Assembly (NCBI RefSeq): GCF_964355755.1
Contig: NC_092672.1
Span: forward strand, 5,456,001-5,520,000
Source: Antedon mediterranea
Lineage: Eukaryota > Echinodermata > Crinoidea > Comatulida > Antedonidae
Reading direction: 5' to 3'
DNA: 64,000 nucleotides
A program made the translations under genes and the position numbers. Shown piece by piece: positions 1-64,000 of the stretch (position 1 is its first letter; each line of letters opens with the position of its first letter). The notes under the pieces were generated by a model that saw only the letters and a program-made list of their open reading frames with translations, was not told the DNA's origin and did not search any database.

Positions 1-81
1 ATAAAAAATACATTACATTTCACAAATTAAATCTACAATCGCCGCAACTTCTTTGCTCCCTTTCACACTACTACCACTTAC

Positions 82-1696
82 CTTCGCTCTGAAAGCCAGT
101 GATACTGCTGGTATCATCACGATCAGAATAGTCATGTGAATCCATCGTTGACTCATCAAGACTAACATTTGAAGGGGAAGCTAAACAACAAAAAATAAAT
201 AATATTTAAAGATTTACATTTTACAGACAGAAAAAAATTACAGGATAACATTAATCCATTTTGTGCCTTTTACATTCTTTGCTGATGGTTCAGAGCTTAG
301 AGGTGCCCTGCAATTTGCGCTATATAAATTGAACATTACAGTATTATTACTATAACAATTAGTTACTCATAAGGAGTGACTTGTCGCCAGCACTTTTCAC
401 TAGACTGTAGATGAAGACTTACCCGTTCTATCTTCATCAATTAGAGCAGTAACATCCCTGTGGCGTAGTGGTTCATGTCTATTGAGGTTTGTTGACATGG
501 AAGACTCTAAATTTTAAAATATATAGAACTGCACTGATTAAGATAATAGCCCACCACCCTAAAGCTCTGTCTATAAAACTATCAAACTAGTTTGACAAAA
601 AAACTGTTCCAAAATATGGTAGTGATGTTCCCAAATATGGTAGTGATACTGACATCATAATGTCCATATATGGGCACATCACATTTTGTTTTTTTCACAT
701 AAAGTTTGATAGTGTAGGGAGAGCTTTAGGACAATACAGTAGCTATTATTTATTTATTTTTTTTAAATATTTTTTTATTTACATACTGGGCTTACAATAC
801 AGAATATCTGAAAAAATGCTTTTATTGTTTTGGGTTTTTTTTTTCATTAGATAAAATATTAAATGGAAAAGGATGGCAAAAAGAGCAATACTTGTATATA
901 CAATTGTTTGGCCAATAAAAAAAAGGCACACTTTACTAAACTTATGGTGGACTTGTACCTCCATTGAATTCAAAATATTATTTATATACCATCTTTTTTA
1001 TGTATATTTTCTGATGTTTTGTGTTGACTTGTATTCTCTGAGCTTCCTGGCAGACTGTTGGTGTTCTCATTACTATCAACACCACTTGTCTCTCCTTGCA
1101 CAGTGTCATTACTACTTGATGCCTGACTTCCATTTTCTGCTTTGTCTCCTCTTTCTTTGTTATCTGTAGTTTTTTTCTTTTCTTCTTCATCCTTATCATC
1201 TTTCGTCTCTTGTACTGGAATCCATTTATAGACCTTTAAAGTGGTATCTCGAACCGTAACCCACTTCTTTTCCCTATAAAAATGGAATGGTATCAATTTA
1301 TTTGTTTTCTGTATTCGGAACAAACATAAATTAATAATACACAATTAATAAATATTTGTTTAAAAAATAAATTCAATGCAAGATACTAAGTAAGGTATAA
1401 TAGTTATTGTAGATAGGCTGAAGAACGCTAACTAACAATAGCTGTACAAAAAAAAAAGAGTTCGGGACTAAACGACCTGGCATTTCAATGGCTAGTTCTC
1501 TCAGATCAGGAGAATGCATCGTTTTTGCTTCTTCTTTGTTTGTTAGGCCTAGAGTAGCAGGCTGCCTTAGGCCTAACCTACATTAAATTCAAACTAACCA
1601 TTTTCTAACTTTATCTATAGCTTGCATAACACGTTTGATTTCATCTTTGGCACGACTTCGAGTTTCAGCTCGTACAGAACGAGAAGATGTTAACAT
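82..1696 (-). CDS. BCL7: BCL7-family protein, 5' three coding exons (continues past left edge)
   Basis: BCL7 proteins are small subunits of the SWI/SNF (BAF) chromatin-remodelling complex in the nucleus. Coding exons on the minus strand: 1,599-1,696, 990-1,273 and 82-180. Their phases join cleanly: TG|G makes the Trp, then G|CT at the next junction. Exon 1 encodes the family's N-terminal block, with [20 protein letters not shown] followed by AIDKVRKW. Exon 2 opens with [20 protein letters not shown], the second half of the conserved BCL7_N domain. The rest is acidic, Ser/Thr-rich and low complexity, as in the family, with [14 protein letters not shown] in exon 3. The start at 1,696 ([13 protein letters not shown]) is chosen because vertebrate BCL7 starts a few residues before the same motif. 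An in-frame stop 6 bp beyond the exon 2 donor would give a short form if that intron were retained. Which vertebrate paralogue (A, B or C) it matches cannot be said; invertebrates usually have one. The C-terminus lies outside the window. Confidence 0.9.
562..727. mobile_element. Family-A MITE copy 1 (near BCL7 exon 2)
   Basis: This is a member of the most abundant short element in the window. Terminal inverted repeats read roughly CTCTGTCTACACTATCAAAC, followed by a mirrored interior (AAATATGGTAGTGAT, then CATCATGTCCATATATGGGC). Here the left end is slightly mutated (GTCTATAAAACTATC). It has no coding capacity. Confidence 0.85.
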
Positions 1697-2407
1697 TTTG
1701 ATGTTTAAAAAGACGCCGGTGGTGTTGACACGAACAAAGTAAACTTTAGATTTCTGTATGCTGACCTCTGACATTAAAATAACTAATTCTATTCGCACTA
1801 CGGCCGTGTATAAAATAACAGGGAATTGTATTGTCATTATACACATAGCCGCCGTGCTTATAACCTATGGCCTACTATATGCTAATTTTTGAAAAATAAA
1901 ATGGTTTTCTCTCGCGACACATGTTTTAAAACTTGCTAGGCCTAGCCTAGCTCTATTATTAATAGAGTAATTGAGGTTTGTTTGCTATGTGATGTACTTT
2001 TAATTTTACTTAGGCCTAGGCATATGATTATAAAATTGTATTTATTTAGATTATAAAATAATTGTCCTCTAGGCCTAGGCCTATCTAGCCGAGTCTATCG
2101 CTGCTACTACTATCTCTCTAGCTAGCCTAGGCCTACCTAGCCGGCCCACCACCCACGTAGGGTGGGTTGAACCGTCCTGGATAATTCTGTTTAATCATTT
2201 TCCTTCCAGCTCAGCAATCTAATTAATAATATAAAATTAAATCATGCATATATAGGTCTATATATAATACATTTTATATTAAATTTAAAATTTGTATCGA
2301 TTTTGTTTTGTTTTTAATTTGTCGAATACTACAGATTAATAAATCTTAAATGTATTACTATTAGTCTTCCTAAAGTAAATTGGCCCGTTGCTATTTTCCC
2401 TGACATT
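1697..2407. promoter_or_regulatory. Shared divergent promoter region of BCL7 and TADA2A
   Basis: These 711 bp separate the start codons of two chromatin genes pointing away from each other, so both 5' UTRs and a bidirectional promoter should lie here. It is AT-rich and contains several overlapping TAGGCCTA palindromes (about 1,936-2,140). No TATA box or defined factor site can be assigned from sequence alone. Confidence 0.5.
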
Positions 2408-5400
2408 ATGTCGCTTCAAGAAAGAGATAGCAAGCCCTGCCCTGGGTGCTCGTCATGTCTCATCGAGCCCTACATCCGTTGTATAACATGCCCACCTCCA
2501 AGTGTCTGCATCTGTTTACAGGTCAGTTTTTGAAAATTTATCATTTTTTATATGAATCTTTATGACAATTCAATACATACATTAGTCCTTAATTACTGAA
2601 ATAGCTTTTTTGGAGAACAATTTTAAAAGCTGTTTACGTGAGTGGGTCTTGCGGGTGCTATTATCTGTATAATAATGTGTTCACCATCTAGACTGTAATT
2701 TATCCTATAGTTTCTTTAGCATTCAGACGCTGAAAGTGTAAACTAAATTATTATGTGTAATTTTTTTTATTAGTGTTTTTCTCATGCTTGGGAAGATGGA
2801 AAACATCAGAGCGATCATGACTATGAAATTATTGTTAGTATATTCTTTAAAAATTCTTGATATATATGACATAATTATTTACAATGTTTATTATATTATA
2901 TAAATGTATTTTATTATTCTTGTATTTTTATATGATCAATTTAGGCTAATCAGTTTTCAATCTTGGATCCAAGCTGGACAGCTAAAGAAGAACTCAAATT
3001 CCTGGAAGCTATTGGTGACTGTGGCCTTGGTAACTGGTAAGAGGAACTACCATGATATCATTTTCTTGTTTTTATTACAAATACACTAGTCTTACCTCTT
3101 TCTGTTAAGGCTAGTGGCAAATAAAGCAGCCTCCCCCTTCAATATTCACAGAGACAAACATATACACAAGATGCTCTACACAAACAAAGTCTTATTACAA
3201 GTCTTTGGGAGTGAAGTTGTTGTGTTGGGACCCTAGGAGTGTTAGCCGAGCATCTAAACCACCAACTTTTCTTTACTATAAAATAATCTTTATTCCTTCC
3301 TTGTTTTTATTACAAATACCGAACTAGTATTTTTTTTAAATCTAGGCAAGATGTAGCAGTTCAAGTTCAAACTAAAACAAAGTTAGAATGTGAACGACAT
3401 TACCATCGTGTCTTTATCAACAACCCAAGAGGACTTTTTCCAAGTAAATGAATTACCTGCAATATTATAATTATAATATCTTAAATAACTTAACCTTAAC
3501 ACCCTAATGATAATTGAAATATTTGCATTACTATTTTTAAAGATCTTGTACTTTCTACTTTTATAGCTTTGCCTCAAACGACTGTGGTACGGACTTATCC
3601 AATAGTTTGCCGTGGTAAGTAGTACAATGTACAGTACAGTTCACAAAACCAAACTTGCCTCACCAAAATGTCAAGCACCATTCTAGAAATGTAAAAACAA
3701 AACTTTTCAATCAATTTTCACATAATATACAATGCTTTACTAGTAAAGTAATGTTTGTTTCCCCAAACAAAATTATAAAGTAAAATTTAGAATGTCTTGA
3801 CATTTTCAGTTTCTAAAATATATAAGGAATTAATATTAATAACTAATTATCTAACTCAATTTAATTAGTAAACAGGGTTACATCAGGTGGTTAAAATCAG
3901 TACCGAAAGTACGAACTAACTTTATATACCATCGAGTAAAAATTCTAGAAGTAAGGCGCGATTTACCGAATTTTGCCCTTACGTAAATTTATATATAGAT
4001 GCATCACTTGTGATTAACAAAATACTTATATTATGCACACTGTTCTTCTAGTGAGTGAAGACCCGCCCAGGCCTTTAAAAGAAGCACAAAGAGCTGATAT
4101 GGCTGGATACACACCTGCCAGAGGGGACTTCAATGCTGTGAGTACCATATCTGTTTCTTACTGCAGCTTTATGGAAAGCAAAAAGTTAAAGTAAAAAAGT
4201 GTATAGAGCTTGGTGGTTAAAATGCTTGCCTTCCAATCCCAAGGTCCAGGGTTCAATCCTGACCTAGTGAAGCATTGTTGTGTAACTCACGACTCTTTCA
4301 ACTCCACTCTCTAAGCCTCAAATGAGACTTAGTTTATAAGCATGATCAATAATAAAACAGTTTATCCATCCTGTAATTGGTGAGTTACTCGCTGTTGGAT
4401 GCGTATGAAATATACAAAATAAAAATAACAGTGGAATAATAGTTAGCAATGTTGTGTAATTTTTGTTTAAGGAATTTGACAACTACGCTGAACATGATGT
4501 ACTAGATATCTACTTCCAAGGAGAAGAAGAAGAACTACTGGAGGAGTTGAAAATGGCTGCTGTTGACATATACAGTGAAAGGCTACAGGAGCGACAGAGA
4601 AGGAAACGGTAGGGATAACAAGCAGATGTATGCCTAGTGTTATTTTATTTAACCTTATTTAAAGAGGTAACCCTAAACAGCATATGCTGACAATCAAGAG
4701 GCCCTCATATAAACATATAAAACAAACACATATGAAAAAAATATACAAAAATATATTATACAACTATACAAAAATGTACAGTACACTGTATTATACGTAG
4801 AAATTTTCTTTTGCCGTCAAATACCATTTTAAAACAGACTTAAAATAATTTATTGACACCGCATTTCTCCGTTTGGAGGGTAGAATATTTAGATGATGAT
4901 TTAGAATATCAGACTGACTCTTTAAATCGAACTCTGTCCTGTTCAAATAACAACAAAAATTAAAGACACTAATAAATCAATATAAATCAATCATTGGTAT
5001 AAATTATAAAAATCATTTATGCTTTGTGTTTTTCAGAATGATAAGAAATTATGGTTTAATAAATATTTCAAAAATACAAAGTAAGTATGATATAACTAGT
5101 ACAATTATTTTAAACCCAAAGGCTACTACAAAGATATGCTGACAACCTAGAACCCACAGCCTAACATTTGTTTAGTCATCATCTGGCCCTAAAATAGGAC
5201 TAAATTGACCCTTCAATGACACAATAAATTATTAATATAACATAACAAGTTATAGTATAGGTCATTGCAAATCAAAAACTTCCTATGCATAAAATAGACA
5301 AAATAAAGCTCTGTCTACACTATCAAACTTTATGTGTCAACAAAATGTGATGTGCCTAATATGGACATGATGATGTCATATTACTACCACATTTGACCAT

Positions 5401-8400
5401 ATCACTACCATGTATATCGACACATCACATTTTTTGTCACATAAAATTTGATAGTGTAGACAAGGTTTAAGAGATGGCAGCATACACAATTTGATTTAAT
5501 GTTATTCATTGTTTAGTGACTGAACTTGGTTATGACAAAATTACGAAGGAGTTAAATAGATGTCTGAATCCATTCATTAAGCTACAGACGCCACTTGCAC
5601 ATGATAAGTTATTAGAAGGAATGATATGTAAGTTCACTATTTTTTGTTTAAAAATATATATTACTAATTTAAATACCCAATTTAATGTATATTTAATAAA
5701 AAATTAAATTGAAAAACTTATTTTAATTTAATTTATGTCATATCAAAGGGTAGTCAAAACTTGTTTCTAGTTGTCTGCCCTCCTCCTGTATGTCGTTTAT
5801 ATATAAGCGTGTCGGCTAAGCCATTGTCAGTGTTTTTCTTGCAGCCTTTAAAGACAAGGCCTCTTTACGTCTCTCTAGCCTGGCCTTTACTTGCTATGCC
5901 TAGTCCTAGTAGCCCACTAGATGGGCCCGGCCGGACCTAGACCAGAGAGAGGGCTAGGGAAGGAGGCTAAACTAAAATCTTGCTAGGCTTGCGTCATATT
6001 CAAGGACATTATCATCCCGTTTGTATTATAGATAGAAGATGGTTGAGATTATGGGTGCAAATGTAGATTTATTTATGTTTTAATTAATTATTTGATTTTT
6101 GTTGCAGATGAAAATGATCTAAAGAAAGAAGTTAAAAGATTGCAAGAATTTCGACGGAATGGAATTGTATCTTTTAAAGGTTTTCTGTGCTTCCATAGTA
6201 TTTTATTATTATTAATTTGTCGTTGTTTTGCTTTACATGTTTGTTTGTCTTGTTTTGTTTCTGTTTGTTTAAACTCCAATATGATTACAATTTCTTAACT
6301 GGCTACCCGTCACAAGTTTTTTTGGAGGGAAACTTCCAAATGTTATTACTTTCTGGGTGTTGCCTCTTAATTATTTATATTTAAATTGTTATTTTGTTTA
6401 CTTTGAAATGATAAGAAATAAATGTTATTATGAATGAATGATGAATGAATGAGGTATCTTAATACTATCCATAGTACCCATATATTCCTGTGAGGCAAAG
6501 TGAAAACATTGTGCACTTATATGGATGTTATTAACTTATATTTTTGATCTTTACACTATTTCAGGTGCTAGAATATATGACCAATTGAAACGTCGACGAG
6601 AACGATCCAAACAGCAACGAACCAATCAGCTAAGCCAAGTACTTAGTAGTCTAGAAGATCCAGGGGCCTGCTGTCAAATGTTACAACGCTTTGCTCTCAT
6701 GTATGTATTCAACATGTATTCCAGTTATTAAGTTTTTCCGCCATATATTTATATTTAGCAAGATAAACATCCTATTTATATTGCCATGACCTTAACCTAT
6801 CAAATACATATGTTTAGCACCAAAGTAGTTATTTATAGTGAAATGTTTTTAGGAAGTGCCTAAAATGTATTCAAACAACTTTATCGATCAATGGCAAATA
6901 TTTAAATGTTAATTTATAGAATGACTCATTGACTATACAAGCATAACATGAACCAAAATTATGTTAAGTTATATACATAACACATAACATTCATAAATTT
7001 GTGACAGAACACAGAACAGCTGATGATGCAGTGAATCACCAAATATCTCGGATATATTTAGAGGTTTTTTTTTTATAGTGTGAATTATATCATAACATTA
7101 TGTTTCCCAAGATATGAGAGCATTTTCTTATTAAGAACATATGTAATACATATATAATACATTTATTAATTTTACATTTATTATATTATTATGACCTGAA
7201 TGAATCATTTAATATTTATTTCCTTTCAAAATAATGTTTCCTCACATTTTTTGAATTTATGACATTACATCTATATATTTGAGGATATTTGTCCCAGAGT
7301 ACTAAATTAGCCAGTCCTGGGATATTAGATTTTTTTTTCAGACCTTAAATGATTTAGGTCTTATAGTGTATTACAAAATATAAACATATCTAACATTGAT
7401 AATAGCACCACCATTATTTTTGGACAGCAATGAACAAAATGTTTATATATATTATAGGAAAGATGCCTCCATTTACATTAATTGAGTGTTAAAATAGTCT
7501 GTATATTTTGTATGAATTATTTTTCAGTGAAGCAGGGCATACAGAACTACCTCCTATTATTCCATCAATGAGGCGAACAGCGCCACCACTTAATCTTCAA
7601 GAATTTCCAGGCTTTGAGAAATTGAATGATAAAGAAAGAGAGGTAAGATTGATGTCTTTGTACAGAGCTCAATATGAGTCTCAGCTCAGTCAAAGTCGAC
7701 ACATTGTAAGAGTGCTTTATATACTGTATACAGTATTATATTGACTTGCATATAGGTCGCACAAATACACAAATTAGATTGAGAATTTTCATAATCAAAT
7801 TGTACATTGTCTTTGTATAAATGCATTTAGGAAATACAAAATTAATCATTATTTTTAAAATATTATATATATATAGCCTGCATAAGTGCTACACTACGTT
7901 TCAATACTGAACTGGCATTTATCAATCATAGTTAAGAAATTCTTAATTGAAAACTGAGGTTTTAATATCAAAACAGTTCTTTTTATCTTATGAATAAACC
8001 TAATCTAATATTAAAGGAAAAAGAAACCGCCCTTACAATACTTCCTTATCTTGAAAGTTAACTTGAGCAAAATCAAGATTATTTTTAACTAAGCATTTTG
8101 GATAAATGTGACACATAGCATCATGAGGTACTTTATATCTGCATGTATCATTTGGCATGAAATGAATGGACTTAAGCTGTGTCCGCATGGTACATTTATT
8201 GTTGGTATGTTTTTTCAGATGTGTGCATCTGTAAGAATAATACCAGAAGCTTACATTGAGTATAAACGCATCTTCCAGGCGGAATACAACAAGTTAGGGT
8301 GTCTAAAGCTCAAACACGCCCGCAATCTTATACGCATTGACGTCAACAAGACTCGAAAGCTGTTTGATTTCCTCGTCAAGGAATGTGTAATTAGCACAGG

Positions 8401-8452
8401 TGATCAAGAAGATGCACAGAGCATCTCGTCTGGTTTGCCTTCTCCCAGCTGA
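2408..8452 (+). CDS. TADA2A: Transcriptional adapter 2-alpha (ADA2a)
   Basis: ADA2a is the adapter that couples the GCN5/PCAF acetyltransferase to ADA3 in the ATAC complex and stimulates histone acetylation in the nucleus. Thirteen coding exons: 2408-2521, 2774-2833, 2945-3036, 3346-3443, 3567-3614, 4052-4137, 4472-4608, 5037-5080, 5517-5627, 6108-6179, 6565-6700, 7528-7642, 8219-8452. All phases match and give 448 aa, against about 443 in human. Domains in order: ZZ-type zinc finger with paired cysteines (PCPGCSSCL, YIRCITC, then KHQSDHDYEI); SANT/Myb domain (DPSWTAKEELKFLEAI, LECERHYHRVFINNP); conserved DMAGYTPARGDF and FDNYAEHD; middle helical region ending in RQRRKR; C-terminal SWIRM domain (IIPEAYIEYK, NLIRIDVNKTRKLFDFLV). 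The start follows the ZZ finger closely, as in animals. Introns hold a tRNA-type SINE and a family-A MITE. Exon 12 has a second strong donor 63 bp downstream that stays in frame (see findings). The gene looks intact. Confidence 0.95.
4203..4425 (+). repeat. tRNA-derived SINE in TADA2A intron 6
   Basis: A box-like TGGTGGTTAAAATG followed about 35 nt later by a B box (GGTTCAATCC inside a CAGG/CCTG stem) is the internal pol III promoter of a tRNA-derived SINE. A non-tRNA body and an AT-rich tail (AATAAAAC, ACAAAATAAAAATAAC) follow. The right limit is approximate, and I did not see clear target-site duplications. Confidence 0.6.
5306..5469. mobile_element. Family-A MITE copy 2 (TADA2A intron 8)
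   Basis: It has the full inverted-repeat structure of the family, about 160 bp, and ends 47 bp upstream of TADA2A exon 9. The splice acceptor sequence itself is outside the element. Confidence 0.85.
6301..6450 (+). repeat. Possible LINE 3' end in TADA2A intron 10
   Basis: The stretch ends in GATAAGAAATAAATG followed by short ATGA/ATGAATGA repeats. This pattern is typical of the 3' ends of CR1/L2-like non-LTR retrotransposons. No reverse transcriptase is present. The assignment rests only on this tail and on a similar tail at 26,850-26,880. Confidence 0.3.
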
Positions 8453-8487
8453 AAATAGGAGATGTTGCAATGGCATAAAACTGATGT

Positions 8488-8632
8488 AAAGCTTTATGAC
8501 GAAAAAATGTGATGTGCCCATATACGGACATGATGATTTATGATAACTACCATATTTGGGCATATCACTACCATATTTGGGCACATCACATGTTTTTGTC
8601 AAACTAGTTTGATAGTGTAGACAGAGCTTAAC
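8488..8632. mobile_element. Family-A MITE copy 3 (just after TADA2A stop)
   Basis: It begins 36 bp after the TADA2A stop codon, so it probably lies in the 3' UTR. The right end (GATAGTGTAGACAGAGCTTAA) is intact. The left terminal repeat is shortened. Confidence 0.85.
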
Positions 8633-8783
8633 TGTAGTGTTGAGAAGTAGGTAGTGTAGCTTATCTAAGAACATGGTTATTTCTACAGGAAAGTAGAGGG
8701 AAAGGGGAATATGAATGGTAGCCCCCACATTTGCAATGATTAGGTGTTCCATTGGCACTGAACAGATATAGAACCTTCCTAAA

Positions 8784-8941
8784 GCATGGTTCCCACAAGA
8801 GACACAATGCAAGGATGTACGTTCAATGCAAGCAAGTTGACCAATGACAAGCCACTGTTTAAACAATCCATCACTTGTGATTCATCAAATTACTTATACT
8901 GCGTTACGCCCGTGCTTTGCGCCACTAGCGGGAACCAAGCC
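8784..8941. mobile_element. Family-B inverted-repeat element copy 1
   Basis: The ends are GGTTCCCACAAG and its complement in GCGGGAACC, with an interior containing AAGTTGACCAATGACAAG. The same architecture recurs at 23,954-24,108. About 155 bp, non-coding, MITE-like; superfamily unknown. Confidence 0.6.
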
Positions 8942-9311
8942 ATGTCTTAATATGAATGGAGGAACAAACCGACAAATCATGTAAAAACGGTGTCAGAGAT
9001 CATAACCCAGTGTAAAGTTGGTTTCTGTATGATCGCTGCGTCTCTGAGGCAATTAGTAGTTATCCGCTTTTCATTGCAAACAAATCAGAAAAGTTGAACA
9101 GGATTCAACTTTGATTTGTTTGTGTCCAATCGTAAGCAATGATGTCTGATTGTACAGAATATTGTCTGTGTAATCATTCATTGCAAGCTACATAACCAAT
9201 GCAAGGAAAACCTCAAAGCATTTTCATATAAACACTACCAACTATCGCTGACACGTATCGGCGACTGTCCCAGATGCAGTGGAACGATTATATGGAAACC
9301 AGAATAAACTG

Positions 9312-9453
9312 AAGTTCTGTCTACACTATCAAACTAGTTTGACAAAACATATTTTATGTGCCCAAATATGGTAGTGATATGACATCATCATGTCCAAATA
9401 TGGGCACATCACACTTTTGTGTCACATCAAGTTTGATAGTGTAGACAGAGCTT
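9312..9453. mobile_element. Family-A MITE copy 4
   Basis: Both terminal repeats are present, and the interior carries the AAATATGGTAGTGATATGAC core. The right end is followed by TTAA. Confidence 0.85.
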
Positions 9454-9783
9454 AAAAATAACTATTGCCACAGGTGTATGAAAGAACATATACAACAACC
9501 AGTTATATAAGATACCCATCAGCAGGCCTATTACACTAATTCTATACAGATTAGTTAAATACAGCAGCCTGAGACGGTGTTTATATTACTAATAGATGGC
9601 TATGATTTGTAAAAACATAACCTGGTGTTCCTAGATAAACCTACTATTGAACTAGTTGGCAAATCAGTACCATGTTTTGTACAAACATGTTTACATGCTA
9701 AAGGGGTTGGCACCATGTCAAACTACTATAATCATACATAACATTATTTATATATTAGATTTGTTTCTATTGTGTGCAATTTG

Positions 9784-9900
9784 AACAGTCAGGGGAAAAT
9801 GGCAAAATGCTTCCTACTTTCTAGGAGTTTTATCAGATAATCTATACTTTTGTAACATGACCACAGTGCTGATTTTGCCATTTTCCCCCAACTGTGAACA
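9784..9900. mobile_element. Family-C inverted-repeat element copy 1
   Basis: The left end, AACAGTCAGGGGAAAATGGC, mirrors the right end GCCATTTTCCCCCAACTGT. The interior has CTACTTTCTAGGAGTTTTAT. A second copy lies at 23,504-23,634. MITE-like, non-coding. Confidence 0.6.
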
Positions 9901-10280
9901 TTAACTCAGTATCTGTTATGAGAATAGCAGAGAATATTGATATAAAATATTAGATAAAAATTAAAAATAAAATAATAATAAATGATGCATTGAAACACAT
10001 TCATTTTACCGCTTGTTACCAGTTTTTAAAATAAGGACATTTTACAGTGGTTTAATTTATTTGGAGATGACGTGAGCTAGAAGTGTTATACACAAATTAC
10101 ATTTAATCGATTTTGAATGAGCCAATAGAGTATGATGCAAAACTAAATAAGAGCTATGGTATATAGTAATTCACAGACTAAATAGTGAATTTGACAGTAG
10201 GTCTGTGATTCACATCCTGCCATGGCAATGCGAAGGGCAAAGGGTCACGCCGGTACGAGTTTGATATAAAAGTGTAAGTG

Positions 10281-10760
10281 TACATTTATTTTTAAATAAA
10301 AAAACAACAAACCAGTACACATATTCTTTTCTAAATAATGATATAACATGTTATTAATTACATTTATTTTTAAATCAATAAAAAATATTAAAAAAACCAT
10401 TACACACATTTTTTTCTAATAATGATATAACATGTTATCAAGTACATTTAATTTTAAATAAATAAACAACAAACCAGTACACATATTCTTTTCTAAATAA
10501 TGATATAACATGTTATTAATTAAATTTATTTTTAAATCAATAAAAAAAAAACCCATTACACACATTTTTTTCTAATAATGATATAACATGTTATCAAGTA
10601 CATTTATTTTTAAATAAAAAAACAACAAACCAGTACACACATTTCTTTTCTAAATATGATATAAATGTTATCATGTAAATTTATTTTTAAATCAATAAAA
10701 AAAAACAGTACACACATTGTTTTCTAAATACATTTAGATACATTTATTTTTAATTCAATA
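10281..10760. repeat. Small AT-rich satellite, about six units of 76-84 bp
   Basis: Unit starts fall near 10,281, 10,359, 10,443, 10,521, 10,599 and 10,675. Each unit contains TTTATTTTTAAAT, ACCAGTACACA or its variant, and ATGATATAACATGTTAT. Alternate units are most alike, so the array looks like a dimer of about 160 bp repeated three times. Confidence 0.8.
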
Positions 10761-10868
10761 CCAAAAAAAAATGTTTTAAAGTAACGGTTGTGACGTTTTA
10801 AATTAGTAAAACTCGTTACACACTTTGACGTCATTTGCTTCCTTTGGCTCAACACCTTCGAAACTTAT

Positions 10869-11009
10869 GCTCAGACTGTCTATAATATTAAACTATTTTG
10901 ACAAAAAAGTGTGATGTGCCCAAATATGGTAGTTTACGTCATCATGTTCATATATGGGCACATCACCTGTTTTTGTCGTATAATGTTTGATAGTGTCTGT
11001 AGAGGCCTA
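10869..11009. mobile_element. Family-A MITE copy 5
   Basis: A diverged member: the left end reads AGACTGTCTATAATATTAAA and the right end GATAGTGTCTGTAGAGGC. The inner core is well kept. Confidence 0.8.
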
Positions 11010-12168
11010 AAGATTTCATCAGTTCTAGAATTCTTTTCAAAAGGCAACTTGATGAATCGCAAACTCATTAAGGCATGATTCGGTCGAAAAAAATCCTACA
11101 AAAATAACAAATGTCTAGTATAATTAGCACGTTCTTAGCAAAGAAGCACGTTATTACCGAATGTCTTTAGTAGAGGGTTGTTGCAGAAGATGTAGAAGCC
11201 GTCATCAAGGAACAAAGCTATATCACTATTTGATGAGGTTTTTACTGTAAACAAACATATCCAAATCATGGTAGTCAACTTGATGAAATAAAATACCCAG
11301 ATTATTGTATGATACCGGAAAGATTTAAGATTTTAACATCTCAATGAGACACGCAGAACATGTTGATGTACACTTGGTATACTACACTGTACTTATGCTT
11401 GTACAGTCTTTATTCCAAAGAGATATTCATTAACTTCTCAATGGAATTGTTCGATAAACAGGACCCTGGTAAAAACCACGCACACAAAGTTGATTAAAAA
11501 AAATGTTGGTGACTCCTGTTTTTCGTTTGATGGGGAAGCATTCCATTATCTTGAGGTATTGGTTTGAGGTAGTTTGTTCTAAAAACCTAGTGAAGAAAGG
11601 AAGCCTCGATGAGCCATTTTGCAGATTGGGAATGCTAATTTCCACAATTGAGGATGTTGTTCATTATACCTATTTGTTTTCTTGTCGTTCGTTTGACAGT
11701 TCTTCAAGGAAATCCATGGGTTAGGTTTCGCTACAATTAATTGTTAGATTAGTTTGTTGCAATCTTATAATCTATACACCGCACTGATTTTGATAACGAA
11801 ATTACCACGCGTTTTTACTGTTGCGTTGGCAGAACGCTATGCCGTTGAACTTGTTGTCGGAAATGCTGTGGCCAGTTTTGTAGATTCAATTTTTCGGAAT
11901 TATGAATTTTATTTAGTCAAAAAAACTGTCATGTTTCAGGTGTTTAATATCGGTGAACCAATATTGTACCTTTTGAGACCCAAACAAGTCCGTTGGAACT
12001 ATTTGTGTGTAGTACTAATTGAGTATACAAATAGTGATCTTAGATAGCACAACGTGTTTTTATGGATGCATCATTTTCTTACCTAAATTTAATTGATTTA
12101 TACACTAGAAAAAATGTCGAAATAAAAACAATTCCAAAATCAATATTTCTGTTCAGGTAAACGTTGGC

Positions 12169-12402
12169 CTAATTAAGAAATATTTTCTTAGCAATAGATA
12201 TAAGGTATCTACATACATTTATGCATTCTCTATACAGGAAAAAACTTTCGATATCTGCTTCAATAAACGCTTCAAAATTGGCCCGGGTCCCTGCTGCCAA
12301 CTGCCAATAATTAGAAATACTTAATTGTAGACGATCTGTCGTTTCATCACCATCATCACGGATATATGTATTCTGTTGCATTAAACGCAACAACACCGCC
12401 AA
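12169..12402 (-). other. Unassigned 77-residue open frame
   Basis: The frame has balanced amino-acid composition, including ISNYWQLAAGTRANFEAFIE and ESFFLYRECINVCRYL, unlike the low-complexity frames around it. I recognise no domain, and no splice partners were found. It could be a decayed gene or transposon fragment, or chance. Confidence 0.15.
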
Positions 12403-14163
12403 GTCAAATACTCAGAAATACGACCTGTTTAAGGTACACTGTGGTTAATTTGTAAACAGGAAATAAAACTTTAAAATCACATGTTTTCTGACGCAATTTC
12501 AACTTATTTTTTGTCACAAATATTTTTTAAGTTAAAAAATAAGCTCCGTGATAAACACAAATGGTTATTGATGAAATGAAAAAGCTAGAAAAAAAAAACC
12601 AAAATCAAACAAATAGAAATAGGTAGGCCTAAATGTGAAGAAGAAGCAAAAGGGAACAGAGATTTTATCTATGGAAATTACTGTTTTTATAACAATTTGT
12701 GGGGTTCTTTCCATAGACTGAGATGAAAATCTGATTTCACCAAGAGAAATTAAATTTGTCGATTTCATTATTTATTGCAGACATGATAACAATTAAATGG
12801 CTTCTCATTAAGGTTTTATTTACAGTTAAATATAGAGAATATACTCTAAGTATGTTAACAAAAATGTAAAACATTTTTTTTAGTACAGCACAAGTAAAAA
12901 GAACAAAACACGATATATTTTTTTTAATGTAAAAATAAATAATGTTGTTTAACTATCAAACGTTATATAAAAATATCTGTATTTTGAATTAAATGGAAAC
13001 TGTAAGCTACTTGGTAACTATTATTATACACGTACGTAGTATATGATAATATATGAATAATAAATTAATGAATGAAAAACTTCAGCGGAAAATTGTTGAT
13101 AATTTTTTTATTCTAATATAGATTTCTATTATGGTAGTGAGTTGTTATTATCGATTAAATTTAGGATAGGATGATTACTAAGAGTAATAAATAGAAGCTT
13201 CCAAAAGTTATAATTTCTAATTTTTTAAAATTAATAATTCATTTTTATACACTATTATGAACGGAAGTCAGTAAAAAGTCATGCGCTCAACCTGCAGCAG
13301 AAATGCAGTCTTTTTACTAAATTCTGACATGTATAATCGAATTAAGTTTCATCCTGAGAGGGGAAATTCTTTTAACCAATTACATGCGCCACTCTAACTT
13401 AGTTCAGCTTGCCATTTTCATTTTACGCTAATATAGTTCTGAGGAAAGTTTGCAAATTAAAGGTAAGTTTTATTCATTTTTACTTTATATACTTTGTAAT
13501 TGATTTTTTATTAACAATATAGTTTTTTTATTTTACCTTCGTTAAAATAATGTTATTAAACATCAATCACCAAAGCCTATATTTGGCAATTTATCAAGAA
13601 AATGTCGATAGTTCCTTTTAAAACTTTATATATACTTCTATGGTTATAAGCTATGACAGATAGCTGGCCTGACACCACTATTAATTTCCTGAAAACTTAA
13701 CAGCAAGAAATGTTATTTATATTCGGCATATTTAAAGCTTAGAATGTTCATAAATATAGACAATATCAATTCTTTGTATACATTTTATATATACAAATTA
13801 TCTTTGTAAGGTAATATAATTAGTATGAAATGATTCACAAGTTTAAATTTATTTTGCTTTTCCTAAAACATTTTATAGGTTCAATGCTAATTGAATGCTC
13901 AATCTAAATTTATAAAAATACTGTATATGCAACAAAAAAACCATAAAATATCGTTGGCAAAATTTTTAATGTAACTTAACCGGCCGGACTGAAACACAAA
14001 ACATATCCTATGTGTTGGGATCTTCTGCCAGCGGTCTCGAGACAATGCATTTAATTGTACAATAATATAAGTAGCCCTATTAACTGTACATACATTAAAA
14101 ATGAAGGAATCACTATTTTCGTTTGGTTCTTTTTATCTAGAGAAAGAAATCTTCAGTATCATT

Positions 14164-17100
14164 ATGTCGGATAAAGATCCACCAACACCAAAACCAAGAT
14201 CGGTAAAGAAACCTCCGTTGCCGACACCTTTACCTAAAGCGCGCCGGCAAACCCCTCTAGTAACGTCCCCACCCCCTAGGAGGATACACAATCAAGACCA
14301 TGATGCACTTGTTATAGGCAACCCGTATGCTCAGTACCCCTTACTGGTTGACGTAACGTACGCAACTGCGCATTCAGGTCGTCAGGTAGAAGCTGCACCT
14401 AGTTCCGGACCGCCTTTGGATCCTCCGTCCTACGATTCAGTTGTAAGTTCATAAGTGAGAGTTAAATTTTAATTTGAAATTGTTACAGTTTTCCTTTCTT
14501 CGGTTGATTAATATACAATCTTATCTAAAATTTATCCAACCTTTTTCTTTTAATAATTATCCTAATTCTTCATCTAGACAAAAAAAGCTTTCAAACCTTC
14601 CCTTGGGTTGAGTACGGTCAAAAATCCTAAGAAAGGACATTTTTTTCTAAACTGAATTTACTAAAGAAGTAATTTTTTCTTTTCAAGTTTCTTTGGAGTT
14701 TGCTAACATGTTTGAGGAGATAAAGCAACAAGTCAGTTCATCCGTATAAGATGAATGGCTTTATTTCATTTAGAATTTATCCAAAATATATCGAAGTTAA
14801 AGTTAATTTTGATATGGAGTTCTGGGTCAGTAAACATTCGAAATTATGGAAATAACAATCCTAATGATTATGATGATATTGATTCACTTCAGTTACTTTA
14901 GTTATATGAGAGTGTAACAAACATAACAATCATCATATTTTTTTATTTGATTTTTATTAACTTTTGGCACAAAAGCAACTGGCATTTTGATTGTCAAAAG
15001 TGAACTTAATCACTACAAATATACATTCCGATGTATTACATGAGAATTTTAATTTTAATTAAAAGAGCCAAATGCTATATAAAACCTATGTTTAAAAAAA
15101 GTTTGAATTCTATTCTTTTTTTATTAAACTGCTTTTTCTAGACTTGTGATGAATTTAATCGCCTAATAAAACGTAATGTGTTTAAACAAAAAAAAAGTTT
15201 AAAAGTTATGTATACTTACAGTATATGTACTGCATTATAATTCTCTATAAATTGATGGAATGGCTATTTGGCTAATAACCTTTCTTCCATTTTCTTTACC
15301 AAGGCATATTCAACACCAGTAGAGCCAAATATACCCGAATATGCCAACACTACTGAAGCAATAGAAGTTGAAAGAGAAGAAGAAGAAGAGAGGGAAAAAG
15401 ACATACCAGAGAAAAAGAAATCAACCAAAAAATCATTTAGCAAGATTTATCCAAAAAGTTTGACCAGACGTCATAGTGAACACAGCGTAATAAAGGGCAT
15501 TATTGGCTTCTGTTTGGGGCTATTTTTCGGTGGAGTTTTGTTTCTTGGGTTATACTATGGATTGTTATACAGTTTCTTTACGTCTTGTGTCGTCACTGGT
15601 CTTGGAACCATGGCAATGTCGCTTAGTCTTGCTTGCACAGGTAAGTGGAAGATATTCAGTGTTTGGAATTTTAACAAGGACTTTATTTGTTTGAATTATT
15701 TGAGTTTCTTTTCGGTTTATAATTTCTTTATTAACTTTAAATTGCTAAGCATAATTGTTAAATATTAGGAACGTAAAGTCAGATATTGATTTTAGTTATT
15801 TTGTCGTCTGACATCAGACAGGAATGGAACCGCGAACTCAGGAAATAACCATGCACAAAGATCAAGTTGATACGCCCTTATCTTAAGCTTATGGCGCCCC
15901 ATATAAGCATACATCTAAAAGGTGAGATCTCCAAAGGATGTTCTTGTTTAGTAGTAAAAAGATTTTTATTTTCCATAATTTTTTTATATAGTTCGTGCAA
16001 GATGTATAGCAGCTTTAATGGCACCGACACTATGTACTTCAAGAGGGCGTGCTGCTTTTATAGCTTTCACTTTTACTTTACTGCTAAATGGTCCAGTTGC
16101 TAATATATTTCACAATAGTAATGTTATTTCAGAATCCATGAGCTGCAGTGCTGAGGTAAATAACATGCATAATGTCTCTTGAAAATAATGTCTATGACGT
16201 GGACATTTCGTTTTGTTCTAAGCATATGATATAAATAGAAATATACAAGCTTTCAGAATCCGTTTTGTTTTTTTATAAACTCTATCACCGTCTCTATCGC
16301 TTGAAATGCTTACAATTTTCACATTTATCTTCAACATTGATATAAAAAAATAATCCGATTTAATACTGACATGTCATGCGGTGACCGATAAGGTCAGAAT
16401 AAACTCAATTTCCTGATAAAAAGTTAGTGATGATGCACTAACAAGTCTCGCAGAATTATTACAGTACTTATCATATCCTCAAGTTTGTAATTTTGTCGCA
16501 AGAGAGTATAGGCTAGGCCTAATGCAAATTGTTTAAAAATGAAATAAGTACGGTACTAAATCTGTGTATCGTTACCCTTATTTTATAATTTTTTTTTGTT
16601 TAAACTTTAATAGGCCTATATTATATTTGTACTTTATAAATCCAAAAGAAAATGTTACAATGCTGTGTGTATCAATGGTTGGATTGGAGATACAAGTAAA
16701 ATAAACTAACAGCTAAATCAAACCGATAAAGTAAAACAGCTAGAAAGAATTTCCCATCTTTCGGAAAACACTATTCATAACAGCTAATGAGTGTTAGAAT
16801 GGAGAATAAAACGAGTGGAGAATAGTTAGCTAAGTGTTATAATACGGATAAAGAATTTCATATCTATGCATTATTGTTCCAATACAACACATAGTTTCAA
16901 CATGTTGTATTTTGTTTCTGTATATAGATGGTTCATGATCAAGGAAAACAGATTCAAGATGCTGCATTACAATCATTTGATAATTATGTCAAAAACATTG
17001 AAGAAAGTATACAGAGGCTTCAAGAAACTGCTGTTGATGTCAGGAATAAATTTGAACCGATTGAAAGAGGTCTTGATGAAATTAATCATGGCTTTCAGGT

Positions 17101-19437
17101 ACGTGGAATGTAAAACATTACAGTAACAATTGGAGAAAAAGAATCAAACTCTACAATTCATTACTTTGACAAAAACATAACAAAAATTATTAACAATTAA
17201 ATTGATAGGCTAGAGACACAAACTGCATTCACAATGTATACCAAGTTTGATATAAAAAACTATAGATTAAACCAAATATTCGAGGTGAAAATGTGGAATT
17301 TATGATTGTTTAGAATAAGTCTGTTAACAGTAGAAAAGGTTCGCCAATTGTTAACTTTAGTAATATTAGTTTTAGAGACTGATTGTGAGACAAGATTTCT
17401 TTTTATAGCATTTAGCACTTATGTACGTTACGTAGCTTAGAGATCTTCATAATGTATTTTCTAATATTTCTATTGCTCTTTTTAGAATAACATCTACTAC
17501 TATCTTTTTAACTAAAAGCAACACGCTTACGTTTGAAGGTGAGCTTTTTCCTATTAGTAAGAAACTTTTGCTCTTTTGGGTACAGTTACTATTTTCTTAA
17601 CTTTTTATTGCTTTCAGTTCTATTTCTCTCTCAATTATTCACTCTATTCTAAATGCTAAAACATAATTAACTACATCTTCAACAAGACTAATTAAAGATT
17701 AAGTAGAAACCGCACTTCCTGCTACAAAGCAAGCGAGGAAGTTGGAATGGGTGGGGTATAGAAGAACTCTTTATGATTATTTGTGTTGGCTTTTGTACTT
17801 CTGTAGGTAGCTGGAGAAGTTCTTTCAAACGCTGCTGATGCTTGTACCACCACAATGGACGTGGCTTATCGTGACTGTAAGGTGGTCTTAAATCGAATAT
17901 ACGAAAACTGTATACTTAAGTTAAGCAAGACTAAAATACGTAAGTTATGATTAATTCATTTGGCCTAAATGGTCTATGTCACAAAATATACTTATGCAAC
18001 ATGATGCTATTGAACATGATATTCCCTGATATTATGAGTTAAAACATCCGTTTCAGTAAGATCACTCATTTTCCTTGCTAACTAAATTTAAACATCAAAT
18101 GAAATATGAAATAAACTTGAAAATGTCAATAATATTTTTCAGCCGTTGAGCTATGCAAGCCACTTGATATAGATCCACTGTGCGAGATCATTTCCTTTGG
18201 AAACAGTATTTGTCAAGCGCCAGAGTTTGGCAGAGCAATTGTCGACGACGTAGGAGATGCCATCCAACATATATCAAATAAGATCAACGACGTCTTTCAG
18301 ACAGATATTCATTTTGAAGCTCACTGGGACACCAAAAGAAACGCAAGTAAATCTGCTGCTGGAATCGCAAGGGCGGTTCGACAAGAGCTTGAAGAAACTT
18401 TTAACATCTTTGACACCGCTGTGCTATTTGCGGATCGTCTGTTGGCACTATCCGTTGTGTATGTTCTCTACAGAGCGTATCTATATCATAAATTATATCT
18501 GACAAAAGATAGATTTGATAATTTTTACATTACAAAGGAATTCCGAGATCTTGATGTAAAAAGAACAGAAAGTGGTAAGGAATCGATATTACCACTGAAG
18601 AAACTAGAACGTGGAAAACTTATAGACTTAAAAACATTGGCATTGTCTAAGGTAGAAAGGGGAACCTTTTTGCTAGGTTTTATAACAATTTTTATGTATG
18701 TATTAATTGCTGGAATAATAATAATTGTGGATTATGGCATGTTTTATCTGCTTGATATAATTTCAAGACATGGACAGATTGAATATGAACTAACCGGTGG
18801 AGGAAAAGCTAATATGGACATTGCTGGAACTGGAGTGGTATCAGAATTTGCAAGAGCTTTATTGGGAGATGGCTTCGACACAAACAATGAGCACAACGCT
18901 TCTACCACAATCAACGAGTGTCTTCCACATCCACAAAGACCAGATAAGCAAACTAACATTATCATTGGTGCTCTGTATGGTGTAGCTATCCTAATGGTTC
19001 TTTTCCAATCCTATGCTTTAAGACTACGTCGCTGGATTGCATCGTTCTATTACCCAGCACGAGAAGCAGCACGTATAAACTATCTCTACAGTCAAACTCT
19101 TAAAAAACGCAAGACAATTCGTGACATGTTGCAACAGCTTATAAAAGAGAATGACAGAGAACAAAAAGCTCTGGAAAAAGTCAGCTTTCTATCTTGGATG
19201 TCGGCTAATAACACTTGTTGTCGTAGGATTCTTTGTCGCAACACTCGCGTTTGTATCGCGTGTGCTTCTGATGAAAACGGAGATAAGTTTTATAAATGTG
19301 AGACGATGGATTGTAAGGGAGCATACTGTGTTGAATGTATAAAAGAGGTCGGAGAATTGTGTACTCTTTGTGAAGAACCTTTGAATTATAATGTGGGAGA
19401 CACGGGTTCAGTCCAATGGAATCCTTATGTAGAGTAG
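14164..19437 (+). CDS. DCST1: DC-STAMP domain-containing protein (DCST1/DCST2-like)
   Basis: DCST1 and DCST2 (fly sneaky, worm SPE-42/SPE-49) are sperm membrane proteins needed for gamete interaction; human DCST1 has also been reported as an E3 ligase. Coding exons: 14164-14442, 15304-15640, 15992-16155, 16928-17098, 17807-17939, 18143-19437. Phases agree and give 792 aa. The order is: cytosolic proline-rich N-terminus with a PPSY motif; acidic EREEEEEREKD stretch; two hydrophobic segments in exon 2; family signature SRGRAAFIAF to LLNGPVANIF and SMSCSAE in exon 3; coiled extracellular part; membrane segments in the last exon (GFITIFMYVLIAGIIIIV; IIIGALYGVAILMVLF). A C-terminal cysteine-rich RING-like domain runs CCRRILCRNTRVCIAC through YCVECIKE to CTLCEEP. 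An ATG at 14,101 is in frame, but a strong acceptor (TTTTTATCTAG) at 14,140 makes it intronic. A 5' non-coding exon probably ends at 13,461 (AAAG|GTAAGT). AATAAA lies at 19,456. Paralogue identity (1 or 2) is not certain. Confidence 0.85.
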
Positions 19438-20900
19438 GAAACCTCGCATACAGAGAATAAACTAGTTTTTAAATACTTTAAATTGCTGTGCAAACGTTAA
19501 GGTAGTGTGCCTTGAAACATTCATACAGTTCTATTTTTAGGTTATATCCACTATAATAGCTTCCTTAAGGCCGCCGGCCACGTGTTTTACAAACTGCCCT
19601 TAGATAAATGTAATTATCTAATGTCTATCAAAGATGATTCCCTCTTCTTTCTAATTGGCTACAGTAGTCACAGTTTCCAAGTTCTTCTTATTTGATACAC
19701 AACATTTGAAAACAAATTGTATTTTAATCGTGTCCCCTGTTGAATAGGCCATTAATACCGTGACCTAAATTATTCCCTTTGATAAAAAATTAGATTGGAA
19801 AATATCCAATAACCGCAATTTGAAGGGAAATAGTCACACGATGGAATTGTTAAATGACCCAATCAATATTTGGTTTTATCTCCATGTCATGTTTTAGGGG
19901 ACAAATTTAATTATTAAGGGATCGGTTAGCACTTGTAGGCCTACCAACCCATTACATTCTATAAGATCATTTCATATATCTGGTCTGGTACCAGCTTTTG
20001 TTTTCGTACTTTATATAGCGGTCCCATGGGACAGACATTTATATTATCAAATAGACAGATACTTCATGAAATAATATGTGCATTGTGATTGAAACACTGT
20101 GGAGGATTTTGGAAATGTTTTATCAGAGTGCTCAAACTAACGGCAATGGATAGATTTTACAAACGCAATACTGTGGTTTAAGAAACCGATGTGACATACA
20201 TAATGCCTCGACAGGATTTGAAAATGCGACCTCTCTAACAGAGGCGAGCGTACAACCATTGGAACTCGAGGCAGAAGTTCAAATACCCATGGAGTACATT
20301 AATTCACACAGTTACATAATATAATTTAGAGGAGGCTTGGATGAACAATGAAACATGACGTTTGAATTAAGTAGCAAAATAATAATATTAAAACAATCTT
20401 GTATATAGGCATAATTTAATTATGAAATAATGGCCAGTATAATATTATAATTAAATAGTACAGGAAATTAATAAGAGCATAATGGCAATTAGAGCATGAC
20501 TAATAGAATTATTCAATTAATTTGATAATGTCATAGTTTCTTTCCAAATGTCTTTATTGCCAGCTAGGGAATATCACTGCCAAATAAATATTATATCGTA
20601 TTGATTACAACCAGTTTTCAAGTTTCATTTTCTGTTCATATTATTGTCAAGATGTTTTGAGAGAGTCGCAGTGTTTATTATGATGATGTCTAGATTTGAC
20701 GCTAGTGATGATTATGATTACCCGGTGGTAATAAAGATGATTTTGTCGGGTTAAATATTACATTTAGGTGTTTATTTTAAGGTATTTCTTTTGTGATGAT
20801 GTCTAATTAAACAAGTTAAAATTACATTTGGCCCGAGGAACCAAACTATATAAAAGATGTTTTGTCAACAGCAGAGGGCGTATTGATAAACAGGGACATC
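19438..20900. other. Intergenic interval, DCST gene to ACADS
   Basis: This contains the DCST 3' UTR (AATAAA at 19,456-19,461) and the ACADS promoter and 5' UTR at the right end. I see no repeat with inverted ends and no open frame of interest. Confidence 0.6.
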
Positions 20901-23900
20901 ATGGCGGCAGCAGCGAAGGCATTTCAGAAAGTTTCCAGACAACTTTTTAGGTCAAAAGTGTGTTTTTTGGGTTAGTTTTTACAATGTTACATACATTTTA
21001 TGAGATTATATATGTTGCTTAACCAACTTAAATGTTGAATACAAAAATCGGTAGCGCCCAAGTAGATATTTATGTTAGTTGTTGCTAGGCCCATGACTTG
21101 GACAGGTCGACGGTGATTATAGCATTACTGCCCGTGTTGATTTAGTACTAGTGACGTATGCGTTATACGCACAAGAACCAGGCCTAGGCTAGACCGCTTT
21201 TGATTTGAAATTGGTCGTGTAGTAGTACGAAAAGCAAATATTAGTAAAGTAAATAAGTGTAATATATAGGACTATTGCCAACTGGGTCGTATTGCCCTAC
21301 AATAAATAATGAATTAAATAAAATAAGAAATTGGAAAATATAAATAATGTTTTATTTATATAGATAGTACTAGTAGTAGGGCCTAGCCTACTACTTCTTA
21401 GCTAGCTAGCTAGCCTTGCTGCCTACTATGTATACATTAATGTATATAGCTAGCCAGAGTCAGAGGCCCTATCTATTTAGTAGCGGTATATTCTGACTTC
21501 CCTAGCTACTAGTTAAACATTGAAGCAAATTGGCAGTAGCCTGAACTAATTCCATCAAGTGTAAATGTAATCAATCTACCTAGCCAAGCCCGGGTCTAAT
21601 TAAACTTCGCTTTTGGGCATTTATATTATACAGTATCTTATAACACACAATTAATGTTGTTAAAAAAGTGTTTGTGGTAGATTTCATCGTAATATTAATA
21701 TATGCATTTGATAGATGGTACCCTTATGTACTGTACCAGCAATATTGAGATTTTGCATCATTACGCTGTAATTGAATAGAACATGGTCCCAGTAATGAAA
21801 TCCTACTGGTCTGCTAATATGTAATCACTGCCTTGCTAGGTAACCCATTACAAAGAAAATATGATAAATATGTTATTTAAATTAGTTCTTAGGTATGATC
21901 CCACTTAGTCTACCAAATACAATTTCATATTGAGTAATGGATAGTTGTTGGTTACAATATTTAATATTTTAGTTATTCAATTTCTGCCATACAATACAAA
22001 GAAAAAGACAAAACGAAATATAAAAGGCAAGGAAAGACCAAACAGCTCTTTGTTTTTCAAATATAAATCATCAAATATTTAAAAGTTCAAGATACATACT
22101 TTACAGTACATACTGTACAATGTTGTTGGAGATTTATAAGTTATGCATTGTTTTTTAATTAGTTTTATAAAGAAATCTTAATTTATAGGCCAAAAGATTA
22201 AACTGTAAATAATATTAAAGAGGAGATATAAAAAAAACATAAAATAACGAAAAACATTTATTAGATTTTACAATTATTTTTTCTAAAACATTAGATGAGA
22301 GGGAGGGTGGTGTTCAACCACAAAAGATAAAACAAAATCTGAATTGCTAACTTTTTTTACAGGGTCATCATCTTCAATATGTAAGGCACACAGCTTGGCG
22401 TCTCTGTCTGAGACACATGCGATGCTTAGGAAGACATGTAGAGACTTTGCTGATAATGAGCTTGCACCAATTGCAGGAGAATTGGACAAGGAACATCGAT
22501 ATCCCAAAGAACAGGTAAAACCTTGTCTACACTATCAAACTTTATGTGACACAAAAATGTGATGATGTCGTATCACTACCATATTTGACCACATCACACT
22601 TTTTTTGTCAAACTAGTTTGATAGATAGTGTAGACAGAGCTTAAGAGTTGAAATACAGACATGCCAAAACATTTGAGGGTGGTATAGCAGTTTTAGGTAA
22701 TTCCCTTGTATGGTTGGTTGATCAACACTTAAATAATAATGTCTGTAAAATTTTAATATTTAAATAAAGACTTATTCATAGTGGGCTATCAGTGGTGTGT
22801 TAAACCAAAATAATATTTTTGACAACAATTGTAATGTAATTGAATTTTAATGTTATTCAATTCATCTCATATTATCTAAATTATGTAAAAACAAAATTTA
22901 TCGGGATGTACGAAAAAGCGTTGTTAAATCAATGCGTTAGAATAGGACAAGATGGCCGACCAAACTTTGTTTGTACCCAGTGCAGTCGGTAGCCAGGAAA
23001 CGTGACGTCACTTTTTCTCCCTATTATATTTGAAGTTTCTATATTGCTTGTCAAATTATAATATATAGATTGCAATGCATTATTAATATATCTTATCTTC
23101 CAAACTTGACCTTATACAAAGTCAAATGTACTAGCTAGCCTTATACTTCTTGAGTTAGTACAACCCTATCCAGCCTATTTTAGATGTTTTTATATTAACT
23201 GACTGTGGATGCATGTGCTATTTAATACAAAATGTCTAATCAAATCTATTGCTTATTAAAAAAAACTTAAATGTCATGCTTGCTTGACAGTCACATCTCC
23301 TTCATTTTTAACTAACTGTACTTGCTTGCTTGATATTTAAAATCTGTCATTAGCCATCATCAACCTGATCACATTATAATACTGTATTACCTGTGTCATT
23401 ACAACCATTGTTTTCATCATCATCATTGCCATCATTAAGTAGGTCGCTGTGTACAGACAGATAGTTCTATTCTATTTTTGTTGGGCCTATTTTTACAAGA
23501 AATAACAGTTAGAGAAAAATGGCAAAATCTGAACAGAGTTGTCAAAACATTGTAATACTAATCCTATATGATAACTTAACCACATAAAACTCCTAGAAAG
23601 TAGGAAGCCTTTTTCCTTTTTTTCCTGACTGTTAATTTATTATTATTTAGTAGTTATTATTTTACTATCTTAAGCATCATCTCCTATTTCATTGTATCTT
23701 TCATCAGGTGAAAAAATTAGGAGAGCTCGGCCTAATGGCAGTTGACGTTCCAGAAAAATATGGCGGGACAGGCTTAGATTACTTAGCGTATGCAATAGCT
23801 ATTGAGGAGATCAGTAGAGGATGTGCTAGTTGTGGTGTTATTATGAGTGTTAATAATGTAAGTTGATGCATACTAAAATAATAATGTAATAATAATGTAA

Positions 23901-26900
23901 TAATAATGTAAGTTGATGCATACTAAAATCAATGCCAATTTTAGGTTATTTAAGCTTGGTTCCCACTAGGGACGCAACTGAATGACACAAGTTGAACATA
24001 AGTAATTTGACCAATCACAAGCTATGGATTATTCAAACTGTCGCCTGTCATTGGTCAACTTTACTTGCATTGTGTCTACATCCTTGTGTATCTAGTTAGA
24101 ACCAGGCTAGGTAAAGGCAAAGGTTATATTAACTTCTACACCGTACATACACATGATAGCTTGTGTGTGAAGTAAGGTAAGGATATAATAAGTTTACAGA
24201 TCATAATTACTGTAGATGAGGTTCTATGTCATGGAAAAAAGTGTGCAGATTTGTTCTACCTGGTAAGGTAAGTATAAGGGAAAAGGATACCTACTGGGTA
24301 GCTGTTCAGATTAGCAATTGTGGTTTTTAGTGGTGTTGTATTTGCTATTTCAAGCGTTCCATCAAGCTTTTGTATACTGTTTATTCTAGAAAAAAAGTTT
24401 TTGTTGGAAATTTTTAAGTGCTGTCAGGTTTGAGTTGGTAATAATTTAGATTTATATAGGTCTGTAAATAAAAAAAAATAATTAAAAAAAAGGATTCAAG
24501 TTTAGGATGTCAGACAACAAACATACCAGTAATTGTTAAAGTACATAAGAAGTTTTAGCATTGAAAGACACAATAGTGGGACTTGAAATGAATACTTGAG
24601 ACATCTAGCACCTAAATTGAGATAGAGAAAAACAAGACAGATAGCAAGTGTGACAGTTTGTTGAATTCTTTTATAGATTAGGCACTCAGAGACACTTTTG
24701 GGCCAACCTACAAAAAACACATCATCATACAGTACCTACTATATTGCTCTTACCATCATTTACAATGCATTGATTAAGCAAATATATTTTATGCAATTCT
24801 ATATTAATGTTCGTATCTTATTCTACTTTATATCCCATCTTGTTTAACATTACTAATCCATGCAAATTCATACTGGATTCTTATTACCAATGAAGCTTCT
24901 GTTTTTGGTATCATTTCTGCATTTCATTTTCATCATGCCAATAGGCTAGTCATGTCATAGGCTGCCATTCTGACGTTCCTTAGCCATCTGCTTGGCTTGC
25001 ATAGTCTGCCTACAAATTGTAGAAATGCCCTGTACTTTGTATCAACCTCTACTTGGGTCTGGTCAGGTAAAGATGATGGGTGATCTAGGCCTGATGGCAC
25101 TTCAAGTACCAGATACATATGGTGGATCTGATCTAGATACTATGTCTTATGCCATTGCGATGGAGGAGATCAGCCGAGGGTGTGCAGCAACAGGGACAAT
25201 TTTAAGTGCTCACAATGTAAGTACCATATTGACTGCTATGAAAGAAACCAACGGCAACCGGTAAGATATTAATCATTATTGGTAGCCTAGGTCTGTATGC
25301 ATATGTATTTGTACTACTGTATGTCTCCAGTCAATACTATGAAAGAGGTCAGGTCATTGCTGTACATTTTGAGACTAGATGTGATTGATTTTGGTGTACA
25401 GCATTCATGTGTGTAAGTATACCTCATTTGTGAGTTTTTATTATTAGTGAATCTTAATATAAAATGTATAAAAACAAAAAATGTAAATAAAAATAAAATA
25501 CATGTAAAAACATATTGAACTATAAACACAATTGAATCTATGTGTACAACAATTTTTATTTAAACGTGAACTCATAACTGACTTTGATATGAATGTAAAG
25601 GAACATCATTAACAATATGACATCAACAACCATATGAATGACATCAACAACCATATGAATGACATCAACAACCATATGAGTGACATCATCAACCATCTGA
25701 TGAAGTGTATCCAGTAAGTCAGATACACAGAATTTTGCTTTCATACAAGGGTTAAATCGAATGAATTATTTTGATAATAGTTGTTTTTTAGTGAAAACAC
25801 TTCCTTTTCTTTCACTTGCAGTCATTATATTTATCACCAATAATGGAATTTGGAAATGAAGAACAAAAACAGAAATATATATCACCTTTTGTGGATGGCA
25901 GTCGTGTCGGTTGCTTTGGTCTAAGTGAACCAGGTATTGTAGAACCATTACATATCCAATATATTATTTAAGTAAATGTGGGGATAGCCTAAAACCCTAC
26001 CTTTCAACTTTTCTTTCTATGGTATTTTGTCTGCCAGACCATTCCATTTCAAAACTGAATGTAAATCAATATTATTCAGACAGTAATAAATATTATTTGT
26101 GACCAAATATGAATTTTAAGCATTACTATTATTATGATATTGCACTGAAGAAGAGTTTAGTGTTATCCAAAAGTTCTGCAACGTTTTAGCTTTCTGATTA
26201 TTTTATTTGTATCTCCATCCAGCCACTACTGATACCCACAGCATTTTCTTTTGATTTATAATTATGATATTATAAACAGTTAACTTTAAAATGTAACTGA
26301 TACACTGTTGAATAATTATTTAAATCAAAATAACAGCCATAACTGTCCAATCAGATGTCAGAATGTCACCGACCAATAAAATAACCAGCTTCTTTGAATT
26401 CTTACTTGAACCAACTCTTTTAGGTAATGGCAGTGATGCAGGCGCAGCGTCCACTACAGCACATCTGGATGGTGATCACTGGGTCTTGAATGGAACCAAG
26501 GCATGGATTACCAACGGGTATGAGAGCGAGGCCTCTGTCGTGTTTGCCACAACAGATAGAAATTTAAAACACAAGGTAATAAAATACAGTAGAACTCCTA
26601 TTAATGGGACATTTTTAGAACCAAAAATTTATTTTAAAATATAAATTTCCCCTCATTCTTTTCAGATAAATGTCCTGGTTGTTTTGTGTTGATTTGTCGT
26701 GTCCCATGTCCCGCTTGTCTTTGTCCCTTTGTTTAATGTCTGAGGCAGACCCTTTTCAAGGGTCCTGTATCTGGGAACCTGCTTTTTCCCAGATTTATTG
26801 TTATTTTTCTATGTTATTTCTTAATATTCCATTATTGTTTAAATCTTAAAAGGAAGTAAATAAATGTTATTTTGAATTGAGTGCAAGGTGTCCCCTTAAA

Positions 26901-28993
26901 AAAAGTGGTGTTTTCATAAGGAATAGTCTAAAAAAAAAAGGTCTAATAAACTTTGGTAATATCATGTATTTAATTCATCAATATGCCTTTGATTTTTAAT
27001 ATCCAGGGTATTAGTGCTTTTATTGTTCCAAAGCCCATTGATGGGTTATCACTGGGTAAGAAAGAAGACAAGCTAGGAATCCGGGCTACGTCTACTACAT
27101 ACCTTATATTTGAAGATTGTAGAATACCAAAAGAGAATCTTTTAGGAGAACCTGGATTTGGATTTAAAATTGCTATGGTAAGTTTATGATAATTATTACA
27201 GTACCTCCTCTAAGGAGGTTATGTTTTCATGTATGTTTTTTTTATTATTTTTTTTAAAAACTTTATTTAATGAGGGTGACATGCATGAGGCCCTCAACAA
27301 TGTGTGTATGTTTCTTTATTTCTATATTTGTTCATTAGCAAGATTACTCAAAAAGTTATTGCCCAATTTTCATAAAAATTGTAAAAGATGATTTCATAGC
27401 TGTATGGAAACACGTCATTAAATTTTCAATGCCTAGGCAAAGGTTTGTGCTCTTTGAGTGTAGTTCTAGTTTAAAAATAGATTTATTATGTATAACTGTT
27501 ATTTTTTTATGCATTGGTTATTTTTTTTATGTTTATTTTTTATTCTAACTCTTTTATATATTTATTTATATTGGTTCTTTTTAGACAACTCTGGATGCAG
27601 GTAGGATAGGAATTGCAGCGCAAGGTGTTGGTATTGCACAGGTTGGTTGAAGTCATCTGCCTTCTTTTACTTAATAAATACAGTGGCGTAACGGCTATGA
27701 ACGATCACTGGCTAAACCCAGGAGCCCGGAGCTTATGGGGGCCCCTGAGCAGTGCTCAGAGAAAAATCAGGCATTAAAATATGTCGAAAAGGGATAACAC
27801 TGCTCGATCCCTCCAGCGTTGGAGGGCCACTTAGGGTTCCTAAACAAGGGTCCTCAGGTCTCCGATTAAGTAGCTTTATTCTTAACTTGAGCTTTTCTTT
27901 TTACAGGCTGCCCTGGATTGTGCTATTGATTATGCAGCGAAGCGTGAAGCATTTGGAGCTCCGATAAGTAAGATGCAAATGATACAATCCAAGCTAGCTG
28001 ATATGGAGGTTAAAGTTCAAAGTTCACGGTTATTGACCTGGCAAGCTGCTGCATTCAAAGATGCAGGACTGAATTTTACAAAAGTAAGTGTATTAACTTG
28101 TGGAGAAGGTAGTGAATAAAAAAAGGATGTGTTTTTTAGATATAGTTATTTAATTCGTTAGACGTATTTTGGTAAAAATCAATAGGTTGTTAAGACAAGC
28201 AATCACTTCTAAACAGGTCTGCATCATTGTATTTTGTTTTGTGTTAATGTGATGACATAATTGTAATTCAATGGAATACAGTATTGGCTAATATGAGAGT
28301 AAAGAAGAGTAGGGGATCATGGGTCCATAGAGGGCCTAATCCGAAATTAAATATCATCTGTATATACAATTTTTTACGTTAAAACAGTATACATATTTAT
28401 GTTTTGACTTGTTGTCAACAAGTCTTTATCTGGCAATGACTAAATGTTAGTGGTTGCTAGTTGTAGAGCATTCGTAAACTTGGTAAACTAAAGATGAAAA
28501 CATTTTTCGCAGGATAAATACATTTACCTTTAATACTTTTTGGCAATTTATTTTGTAATAGGAGGCAGCAATGGCCAAACTAGCAGCATCAGAAGCAGCA
28601 ACCTTCAATGCACATCAGGTAATGTGTTACTGAATATGATATACTGATAATAATACTGATAAGCAATAATCTGATCATTATGTTCTCGTCAACACTTTTG
28701 TGCAGCATTTAAGTACGCTTTCATTGCCATATTTTATTTGCATGCATAAACAAAAATAAACAACTTAGCATCTTTGCCCTGTAATCTTCATACAAAATAT
28801 ATTTGTTCCATTGCTCATTGTGTTTTATTTTTAGGCCATTCAAGTACTCGGTGGAATGGGTTACGTAACGGATATGCCTGCGGAGAGGCACTACAGGGAC
28901 GCTAGAATCACAGAAATATATGAAGGAACTAGTGAAATTCAACGACTGGTTATTGCTGGACAACTTTTAAAAGAGTTTTCTCAGAAAGTTTAA
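20901..28993 (+). CDS. ACADS: Short-chain specific acyl-CoA dehydrogenase, mitochondrial
   Basis: This FAD enzyme of the mitochondrial matrix oxidises butyryl-CoA-length substrates in the first step of beta-oxidation and passes electrons to ETF. Exons: 20901-20970, 22363-22514, then 3A 23708-23857 or 3B 25067-25216, 25822-25933, 26424-26575, 27007-27177, 27585-27641, 27907-28083, 28562-28618, 28835-28993. With one exon 3 the protein is 418 aa (human 412). The N-terminus ([20 protein letters not shown]) is a basic, Arg-rich mitochondrial presequence. Family landmarks: [20 protein letters not shown] (FAD/substrate loop), [66 protein letters not shown] and [18 protein letters not shown]. The last carries the catalytic glutamate of [10 protein letters not shown]. 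The start has the usual MAA-type onset. Introns hold several MITEs, one abutting the exon 2 donor. The oddity is the duplicated exon 3, described separately. Confidence 0.95.
22517..22643. mobile_element. Family-A MITE copy 6, abutting ACADS exon 2 donor
   Basis: The element starts within 2-4 bp of the GT at 22,515-22,516, so intron positions from about +3 to +5 onward are transposon-derived (CCTTGTCTACACTATCAAAC). The right end is GTAGACAGAGCTTAAG. Only about 127 bp long, with part of the interior missing. Confidence 0.85.
23504..23634. mobile_element. Family-C inverted-repeat element copy 2 (ACADS intron 2)
   Basis: AACAGTTAGAGAAAAATGGC at the left mirrors the right end near TTTTTTTCCTGACTGTTA. 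The interior AAACTCCTAGAAAGTAGGAA matches the copy at 9,784 in reverse orientation. Confidence 0.6.
23708..23857 (+). other. ACADS: ACADS alternative exon 3A
   Basis: 150 bp, phase 0 at both ends, CAG acceptor and GTAAGT donor. It encodes 50 residues running [20 protein letters not shown] through [20 protein letters not shown] to GVIMSVNN. It is closer to human ACADS than exon 3B is (the human exon also ends GVIMSVNN), so it is likely the ancestral or major form. Confidence 0.9.
23954..24108. mobile_element. Family-B inverted-repeat element copy 2 (ACADS, between 3A and 3B)
   Basis: TTGGTTCCCACTAGGGACGC at the left mirrors CTAGTTAGAACCAGG at the right. The interior contains TTGACCAATCACAAGC and its inverted partner TTGGTCAACTT. 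It lies in the intron separating the two alternative exons. Confidence 0.65.
25067..25216 (+). other. ACADS: ACADS alternative exon 3B
   Basis: 150 bp, phase 0 at both ends, CAG acceptor and GTAAGT donor. It encodes a second version of the same 50 residues: [20 protein letters not shown], then [20 protein letters not shown], then GTILSAHN. By my count 31 of 50 residues match exon 3A. There are no stops or frameshifts, and conserved positions are kept, so it appears to be under coding constraint. Using both copies would keep frame but duplicate a structural element, so mutually exclusive use is the natural reading. Confidence 0.85.
25618..25695. repeat. Short tandem repeat, 21-bp unit, 3-4 copies
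   Basis: The unit is GACATCAACAACCATATGAAT, repeated with small changes. It lies in the intron between ACADS exons 3B and 4. Confidence 0.85.
26587..26900. repeat. Degenerate repeat patch in ACADS intron 5
   Basis: It starts CAGTAGAACTCCTATTAATG, like the element ends at 61,335 and 62,310. It contains a LINE-like 3' tail (GGAAGTAAATAAATGTTATT at about 26,852) and then GTGTCCCCTTAA. The parts look like a nested or broken insertion; boundaries are uncertain. Confidence 0.35.
27681..27875. mobile_element. Family-D (hAT-like) MITE, right-truncated, ACADS intron 7
   Basis: It begins CAGTGGCGTAACGGCTATGA and shares ACTGGCTAAACCCAGG and GGGCCACTTAGGGTT with the complete copy at 59,410-59,578. The expected right terminal repeat is missing. 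Confidence 0.65.
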
Positions 28994-30999
28994 TTGATCC
29001 AACGATCTCACATTTACCTCAGTGGACGCAAGAATACATAAATTAAATAAATTATTAAGAAGATTATATTGATGAATGATGTACGGACATAAAATCATTA
29101 ACTTTGATTGTGTGAGATGACTGCACCTTATTTTGTCACAGTCATTAAATCCATCTATAGTGATTCACTGTGTGTAATCTTGACCACTGTGGTTTAGTGG
29201 TCAAGATACTTGTTTGAATGCAGAATACAGATTTTTAACTAACCAAAATAAACCTGAAATATGTATGTTTATTGTATATTGTAATTAGCACAATACATTA
29301 TAAATATAAAAATTATTTATCAATTTAATGTCTGGAGTTAAATTTGCTTTTTAAAATCATTACTCATTATTTTGCTTACAAAAATTATGAAAATTATGAA
29401 CCCTTTATTTTTTTTACATAAGTAGTTACTATAAAATATTACACAATATATTTGCATTATATATAAATATTATCGCATAAGAATTCCCTAAAAATGGCCA
29501 AATTTGATTTGATTACTCAATATATATGCATATATTGTAATATTATTGTGTAATAATTTATAGTTAATAGTTTTTCCTTACTAGGCCTATTAGTGACATT
29601 TTTAAAAAATTGCCAAATTTCGACCCTTTTCTTTTTTGACATAACTAGTTACTATTGCTCTATAAAATGATGATAACACAATATATGTGCATATATGGCA
29701 ATATTATTGCATAATTATTGAATTTTAAAAAGTGGATATTTTGACCATTTTTTTAAAAAATCCCTGTACTATAGTACAGGGAAATTTTCGAAAAATCGCC
29801 GATTTTCGACCCTTTTATTTTTTGACATAAATGGTTACTATTGCATAATAAACATGCGCAGAGACAAATAATAGGTTCTGCGCATGTCAATTGTGCTATA
29901 GTAACCAGTTTTGACATAAATGGTTACTATAGCATAATAAACATGCGCAGAGTAGACTAATGGGTTCTGTGCATGTTAATTGTGCTATATAGTAACCAGT
30001 TTTATCGAAAAATTAAAAGGTCGAAAATTACCCATTTTTTGAAAAAATCCCTGTACTATAGTACAGGAAATCTTCGAAAAATTACCAAATTTCGACCTTT
30101 TTATTTTTTAACATAACTAGTTACTAAGATGATGATAACACAATATATGTGCATATATGGCAATATTATCGCATAATTATTGAATTTTAAAAAGTATATA
30201 TTTTGGCCGTTTTTTCGAAAAATCACTGTACTATAGTAAAGGGACATTTTCGAAAAATGACCAAATTTCAACCCTTTTATTTTTCGACATAACTAGTTAC
30301 TATTGCTCTATAAGATGATGATAACAATATATATTCGCATATATGGCAATATTATCGCATAATTATTGAATTTTAAAAAGTCCGGGATATTTTTTATTGT
30401 TTGACATAATTGGTATAACATAATATACATAATTACATGTGTATACCACATTATGTGCGTCTGAGCATGTCAATTTATGATATGGTAACTAATTAAAAGG
30501 GTCAAAATTTGGCACATTTTCGAATAAAATATCTGTACTATCAAGTACAGGGATTACAAAAAAACATATTTTTATTTTAATTTTAAAAAAAAAGGAGTGG
30601 GTCGCAAATCGGTACAGGTATCTTTACTAGTGGTGTCATAACAATAAATAGACAATACAGTTTTTTATTTAACTAGGAAAATTTCAACCCTCTTAATTTA
30701 ATAAAAAATGTGACTAAGTACATCTTCAAACAGTTGCTGAAAACCCTTTCTTTCGCATAACATATGAAATGACGTCATTTCTACCTACCTCCAGCCTTGT
30801 GGTCGTAGCGCTTTAGAAAAAAATTATTTTGGTTAGGCGCTATACAAAAGACAATTATTATTATACATGGATACGATGACATCATATCACTACCATATTT
30901 GGTCATATCACTACCATATTTGGGCACCTCACACATTTTTTTTGTCAAACTAGTTTGATAGTGTAGATAGAGCAGGAATTGATAATCAAAATAATATTT
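28994..30999. repeat. AT-rich repeat block between ACADS and SDS
   Basis: From about 29,500 to 30,560 a set of motifs recurs in irregular order: TTGACATAACTAGTTACTAT, CAATATATGTGCATATATGG, TTATTGAATTTTAAAAAGT, and a palindrome CCTGTACTATAGTACAGG at 29,763, 30,050, 30,224 (mutated) and 30,532 (mutated). At 29,820-30,000 a unit with AACATGCGCAGAG and its inverted partner occurs twice, 94 bp apart. No coding potential. The block resembles a decayed, internally repeated transposable element. Confidence 0.6.
30866..30973. mobile_element. Family-A MITE copy 7 (truncated), beside SDS stop codon
   Basis: Only the right part remains (ATATCACTACCATATTTGGG, then GTCAAACTAGTTTGATAGTG). It ends 26 bp from the SDS stop, so it is in the presumed SDS 3' UTR. 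A further small fragment of the family is at 31,679-31,740 in the last SDS intron. Confidence 0.75.
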
Positions 31000-33900
31000 T
31001 TATAATCCAAATTTGGATTTATATTTATTTAACATTTCTAAAGTTATAGAACATCCTCCACAAACAATGACCACTGCTGATTGGATAACAGTTTGTAACT
31101 TGCCCTGCTCTTGTAGTTTTGGTATTACATTGCTATAGATACCAGCGAGGGCGGCACCACATGCTGGCTCTACTAGAATTCTATGTTCATCTATAAAGTA
31201 TAGAACAAATTTGAAATTTAATTCTCAATATTATTATTTATTATTACTATTCACATGCATGCATTATGGTGGCTTGTTGAACCGTTTTATCATTCACTAG
31301 ATTTTCCATGATATCTCAATATACAAATAATGAATATTTATGAATGCAATAGTATAAATATTTTCATGGTGAGAATAGCACATTTCATTATTCACTGAAT
31401 GTAAATATTTGTTCCATTGCACGAATATAAACAAGTAGATTATTGTTTATTTTGAGGAGGGTCACGATTGCATATAACAAGAACGACCACTCATATATCA
31501 ATCCACTTGATGTTGTATGAGTTCAATGGAGCATGTATTTTATATCATGTTACCCACAATCATCAAATCAAATAATAACAATCTACTAAAGATAAAGATG
31601 ATGTATAAAATGAACATGGTCAGTCATTTTACTATAGATTGGTTTTGACTGGATAATTTTTTGACTTATATTGTGTGCAAATGTGTATGAGACGAGATGA
31701 AAAATGTGATGTGCTCATATGGACAGGATGATGTCATATATATAGAAGTCAGAACAAAGTAGTGTCCTACCTGTGAACCTGAGACAAGCATCAACAGCCT
31801 CCTTATCAGATATGACAACTGAATGCACCTCATGCTGACTGTAATAATCAAGGGCTTGCTGACATGCAGTCAGTGCTCCAAGACACTTGGCAACACTATA
31901 TAAAAATATGAAAGATTATGAAGAGGCATATAGAAGCTATTGCAGTGTGTTGAAAAGGCATACCACTGGTGCCTGATTAGACCCTCTACAGACCCACACT
32001 ATTCTTTCACCTTGGTTATATTAGATGTTTTGCCCTATTCTAACCAATGCCATCTAACAACAGGATGCTGAGCTCTGGAGATCAAAGGGTTTATCTGTGG
32101 CTGCGACATGATCAGTTCCATGCCCCTTAACAGACACCGCGCACCACATAGAACATGTACATAGTATAGTACTGTTGGTATTTGTCGCAGCCAGACATAA
32201 GATCAAAGGAATGTTACGATCGAGTTCCTATCTTAGCAAGGCGAGCTCAGTTTCCTGTTGTTAGATTGCCTGGTTCTGACATACATTGTATTTTATACCA
32301 ATTACAATTCAGAACATGCAAGTGATTTGAGTGGAACTTGACCCCACAACATCTAGAACACAAGCCTGGCAATCATATGTCTAGACCACCAAGATTGCAT
32401 TGATATCAAGCCCAATTTTAGCTCCCGATACAAAGTTACTTTGCAGTTTGTATAATACATACCTTGTTATGTCGTCTAGTGTTACCAACTCGCCTTTCTT
32501 AACAGCTGCATTGTAACAATCGGCTCCAACAGTCTCAATAGTAATGACAGGTACATCATTCCATCCAACCTTCTTTAAGCCCTCGATCACGCCACAAAAC
32601 AGACCACCACCTCCAACAACTGTTATCAGCACATCAGGCTTATGGGTCATGTCGTCTGCTATTTCTTCAATCATTGAACTATGACCCTGCCTGGGAGTAC
32701 AAGAATGATAAATTAGAAATGTATCAAAAAGTCAGTCTTTTTCATAACTAACAAAAATATATAAGGTAAACTAATACTATATATCAATGTATAGGTGTCT
32801 TAGTCTTAAGCTCTGTCTACACTATCAAACTAGTTTAAAAAAGTGTGCCCAAATATGGTAGTGATATGACATCACCATGTCCATATATGGCCACATCACA
32901 TGTTTTTGTCACATAAAGTTTGATAGTGTAAACAGAGCTTTAGAGGTACTCTTACCATATATCTGGATGATCAAAGGGGTGAATAATGGTGCCGTTTGAC
33001 TGACTAGCAATTTCTAACGCTCTTTTGTTTGCTTCGTCCCACACCTAAAACAACACAAATACAATCGGATTTTAGTTGACAGTACACGAAAATTACATAC
33101 TATATACATATTAAATTTATTCAGGTATATAGTAAAAACATGCAGCCAGAAGTCTGAAATTGTTGATTTAAAAAATATATTATTATTATTACAACTTGTA
33201 ATACCTTTCCATGATATTCTACTGTTGCGTTCTCATCTCTTAATTTTTGAGCTACAAATTCTGGTGTGCTTTTTGGTATGACAACTGTCGCTTTGACGCC
33301 AAGCTTTCTGGCTGCATAAGCTGCTGCTATCCCAGCATTCCCACCTGTATTTTACAACAATTCACAGCAAATTGTTTCACACACATTTATTTCAATGTTA
33401 TTGTTAGGCAGTAAATGTTGTATATCTATCCATTACAGTTGTATAAAGCTCTGTCTACACTATCAAACTCGTTTGACAACAAAAGTGTGTGCCCAAATAT
33501 GGTAGTGATGTGGCCAAGTGGTATGACATGTCCATTTGGGCACATCACATTTTTTTGTCACATAAAGTTTGATAGTGTAGACAGAGCTTTAGAGCAGAAA
33601 TACATGACAAAATAAATGATCTAACAACTTGAATAATTTGAACTTACCTGATGAAGAGACAATATGCTTTGAGCCTTTCTCAATTGCCTAAAAAAACAAA
33701 TACAAACATTTGAGCATAACTAGTAGGCTCTATTTACAATATTATGTTCGTACAGCATACTATACAGTTGATTCTATCCTTTTGCTTATACTCATAGAAG
33801 GCGAAATATTTATACAGTACCAATATGGACAACACCTATTTAGAGGATACCCTATTATAAAAGTTACACTTTGTTGAGTTCAAAAGGTGTCACTTTAAAA

Positions 33901-34224
33901 TAGAGTAAAAAAGTTTCAGTTTTTGTGAATGCATTTCGAAGCAGGGCAGGTGGGGTGAAGTATTTTCTTAAATATTAATTATATTAAATTATATGTATGT
34001 ATGTATGGATTGGTGGAATAAAATGTTATATTATACATTATCAAATAAGTGATCAAATAATTTACCTTTTTACATAAGTTTGAAATGCCACGTATTTTGA
34101 ATGATCCAGTGGGTTGGGTGTTTTCAAGTTTTAAATAAACTTTAAACGGAGCATGTTTAGAGAGTGCAGTGCTTTCTATCAATGGTGTACGAACATATAG
34201 CTGCTGTTTCTGTTTATCACTCAT
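31000..34224 (-). CDS. SDS: L-serine dehydratase / L-threonine deaminase (SDS/SDSL type)
   Basis: This is a fold-type II PLP enzyme that deaminates serine to pyruvate and threonine to 2-oxobutyrate in the cytosol. Exons on the minus strand: 34066-34224, 33648-33687, 33205-33344, 32956-33044, 32463-32690, 31771-31895, 31000-31190. Phases agree and give 323 aa (human SDS 328). Seen in the sequence: VRTPLIESTALSKHAPFKVY; the PLP-binding lysine in GSFKIRG (Lys43); SSSGGNAGIAAAYAARKLGV (substrate/PLP loop, human SSAGNAG); HPFDHPDIWQGHSSMIEEIA; the phosphate-binding VVGGGGLFCGVIEGL; and LVEPACGAALAGIYSNV near the end, with a VIVCGGCSIT strand where human has VVIVCGGSNI. SDS and SDSL cannot be separated by eye. 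Introns 2 and 4 carry complete family-A MITEs. The gene looks intact. Confidence 0.92.
32808..32942. mobile_element. Family-A MITE copy 9 (SDS intron 4)
   Basis: Nearly canonical ends (TTAAGCTCTGTCTACACTAT and GTGTAAACAGAGCTTT). It lies 14 bp from the donor side of SDS exon 4. Confidence 0.9.
33446..33590. mobile_element. Family-A MITE copy 10 (SDS intron 2)
   Basis: One of the best-kept copies, with TATAAAGCTCTGTCTACAC at the left and GTGTAGACAGAGCTTTA at the right. Confidence 0.9.
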
Positions 34225-35003
34225 TTTGGAATACGTCTGTCGAGATTATATAATTATTGATTTAGGCCTAGGCCTATATAAAAATAAATATGTATCACTG
34301 TATAGTTACTTAATATCTATTTAATGTATTGTGTATTATGACATTATTTGCTATTATAACGCAAAGAATGTCAAGCCAGGCCTGTGCATGCCTAACTAGA
34401 CTGTAGGACACTCACGTCCACGACCACCACCAGTTACAGACTGCATTCCTCAATTATAGGCCTAAATAATATTAATATAGGCCCTAGGCCTAGGCCTAGC
34501 CTAGATCATAGGGCCTGGCTACCCTCCTTCGCTTAGCTGGCCTTATAACTCTGTTTGGCTAGCTCAATCATATACATATTAGGAATGAATAATGAGGCCT
34601 AGTAGTAGGCTTCACACCATTATAAATATGAAGAAAATGAAAAACTTCGACTATGAACTTACACACTTTATTAATCGATCAATTTGTTTGAAAACTGCGC
34701 CCTCATCTAGGTACCACAAATTATGTAATTAGGTGATGACGTAGTACGGTGATTCCCCCACCCAACACTCCGCCACTTCCTGGTCACTGCCACATGATGT
34801 AATATTATATTAATAAACTAAATTACTGTACTACAATGTAAATTAACCAGACCGTAATAATGAAAGGGGTAGACGGAAACTTAACTTAAAAAAACATTTA
34901 ATTGTTACTGGTATTTACTTGGTGTTAAATACAGTTTTAGATAAAGAGGAAATCCATACTTAGACTAGACAAGCACCACGACGAAGAAGTCGCATAAATC
35001 GTT
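34225..35003. promoter_or_regulatory. Divergent promoter region of SDS and UNC93A-like genes
   Basis: 779 bp between two oppositely oriented start codons. It contains a cluster of TAGGCCTA repeats at about 34,440-34,520. Core promoter elements could not be assigned. Confidence 0.45.
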
Positions 35004-37261
35004 ATGACTAGGCCAAGTGAAACACCGCCTGTAACCCAGTCGACTGGACTCCATACCGGTAGGCCAATTGTGACATCGTCCCTACTGCCGAGGGCTAGAC
35101 GAAGGAAGACGTATTGGAAGAACCTGTTCGTTCTAAGTCTAGCTTTCTTCTTTGTTTTTACAGCGTATATGTCAATACAAAACTTACAAAGCAGCTTAAA
35201 CACTGAAGAAGACCTGGGAGTGATATCATTAACCATCGTGTATGGATCGGTTGTCTTTTCGTGTATTTTTATTGCACCGATTTTAATTAGAAAATTTGGC
35301 ACAAAATGGACTATGGCAGGCAGTATTGTTATGTATAGTGTATACACCGCTTGTAACTATTATCCAACCTACGGTACATTAATCCCATCATCATTTTTGA
35401 TTGGACTTGCCGCGGCACCTCTGTGGACAGCACAGGGCACATATCTGACGACATCTGCCATCAGTTTGGCAGACCTTACCAATGAAGTTCCGGAAACCTT
35501 GTTAAATCGCTTCAACGGTATCTTCTTTGTCATCTTCCAGTCAAATCAAGTTGTCGGAAATTTAATTTCCTCTTTAGTTCTGCAGCAGACGGATGAAACG
35601 AGCCCAAACAATACCGGTTACTGCGGACGTTGCAGTTGCAACAAGGCTTCTTCCAATAGTACTGGTGATAGTAGACAACCAGATAAGAGTCTGGTTAACA
35701 CACTGCTGACTGTTTACCTGGTGATAGGTATCATTGGGTTACTTCTGGTAGTGTTCTTCCTTGATACTCTGCCAACGTTTCAGTCATCTCGCATGGATAG
35801 AAGAGAATGTATGCAGAAGTGGTTGGAGACTCTTGGCATTCTACGGAACCCTATTCTTGTACTTTTGGTACCGTTAATGATGTACAGTGGCATTGAACAA
35901 GCATTCGTTGCTGGAGATTTTACAAAGGTGACATTATTACTATTCTAAGTTTATTTGAGCCCCATTGGCGTGTGCCCAGTAGGCTACTTCCCCTGCAATC
36001 CATCTCTCCTACGCAACACTTATGGCGGTGCCTGGCATGTTGCAACCTTATAAATGATACTTGTTGATCAGGGAAAATGATGCCTAAATGCTTTAGTTCT
36101 GCCCAATTTCAAAATCCAGCAGGATCTATCACTGACTCACTGTTAGTCAATGGTACTGTAGATCCTGTTATATTTTGAAATTGGAGGACATGGGATACAA
36201 GGCTGTAATTTCACTCTTCACTGGATTAACCTGTATCTTTCACATTGTATTTTACCAAATTTAGAAGGGGCGAGCTGGCTTTTAAAACATTACAATCCCC
36301 TTCCCTCTTCCGGATCTATTTCCGACTATAACCCTTTTAGTACATCAATCATATTTTTTTATTTACAGGCATATGTCACCTGTGCCAAAGGCGTTGAATG
36401 GGTTGGTTATGTAATGATCTGTTACGGAGGTGCAGACGCCGTCTCGTCGTACCTCCTAGGCCGCCTTGAGAAATACACTGGACGACTGATCCTCTTCTCG
36501 TTAGGTGGTTTAGTTCAGATGATCCTCATCGTAACCATGTATCTCTGGCACCCGAAGGCTGATGATGACATCTGGAAGTTTATGTTAATTGCTGCTGGAT
36601 GGGGATTTGGTGATGCTGTTTGGCAGACGCAAATTTGTTGTAAGCACAAAAAAACTGCTTATAGCAGCACTTTATTTTGAGTAAACGATTTGGCTTAAGT
36701 CAGTTTTACATTTTTCTTTCTTAAACTTTAGAGTTCATTCCATAAGATACGTCTTAATTTTCAGTTAAGCAGTGCGTCTTCTTAACTCTCTTGGTATTGG
36801 CAACAAGATTTTTTTTAAATGCCATATTTGGATTCCTCCTTTTTTATTTCTATTACGACATGATTCAAGTATAATTAAATCTCTCTGGACACATTTTTAA
36901 CCATATTTTTACAAGAATTGTGTCTAAACTCTTCAAATTTTTACAACTAAATTTAGTACTGATTATAAAAATGTTCATATACTGATATAAATTTATTTTT
37001 ATTTCAGCCATTGTTGGCGTACTTTTTCCTGACAAACAAGAGTCTGCCTTCGCTAATTTCCGTCTATGGCAATCCCTGGGATTCAGTGTGGCGTTTGCCT
37101 GTAGTATTCCCAACAACGTCTGTATCCACCATAAATTATTTGGCTTTGGCGGATGGCTAGTCATGTCAATGGTTGCTTACTACACTGTAGAAATCATCGT
37201 TCATCGCACCAAGCCTGGATATTTGGAAGTAAAGGTTATGGAATCAGATGCAATAGGCTAG
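35004..37261 (+). CDS. UNC93A: UNC93A-like major facilitator protein
   Basis: This is a multi-pass membrane protein of the UNC-93 branch of the major facilitator superfamily. UNC-93 regulates a two-pore potassium channel in nematodes; the role of UNC93A in other animals is poorly known. Exons: 35004-35927, 36369-36639, 37008-37261, giving 482 aa (human UNC93A about 457). It has a short basic cytosolic N-terminus (RARRRKTYWKN) and the first membrane helix LFVLSLAFFFVFTAYMSI, followed by the family's NLQSSLN. Next come YGSVVFSCIFIAPILIRKFG, then GLAAAPLWTAQGTYLT, matching the UNC93 signature region. A luminal loop has Cys-rich GYCGRCSCN and glycosylation sequons (NNTG). The second half includes GVEWVGYVMICYGGADAVSS and AAGWGFGDAVWQTQ. 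AATAAA lies at 37,348-37,353. A run of at least 16 G at about 37,290 is in the 3' UTR. Confidence 0.9.
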
Positions 37262-40193
37262 AGCGCTAGAGGAATCTTGGGTGCTGGGTGGGGGGGGGGG
37301 GGGGGCTGTTGGAGTTATTGTTTTTAATTACGGTTATATTGTGTTACAATAAATTTCCAAGAAATCTTTACTTGAATAACAAAAAAAATACATTCCATAC
37401 CTGTAATCGATCAACATAAACGTCAAAAAATGTAAAACGGTAGTGTGGTCATGTATAAAATTAGCTAAGTGTTATAGATTTGTTTTTAAAATTAAAAACC
37501 TAACACAAAAGTTGTTGTTGAATCATCAAACAACAATTGTTGGCCATATTAATGGTAGGCCTCGTGTATCTTTAAAGTTGTTAACTGTATGATCTGTGAG
37601 TGACCCTATTCTAGTAATCTACTCAAGTATCTGTTCTGTCGTCATAGCTGTATTAATATGTCGTTTATTACCAATTCTTTTGTAGATGTCAACTTTATCA
37701 ATGCAGTATCATTTGCTCTTTACTATTTAGTTTATTTAAATGACCAAAGGTCATTCTAAAACTAGCTAGTGTAACTTACCCTTTACAGTATTATACTCTT
37801 AAGGTTGTGTAATATTGAGATATACTGATAGTAGTATTGAAGTAGGCTATATATATTATATATATACATATTTATATAATGGCATTTATATAACATATAT
37901 ATAATAAATGTGTTTACCGGTTTAACTTTCGGCAGCTGCTTAGTATATTAAGTCTTAAATAATAAATGCAAGTTTATAACTAAGTTTGATATTTTTTAGA
38001 ATATTTGTAAAATAATTAATGTAAAAATCATATTGTATTTTGATAAAGACATTCTATTATACCTAATTCTTAGTTTTATGTGACGGGTATGTTTATTGTA
38101 GCTTATTATTATAATAATCACAAGAATAAAGAGAGGCTGAATACATTATTGCAAATATGAAACTTGGTTTTCTTTCTGTTATGTATACAGCCATCCGATA
38201 TGAATGAGTGTGACAAGTAACATCAAGAAGGCTTGAAATCAAATGTTCTTGGAAAAAATAACTTTGTAACCTATCGTCTTGAAGTCTGATAACCATTTAT
38301 ATATCTGAACTTAAATCTCTAATCCAGAAATTTCAAATTGAAAAAAATAGAAAGCGGTTTTCTTCTAATCGGTTTTAGCGGGAAAAAAGTGCTCAACGAA
38401 ATTTGACGATCGAGACCGGAATAATCAATTGTGGTTTCTAAACCGGTATTCACAATCGATTCGTTTTATGGGGACCAGTTTATTTTGGCAAGAGAACCGT
38501 TTAAAAAACCAGGTATTTTAAAGGCCAGGTGTGGGCAAAAAATTTCTATTGATCATACATTCCAAAAATTATCTTATTTTAGGGATTTTATTTGTGTTGC
38601 AGGAGCTTTTTGAAAATTAGCACTTTCATATCAGTGGGGGATAGTTCAAATTACACAGTAAAATCTCTATTCTTTTGTACACAAATTATCCACCGTATAT
38701 CCACCATCTTTTTTCACCTTCTAGGGAGTCATCAGACATGTTATTACATTATGTTAACTACCTAACTACTGAAAAAAAGTCTTCCTGGTTTTTTTGCCAG
38801 AATTTTGCCAAATTTTGTATTTGACCATATTAGGGGAAATTCATGGTTTTTCATCTTGATTTCTGTTACAAATATTTGATTTATGTACAAATAACCAAAT
38901 AGTATATTTAAAATTCATGCCTGTACCTGAGCTTTAAAGCTCTGTCTACACTATCAAACTTTAACAAAAAAAGTGTTATGTGACCAAATATGGCTGTGGT
39001 ATGATGTCATCGTGTCACTTAAAGTGTAATAGCTTAAGTTCGATTCTCTTGTTCAGTAAAAATTTGTTCTTGTCGCGCTTCCTGACTGGTTTTCTTGATC
39101 AACATTGGTAGCTTCCTATTCAAAAGTTGTTTTTCGACAATTTGGATTTTTATATAAACTATTATAGTACTTTCCTATGGCTGCTTCCTATATCCTTACT
39201 TTCACTCTAGGTCTTTGTCAAGTGGTGACGTGTGTTTAAAGGTCAGTGACTTTACAACTCTTTCAAATCGTCACAGGGGTACCGAAACTGTGTAAACCAT
39301 TTTCAAACAGTGCACGACGAATTTGATTACAAAGATTATTTTTCCATTTTTTCTAAAGTTTCCCGACTTTTATTCCAATATCGTACTTTTAACCGACTCT
39401 TGGAAACTTTATACCTATTTAAATGCTAATACCTAACAAAAAGAAGGAAGAGATAATAGCATCACACGTGTTACATAACCTTGGCATCACATGTGATACA
39501 CATGCGATGCTGTATTATACAGTATTACCATAATACTCATAACTATACATAGGCGTACATACATGTGGAGATAAGCAGTGTGGTGCTTCCAAATTGATAT
39601 ATTATAATGTTTCGTGTATAACTGTTAACCAAACATGAACATAACTAAATAACAATCTCGTGTCTGTACACGGCCGGTCTGTCCCGACCTAAATATTAAC
39701 GTTGATGCACAAGATAGGATAGGATAGGTCTACAGTAGGACTGGGTCCAGCTATTCATTTATCCTATTTGGCCTATATTTATTGGTATTATTGATTATTA
39801 GTAGGCTAATTAGTTATCAAAATGAAGGAGGCCTACTGGGAATTTTGAATCCGTTCTGAATAGGTGTTTAAACGGGTGTTTATACCACCCTATTTATAGA
39901 ATTTAATAGGAAATCAATACAAAGAATGGTATGTCAAATAGTTCAGCACATGACCAGAATGGTATCCTGTGAACAAATAGAAATAGGCACGGGATATTCC
40001 CTGTTGATTACCGTATATAAAGCAATTCGACTTGCACGTTTACCTTATAATCAACATACTGATTTGGTGCGGCTTCCTAAGGAAATAGTATGCTAATCGA
40101 ATACCAGAATACATTATCTAAAATTCAATTAGAGGCTTAATGCGTAGAGAAGTTTTACACAAGTAAAAGTCAGTGGCAGCTAACATCATAAGT
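37262..40193. other. Intergenic interval, UNC93A to Rab-like gene
   Basis: About 2.9 kb with no gene. It holds a poly(G) run (37,290-37,305), a diverged family-A MITE (38,936-39,035) and AT-rich DNA with TA-rich dinucleotide stretches at 37,850-37,900. The right end should contain the Rab-like promoter. Confidence 0.6.
38936..39035. mobile_element. Family-A MITE copy 11 (degraded)
   Basis: The left end AAAGCTCTGTCTACACTATC is intact, followed by ATGTGACCAAATATGGCTG. The right end is eroded. Confidence 0.7.
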
Positions 40194-42179
40194 ATGCCAC
40201 TTCACCCGGTATTGCGGGTAGCTTTACTGGGAGATGCAGGCGTCGGAAAAACAACGCTACTGCAGAAGTTTATGAAAGAAGATTGTCTGGTTACTAATGG
40301 AGATATTGCAGATACACAAGAGAAAGTTGTGGAGAGAAATGGCCGAAAAATTAAATTAGATATCAGAGATACAGCGGGTAAGTTTTCTTTCTAAATGTTA
40401 TCTATTCTATTCACCATTAAAAAAAAATATTCCCTACTTTAGCTGTGCAATAATACAAAATGTTTCAACAACATCATGAAATGAAGATAATAACTAAACA
40501 GTAGTATTATTCAGTTATATAAATTAATAAAATTGAAACAAAAATGAATAACATACATTACTGTCATGTGGTAATGCATTAAGCTCTGTCTCATCAAACT
40601 TTATGTGACAAAAAATGTGATGTGCCCAAATATGGTAGTGATATTGCCAAATATGGTAGTTATATGACATCATCATGTACATATATGGGCACATCACATA
40701 AAGTTTGATAGTGTAGACAGAGCTAATTATGTCAACTGAAATCAGTCCAATGACGACCTGTTTACTCAATAATAAAGATAATAAAAAGTATAGTTAAATT
40801 TTCCTGGTAAATGAGAAAGTTCGTAGAGAATTAATCAGGAATTGGGGACCGTTTGTAATATGGTTTAAAGGTTTATTAGAATAGTTTTAATTGTTTGCCA
40901 CAAATTAGAATGAACTAATGATTAGGACACCACTAATTAAGTCATTAATTAAGTCATTAAGTCTTTAGGACACCACTAATTAAGTTATGCCATATGATGC
41001 AACCGGACCATACCTTCAACGGTTATGTTTTATATTAGCTGTGGCCTATTGTCAGGAATAGAGTATAGTGTGTTGTGTTTGTGTTTCGTAATATTTATTC
41101 AACCAAGAAAAAACAAGTATAATAGTACATAAATATCTAAAATAAACATTTAACGTACTGTAACATAACAAGATCTGGTTAGAAGTAAAAAGTTGTCTCA
41201 CTCACACCCCTAAACAAAACAAAATATTATAAATTGTTGAATAAAGAAATATGTAGGCTCTAAACGCCATGTTTTAACCTCAACTTATATATGGAAACAT
41301 TAAAAAAAGAAGAATAAAGAAAAATAAAAACAACATACATTTACTCATGATATTTTGATAAATAATAATGTTTACATTTCTTTAAAATGGTTAAGGTTTT
41401 ACATTCAGTAAGTGTACATCTAAGTAATTCCATAAAGTTTTTCTGAGAAGGTTATGCACAATCTAACAAGTGGTACAAGCATCTTACGTGGATTTCTATC
41501 CAAATTATATTAAAAATCAAAATTAATTTGTGTAAAATTAACAATGACCTAGGAAGTTCAAACATTATTTTCTTTTAGGTCTTGAAAGATACAGAAGTTT
41601 AACACAGTCATATTATAGAGGAATTACGAATTTTATCTTCGTTTATGACGTCAACAACAAAGAGTCATTTAATAACCTTATGAAATGGTAAATATCGAAA
41701 TTATTTATTTGAATTTGTAGCCAAATGTTCATTGTGGTCCTCTATGAGAGAGGAATTAATTAGATCCGTGGTATCTACGACTAAAACGCCTGGCTCATCA
41801 ATTTGATAGGATTGAATTAAAGAATCAGATTATTTTTGATTTTTTTAAATGTATAAACTATGTCTTTTTTTATAGGTCTGAACAATACAATAGAAATTGC
41901 AATGATCCTGTAAACACCAATATTCTAATTGTTGGAAACAAACATCAAGAAGCCGATACAGACCGAGTACCTACCGAACAAGCCCGAAACTTTGCGAATC
42001 ATTTAGAAGCAGATTTCATCGAAATTAGTACAAGAAATAATACGAACATTGAGGCGTGTTTTTTAAGAATAGTCGATAATTACTTTGAAAGGCAAGGTAA
42101 ATGTCTGCGACGTATGTTTTCTACTCCATCAATAAAGCTGAAATACAAATCCAAGAAAAACAGTTGTTGCAGAACGTAA
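40194..42179 (+). CDS. Atypical Rab-like small GTPase with altered catalytic and guanine-binding motifs
   Basis: Ras-superfamily protein of the Rab type; Rabs recruit effectors to membranes in vesicle traffic. Exons: 40194-40377, 41579-41687, 41876-42179, giving 198 aa. The P-loop is intact (LLGDAGVGKTTLL, residues 11-23). The rest departs from the family. Switch I is short and lacks the Rab sequence IGVDF. G3 reads RDTAGLERY instead of WDTAGQERY, so the catalytic glutamine is Leu63. G4 reads GNKHQ instead of NKxD (Gln122). G5 reads STR instead of SAK (149-151). The leucine codon is the second codon of exon 2 and clear of the splice junction. The C-terminus is basic and ends SCCRT, a CCXX geranylgeranylation motif, so membrane targeting seems kept. 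The start is ATG at 40,194 and AATAAA is at 42,365. A decayed paralogue at 53,052-58,232 shares the Leu and the GNKHQ. I cannot place it in a named Rab subfamily. Confidence 0.85.
40580..40725. mobile_element. Family-A MITE copy 12 (Rab-like intron 1)
   Basis: Both ends are present (TTAAGCTCTGTC and GTGTAGACAGAGCTAA). Part of the left terminal repeat is deleted. Confidence 0.85.
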
Positions 42180-45082
42180 TGAGACAGTACTAGGCCTACA
42201 GCTAAACAACTAAAAGAACACAAATCATGAAAAATGTAGTAAACGTGAATAACGTAAGGCATATAACGTACATAAATACTGTAGAAATATTTACAATCTG
42301 AGGATTGGTTACGAATACGGGTTAGCTCGATGTAAATGCTATTTAAACAAGTCAGAGATGTGTAAATAAAATTACTAAGAATTTAGATGATTGTCGTTGT
42401 TGTAAGTTATTGGACACCAAATAACACTTCTATGCTACTTTTCCGCCAGTAAAGGGGACAACAGCACACCATGCAGGCCGAAAAAAGGTCAGAGCTCCTA
42501 AAATCCGTTTAACTTTAGATGCTCTTCAGTCATCATGAAGGATTCACTCGCCTCGTTACAAGCTTGTAAAATATTCAAACACTTTTTTAATCGTAAAATG
42601 TGCTGCGATAGATAATTATGTCTTATTATCATTTAATATTATTAACTGATATCAATGAATTACTGTTTTTGTAAATAAACATTACTTTCAAATAACTAAT
42701 AACGTATTGTATGCTATCTTCCTAATAAAAAACAATCAATAAACATTACAAAGTCTACAATATAAAAATAACGGGTATTAGACTAGTCCAGATTTGAGAA
42801 AAATGAAATGCTGTAGGCATTTCGTGTTAAAAGCGAATAAACATATGTTTTAGGGTAATTTTGGGGTGCTGAATTCAAATTTGCTGTTTACCCGGCTCAA
42901 TTTTTAGATCTTCACCCTTAAAATGTGAAAAACAAAATGGCCGCCATTTCAGACTTATTTTGGCTTATAACTTGACTTTTAAGTGACGTAGCAAGTTAAA
43001 AATGGTGTCTATACCTATGTTTGTGATAGTGAAGATTCCAACTATATTGTTATTAAAGTTGAAAATATTCTATTTCAGCCGCCATGTTGAAATCCAAGAT
43101 GGCCGCCATTTTAAACGTATTTTGGCTTATAACTTGACTTTTAATTAACATAGCAAGTTTAAAATAGTTTCTATACCTATTTTTGTGATACTGAGGATTC
43201 CAAATATATTGTTATTAAAGTTGTAAATATTCTATTTCAGCCTCCATGTTGGAATTCAAGATGGTCGCCATTTAAAACGTATTTTGGCTTATAACTTGAC
43301 ATATAAGTAACATAGTAGGTTAGAAATGATGTCTATACAGTAGCAGTACCTATGTTTGTGATACTGAGGATTCCAAATATATTGTTTTTAAAGTTGTAAA
43401 TATTCTATTTCAGCCTCCATGTTGAAATCCAAGATGGCCGCCATCATTTTAAACGTATTTTGGCTTATAACTTGACTTTTAATTAACATAGCAAGTTAAA
43501 AATGGTTTCTACCTATAGTCCAGCAAAAGTATGGTTGAACCTAGAACAAATTGCAACATAATTTGTTTTTGTTTTTTCTGGTTGATATGGTCCAAATTAA
43601 CATCATATTCAAAGTTTACCAAAATCGGACATCGTGAAGTGGGTTCATTAGCATAAATTAAAAATGGCCGCCATTTACCATTTTGAAGCCCTGTATATTA
43701 TCTCCTTAACGGTTGGTTTTACTTATAGACCACCTACTGTAAGTGAATTACTATTAATTATTATTAATCAGATGTCTTGTTAATTTTGGACTGAACAAAA
43801 GATGCATGTTTCGAATTCATTCATAATTCATATCTTTGTTTCTTTGCAAGTACAGATCGTTTCTCATTCGAAATGCCATTGAAGATGTTGCCATTTGCTC
43901 TCCAGTGTTTTCTTCAACTACAGATTTTTCCACTATATTGCTTCTTCTGTCTTAAAATATTTTTTTAATGATTTTTAATACTGCTTGTTGTAGAAATTTA
44001 AATACTGTAATTAAGTACCAATTATCAATTTATTCACCATTTCAAATTATTTCAAATTCATAAAGATTTATAACAAATGCTGGTGTGGATGACATAAGAA
44101 CAAAGCTTGTTTACCGGTAACCGGTAGTGATGGCAAGTTAGAAAATTACCCAAACCCTTTGAATACCGTTGATATGCAGTATCTTTAACTGATGGTTCTT
44201 CATCCTTGTTGGCACAATATAATGTCCTTTATGCTCGATGAATCTTGGAAACAGCATTATAATATAAGCCAAAAAAGTTGTTGACTTGGTCACCAAACAG
44301 GTAAAATTCTGGCAATGAAATAGCAACTTTGATTGCAGATGAAGATGCTCACTTGTTATGCCAAAAACTGCAATATGACATTAGTTATTTCATGTGTCAT
44401 TTCAATTTTGGATGTTTCCATACACGTTTGATCCAATAGACTGGGGTAATAATGTTTCACAACATTAGGCGCTATATAAATCCACGATATTATTGTATGA
44501 AAACTATTAATTTGATATCTAATTATTATACTATAAATTAAACTTATATTTATGTGTGTAGGCCTACATTTTACCACTAATTGCAAAGCATATATAGCTT
44601 AATGTTTATTGCGTAATAATTGTTTAATAGGCTAGGCCGGCTATGTGCAGGTGTTCACAGGTCCCCAGGGCACAGAGAACTACATGCACAACAGGCCTAG
44701 GATATGCCCAAAAGCAAGGCAAGTCAGAAATTTATGCGAGGCATCGTTTAACATCATCAAAAAATGCGAGGCATCAGTTTATCATTTCCCAAAATTTAGG
44801 ATCGATTATTATTCTTTGAAAACAGAACAGTATCAGCAGTAACATATTACAGCATTTTTATTGACAAATTAACAAATATATTGAGATTAAACGTGTTTTT
44901 CACCAATAAATGCATGAGAAATTGACGCATTCCACTTTGTTTTAGTCCTCTATTATCATTTTGGCCGTGAAGCTAGTTAATTCTATTTCCTTATTCTGAA
45001 TTGAAGGCATTATATAATATAATACTGTAGATGAAAAAACCTCAAAACGAAACCTCTACTTCCTCTGGTATCCGGTCCGGCG

Positions 45083-45170
45083 AATCGAACATCAATGTTT
45101 CGTTTTCACGCGGCTATGCGCCAATCGATATGTGCGTAGCCGCGTGAAAACGAAACATTGGTGTTCGATT
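45083..45170. repeat. Near-perfect hairpin inside foldback element
   Basis: Two arms of about 38 bp, containing GTTTCGTTTTCACGCGGCTA and its complement, flank a loop of about 12 bp. A shorter inverted GC-rich pair lies just outside (GGTCCGGCG and CGCCGGAAC). It is much more GC-rich than its surroundings. Confidence 0.8.
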
Positions 45171-45525
45171 GGATTTCTGGCGCCGGAACGGAACCGTGCC
45201 GGAACAGGTGTGAAAGACCCTTTATACACGATATGACTTGAATGAAAAAAACAATCGTTACATAAAAATAAACAACATAGCATGATGAATGTATACACGA
45301 ATCTATTTCGATACGCTAGGCCTATTTTAAAAATATAAATAATTGATTATTAGGCCTATAATATAGCATAATAGCACGTTAAGAAATGCCTCGCACCTTT
45401 TTGAAATTGTAAACTATATGCCTCGCACCTTTTTGAAATTGTAAACTATATGCCTCGCATGCCTCACACTTATATTTGGTGTGCCTCGCTGCCTCGCACA
45501 ATCGAATTGGAACAATACAATGAAA

Positions 45526-45597
45526 ACCCCAGTGGTCTAATGGTTAGGAGATCTGCATATCAAGCAGAAGGTTCCGGGTTTGAATCTCGGAGAGGGC
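45526..45597 (+). repeat. tRNA-like sequence (tRNA pseudogene or SINE head)
   Basis: A box TGGTCTAATGG and B-box region GGGTTTGAATC are well formed. The T arm (CCGGG/CTCGG) and a perfect anticodon stem (TCTGC/GCAGA, 45,552-45,568) enclose the loop ATATCAA, which would read AUC. The acceptor stem pairs poorly (about 3 of 7), and a T run follows at 45,598. This argues for a pol III-derived repeat or pseudogene and against a working tRNA. Confidence 0.6.
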
Positions 45598-46857
45598 TTT
45601 TTCTCATTCTCACAGGTTTCGTCATTTTTATTTTTTCTAATTAATTAAATTTCATTATATCGGGCGGATTACAATTTATTCTGTGATGTTTATATACTGT
45701 ATATATATATATTTTTTTTTCTCTTTTGTGGCGCAAACACTACTTTTATTCACATTCCTATTATCTCATGTCATTAAATCATATTATTTAACACATTTTT
45801 GTTAATTCCAAATGTCATCAGTAACATTTTTACATTTATGAATTCCGTATTACCTCCTTTTTTCATTAATTTTCTTATATTTTTCTAAACACTTGACAAT
45901 GATCATCATTATCATCTATCTCGATGTAAAATATTTTACACATAAAGAACAATCCCTTTGTGAGTTTTTCATTTTCGCACTTTGTTACTACCCTGTGTGT
46001 GTGTATTTAAAATAGGCGCCATCTTTGATTTCAACATGGCGGCTGTTTACAACTTTAATAACAATATATTTGGAATCCTCAGTATCACAAACATAGGTAC
46101 TGTATAGACATCATTTCTAACCTACTATGTTACTTATATGTCAAGTTATAAGCCAAAATACGTTTTAAATGGCGACCATCTTGAATTCCAACATGGCGAC
46201 TGAAATAGAATATTTACAACTTTAATAACAATATATTTGGAATCCTCAGTATCACAAACATAGGTACTGTATAGACATCATTTCTAACCTACTATGTTAC
46301 TTATATGTTAAGTTATAAGCCAAAATACGTTTTAAATGGCGACCATCTTGAATTCCAACATGGAGGCTGAAATAGAATATTTACAACTTTAATAACAATA
46401 TATTTGGAATCCTCAGTATCACAAACATAGGTATAGAAACTATTTTTAACTTGCTATGTTAATTAAAAGTCAAGTTATAAGCCAAAATACGTTTAAAATG
46501 GCGGCCATCTTGGATTTCAGCATGGCGGTTGAAATAGAATATTTGCAACTTTAATAACAATGTAGTTGGAATCTTCACTATCACAAACATAGGTATAGAC
46601 ACCATTTTTAACTTGCTACGTCACTTAAAAGTCAAGTTATAAGCAAAAATAAGTCTGATGAAATGGCGGTCATTTGTTTTTCACATTTTAAGGGTGAAGA
46701 TCTGAAAATTGAGCTGGGTAAACAGTAAATTTGAATTCAGCACCCCAAAATTACCTTAAAACACATGTTTATTCGCTTTTAACACGAAATGCCTACAGCA
46801 TCTTATTAGAGTGGAAATATGACTATCTGGACTAGTCTATATTGAACTTGGTATTAC

Positions 46858-47085
46858 ACCACAACATATTATCAGAGTAAAGTTCATTCACATAATACGA
46901 ACCTATTGGAGATCAGTTTCACCCTCCATCTAATTCCAATCGACCAATCACAAGCGGCAGATCATCTTAACTGCAGCTTGTGATTGGTCAAATTAGGTAA
47001 TTTGGGTATGGGTCATTACGTTGCATCACAACATATTATCAGAGTAAAGCTCATTCACAAAATATTGGGAGATCAGTTTCACTAT
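46858..47085. repeat. Direct repeat pair with an inverted element between
   Basis: ACAACATATTATCAGAGTAA and following bases to GGAGATCAGTTTCAC occur at about 46,861 and 47,029. Between them lies an inverted pair GACCAATCACAAGC and GCTTGTGATTGGTC (46,940-46,990), related to family B. This suggests an insertion with local duplication. Confidence 0.5.
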
Positions 47086-48588
47086 TACTACCCTTCACTC
47101 CAATTGTGTTGTGTACAGCTCGTCACCCCACGTTATGAGTACTTTGTATGCTTTTTACAATCTGGTGTATTCACATATTAATTAAAATATTAGGCCTACT
47201 ACCGTATTCCCTTTTGACACATATATTAGTAAAAAGATCATCTTCTATTATTATAATAATATATAATAGGTAGCATAAATATATGTAGCCTAAATTATGT
47301 TAGGGGATTGCAAGATAATTGCATTTAATTGGCTAAGAGATAGACGAGCCACCATAATACTAATCTAAGAAACACATTGTACCCGTGAATACGAGCGAAA
47401 ATGGTGTAATGAATGGCGAAGTAAATCGTATTCAGTAAAGAAAAAAATACAAATATAGGTCGCCGCCTGGACCTAGGCCTATAGACCATGATACCTATGT
47501 AAAGGTGAAGAGTGCGCAAATCGAAAGCTCATACCTGCTGTTTGTTAGTTTTTAGTAAATAACAAGTTAAATAAAACACATGTATTAATATATATATTTA
47601 TATATAAAATACTTAATCATGTGTCTTTGCCATTTAAATTGCATTTTAATATTAACAAACAAAAAGGCAGCAGGAAATGGGAAAACATTTCACTATCAAC
47701 TTTCATACTAGAACATGGACACTCGCATTGTCGATATACATAATTACTAAAACCAGGTCATGTTGTGTGTTGATACATTGCATATGTTGTTATTGCAGTG
47801 TCTAATTTTAAATGTAAAACAATACCAACAATAATTGGAAAAAGTATTCCTAAATCGCCAAATTGTTTAGATTATGGAGATACGTGTAGCGTTTTTCCAC
47901 ATGTTATTCATGATAAATAGAGGACACTCTGCACCCGTTTGATGCTGTTATCATTCTGCCATTTGGTACCTTTCAACAGACTTTCAACTCTCTGCTTAGC
48001 AACAACTGCAATTTTTTTTCCAACTGTACGATATATCAGGTATGTTGTAATATCTTTAATTGCACATTAGAATATGATTTATTTTAATACTTTCAATTTA
48101 ATTATATTAAGTGCTGGGTAGAAAAAGAGTTAATGCCATGAATATAAGATAGAAATATGTAAAAATTAGAAAAGATGAAACCATATGTTAATGTAAAGCC
48201 TATTATTTGATAATAAAATAGTGTGACGTTCGACCCCATTTTTATAAATGTATTTGTAAATGTAAAAGTTAAAGAAGCCGAATGTTCTATAATAGGCTAA
48301 AGGATGGAAGATCGAAATCAATCATCTTATGTAAGCCTATATATACAATGTAAGCTATATTAATTTATGGGACCTACTTTTAACACTGGATCGTCATATA
48401 AATGAGAGGAAAATATGTTTAAACAAAAAAATAAATTTCTTCTCGGTAATAATACTTGAGAAGTACGGAACATTACATTTAAACATATGCCTCGACATAT
48501 CTTGCTCCCGTAATAGATGCATTTTCTTTGAAATATAGGTACCCAGCATTTTTTTTAAGCCATGACTTTTAACTTTTGGCAGGTCATT

Positions 48589-50940
48589 ATGAAGACTCTG
48601 GTACTCTTTATGATCTTGGTGGTAGCTGGGGTGTACGCTACTCACTATCGTGGTGGCACGTTTTACTGGGAACGATTTGGAAAAAAACATATCCGTATTT
48701 TTTGGCGTCTCGCATTTGAACATAAACCCTACTACGAAGACGAGTATTTTTGTAATTTTATTGGACAAGAAAGGCAAGCAGAAACAGTTCTTGCTTTGAC
48801 CTGTACAGACTGCCGTGAAAATAAAACAATTTCTTCGCCACTAAATCTTGAATGTCAATTCACTTCAAAAGTAATGAAATGGAGTCTTTTTGATGGATAC
48901 GTTGATTATAAGGCAGACCGCGAGGCATTCACAATGGCTTTTAAAACAAAAGACAAATGTGAAGATAGTAGCTGGATTTACCTTCAAAACTACGGTGTTG
49001 GAAAATGTTGGTCACTACTGACCAAAGTTGACACTTCAATCAAATGGAACAACAATTCTCCAAGAGTTATGGCTGTTTTACCAGTTCATCGAGTCAGACA
49101 AGGCTGTAACAGAGTTATCGATCTCAACCCCATTGATATAGACGGAGACCCCGTTAAATGCCGATGGACAAGTACTAACGAATGCCCAGAGAGACGAAGT
49201 GATAGCACTGGTAATACTGATCCTGTGTGCGGACGTGCGACAGATTTTACAACACTTAATACGACATCATGCACGATCGAGTTTAATACCAGAGAAGATA
49301 GTGCGAAAGGTTGGTATGCCGCTTCCGTTATGGTTGAAGATTTTAAAGATGAAAGTTACAAAAAAGCTAAGAGCACAGTTCCATTCCAATTCCTACTCGA
49401 AGTTACGTCACCCGGCTCATGTATAGTACCAAAGATTGAGATAGAACATTGTTCTGAGATTGGTCTTGGAGAAACATGGAACAGTTCAGTTACTGCTTAT
49501 ATACAAACGGGATCAGATGAAACAAAAATAAAAGAAATCCAAGCAAGTGGAAAAGGACTGATAATAGGCGCCATTGTCCCCGGCCAAAACGTAACAGTAA
49601 ATGTGTCTTTCAAACCTGAAGCTGAAGGAATTTATGTGTTCAGCTTCACGGCAATAGATGATAATGGTGTACAAAGTGATCCGACATCTACACGAGTGCA
49701 TGTATTTTCCACACAGCCTGCCCCCTCTATTCTACCAAAAGAGTCGATCCCGGCCCAAGAATCTCTGTACGAGGGAACAGAAGATTATTGGACAATCAAA
49801 TTTAATACAAAAATTAGACGTCCTGAAAAAAATTCATTCATCAAGATACAAAATGACACTGCGAATGTAATTGTTAAGTATAATGCCCGTAAAAAAAGTG
49901 AAGTAACATTCCCAAAAGGTGATCCAACTATTCTTCAATTTCGTGCACCAACTGGACTAGAAGGAGGAAAATCATATTTGGTTTTTGTGGATGAAGGAGC
50001 TGGTGTTACAGACTATTCCGGTCTGTGTGGCGGAATTGCCACACAGACAAATGTCGCTTCCATCTATCAATTCAAAATCCCTAAGCCACCAGAACCGGAA
50101 GTAGAGTGTGGTAATTCTAAGATAAAAGTTCACATTCCTAAAACGTACGTGAATAACCTTCCAGCAAGTGAACTTCACCTCAAGGACACAAGATGCAGAC
50201 TTGAGGAAGATGAAGATGATCCAAAGTACTACCTGGCGGAATTTAGTTATTATGAGTGCGGAACCAGTATTGAGCGTTCATCAGAAAATCATACTAACTT
50301 CTACAACACAATCCGAGACGACCCTACGCCAATTTTCCCAGGTGCTCCGATAACCCGAGCACAGCATAATGTTGAAGTAGAAATTATTTGTGAAATGACA
50401 GGAGTTGTTGTCAATGACGTATACTTCAAAACAGTTGCAACCATCACACCTGTAAAATACAAAGCGACCGGAAGATTTAAGGCTTACCTTAAAATGTACG
50501 AGGACTCTGATTATAGAAATGATATCAACGAAACTGCTTCAGTAACAATAGACGACGTCATGTATTTTGCTGCTAAAAGTACCTCCTCTACAAACGTGGC
50601 CATCGAAAGCTGTAAGGCAATAACTATGTTAGCAAGAGAAACGGTACGGGAATACACTTTCATTCAAGATGGTTGTGGTACAGATCAATCGGTGATGCTT
50701 AGTTCTTCAGGTTTGGATCATCGTTTCTCCATCAAGTCATTTGAATTCATGGATCGAGTGTCTGACGAGATTCTTATGAAGTGTAAGATAATTTCATGTA
50801 ATAAAGAACATGATAACTCCAATTGCGCTACTCTCAAGAATGACCAATATTGCTCCAACAAAGGACGACGACGCCGCCGAGGTAACCGAATCGGTACGTT
50901 TGAAGACGAAACTAATGTATCCATGACATTTAAAATGTAA
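48589..50940 (+). CDS. Secreted ZP-domain protein with N-terminal HYRGGTFYWE module
   Basis: 783 aa in a single coding exon. The start at 48,589 is preferred over the in-frame ATG at 48,562 because TTTTGGCAG at 48,574-48,582 is a plausible splice acceptor and MKTLVLFMILVVAGVYA is then a clean signal peptide. Order: signal peptide (1-17); module opening THYRGGTFYWE, with VLPVHRVRQGCNRVIDLNPI and DIDGDPVKCRW (to about 285), a type I recall from uncharacterised invertebrate extracellular proteins; an Ig-like region with NVTVNVSF (about 290-385); a second beta-rich segment like SbsA Ig-like domains (about 385-500); and a ZP domain from Cys507 (YECGTSIERSSENHTNFYNT, ITRAQHNVEVEIICEM, FKAYLKMYED, RFSIKSFEFMD). 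A polybasic RRRRR cleavage site sits at 760-764 with a 19-residue tail. There are many N-glycosylation sequons. No membrane segment or obvious GPI signal follows. ZP proteins polymerise into egg coats and matrices; the role here is not known. AATAAA lies at 51,285. Confidence 0.85.
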   Translation: MKTLVLFMILVVAGVYATHYRGGTFYWERFGKKHIRIFWRLAFEHKPYYEDEYFCNFIGQERQAETVLALTCTDCRENKTISSPLNLECQFTSKVMKWSLFDGYVDYKADREAFTMAFKTKDKCEDSSWIYLQNYGVGKCWSLLTKVDTSIKWNNNSPRVMAVLPVHRVRQGCNRVIDLNPIDIDGDPVKCRWTSTNECPERRSDSTGNTDPVCGRATDFTTLNTTSCTIEFNTREDSAKGWYAASVMVEDFKDESYKKAKSTVPFQFLLEVTSPGSCIVPKIEIEHCSEIGLGETWNSSVTAYIQTGSDETKIKEIQASGKGLIIGAIVPGQNVTVNVSFKPEAEGIYVFSFTAIDDNGVQSDPTSTRVHVFSTQPAPSILPKESIPAQESLYEGTEDYWTIKFNTKIRRPEKNSFIKIQNDTANVIVKYNARKKSEVTFPKGDPTILQFRAPTGLEGGKSYLVFVDEGAGVTDYSGLCGGIATQTNVASIYQFKIPKPPEPEVECGNSKIKVHIPKTYVNNLPASELHLKDTRCRLEEDEDDPKYYLAEFSYYECGTSIERSSENHTNFYNTIRDDPTPIFPGAPITRAQHNVEVEIICEMTGVVVNDVYFKTVATITPVKYKATGRFKAYLKMYEDSDYRNDINETASVTIDDVMYFAAKSTSSTNVAIESCKAITMLARETVREYTFIQDGCGTDQSVMLSSSGLDHRFSIKSFEFMDRVSDEILMKCKIISCNKEHDNSNCATLKNDQYCSNKGRRRRRGNRIGTFEDETNVSMTFKM

Positions 50941-53051
50941 TCAAATAATAATTGTTGATTTTTAATTTATGATTACTAATTTGCAGAAGTAGCTAACTCA
51001 GTGATACACTGAACAAACTACATCGAATTAGATTTAATTGATAGTATATTTATTTATGTGTTTAGAATTCGATGTAGTCGGTCAATCGAATAACAATTTA
51101 AAATTGATAATATTTTAGTTATGTTACAATTACTTTGTGGAAGTAGTTGACTGAATAATCTTATCTTACTTACTTCTCATATAAAAACATACTTATACTT
51201 TCATTGTATTTAGTCAAATTAGTCAAAACAAATTGACAATTTGTTTGTACGGAAATAGTAGACTCGTTGAAAATGGTAGTTCTAAATAAATGAAGGTGTT
51301 GTAAATGAAATTGTATTGAATTGGCAATCATTAATGTAGGTCTATGACGGTTGTGGTGCTAATATCGGTGAATGTGAAAAAAAAACCCCCAAAAACAACA
51401 AAGAACGGAACACCTGCGGTTTTAAACTCTTTGAAGCACAAATTTGAGATATGTACTTTATAGTACTAGAGGGTGAGCTCGCTTCGCTCGCTCCCCCTCT
51501 AGAATGTGTAGACGATGGTTCTCGGAATGATAATGTTCTCCTTATACGTTTTCTGTCGGTTACCATTATTGAAAATGCTTGACATTCGTAAAACTAAACT
51601 ACTTTGTTTCACAGTGTTTTAGATGATTAATAACATTTTAAAGTATAGTTTTTATTGTTTGGTAGGGCCCTTTGGGGAGGCGGAGGTCATTTGAGGGAGG
51701 TGCTTATTCGAGGGATATATGTTAAATTTTTTAGTTTTAATAATATGGTAAAATTTATAATCAAATGAAATCCTCTAATATATATGAAAAGTGCTAAAAA
51801 AGAATAACAAATGCTTGGTAAATTGTAGATAACAGTGCGGTGAATTCTACTACAAATAGTATAATTTTGTTATTATAAATATGTGGATGGACGTTTATTA
51901 GATAGTTGGGTTGGGGGGCGGTTTATTATTCAAAGTGATGTTTTATTGGAGAGGCGTTTATTCAAATGAATACCATCCTAATAATTATTAATACATTATT
52001 TAATTTAATCATCTCTTGAAACTGCCGTAACAGAGTGGGCCCAAGAAAGAAGACATTACGGCTTGCAACATGGGCAGACATCTCGGTCCTAACGTGACAC
52101 AGGAAGATAGCCTACAGTTATTCCTGCAAGCTTACTCAATAAAACTCAGCTATCGGGATTTCACTCGAAAAATGTCTTATCATCAAATCTCCCTATGTAA
52201 TTTTATAATACTATTCCCCACAATATATTCTGATTCTTTATGACGTAGGCCTATATTTAATTTGATCTTTATTAATTTGCAGTATAATTTAACTACTGTA
52301 CCTTCACACACGCGTGGTATGTTTTAAAATAAACAAAAAAACTGAAATGGCTATGACTAATGGCCAACCACTCCTACTATCTGATTTTTTTTTCGTCTTC
52401 CAAAGGGACACTGTATTGATTGATGGAAAGTGCCTGTTTCCAATCACCTTTAGGGTCAAATCTATTATTTTAACTGCTCCCTTGTGTTTAAAAGAGAGAA
52501 AATATTTGAAACTAAGGTTGTTGCAAGGTGAACTTATCTTAAACCCGGAAATTACTTTGACCGGGAAGAATTGAAATTGAGAGGAAAATCCAATGTTGAA
52601 ATCATAAATGTTGTTAAAAAACTCTTTATAATATCTTCCTAAGATATAAATATGGAACAATAGCGTCGGCGTGCACACTAATGTTATCAAATCTACGTTT
52701 CGCGGTACATCTCGGATAGATAAGGTAGGTATCCAAGGCGGAGATTTGTACCGAAGTTTTTGCATTGTGCTCGCCTATGTCAGAATTAACCATAATTTAT
52801 ATATAGATGCGTATAAACAATTGGGTTATACGGTGTTCAAAGATCCTTTTAAAATTAAAACCCAGTGTTTATTTACAACCTTATTGAGGGCTGATGGCAA
52901 ATGCTTGACTGCAGTGTAGTATGTCAGTTCCGCCATGTTCGTGTTTGGGTAGATGTCTATCTAGTATGCCTATTTTTAACCGACTAAAATGTTTAATAAA
53001 TCATACATGATGGCATTGATGATCCTGTGAAATGACGTAATTGAAGCCACC
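50941..53051. other. Intergenic interval after ZP gene
   Basis: It has the ZP 3' UTR with AATAAA at 51,285-51,290 and a GC-rich nested palindrome at 51,467-51,501 (CTAGAGGG to CCCTCTAG, interior GCTCGCTTCGCTCGC). No gene is seen. The 153-residue minus-strand frame at 52,304-52,765 has no recognisable features. Confidence 0.55.
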
Positions 53052-53765
53052 ATGGGAATGCAACCTCTAGAACTTAGAATACAGGTAGTGTTACTGGGGG
53101 ATGTAGGCGTCGGAAAGACAACGGCTGTTGAAAAAGTTCATGAATGAAGATTACAAACATACTAGTGACATTCAAGAGAAAGTAATCATGAGAAATGGAC
53201 AAAAAGTTTGGCTGATAACTATAAGAGACACGGCAGGTAAGTTAACCAATTTTCTGCTTGATTTTTGTTTTCTTTTATGAATGTTTTTTTTATATTTGTT
53301 GTGTATTTTCTGATATATTTATTGAAGTGGTATATTTTATCTTTTATGTGCTACTTGGTAAGAGGATTCACAGGCTCTTGTCATAAGGATTTAGTTCCCT
53401 TTTGTGTTTCTTGCCAATTACTTTGTAATTGTTTGTTATTTGTTGTTGTTGTTGATTGGCAATAAAGAATAATAATTTTGCTAGTTCACTAAAATCAGTC
53501 ACAATTCTTATATACTACTATGATACAAGTTAATTTGCGTACAACAGTTGTATCCATCACATTTAATTTATAAATTCAGTTCTAATATTTTGTGTAGGTC
53601 TTGAAAAACACAACAGTATTACCACAATCATACTATAAAGGTGTCAAGAGGTTCATCTTCGTATATGACGTCAACAGTGCAAACTACTCCGTCAACAATG
53701 CGAACAACTCCTTCAACAACCTTCCAAAATGGTAATGTGTACAGTATTTGAATACGAATACGAAT

Positions 53766-56700
53766 ACCCTTGCTCGCGTCTACCTACATCAACTAAATGT
53801 TCTAAATAGATTACCCTTGCTCGCGTCTACCTACATCAACTAAATGTTCTGAATAGATTACCCTTGCTCGCGTCTACCTACATCAACTAAATGTTCTAAA
53901 TAAATTACTCTTGCTCGCGTCTACCTACATCAACTAAATGTTCTAAATAGATTACTCTTGCTCGCGTCTACCTACATCAACTAAATGTTCTAAATAGATT
54001 ACCCTTGCTCGCGTCTACCTACATCAACTAAATGTTCTGAATAGATTACCCTTGCTCGCGTCTACCTACATCAACTAAATGTTCTAAATAAATTACTCTT
54101 GCTCGCGTCTACCTACATCAACTAAATGTTCTAAATAGATTACTCTTGCTCGCGTCTACCTACATCAACTAAATGTTCTAAATAAATTACTCTTGCTCGC
54201 GTCTACCTACATCAACTAAATGTTCTAAATAAATTACCCTTGCACACGTCTACCTACATAAACTAAATGTTCTGAATAGATTACCCTTGCTCGCGTATAC
54301 CTACATCAACTAAATGTTCTAAATAGATTACTCTTGCTCGCGTATACCTACATCAACTAAATGTTCTGAATAGATTACCCTTGCTCGCGTCTACCTACAT
54401 AAACTAAATGTTCTAAATAAATTACCCTTGCACACGTCTACCTACATAAACTAAATGTTCTGAATAGATTACCCTTGCTCGCGTCTACCTACATAAACTA
54501 AATGTTCTAAATAGATTACCCTTGCTCGCGTCTACCTACATCAATTAAATGTTCTAAATAGATTACTCTTGCTCGCGTCTACCTACATCAACTAAATGTT
54601 CTAAATAGATTACCCTTGCTCGCGTCTACCTACATCAACTAAATGTTCTAAATAAATTACCCTTGCACACGTCTACCTACATCAACTAAATGTTCTAAAT
54701 AGATTACCCTTGCTCGCGTCTACCTAAATCAACTAAATGTTCTAAATAGATTACTCTTGCTCGCGTCTACCTACATCAACTAAATGTTCTAAATAGATTA
54801 CCCTTGCTCGCGTCTACCTACATCAACTAAATGTTCTAAATAGATTACCATTGCTCGCGTCTACCTACATCAACTAAATGTTCTGAATAGATTACCCTTG
54901 CTCGCGTCTACCTACATCAACTAAATGTTCTAAATAGATTACCCTTGCTCGCGTCTACCTACATCAACTAAATGTTCTAAATAGATTACCCTTGCTCGCG
55001 TCTACCTACATCAACTAAATGTTCTAAATAGATTACCCTTGCTTGCGTATACCTACATCAACTAAATGTTCTGAATAGATTACCCTTGCTCGCGTCTACC
55101 TACATCAACTAAATGTTCTAAATAGATTACTCTTGCTCGCGTCTACCTACATCAACTAAATGTTCTAAATAGATTACCCTTGCTCGCGTCTACCTACATC
55201 AACTAAATGTTCTAAATAAATTACCCTTGCACACGTCTACCTACATCAACTAAATGTTCTAAATAGATTACCCTTGCTCGCGTCTACCTACATCAACTAA
55301 ATGTTCTAAATAGATTACCCTTGCTCGCGTCTACCTACATCAACTAAATGTTCTAAATAAATTACCCTTGCACACGTCTACCTACATAAACTAAATGTTC
55401 TGAATAGATTACCCTTGCTCGCGTATACCTACATCAACTAAATGTTCTAAATAGATTACTCTTGCTCGCGTATACCTACATCAACTAAATGTTCTGAATA
55501 GATTACCCTTGCTCGCGTCTACCTACATAAACTAAATGTTCTAAATAAATTACCCTTGCACACGTCTACCTACATAAACTAAATGTTCTGAATAGATTAC
55601 CCTTGCTCGCGTCTACCTACATAAACTAAATGTTCTAAATAGATTACCCTTGCTCGCGTCTACCTACATCAACTAAATGTTCTAAATAGATTACTCTTGC
55701 TCGCGTCTACCTACATCAACTAAATGTTCTAAATAGATTACCCTTGCTCACGTCTACCTACATCAACTAAATGTTCTAAATAGATTACCCTTGCTCGCGT
55801 CTACCTACATCAACTAAATGTTCTAAATAGATTACCCTTGCTCGCGTCTACCTACATCAACTAAATGTTCTAAATAAATTACCCTTGCACACGTCTACCT
55901 ACATCAACTAAATGTTCTAAATAGATTACCCTTGCTCGCGTCTACCTACATCAACTAAATGTTCTAAATAGATTACTCTTGCTCGCGTCTACCTACATCA
56001 ACTAAATGTTCTAAATAGATTACCCTTGCTCGCGTCTACCTACATCAACTAAATGTTCTAAATAGATTACCATTGCTCGCGTCTACCTACATCAACTAAA
56101 TGTTCTGAATAGATTACCCTTGCTCGCGTCTACCTACATCAACTAAATGTTCTAAATAGATTACCCTTGCTCGCGTCTACCTACATCAACTAAATGTTCT
56201 AAATAGATTACCCTTGCTCGCGTCTACCTACATCAACTAAATGTTCTAAATAGATTACCCTTGCTCGCGTATACCTACATCAACTAAATGTTCTGAATAG
56301 ATTACCCTTGCTCGCGTCTACCTACATCAACTAAATGTTCTAAATAGATTACCCTTGCTCGCGTCTACCAAAGAACTTATAACACAAGAATCTCCTGTTC
56401 TTCAATTTGCATTCAAAACACAGTATCGGAAGTACAGGGTTAAAAGGTCAAACTGGGCGACGCCATTTCACAGCATGGAGCAGCGCCCCCTCCAAACTAG
56501 GAAGTCAATTACTCTACCCCTCTAGAGTATTAGCAGATCCCCTCTATGATTTTGACTTTCTAATTTGATGCGGGCGCCCTACTCCTCAGTCAATTACTCT
56601 ATCCCCCCTAGAGCATTAGCAGATCCCCTCTATGATTTTGACTTTCTAATTTGATGCGGGCGCCCTACTCCATGGCTCACAATGGCGCCACCCATAGCTC

Positions 56701-57608
56701 TATTCTATCCCACAATGCCTTTCGAAATTGTTACGCGCTTCGGACGAACAGGAGATTCTTGTGTTATAAGTTCTTTGGCGTCTACCTACATCAACTAAAT
56801 GTTCTAAATAGATTACCCTTGCTCTCGTCTACCTACATCAACTAAATGTTCTAAATAGATTACTCTTGCTCTCGTCTACCTACATCAACTAAATGTTCTA
56901 AATAGATTACTCTTGCTCGCGTCTACCTACATCAACTAAATGTTCTGAATAGATTACCCTTGCTCGCGTCTACCTACATCAACTAAATGTTCTAAATAGA
57001 TTACTCTTGCTCTCGTCTACCTACATCAACTAAATGTTCTAAATAGATTACTCTTGCTCTCGTCTACCTACATCAACTAAATGTTCTAAATAGATTACTC
57101 TTGCTCTCGTCTACCTACATCAACTAAATGTTCTAAATAGATTACCCTTGCTCGCGTCTACCTACATCAACTAAATGTTCTGAATAGATTACCCTTGCTC
57201 GCGTCTACCTACATCAACTAAATGTTCTGAATAGATTACTCTTGCTCGCGTCTACCTACATCAACTAAATGTTCTAAATAGATTACTCTTGCTCTCGTCT
57301 ACCTACATCAACTAAATGTTCTAAATAGATTACTCTTGCTCTCGTCTACCTACATCAACTAAATGTTCTAAATAGATTACTCTTGCTCTCGTCTACCTAC
57401 ATCAACTAAATGTTCTAAATAGATTACCCTTGCTCGCGTCTACCTACATCAACTAAATGTTCTGAATAGATTACCCTTGCTCGCGTCTACCTACATCAAC
57501 TAAATGTTCTGAATAGATTACTCTTGCTCGCGTCTACCTACATCAACTAAATGTTCTAAATAGATTACCCTTGCTCGCGTCTACCTACATCAACTAAATG
57601 TTCTAAAT
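53766..57608. repeat. 47-bp minisatellite, about 73 copies, interrupted once
   Basis: The unit contains GATTACCCTTGCTCGCGTCT, then ACCTACATCAACTAAATGTT and CTAAATA. The left array is 53,766-56,368 (about 55 copies) and the right array 56,778-57,608 (about 18 copies). Variant positions (ACCCTT/ACTCTT, CTCGCG/CACACG/CTCTCG, TCTACC/TATACC, CATCAA/CATAAA, CTAAATA/CTGAATA) define a higher-order pattern. Matching variant blocks recur 1,128 bp apart (24 units; 54,240 and 55,368) and 1,222 bp apart (26 units; the ACCATTG variant at 54,850 and 56,072). In the right array, blocks recur 282 bp apart (6 units). It lies in the second intron of the Rab-like pseudogene. Confidence 0.97.
56369..56777. mobile_element. 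409-bp non-autonomous hAT-type element inside the minisatellite
   Basis: The left end CAAAGAACTTATAACACAAG is repeated inverted at the right end, and the terminal repeats extend about 31 bp (to GAATCTCCTGTTC). The element is flanked on both sides by the minisatellite octamer GCGTCTAC (56,361-56,368 and 56,778-56,785), an exact 8-bp target-site duplication as made by hAT transposases. The interior has an 86-bp tandem duplication (56,503-56,674; GTCAATTACTCTA) and no transposase. Confidence 0.9.
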
Positions 57609-58232
57609 CAATTAAAATCACGTTCGCCATATTGTAGCTTTTGTCAGTAAAACGCGCGATTCGTTAAAAACTTTGACCAAATTTGTATCGAAAAAAATGT
57701 ATTTACCTAAAAAAACTGTCATCTAAGGCAAAATATAGTCAAATTGGCTGCCAGCCAATGAGTTTTTGAATAAATTATAAGTGAAAACATTGATTTTTCC
57801 GGGTTTTTTTCTACGAAAGTGAGTAACTTTATTAAAACTACAAAATATTCTATTCAAAGTCTGATTTTATTTTTGGGGGACAATACATCTTTAATTAATA
57901 TAGGCCTAAATCAATTTATATTTCCGCAGGAATGATGAATGCAATAGATACTGCAGCGATTTCGATGAAGGTAACATTCCTGTATTAATAGTTGGGAACA
58001 AACATCAAAAGCACGTTAAGGACAAAGTGAGAACCGAACGAGCGAGACATTTGTAGAACACTGTTTTCTAGATTTCATCGCAGTCTCTACAGCCAATAAT
58101 ACCAACAACGACAAATGAATTGTCGATGAAATAATCAGGTCTATTGAAACGTTTGAAAATCATTTATCAAATATCGGTACAACAGATTACAAATTAGAAC
58201 CCGGTAAAAATAGCTGCTGTACACTTAATTAA

Positions 58233-59107
58233 TATTTATGCAATATTGAATCGGATAACTGTCATGTATTTAATAATGCAGGCGAATTAGTCGGAGAGTA
58301 ATGTTTAATTTAAATATTAAATTAACCTCGATCTTGTTAAAGATGTATTGTTCCTCTAAAAAAAAATTATTGACAATTTTTTGTTGTTGAATATGCCATT
58401 TTAATGCCACTGTAGTTATCCACTTCTACCAAAAATCTGATCGAAACAAAAAATGATTTACCTGAAAAAATTGTAATTTAAAGCAAAAAATTGTCAAATT
58501 GGCTGCTAGCCAATGAATTTTTGGTTGAACCATTTATTTTGTCTTTTTATAAGTGAAAACATTTTTTTTCTAAAGCAGTGATTAACTTAACAAAAACTAC
58601 AAAATAACCTATTCAAAGTCTAATTAATTAATCTTCATTTTTCATGTTTTTGGGGGACAGTACATCTGTAAATAACTTTTAATATACGGTACAAAAAGAT
58701 AGTTTTTAAGACAATCGACCAAAGATGTTGGTGGTATGCTAATGTTGTTAATCTAATAATAATTTCATATAAAAATAGAAGCCTAAATATATAAGATTTA
58801 TACTAGCCACTATAACACTTTAGATTGCTGTTTGTAAACAATCGTATTAAACTTATCCCATTCTATATTATCCTTTCTTGTTACGTTGTATGTCCTCACA
58901 AGCACCACAAGTCGGTGTTTTGTCAATGAAAAGAATAAGTTTTGTGTGCCATAATATTTTTCCTTTTCCGAATATGTATTGTACTATTTCTACAGTATAC
59001 TAACAATATATATGTATTCATATATATGAATGTGTAGCTCAGAGTGTTTTTACATTTAAATAATAATATATTCATCAAGTTAAATTAAATTAATTAAAGC
59101 ACAAATT
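58233..59107. other. Intergenic interval, Rab-like pseudogene to GLOD4
   Basis: AT-rich with no gene. Sequence around 58,400-58,680 (GTCAAATTGGCTGC, TGGGGGACAGTACATCT) is a diverged repeat of 57,720-57,890 (GTCAAATTGGCTGCC, GGGGGACAATACATCT), on either side of the last pseudogene exon. Confidence 0.5.
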
Positions 59108-62100
59108 CTAAGATTTTTGTTCTTGTTTTTTCTTGCGTTTTGCGAACCATTCGTCACTTTTATCTGCTTCAATTGCCTGACAAAAGAAACAAGTTTTAAC
59201 AATTATTAATATTCTGTTGTCATTAATGGGTTGTCTTTGGTTAGCTTATTTCCAGCTCAGAGTCTAGATAATTTTATTAATCAACAAACACTGAAAGCGC
59301 TCCGATCTTTACGGAATAGCCCTATATAAATGTTGCATTATTATTATTACGAACTTCTATTAAGTGCAGAAAATTTACTGATTTTCTAGGAGTCATAACC
59401 AGTTATTATCAGTGACGTAATGGCTATGAGCACTCACTGGCTAAACCCAGGGACCCCTGAGCTTACAGGAGCCCTGAGCAAAGCTAATATGTAGAAAAAG
59501 GCTAAAAACATCCAAGGCTATTGCAGGGCCACTTAGGGTTACTGAACTAAGGCATCAGGCCTCTGTGTTATGCCACTGGTTATTATTTATATCTCCATTG
59601 AGATCCCGTACTATTGTCATTTTATCCAGTAATTTGCCTTTTGATTTAACCAGTTATAGTAAAAAATATACTACACATGTACTGCACATCAATTTAAGAG
59701 ATTTAAAATCATTTTAAATTACCTTTGTAATCAGTTCATCAGCTTTAGGGTCGGTCTGGGACAGTGTTCGAAATGCTTCATCGCCCACAAAACAGATTTC
59801 ATGACCATCCTAAAAATATAGATATTATTATTAGTATTGCATGCTGATAAATAAATGGCTCACTGCATGGAAATCATTTTCTTTGATATCGTATTACCGT
59901 ATATCCTCGGGTATTATCCCACTTCGGGTCTAATCCCACTCCCTACTTTATGTCTAATGTCACAAACAGGCATATCCAAGGGTAATAGTCCCAGTATTGA
60001 CTTTTGGTCTGGATGTAGGCCTCTCTCTAGCCATTTCAGATGAGTTTTTACAAGAAATGCTTGGCAATCGTTTTTTTTCTGAACCAGGCTTTCCCTGGGT
60101 ATAGTATGTTCTAGTGGGGTGGGATTATACCAGAGGATATGGTAATAAACTGTGGATAACATATTTTGAGCACTCACTGGGTCTGCCAATATGACCACCT
60201 CTACAGTAGCCTTCCCTGGCGTGTCTAAGCTCACTAAAGGTGTGAGGATCGTCTGCTGTAGTTCCTTCATTTTCTTCTCAAGATCTGGAAGCTGCAGAAT
60301 TACACAATGAATAGCAAAGTTATTGAATACTGCATACAATCATTTTTTTTCTATTTTAAAATTTTATTTTTTGAATATAAAAATTTACTTTAAAAAAAAA
60401 AATTTATAGTTGCATTCTCTGGTTATTTAATATTACTCTGTCAACACTATCAAACTCTATGCGACAAAAAAATGTGATGTGCCCATATATGGACATGAAG
60501 TCGTATCAGAACCATATTTGGGCATATCACTACCATACTTAGGCACATCACACTTTTTTTGTCAAACTAGTTTGATAGTGTAGACACAAGGACAAATTTA
60601 AGTGGAAACTGAGCATAATTAGGGGGTACAGTAAACCCCCACTAAAATGTTCTCAACAGATTTGTGTGCTTTATGGGAGCTATTATTAAAAATAGCTGAA
60701 ACGGCAAAAAAATACACACCCCTGTTAAACTAAGTTGTTGGAATTGGTGAAAACAAACTCTTTACCTCAGATCTTGGACAAGCAAAGGCAACACGACCAA
60801 AAGCTGAAGCGTGATTCATTGTAGCACCTTCAAGGTCGTTCAACTCCAGCTTACACTGGTTATCAGAATAGCCTAACAGTGCCGTCTTATCCGTCTCAGA
60901 GTACACCTCCATACCACAGAGTTTTGACCAGTAATCTTTGATATCAAAAATGTCCACATAATACCCAAATATAATTAGGTACAGTAATACTGTACATCCA
61001 AAAGGTTTTAAGCTACTTTATAGAGTCCAGTTTTATGATTTACTTTAAATACAGAACTTCCAACACAAAATTTCTTCTCTTAACTGCCATCTACAAACAT
61101 TTTAGTACTGTACATAACAGCCACTGATCATCACTTGGCCCTCTGGAGTTGACTGAAGAGATGTTGCCCAGTATAAATAAAATATTTCAATTCAATTCAA
61201 TTGTAAAACTTACCAACAGACTTCTTCAGGTTCGTAGCACCAAGAGTTACTTTCTTAACTGGATCTGGAATAAACAATTTGCAGTTTGATCAACTCTTAG
61301 GTACAACTAAAACAAACCAGTAGCATATGAGATACAGCAGAATCCTTCCTTTGGGACACCCCTGTAAAAGGGGCGCCCTTAAAGGTAAAGGTAAAGGTAT
61401 TTATATTTGTCCTCAAGCTTAACTGGAAACTGAGGAAAATTTTGATTAGGTCCTCCACGGACCCACGGCAGCCAGCAGTGCAGCGTCTACCAGATCAGCA
61501 CACCGGGAGACGATCCCCTACTCTTTTCGAATAGTGTACCAAGTTCTTTAACGTGCACTGTTAAGTACACAGGACCAACGGCTTTACATCCCATCCGAAG
61601 GATGAGGCAATGAGAGTAAAGCATCTTGCCTAAGGATGCAATTAGTATGGTACAGATAACCTCGAACCCATGCCTATCACATGCTAGTCCGATATTACCA
61701 TTACACCATCCCTCTCCAGTGATCACAGCACCCGCCGCGATTTCTAGACGGTCTCCCATCCAGAACGCAACCGGGCCCAACGTTGCTTAACTTCGGTGAT
61801 CTAACAAGAACCGGTGTTTCAACGCAGTATGGCCGTAATTAAGGAGACACCCCTATACAGGGGACTTCCCTATTCAGGGAACACCCTTATTAAGGGGACA
61901 CCCCTATGCAGGGGACAGCCTTATTAAGAGAAGAGTTTTATAAAGAGGACAGCCTTATTGCGAGGACAGCCTTATTATGAGGACAGCCTTATTATGAGGA
62001 AAGCCTTATTGCGAGGAAAGCCTTATTATGAGGACAGCCTTATTAAGAGGACAGCCTTATTAAGAGGACAGCCTTATTAAGAGGACAGCCTTAATAAGAG

Positions 62101-63626
62101 GACAGCCTTATTAAGAGTACAGCCTTATAAAGAGGGCAGTCTTATTAAGAGGACAGCCTTATTAAGAGGACAGCCTTAGAGAACACTTTCCCATAAAAAA
62201 AAACGAGGAAAATATTAATCTTTCAACACTACGGCAAGCCTCTACTCAGCAGGAGATCTCTATCAAGGGGACACTTTGTTGGCTTTCTGTCCCCTTAATA
62301 GGGTTCTACTGAATAAGACACTACTATAAGTTAATCATAGATGTATTAGAACACTACCTCCTGATTCAGGTTTATTTACAAGGTAGAACTTGTAACCACC
62401 GGGTGCCACGGCAACAAACGTGTCATCACAGAGTTTTGTTAAAGGCCAGTCAACCTTCTTGGCATTTTCAATGGCTTTAGATGACTCAATGGTTATCCCC
62501 TACATCAAAATAAAAGATAAATAATTAATCATCATTTAGGGAAGTGGTGTAACACAGAGGGAAAAAGCCCCCTGGTTCAGCACTCCTAAAAAGCCCTCCA
62601 ACATTGGGTAGTTGCATTGGATTGCTCATGCTCTGGGGTTCTTGAGTTTAGCCAGTAAGCACTCATAGCTATTACACCACTGTTAGTATGTCTGCAAGCA
62701 TATCATATAATAATACGGCAAGCCTCTACTCAGAGGAGACCCCTATCAAGGGGACTCTTTGTTGGCTTTGTGTCCCTCCCCTTAATAGGGGTTCACCATA
62801 TAATAATACTCCTTCTGATAATAGAGTTTTCTACATGCTTTATTACTAACCTCATAAAAAGTAATTAGATTTATTCTTCCAGAAATTACTGAATTATACT
62901 ACTACTTATTTAAAAAAAAAGTATATATATATAATTACCTGAAAATCATTTCCTATTTCATAACTTTTAATGCCATAGTTATATGTAAGCTCAATAACAA
63001 AGTGACTGTCTTCATCTCCGTAACCAATCATAGACTTGCTCCACTTGCTGTCATATGGTCTGAAATTATTATTCAATACTCATAATTATTAATTCTAAAT
63101 TTATTCAACCATAATTGTATCATTCATCTAAATTCTTTTATTGATTTGGATGGACCATTTCAAGAATACAAATACAATTCATGATAGAGTCCCTACAGGG
63201 TTAATCCTGGTGACTAGCGCTAGGGGCGTGTGTTACCCTATCTACAGCTACTATGTTAGCACTGGATCCAGGAGCTACACTGGCCATTTTTTCCCTGTGA
63301 GAGGTTAAGGCAGGAATTATGAAAAATGCACAACCTTAATTATTTTCTATGATAAAGAATTGTATGATACTTGATAGCTGATCTACTTCCTACATATACC
63401 TTTTAACCCCTCTAAATAATCTCTTTCTCACATAAAGACGTGCTACTGATGGGGATCGAAACCAGAGCTCCAGTGTCATATACTTTTACTACTTTAATTT
63501 ACTACTTGACTCCACATAATTGATGTTATAATTATTCTCAGTTCTGTTTTAAACTAAAATAATGACGCATATTTACCCATTACATGAGGCTTTGCATCCT
63601 TCATCAAATTCTTCATGGCGCAGAAA
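59108..63626 (-). CDS. GLOD4: Glyoxalase domain-containing protein 4 (first exon missing)
   Basis: GLOD4 belongs to the vicinal-oxygen-chelate fold family with two glyoxalase-like domains. It is found in mitochondria and cytosol in vertebrates, and its substrate is not established. Minus-strand exons in the window: 63577-63626, 62939-63059, 62358-62499, 61214-61264, 60766-60935, 60178-60291, 59723-59809, 59108-59176. Phases agree. The order matches human: [176 protein letters not shown]. Only the start (about 33 residues in human) lies beyond the right edge. Introns contain a family-A MITE, a family-D MITE pair, a chimeric SINE and a 17-bp tandem array. Confidence 0.93.
59410..59578. mobile_element. 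Family-D hAT-type MITE with 8-bp target duplication (GLOD4 intron)
   Basis: The ends are CAGTGACGTAATGG and GTTATGCCACTG (inverted). Both sides carry GTTATTAT (59,402-59,409 and 59,579-59,586), an exact 8-bp duplication. The CAGTG terminus and 8-bp duplication fit the hAT superfamily. Related copies are at 27,681 (truncated) and 62,542-62,682 (inverted). Confidence 0.85.
60434..60588. mobile_element. Family-A MITE copy 13 (GLOD4 intron)
   Basis: CTCTGTCAACACTATCAAAC at the left and TTTGATAGTGTAGACACAAG at the right. The interior has the ATATGGACATGA core and ACCATATTTGGGCATATCAC. Confidence 0.85.
61381..61836 (-). mobile_element. Chimeric 5S rRNA-tRNA SINE (SINE3/Deu-like)
   Basis: Read on the minus strand. 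The first about 115 bp (61,836-61,721) are 5S-derived: ACGGCCATACTGCG, then GAAGTTAAGCAACG and the conserved TGGATGGGAGACCG, then GCGGGTGCTGTGATC. A tRNA-like part follows (61,719-61,650) with A box TGGTGTAATGG and B box GGGTTCGAGG. The body contains CTCATTGCCTCATCCTTCGG and AACAGTGCACGTTAAAGAAC, which resembles conserved central domains of metazoan SINEs. The tail is a TACCTT repeat (61,381-61,398). A 5S head joined to a tRNA unit is known from AmnSINE1-type elements. It is not a functional 5S gene, because the 3' part of 5S diverges and runs into the SINE body. Confidence 0.85.
61850..62175. repeat. 17-bp tandem repeat in GLOD4 intron
   Basis: The unit is AGGACAGCCTTATTAAG with single-base variants (TTATTATG, TTATTGCG), about 15-19 copies. 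It grades at the left into AAGGGGACACCCCTAT-type sequence. Confidence 0.9.
62542..62682. mobile_element. Family-D MITE, inverted copy (GLOD4 intron)
   Basis: AGTGGTGTAACACAGAGG at the left and GCTATTACACCACTG at the right, with TTGAGTTTAGCCAGT in common (reverse) with the copies at 27,681 and 59,410. No clear target duplication. Confidence 0.65.
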
Positions 63627-64000
63627 CTTTAATAGAAACCAATCATTGTTAGCATGGTTAAAATGTTCAGTCCACTTAGCTTAACAAAAATTATGTAATC
63701 AATGCCCACACACAAATCTAGTTAATTGTTGATCTCCTATAGCAAGTGCATTTCATTTTAAACTTTTTACAGTATGTACTTGCAATTAGAAGCATATAAC
63801 GTTACTGTATGTTTTTACAGTAGCAATGTCTTTCTCAATATATCTTCTACGGATCTTTTAATATCTAAAGTAACCAATCTTTAAACCAATCTAATTACAA
63901 CAGTTAATTCCACTTTCATGATTGCATTAAATCATAGAGATATTTAAACTATAATATCTCTATGATTAAATTATGAACAACATGCAGATTTTGAAATTTG

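What the first reader, a model, noticed from the sequence alone, without database searches (positions are those of the whole stretch)
23708..25216. Tandem, probably mutually exclusive, exon 3 pair in ACADS
Seen: two 150-bp exons 1.2 kb apart, both phase 0 with good splice sites and no lesions, encode the same 50-residue segment with 31 of 50 identical residues. Known: this segment includes the helix whose equivalent in MCAD (GVQTAIEGN) lines the base of the acyl-chain pocket. Exon 3A ends GVIMSVNN like human; 3B ends GTILSAHN, which I recall as similar to bacterial butyryl-CoA dehydrogenases. Inference: one gene makes two SCAD isoforms that may differ in substrate preference or stability. I know of no such description in vertebrates.
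Basis: partly seen in the sequence, partly recalled or inferred. Interest (0 to 1): 0.75.

Follow-up and report, generated by a model that had tools for sequence, protein, structure and literature searches.

The report
Swappable exon pair in ACADS gene
In an unidentified animal's genome, the gene for a fat-burning enzyme (SCAD) carries two versions of one exon, both kept intact by natural selection, so the animal can probably make two versions of the enzyme that differ near the substrate pocket.

Summary
ACADS carries two 150-nt, phase-0 exons (23708-23857 and 25067-25216) with intact GT-AG sites; their peptides are 31/50 identical. Gene models with either exon give 418-residue SCADs (exon 1 is predicted).

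Exon 3B is not a relic. Synonymous sites are saturated (LWL85 dS 2.05, dN 0.31), yet 3B alone scores 56 bits to the ACAD N-domain. Neutral simulations never matched it (0 of 1000, 0 of 1000, 0 of 300). Flanking introns share no similarity beyond chance, against an assembly artefact.

The most likely reading is mutually exclusive splicing that swaps SCAD residues 71-120 (human numbering). The catalytic and FAD residues named for human SCAD lie outside this segment. 3B changed faster than 3A (12 versus 3 unique sites) and reads LSAH where 3A and human read MSVN; LSAH is the commonest motif in bacterial homologues (41 of 80).

Splicing is unproven: no RNA data. All four exon combinations stay in frame, and no looping structure exceeded chance. 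How exclusion works and what 3B does remain inference. The kind is known; I found no report for ACADS.

The parts
20901..20970 (+). predicted exon 1 of ACADS ([23 protein letters not shown] + 1 base), leader-like peptide, donor TGG|gttagt
   Evidence: the one candidate (ATG start, 6-60 codons, right phase, at least 6 of 9 donor matches, 19435-22362); a wider scan with another donor rule listed six other, less leader-like ones; joins in frame. Not proven
22363..22514 (+). ACADS exon 2, ends CAG|gtaaaa
23708..23857 (+). exon 3A, 50 codons, phase 0-0, the human-like version (41/50 identical to human residues 71-120)
23902..23929 (+). exact 28-nt copy of the 3A donor region (23852-23879); a second AAT|gtaagt donor 50 nt downstream whose use would bring a stop codon
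25067..25216 (+). exon 3B, 50 codons, phase 0-0, the divergent version (31/50 to 3A, 32/50 to human)
25822..25933 (+). ACADS exon 4 (shared)
26424..26575 (+). ACADS exon 5 (shared)
27007..27177 (+). ACADS exon 6 (shared)
   Evidence: end corrected
27585..27641 (+). ACADS exon 7 (shared)
27907..28083 (+). ACADS exon 8 (shared)
28562..28618 (+). ACADS exon 9 (shared)
28835..28994 (+). ACADS exon 10 (shared), coding to the stop; carries the catalytic Glu (human E392)

Best explanation
Exons 3A and 3B are an old tandem duplicate of ACADS exon 3 that is spliced in a mutually exclusive way, so that one gene makes two full-length mitochondrial short-chain acyl-CoA dehydrogenases of 418 residues. The isoforms share all else, including the FAD-binding and catalytic residues, and differ at 19 of 50 positions in residues 71-120 (human numbering), a segment that ends beside the tip of the acyl chain. 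Shown: the gene anatomy, and long purifying selection on both copies as SCAD sequence. Inferred: that 3B is spliced, and exclusively (equal length, equal phase, same structural slot, no place in the fold for a second copy). Inferred more weakly: 3A is the default and 3B the regulated form; and 3B changes the pocket tip (V114T, M116L, V118A, N119H around the unchanged S117), so that acyl chain length, branching or turnover differs. The confidence given is for exclusive splicing into two working SCADs; for a changed pocket as the purpose I would say about 0.4.
For: Equal length, phase and splice-site type; open frames with either exon. The 200 nt on each side align no better than shuffles (13.0 against mean 12.8; 12.0 against 12.3). 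Codon-position differences 14, 8 and 31 of 50; 17 of 31 identical residues use different codons; LWL85 dN 0.31, dS 2.05; NG86 dS saturated. Shared four-fold sites differ at 12 of 15; at each of d = 0.5, 0.75, 1.0 and 1.5, 0 of 2000 neutral runs had no stop and at least 31 identities (3% at d = 0.3). With stops purged, neutral drift to 19 changes never reached 3B: residues found in homologue columns (15 of 19; neutral mean 6.5; 0 of 1000), BLOSUM62 sum (0 of 1000), profile score (79.2 bits; neutral mean 18.2; 0 of 300). PF02771 per exon: 3A 64.3, 3B 56.0 bits; in the whole isoforms 141.5 and 133.8. 3B comes from the animal exon: A81, L93 and G108 are in 3A, 3B and human but in 0 of 80 bacterial homologues. 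S117, I275 and Y391 limit chain length in human SCAD (PMC13027082, passage of section 2.3) and are present in both models. The FAD, substrate and catalytic residues named in its section 2.2 lie outside 71-120.
Against: No transcript evidence. Both exons together (468 aa) or neither (368 aa) would stay in frame. The 1209-nt intron is long enough to splice; intron-intron complementarity, ungapped and over trimmed introns, is at shuffle level (22, 48 and 34 of 100 shuffles as good). 3B has Asp92 where human and 78 of 80 bacterial homologues have Gly, and Thr114 where 74 of 80 have Val; Q83, D86, T87 and D92 are in none of the 80. Of the ten acceptors examined only 3B lacks a YTNAY match 60 to 10 nt upstream. 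The barrier residue S117 itself does not change. No spliced retrocopy was found. No relative's genome could be checked.
Confidence: 0.72

Rival explanations
1. Mutually exclusive exons (as in the best explanation) whose purpose is not substrate choice: the isoforms differ in stability, temperature optimum, partner binding or place of expression, with similar activity on butyryl-CoA. This rival shares the splicing claim and differs on purpose.
For: S117, I275 and Y391, the named chain-length barrier of human SCAD, are the same in both isoforms. Of the 19 changes, 15 lie before position 114. In human tandem-exon pairs the key functional residues are mostly kept and three quarters of the isoforms are tissue-specific (PMC9741552 abstract).
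Against: Four changes cluster at 114-119 around the barrier residue, and three of them give the motif commonest in bacterial homologues.
Confidence: 0.35
2. 3B is an unused or decaying duplicate; only 3A is spliced.
For: No RNA evidence; pyrimidine tract of 3B 10 of 16 against 12 of 16 for 3A (but exon 5 has 10 and exon 9 has 9) and no YTNAY match before 3B; faster change of 3B (12 against 3 unique sites, p = 0.035); Asp92 at a nearly invariant Gly.
Against: Synonymous saturation with intact frame and splice sites and a 56-bit family match; neutral simulations never matched it.
Confidence: 0.08
3. Both exons are included together, giving a SCAD with a 50-residue tandem insert.
For: The 2-3A-3B-4 join keeps the frame, 468 residues without internal stop.
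Against: A second copy of this segment should not fit the ACAD fold (inference, not modelled); selection kept SCAD-type residues in both copies, as expected if each fills the same slot.
Confidence: 0.04
4. 3B makes an isoform for oxygen-poor conditions that runs toward enoyl-CoA reduction, by analogy with the COQ2 exon switch of rhodoquinone-using animals.
For: Precedents: mutually exclusive COQ2 exons switch quinone type (PMC7434440 passages); ETF dehydrogenase runs in reverse in helminths (PMC8659336 passages). The 3B tip matches 5ol2_C, which I recall as a clostridial enzyme working as crotonyl-CoA reductase.
Against: COQ2 in this genome gives one set of exons with only partly overlapping profile ranges and no second copy of the switched part (open frames of the stretch listed). 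Direction depends on redox partners, not clearly on these residues.
Confidence: 0.05

Closest known systems
Mutually exclusive tandem duplicated exons as a class (e.g. PKM, PFKP; PMC9741552, PMC9013439)
   Same: Two adjacent homologous exons of equal length and phase encoding the same segment, functional residues largely kept
   Different: Exclusive splicing is not shown here; no listed title in my searches describes an ACADS case, and ACADS does not occur in the main text of PMC9741552
COQ2 exons 6a/6e in nematodes, other helminths, annelids and molluscs (PMC7434440, passages)
   Same: Equal-length exon pair in a mitochondrial enzyme gene; swaps part of the enzyme core; one exon is the widespread form, the other divergent
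   Different: COQ2 has RNA and genetic proof; ACADS 3A/3B has none; this genome shows no such COQ2 pair
Oyster AOX duplicated exon 10 (PMC5589949, passages)
   Same: Mitochondrial oxidase gene of an invertebrate with a tandem duplicated exon, 63.5-65.9% nucleotide similarity (here 97 of 150), one copy conserved and one faster
   Different: Terminal exon with its own stop and an alternative 3' site, not internal exclusive exons; expression shift under air exposure shown there
Human SCAD (8sgs, 7y0a, 2vig) and rat SCAD (1jqi)
   Same: Gapless alignment of model residues 12-390 with human 32-410; catalytic Glu and barrier residues the same
   Different: One exon-3 version in the solved proteins; human N207, a substrate contact, is His in the shared part of both isoforms here

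Membership tests
Mutually exclusive tandem exon pair | Adjacent homologous exons arisen by tandem duplication | tested here: met
   31/50 aa, 97/150 nt, adjacent, same strand; animal-SCAD residues shared by both
Mutually exclusive tandem exon pair | Same length and splice phase, usable GT-AG sites | tested here: met
   150 nt, phase 0-0, cag| and AAT|gtaagt for both
Mutually exclusive tandem exon pair | Both copies under coding constraint | tested here: met
   (pairwise comparison and simulation under mutation models of my choosing; no relatives)
Mutually exclusive tandem exon pair | Transcripts contain one or the other, not both | not testable with these tools
   no RNA data; no retrocopy found
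Mutually exclusive tandem exon pair | A visible device that enforces exclusion (frame/NMD, short intron, U2/U12 mismatch, competing RNA pairing); common, not required | tested here: not met
   frame kept in all four combinations, 1209-nt intron, GT-AG sites, complementarity at shuffle level; trans-acting regulation cannot be tested
[quoted passage not shown]
   PF02771, PF02770, PF00441 above cut-off in both isoforms; E372 of the 394-residue model aligns to E392
[quoted passage not shown]
   isoform B: rat and human SCAD 608-601 bits, next chain 429 bits
[quoted passage not shown]
   needs an enzyme assay
Rhodoquinone-type metabolic exon switch | COQ2 e-type exon in the same genome | tested here: inconclusive
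   no second match over the switched profile part among 7 matches; exon-level search can miss weak matches

The most novel reading that the evidence does not exclude
Exon 3B is a survivor from deep animal history: the duplication predates the split of this lineage from vertebrates, 3B kept (or regained) the bacterial-type LSAH pocket tip while 3A and vertebrate SCAD have MSVN, and splicing lets one gene switch a core beta-oxidation enzyme between an 'ancestral' and a 'modern' acyl pocket, perhaps with recursive splicing at the CAG|GT junctions that each 2-3 join recreates.
Probability: 0.15. Interest if true: 0.8.

Novelty: new member of a known kind. Interest (0 to 1): 0.55.

Why it matters
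Swapping a substrate-pocket segment by splicing in a core mitochondrial enzyme is, to my knowledge, rare; the COQ2 case (PMC7434440) tied one such pair to the choice of quinone in animals. If ACADS does the same, one gene supplies two SCADs, a natural pocket-swap experiment on the enzyme whose defects cause human SCAD deficiency. The pair makes the chain-length determinants of SCAD testable by assaying two natural isoforms.

Tried and rejected
Competing intron pairing: the repeat finder gave arms that would loop out 3A or 3B, among them AT-rich arms close around 3A, but the best ungapped complementarity was no better than dinucleotide shuffles (22, 48, 34 of 100). Not taken as evidence.

Assembly duplication or uncollapsed haplotypes: rejected because of synonymous saturation and no flanking similarity.

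3B taken from another ACAD paralogue or from bacteria: rejected; its best solved matches are mammalian SCADs (54.6-58.3 bits against 42.5 for the next chain), and its best of 80 bacterial segments is 28/50 against 32/50 for human.

Retrocopies as a record of splicing: none seen. Of 46 hits of the full protein, 10 are ACADS exons of the window and 36 are short pieces at 28-54% identity elsewhere.

Rhodoquinone link: COQ2 shows no tandem pair.

Dating by tree: exon 3B falls outside (3A, human, rat) with 97 ultrafast bootstrap, but the AU test does not reject 3A+3B together (p = 0.12). I first thought that the LSAH/MSVN sites caused this; dropping positions 116-119 left it unchanged (deltaL 2.9, p = 0.115). 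Left open: 50 sites, one fast branch, 24 of 80 loci chosen by hand.

Not identified.

A patient variant at Gly92 (G92C, recalled) was looked for and not found, so it is not used. YN00 failed numerically.

Structure prediction was not used: the spliced isoforms are not read letter for letter from the window, which that tool asks for.
Full report
Exon 3A is 23708-23857 and exon 3B 25067-25216, each 150 nt, phase 0 at both ends, preceded by cag and followed by gtaagt, without stops in frame. I rebuilt the gene: exons 2 and 4-10 run from 22363 to 28994, and a predicted exon 1 with a leader-like peptide lies at 20901-20970 (an earlier scan with another donor rule had listed six other candidates). 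With either exon 3 the model gives 418 residues and no internal stop. Both isoforms match the three ACAD domains of Pfam. Isoform B aligns without gaps to rat and human SCAD (608 to 601 bits; next chain 429 bits). In the 354-Mb genome the full protein finds 46 places: 10 are exons of this gene, 36 are short pieces at 28-54% identity. The 3B peptide finds only 3B and 3A.

Is 3B alive? The copies differ at 14, 8 and 31 of 50 first, second and third codon positions, and 17 of the 31 identical residues use different codons. LWL85 gives dN 0.31 and dS 2.05; NG86 finds dS saturated; YN00 failed. The 200 nt on either side are no more alike than shuffled sequence. Evolving 3A neutrally under an AT-rich HKY model of my choosing, at d = 0.5, 0.75, 1.0 and 1.5 none of 2000 runs each kept an open frame and 31 identities; at d = 0.3 it was 3%. 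A second simulation that forbade stops and ended at 19 changes never reached 3B in residues known from bacterial or human columns (15 of 19; neutral mean 6.5; 0 of 1000), in BLOSUM62 sum (0 of 1000) or in fit to the bacterial profile (79.2 bits; neutral mean 18.2; 0 of 300; 3A itself 100.7). So 3B has long been selected as SCAD sequence. It has still changed faster than 3A: with human as third sequence, 12 sites are unique to 3B and 3 to 3A (two-sided binomial p = 0.035).

Where do the changes fall? A81, L93 and G108 are shared by 3A, 3B and human but occur in 0 of 80, so 3B comes from the animal exon. At 116-119, 3A and human read MSVN (7 of 80 bacteria) while 3B reads LSAH (41 of 80); the 20 bacterial proteins most similar outside exon 3 all have LSAH. 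Over the whole segment 3B is less like bacteria than 3A (22.9 against 25.0 identities on average). Odd residues of 3B are D92 (Gly in 78 of 80), T114 (Val in 74 of 80), and Q83, D86 and T87, seen in none of the 80; 3A too has residues seen in none, such as D83 and T91.

Function. In human SCAD, S117, I275 and Y391 form the barrier to longer acyl chains (PMC13027082, passage of section 2.3). All three are present in both isoforms (S97, I255, Y371 of the 394-residue model). The FAD and substrate contacts named in its section 2.2 lie outside residues 71-120; one of them, N207, is His in the shared part of both isoforms. In LCAD the start of helix E and neighbouring small residues set cavity size (PMC11153573 passages). 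The swap therefore leaves the chemistry alone and changes the neighbourhood of the chain tip. That V118A and M116L loosen it is inference; no structure was computed.

Splicing. Mutual exclusion is inferred from equal size and phase and from both copies being kept for the same slot. None of the usual enforcing devices is visible: every combination stays in frame, the intervening intron is 1209 nt, the sites are GT-AG, and ungapped intron-intron complementarity is at shuffle level. 3B has a weaker pyrimidine tract than 3A (10 against 12 of 16), though exons 5 (10) and 9 (9) are no better, and it alone of ten acceptors lacks a YTNAY match 60 to 10 nt upstream; this fits 3A as default but is weak. 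Joining exon 2 to either exon recreates CAG|GTGAAA or CAG|GTAAAG, donor-like sequences that could allow re-splicing and so prevent double inclusion; this is an idea, not evidence, and may simply follow from a Gln-Val codon pair.

Age. Placing the 50 residues of 3B on a tree of full-length proteins (3A isoform, human, rat, 5ol2_C and 24 of the 80 loci, chosen by me) puts 3B outside 3A plus mammals with 97 ultrafast bootstrap, but the AU test does not reject 3A with 3B (p = 0.12). Dropping positions 116-119 changes nothing (deltaL 2.9, p = 0.115), so the weak preference does not come from the LSAH/MSVN sites; a long-branch effect of the fast 3B remains possible. The duplication is old; whether older than the split from vertebrates is open.

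Setting. The genome has alternative oxidase (5 matches) and ApeC (22 matches), both recalled as missing in vertebrates. Species unknown. COQ2 has no visible exon pair, against a rhodoquinone-type switch.

Known kinds. Tandem duplicated, mutually exclusive exons are a recognised class; a 2002 study cited in PMC9013439 (passages) put tandem duplicated exons in about 10% of animal genes, and PMC9741552 (abstract; passages) analyses 236 human events and does not name ACADS in its main text. The nearest parallels are COQ2 exons 6a/6e (PMC7434440 passages) and oyster AOX exon 10 (PMC5589949 passages). In my searches for an ACADS case I saw listings, and no listed title describes one (of 33 papers 20 were listed, of 104 12); only open-licence PMC papers are held. 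Hence: new member of a known kind, in an unexpected gene.

Noticed in passing
window 23852-23879 and 23902-23929: Exact 28-nt direct repeat: the last 6 nt of exon 3A plus 22 nt of intron recur 50 nt downstream, joined by an 11-nt AATAATAATGT array. The second donor would extend 3A by 50 nt and bring a stop, so it could act as a decoy or poison donor.
   Followed up: partly
window 18133-19434 +: DC-STAMP-like open stretch upstream of ACADS (PF07782).
   Followed up: no
window 32384-32731 and 33982-34245, -: Two open stretches matching a PLP-dependent enzyme (PF00291), downstream on the opposite strand.
   Followed up: no
window 34998-35945 +: UNC-93-like open stretch (PF05978).
   Followed up: no
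window 48559-50937 +: One 793-codon open stretch with ZP-N and ZP-C domains.
   Followed up: no
window 61720-61840 -: 5S rRNA gene match, 65 bits; an open frame on the same strand overlaps it (61490-61786), probably chance.
   Followed up: no
window about 29400-30550: Degenerate repeated units with the motif ctgtactatagtacag downstream of ACADS (seen by eye).
   Followed up: no
G000:C4:31381946-31392809 and G000:C2:10671995-10679453: Two other ACAD-type loci look like tandem gene pairs, since profile parts recur in order, unlike the exon-level duplication in ACADS.
   Followed up: no
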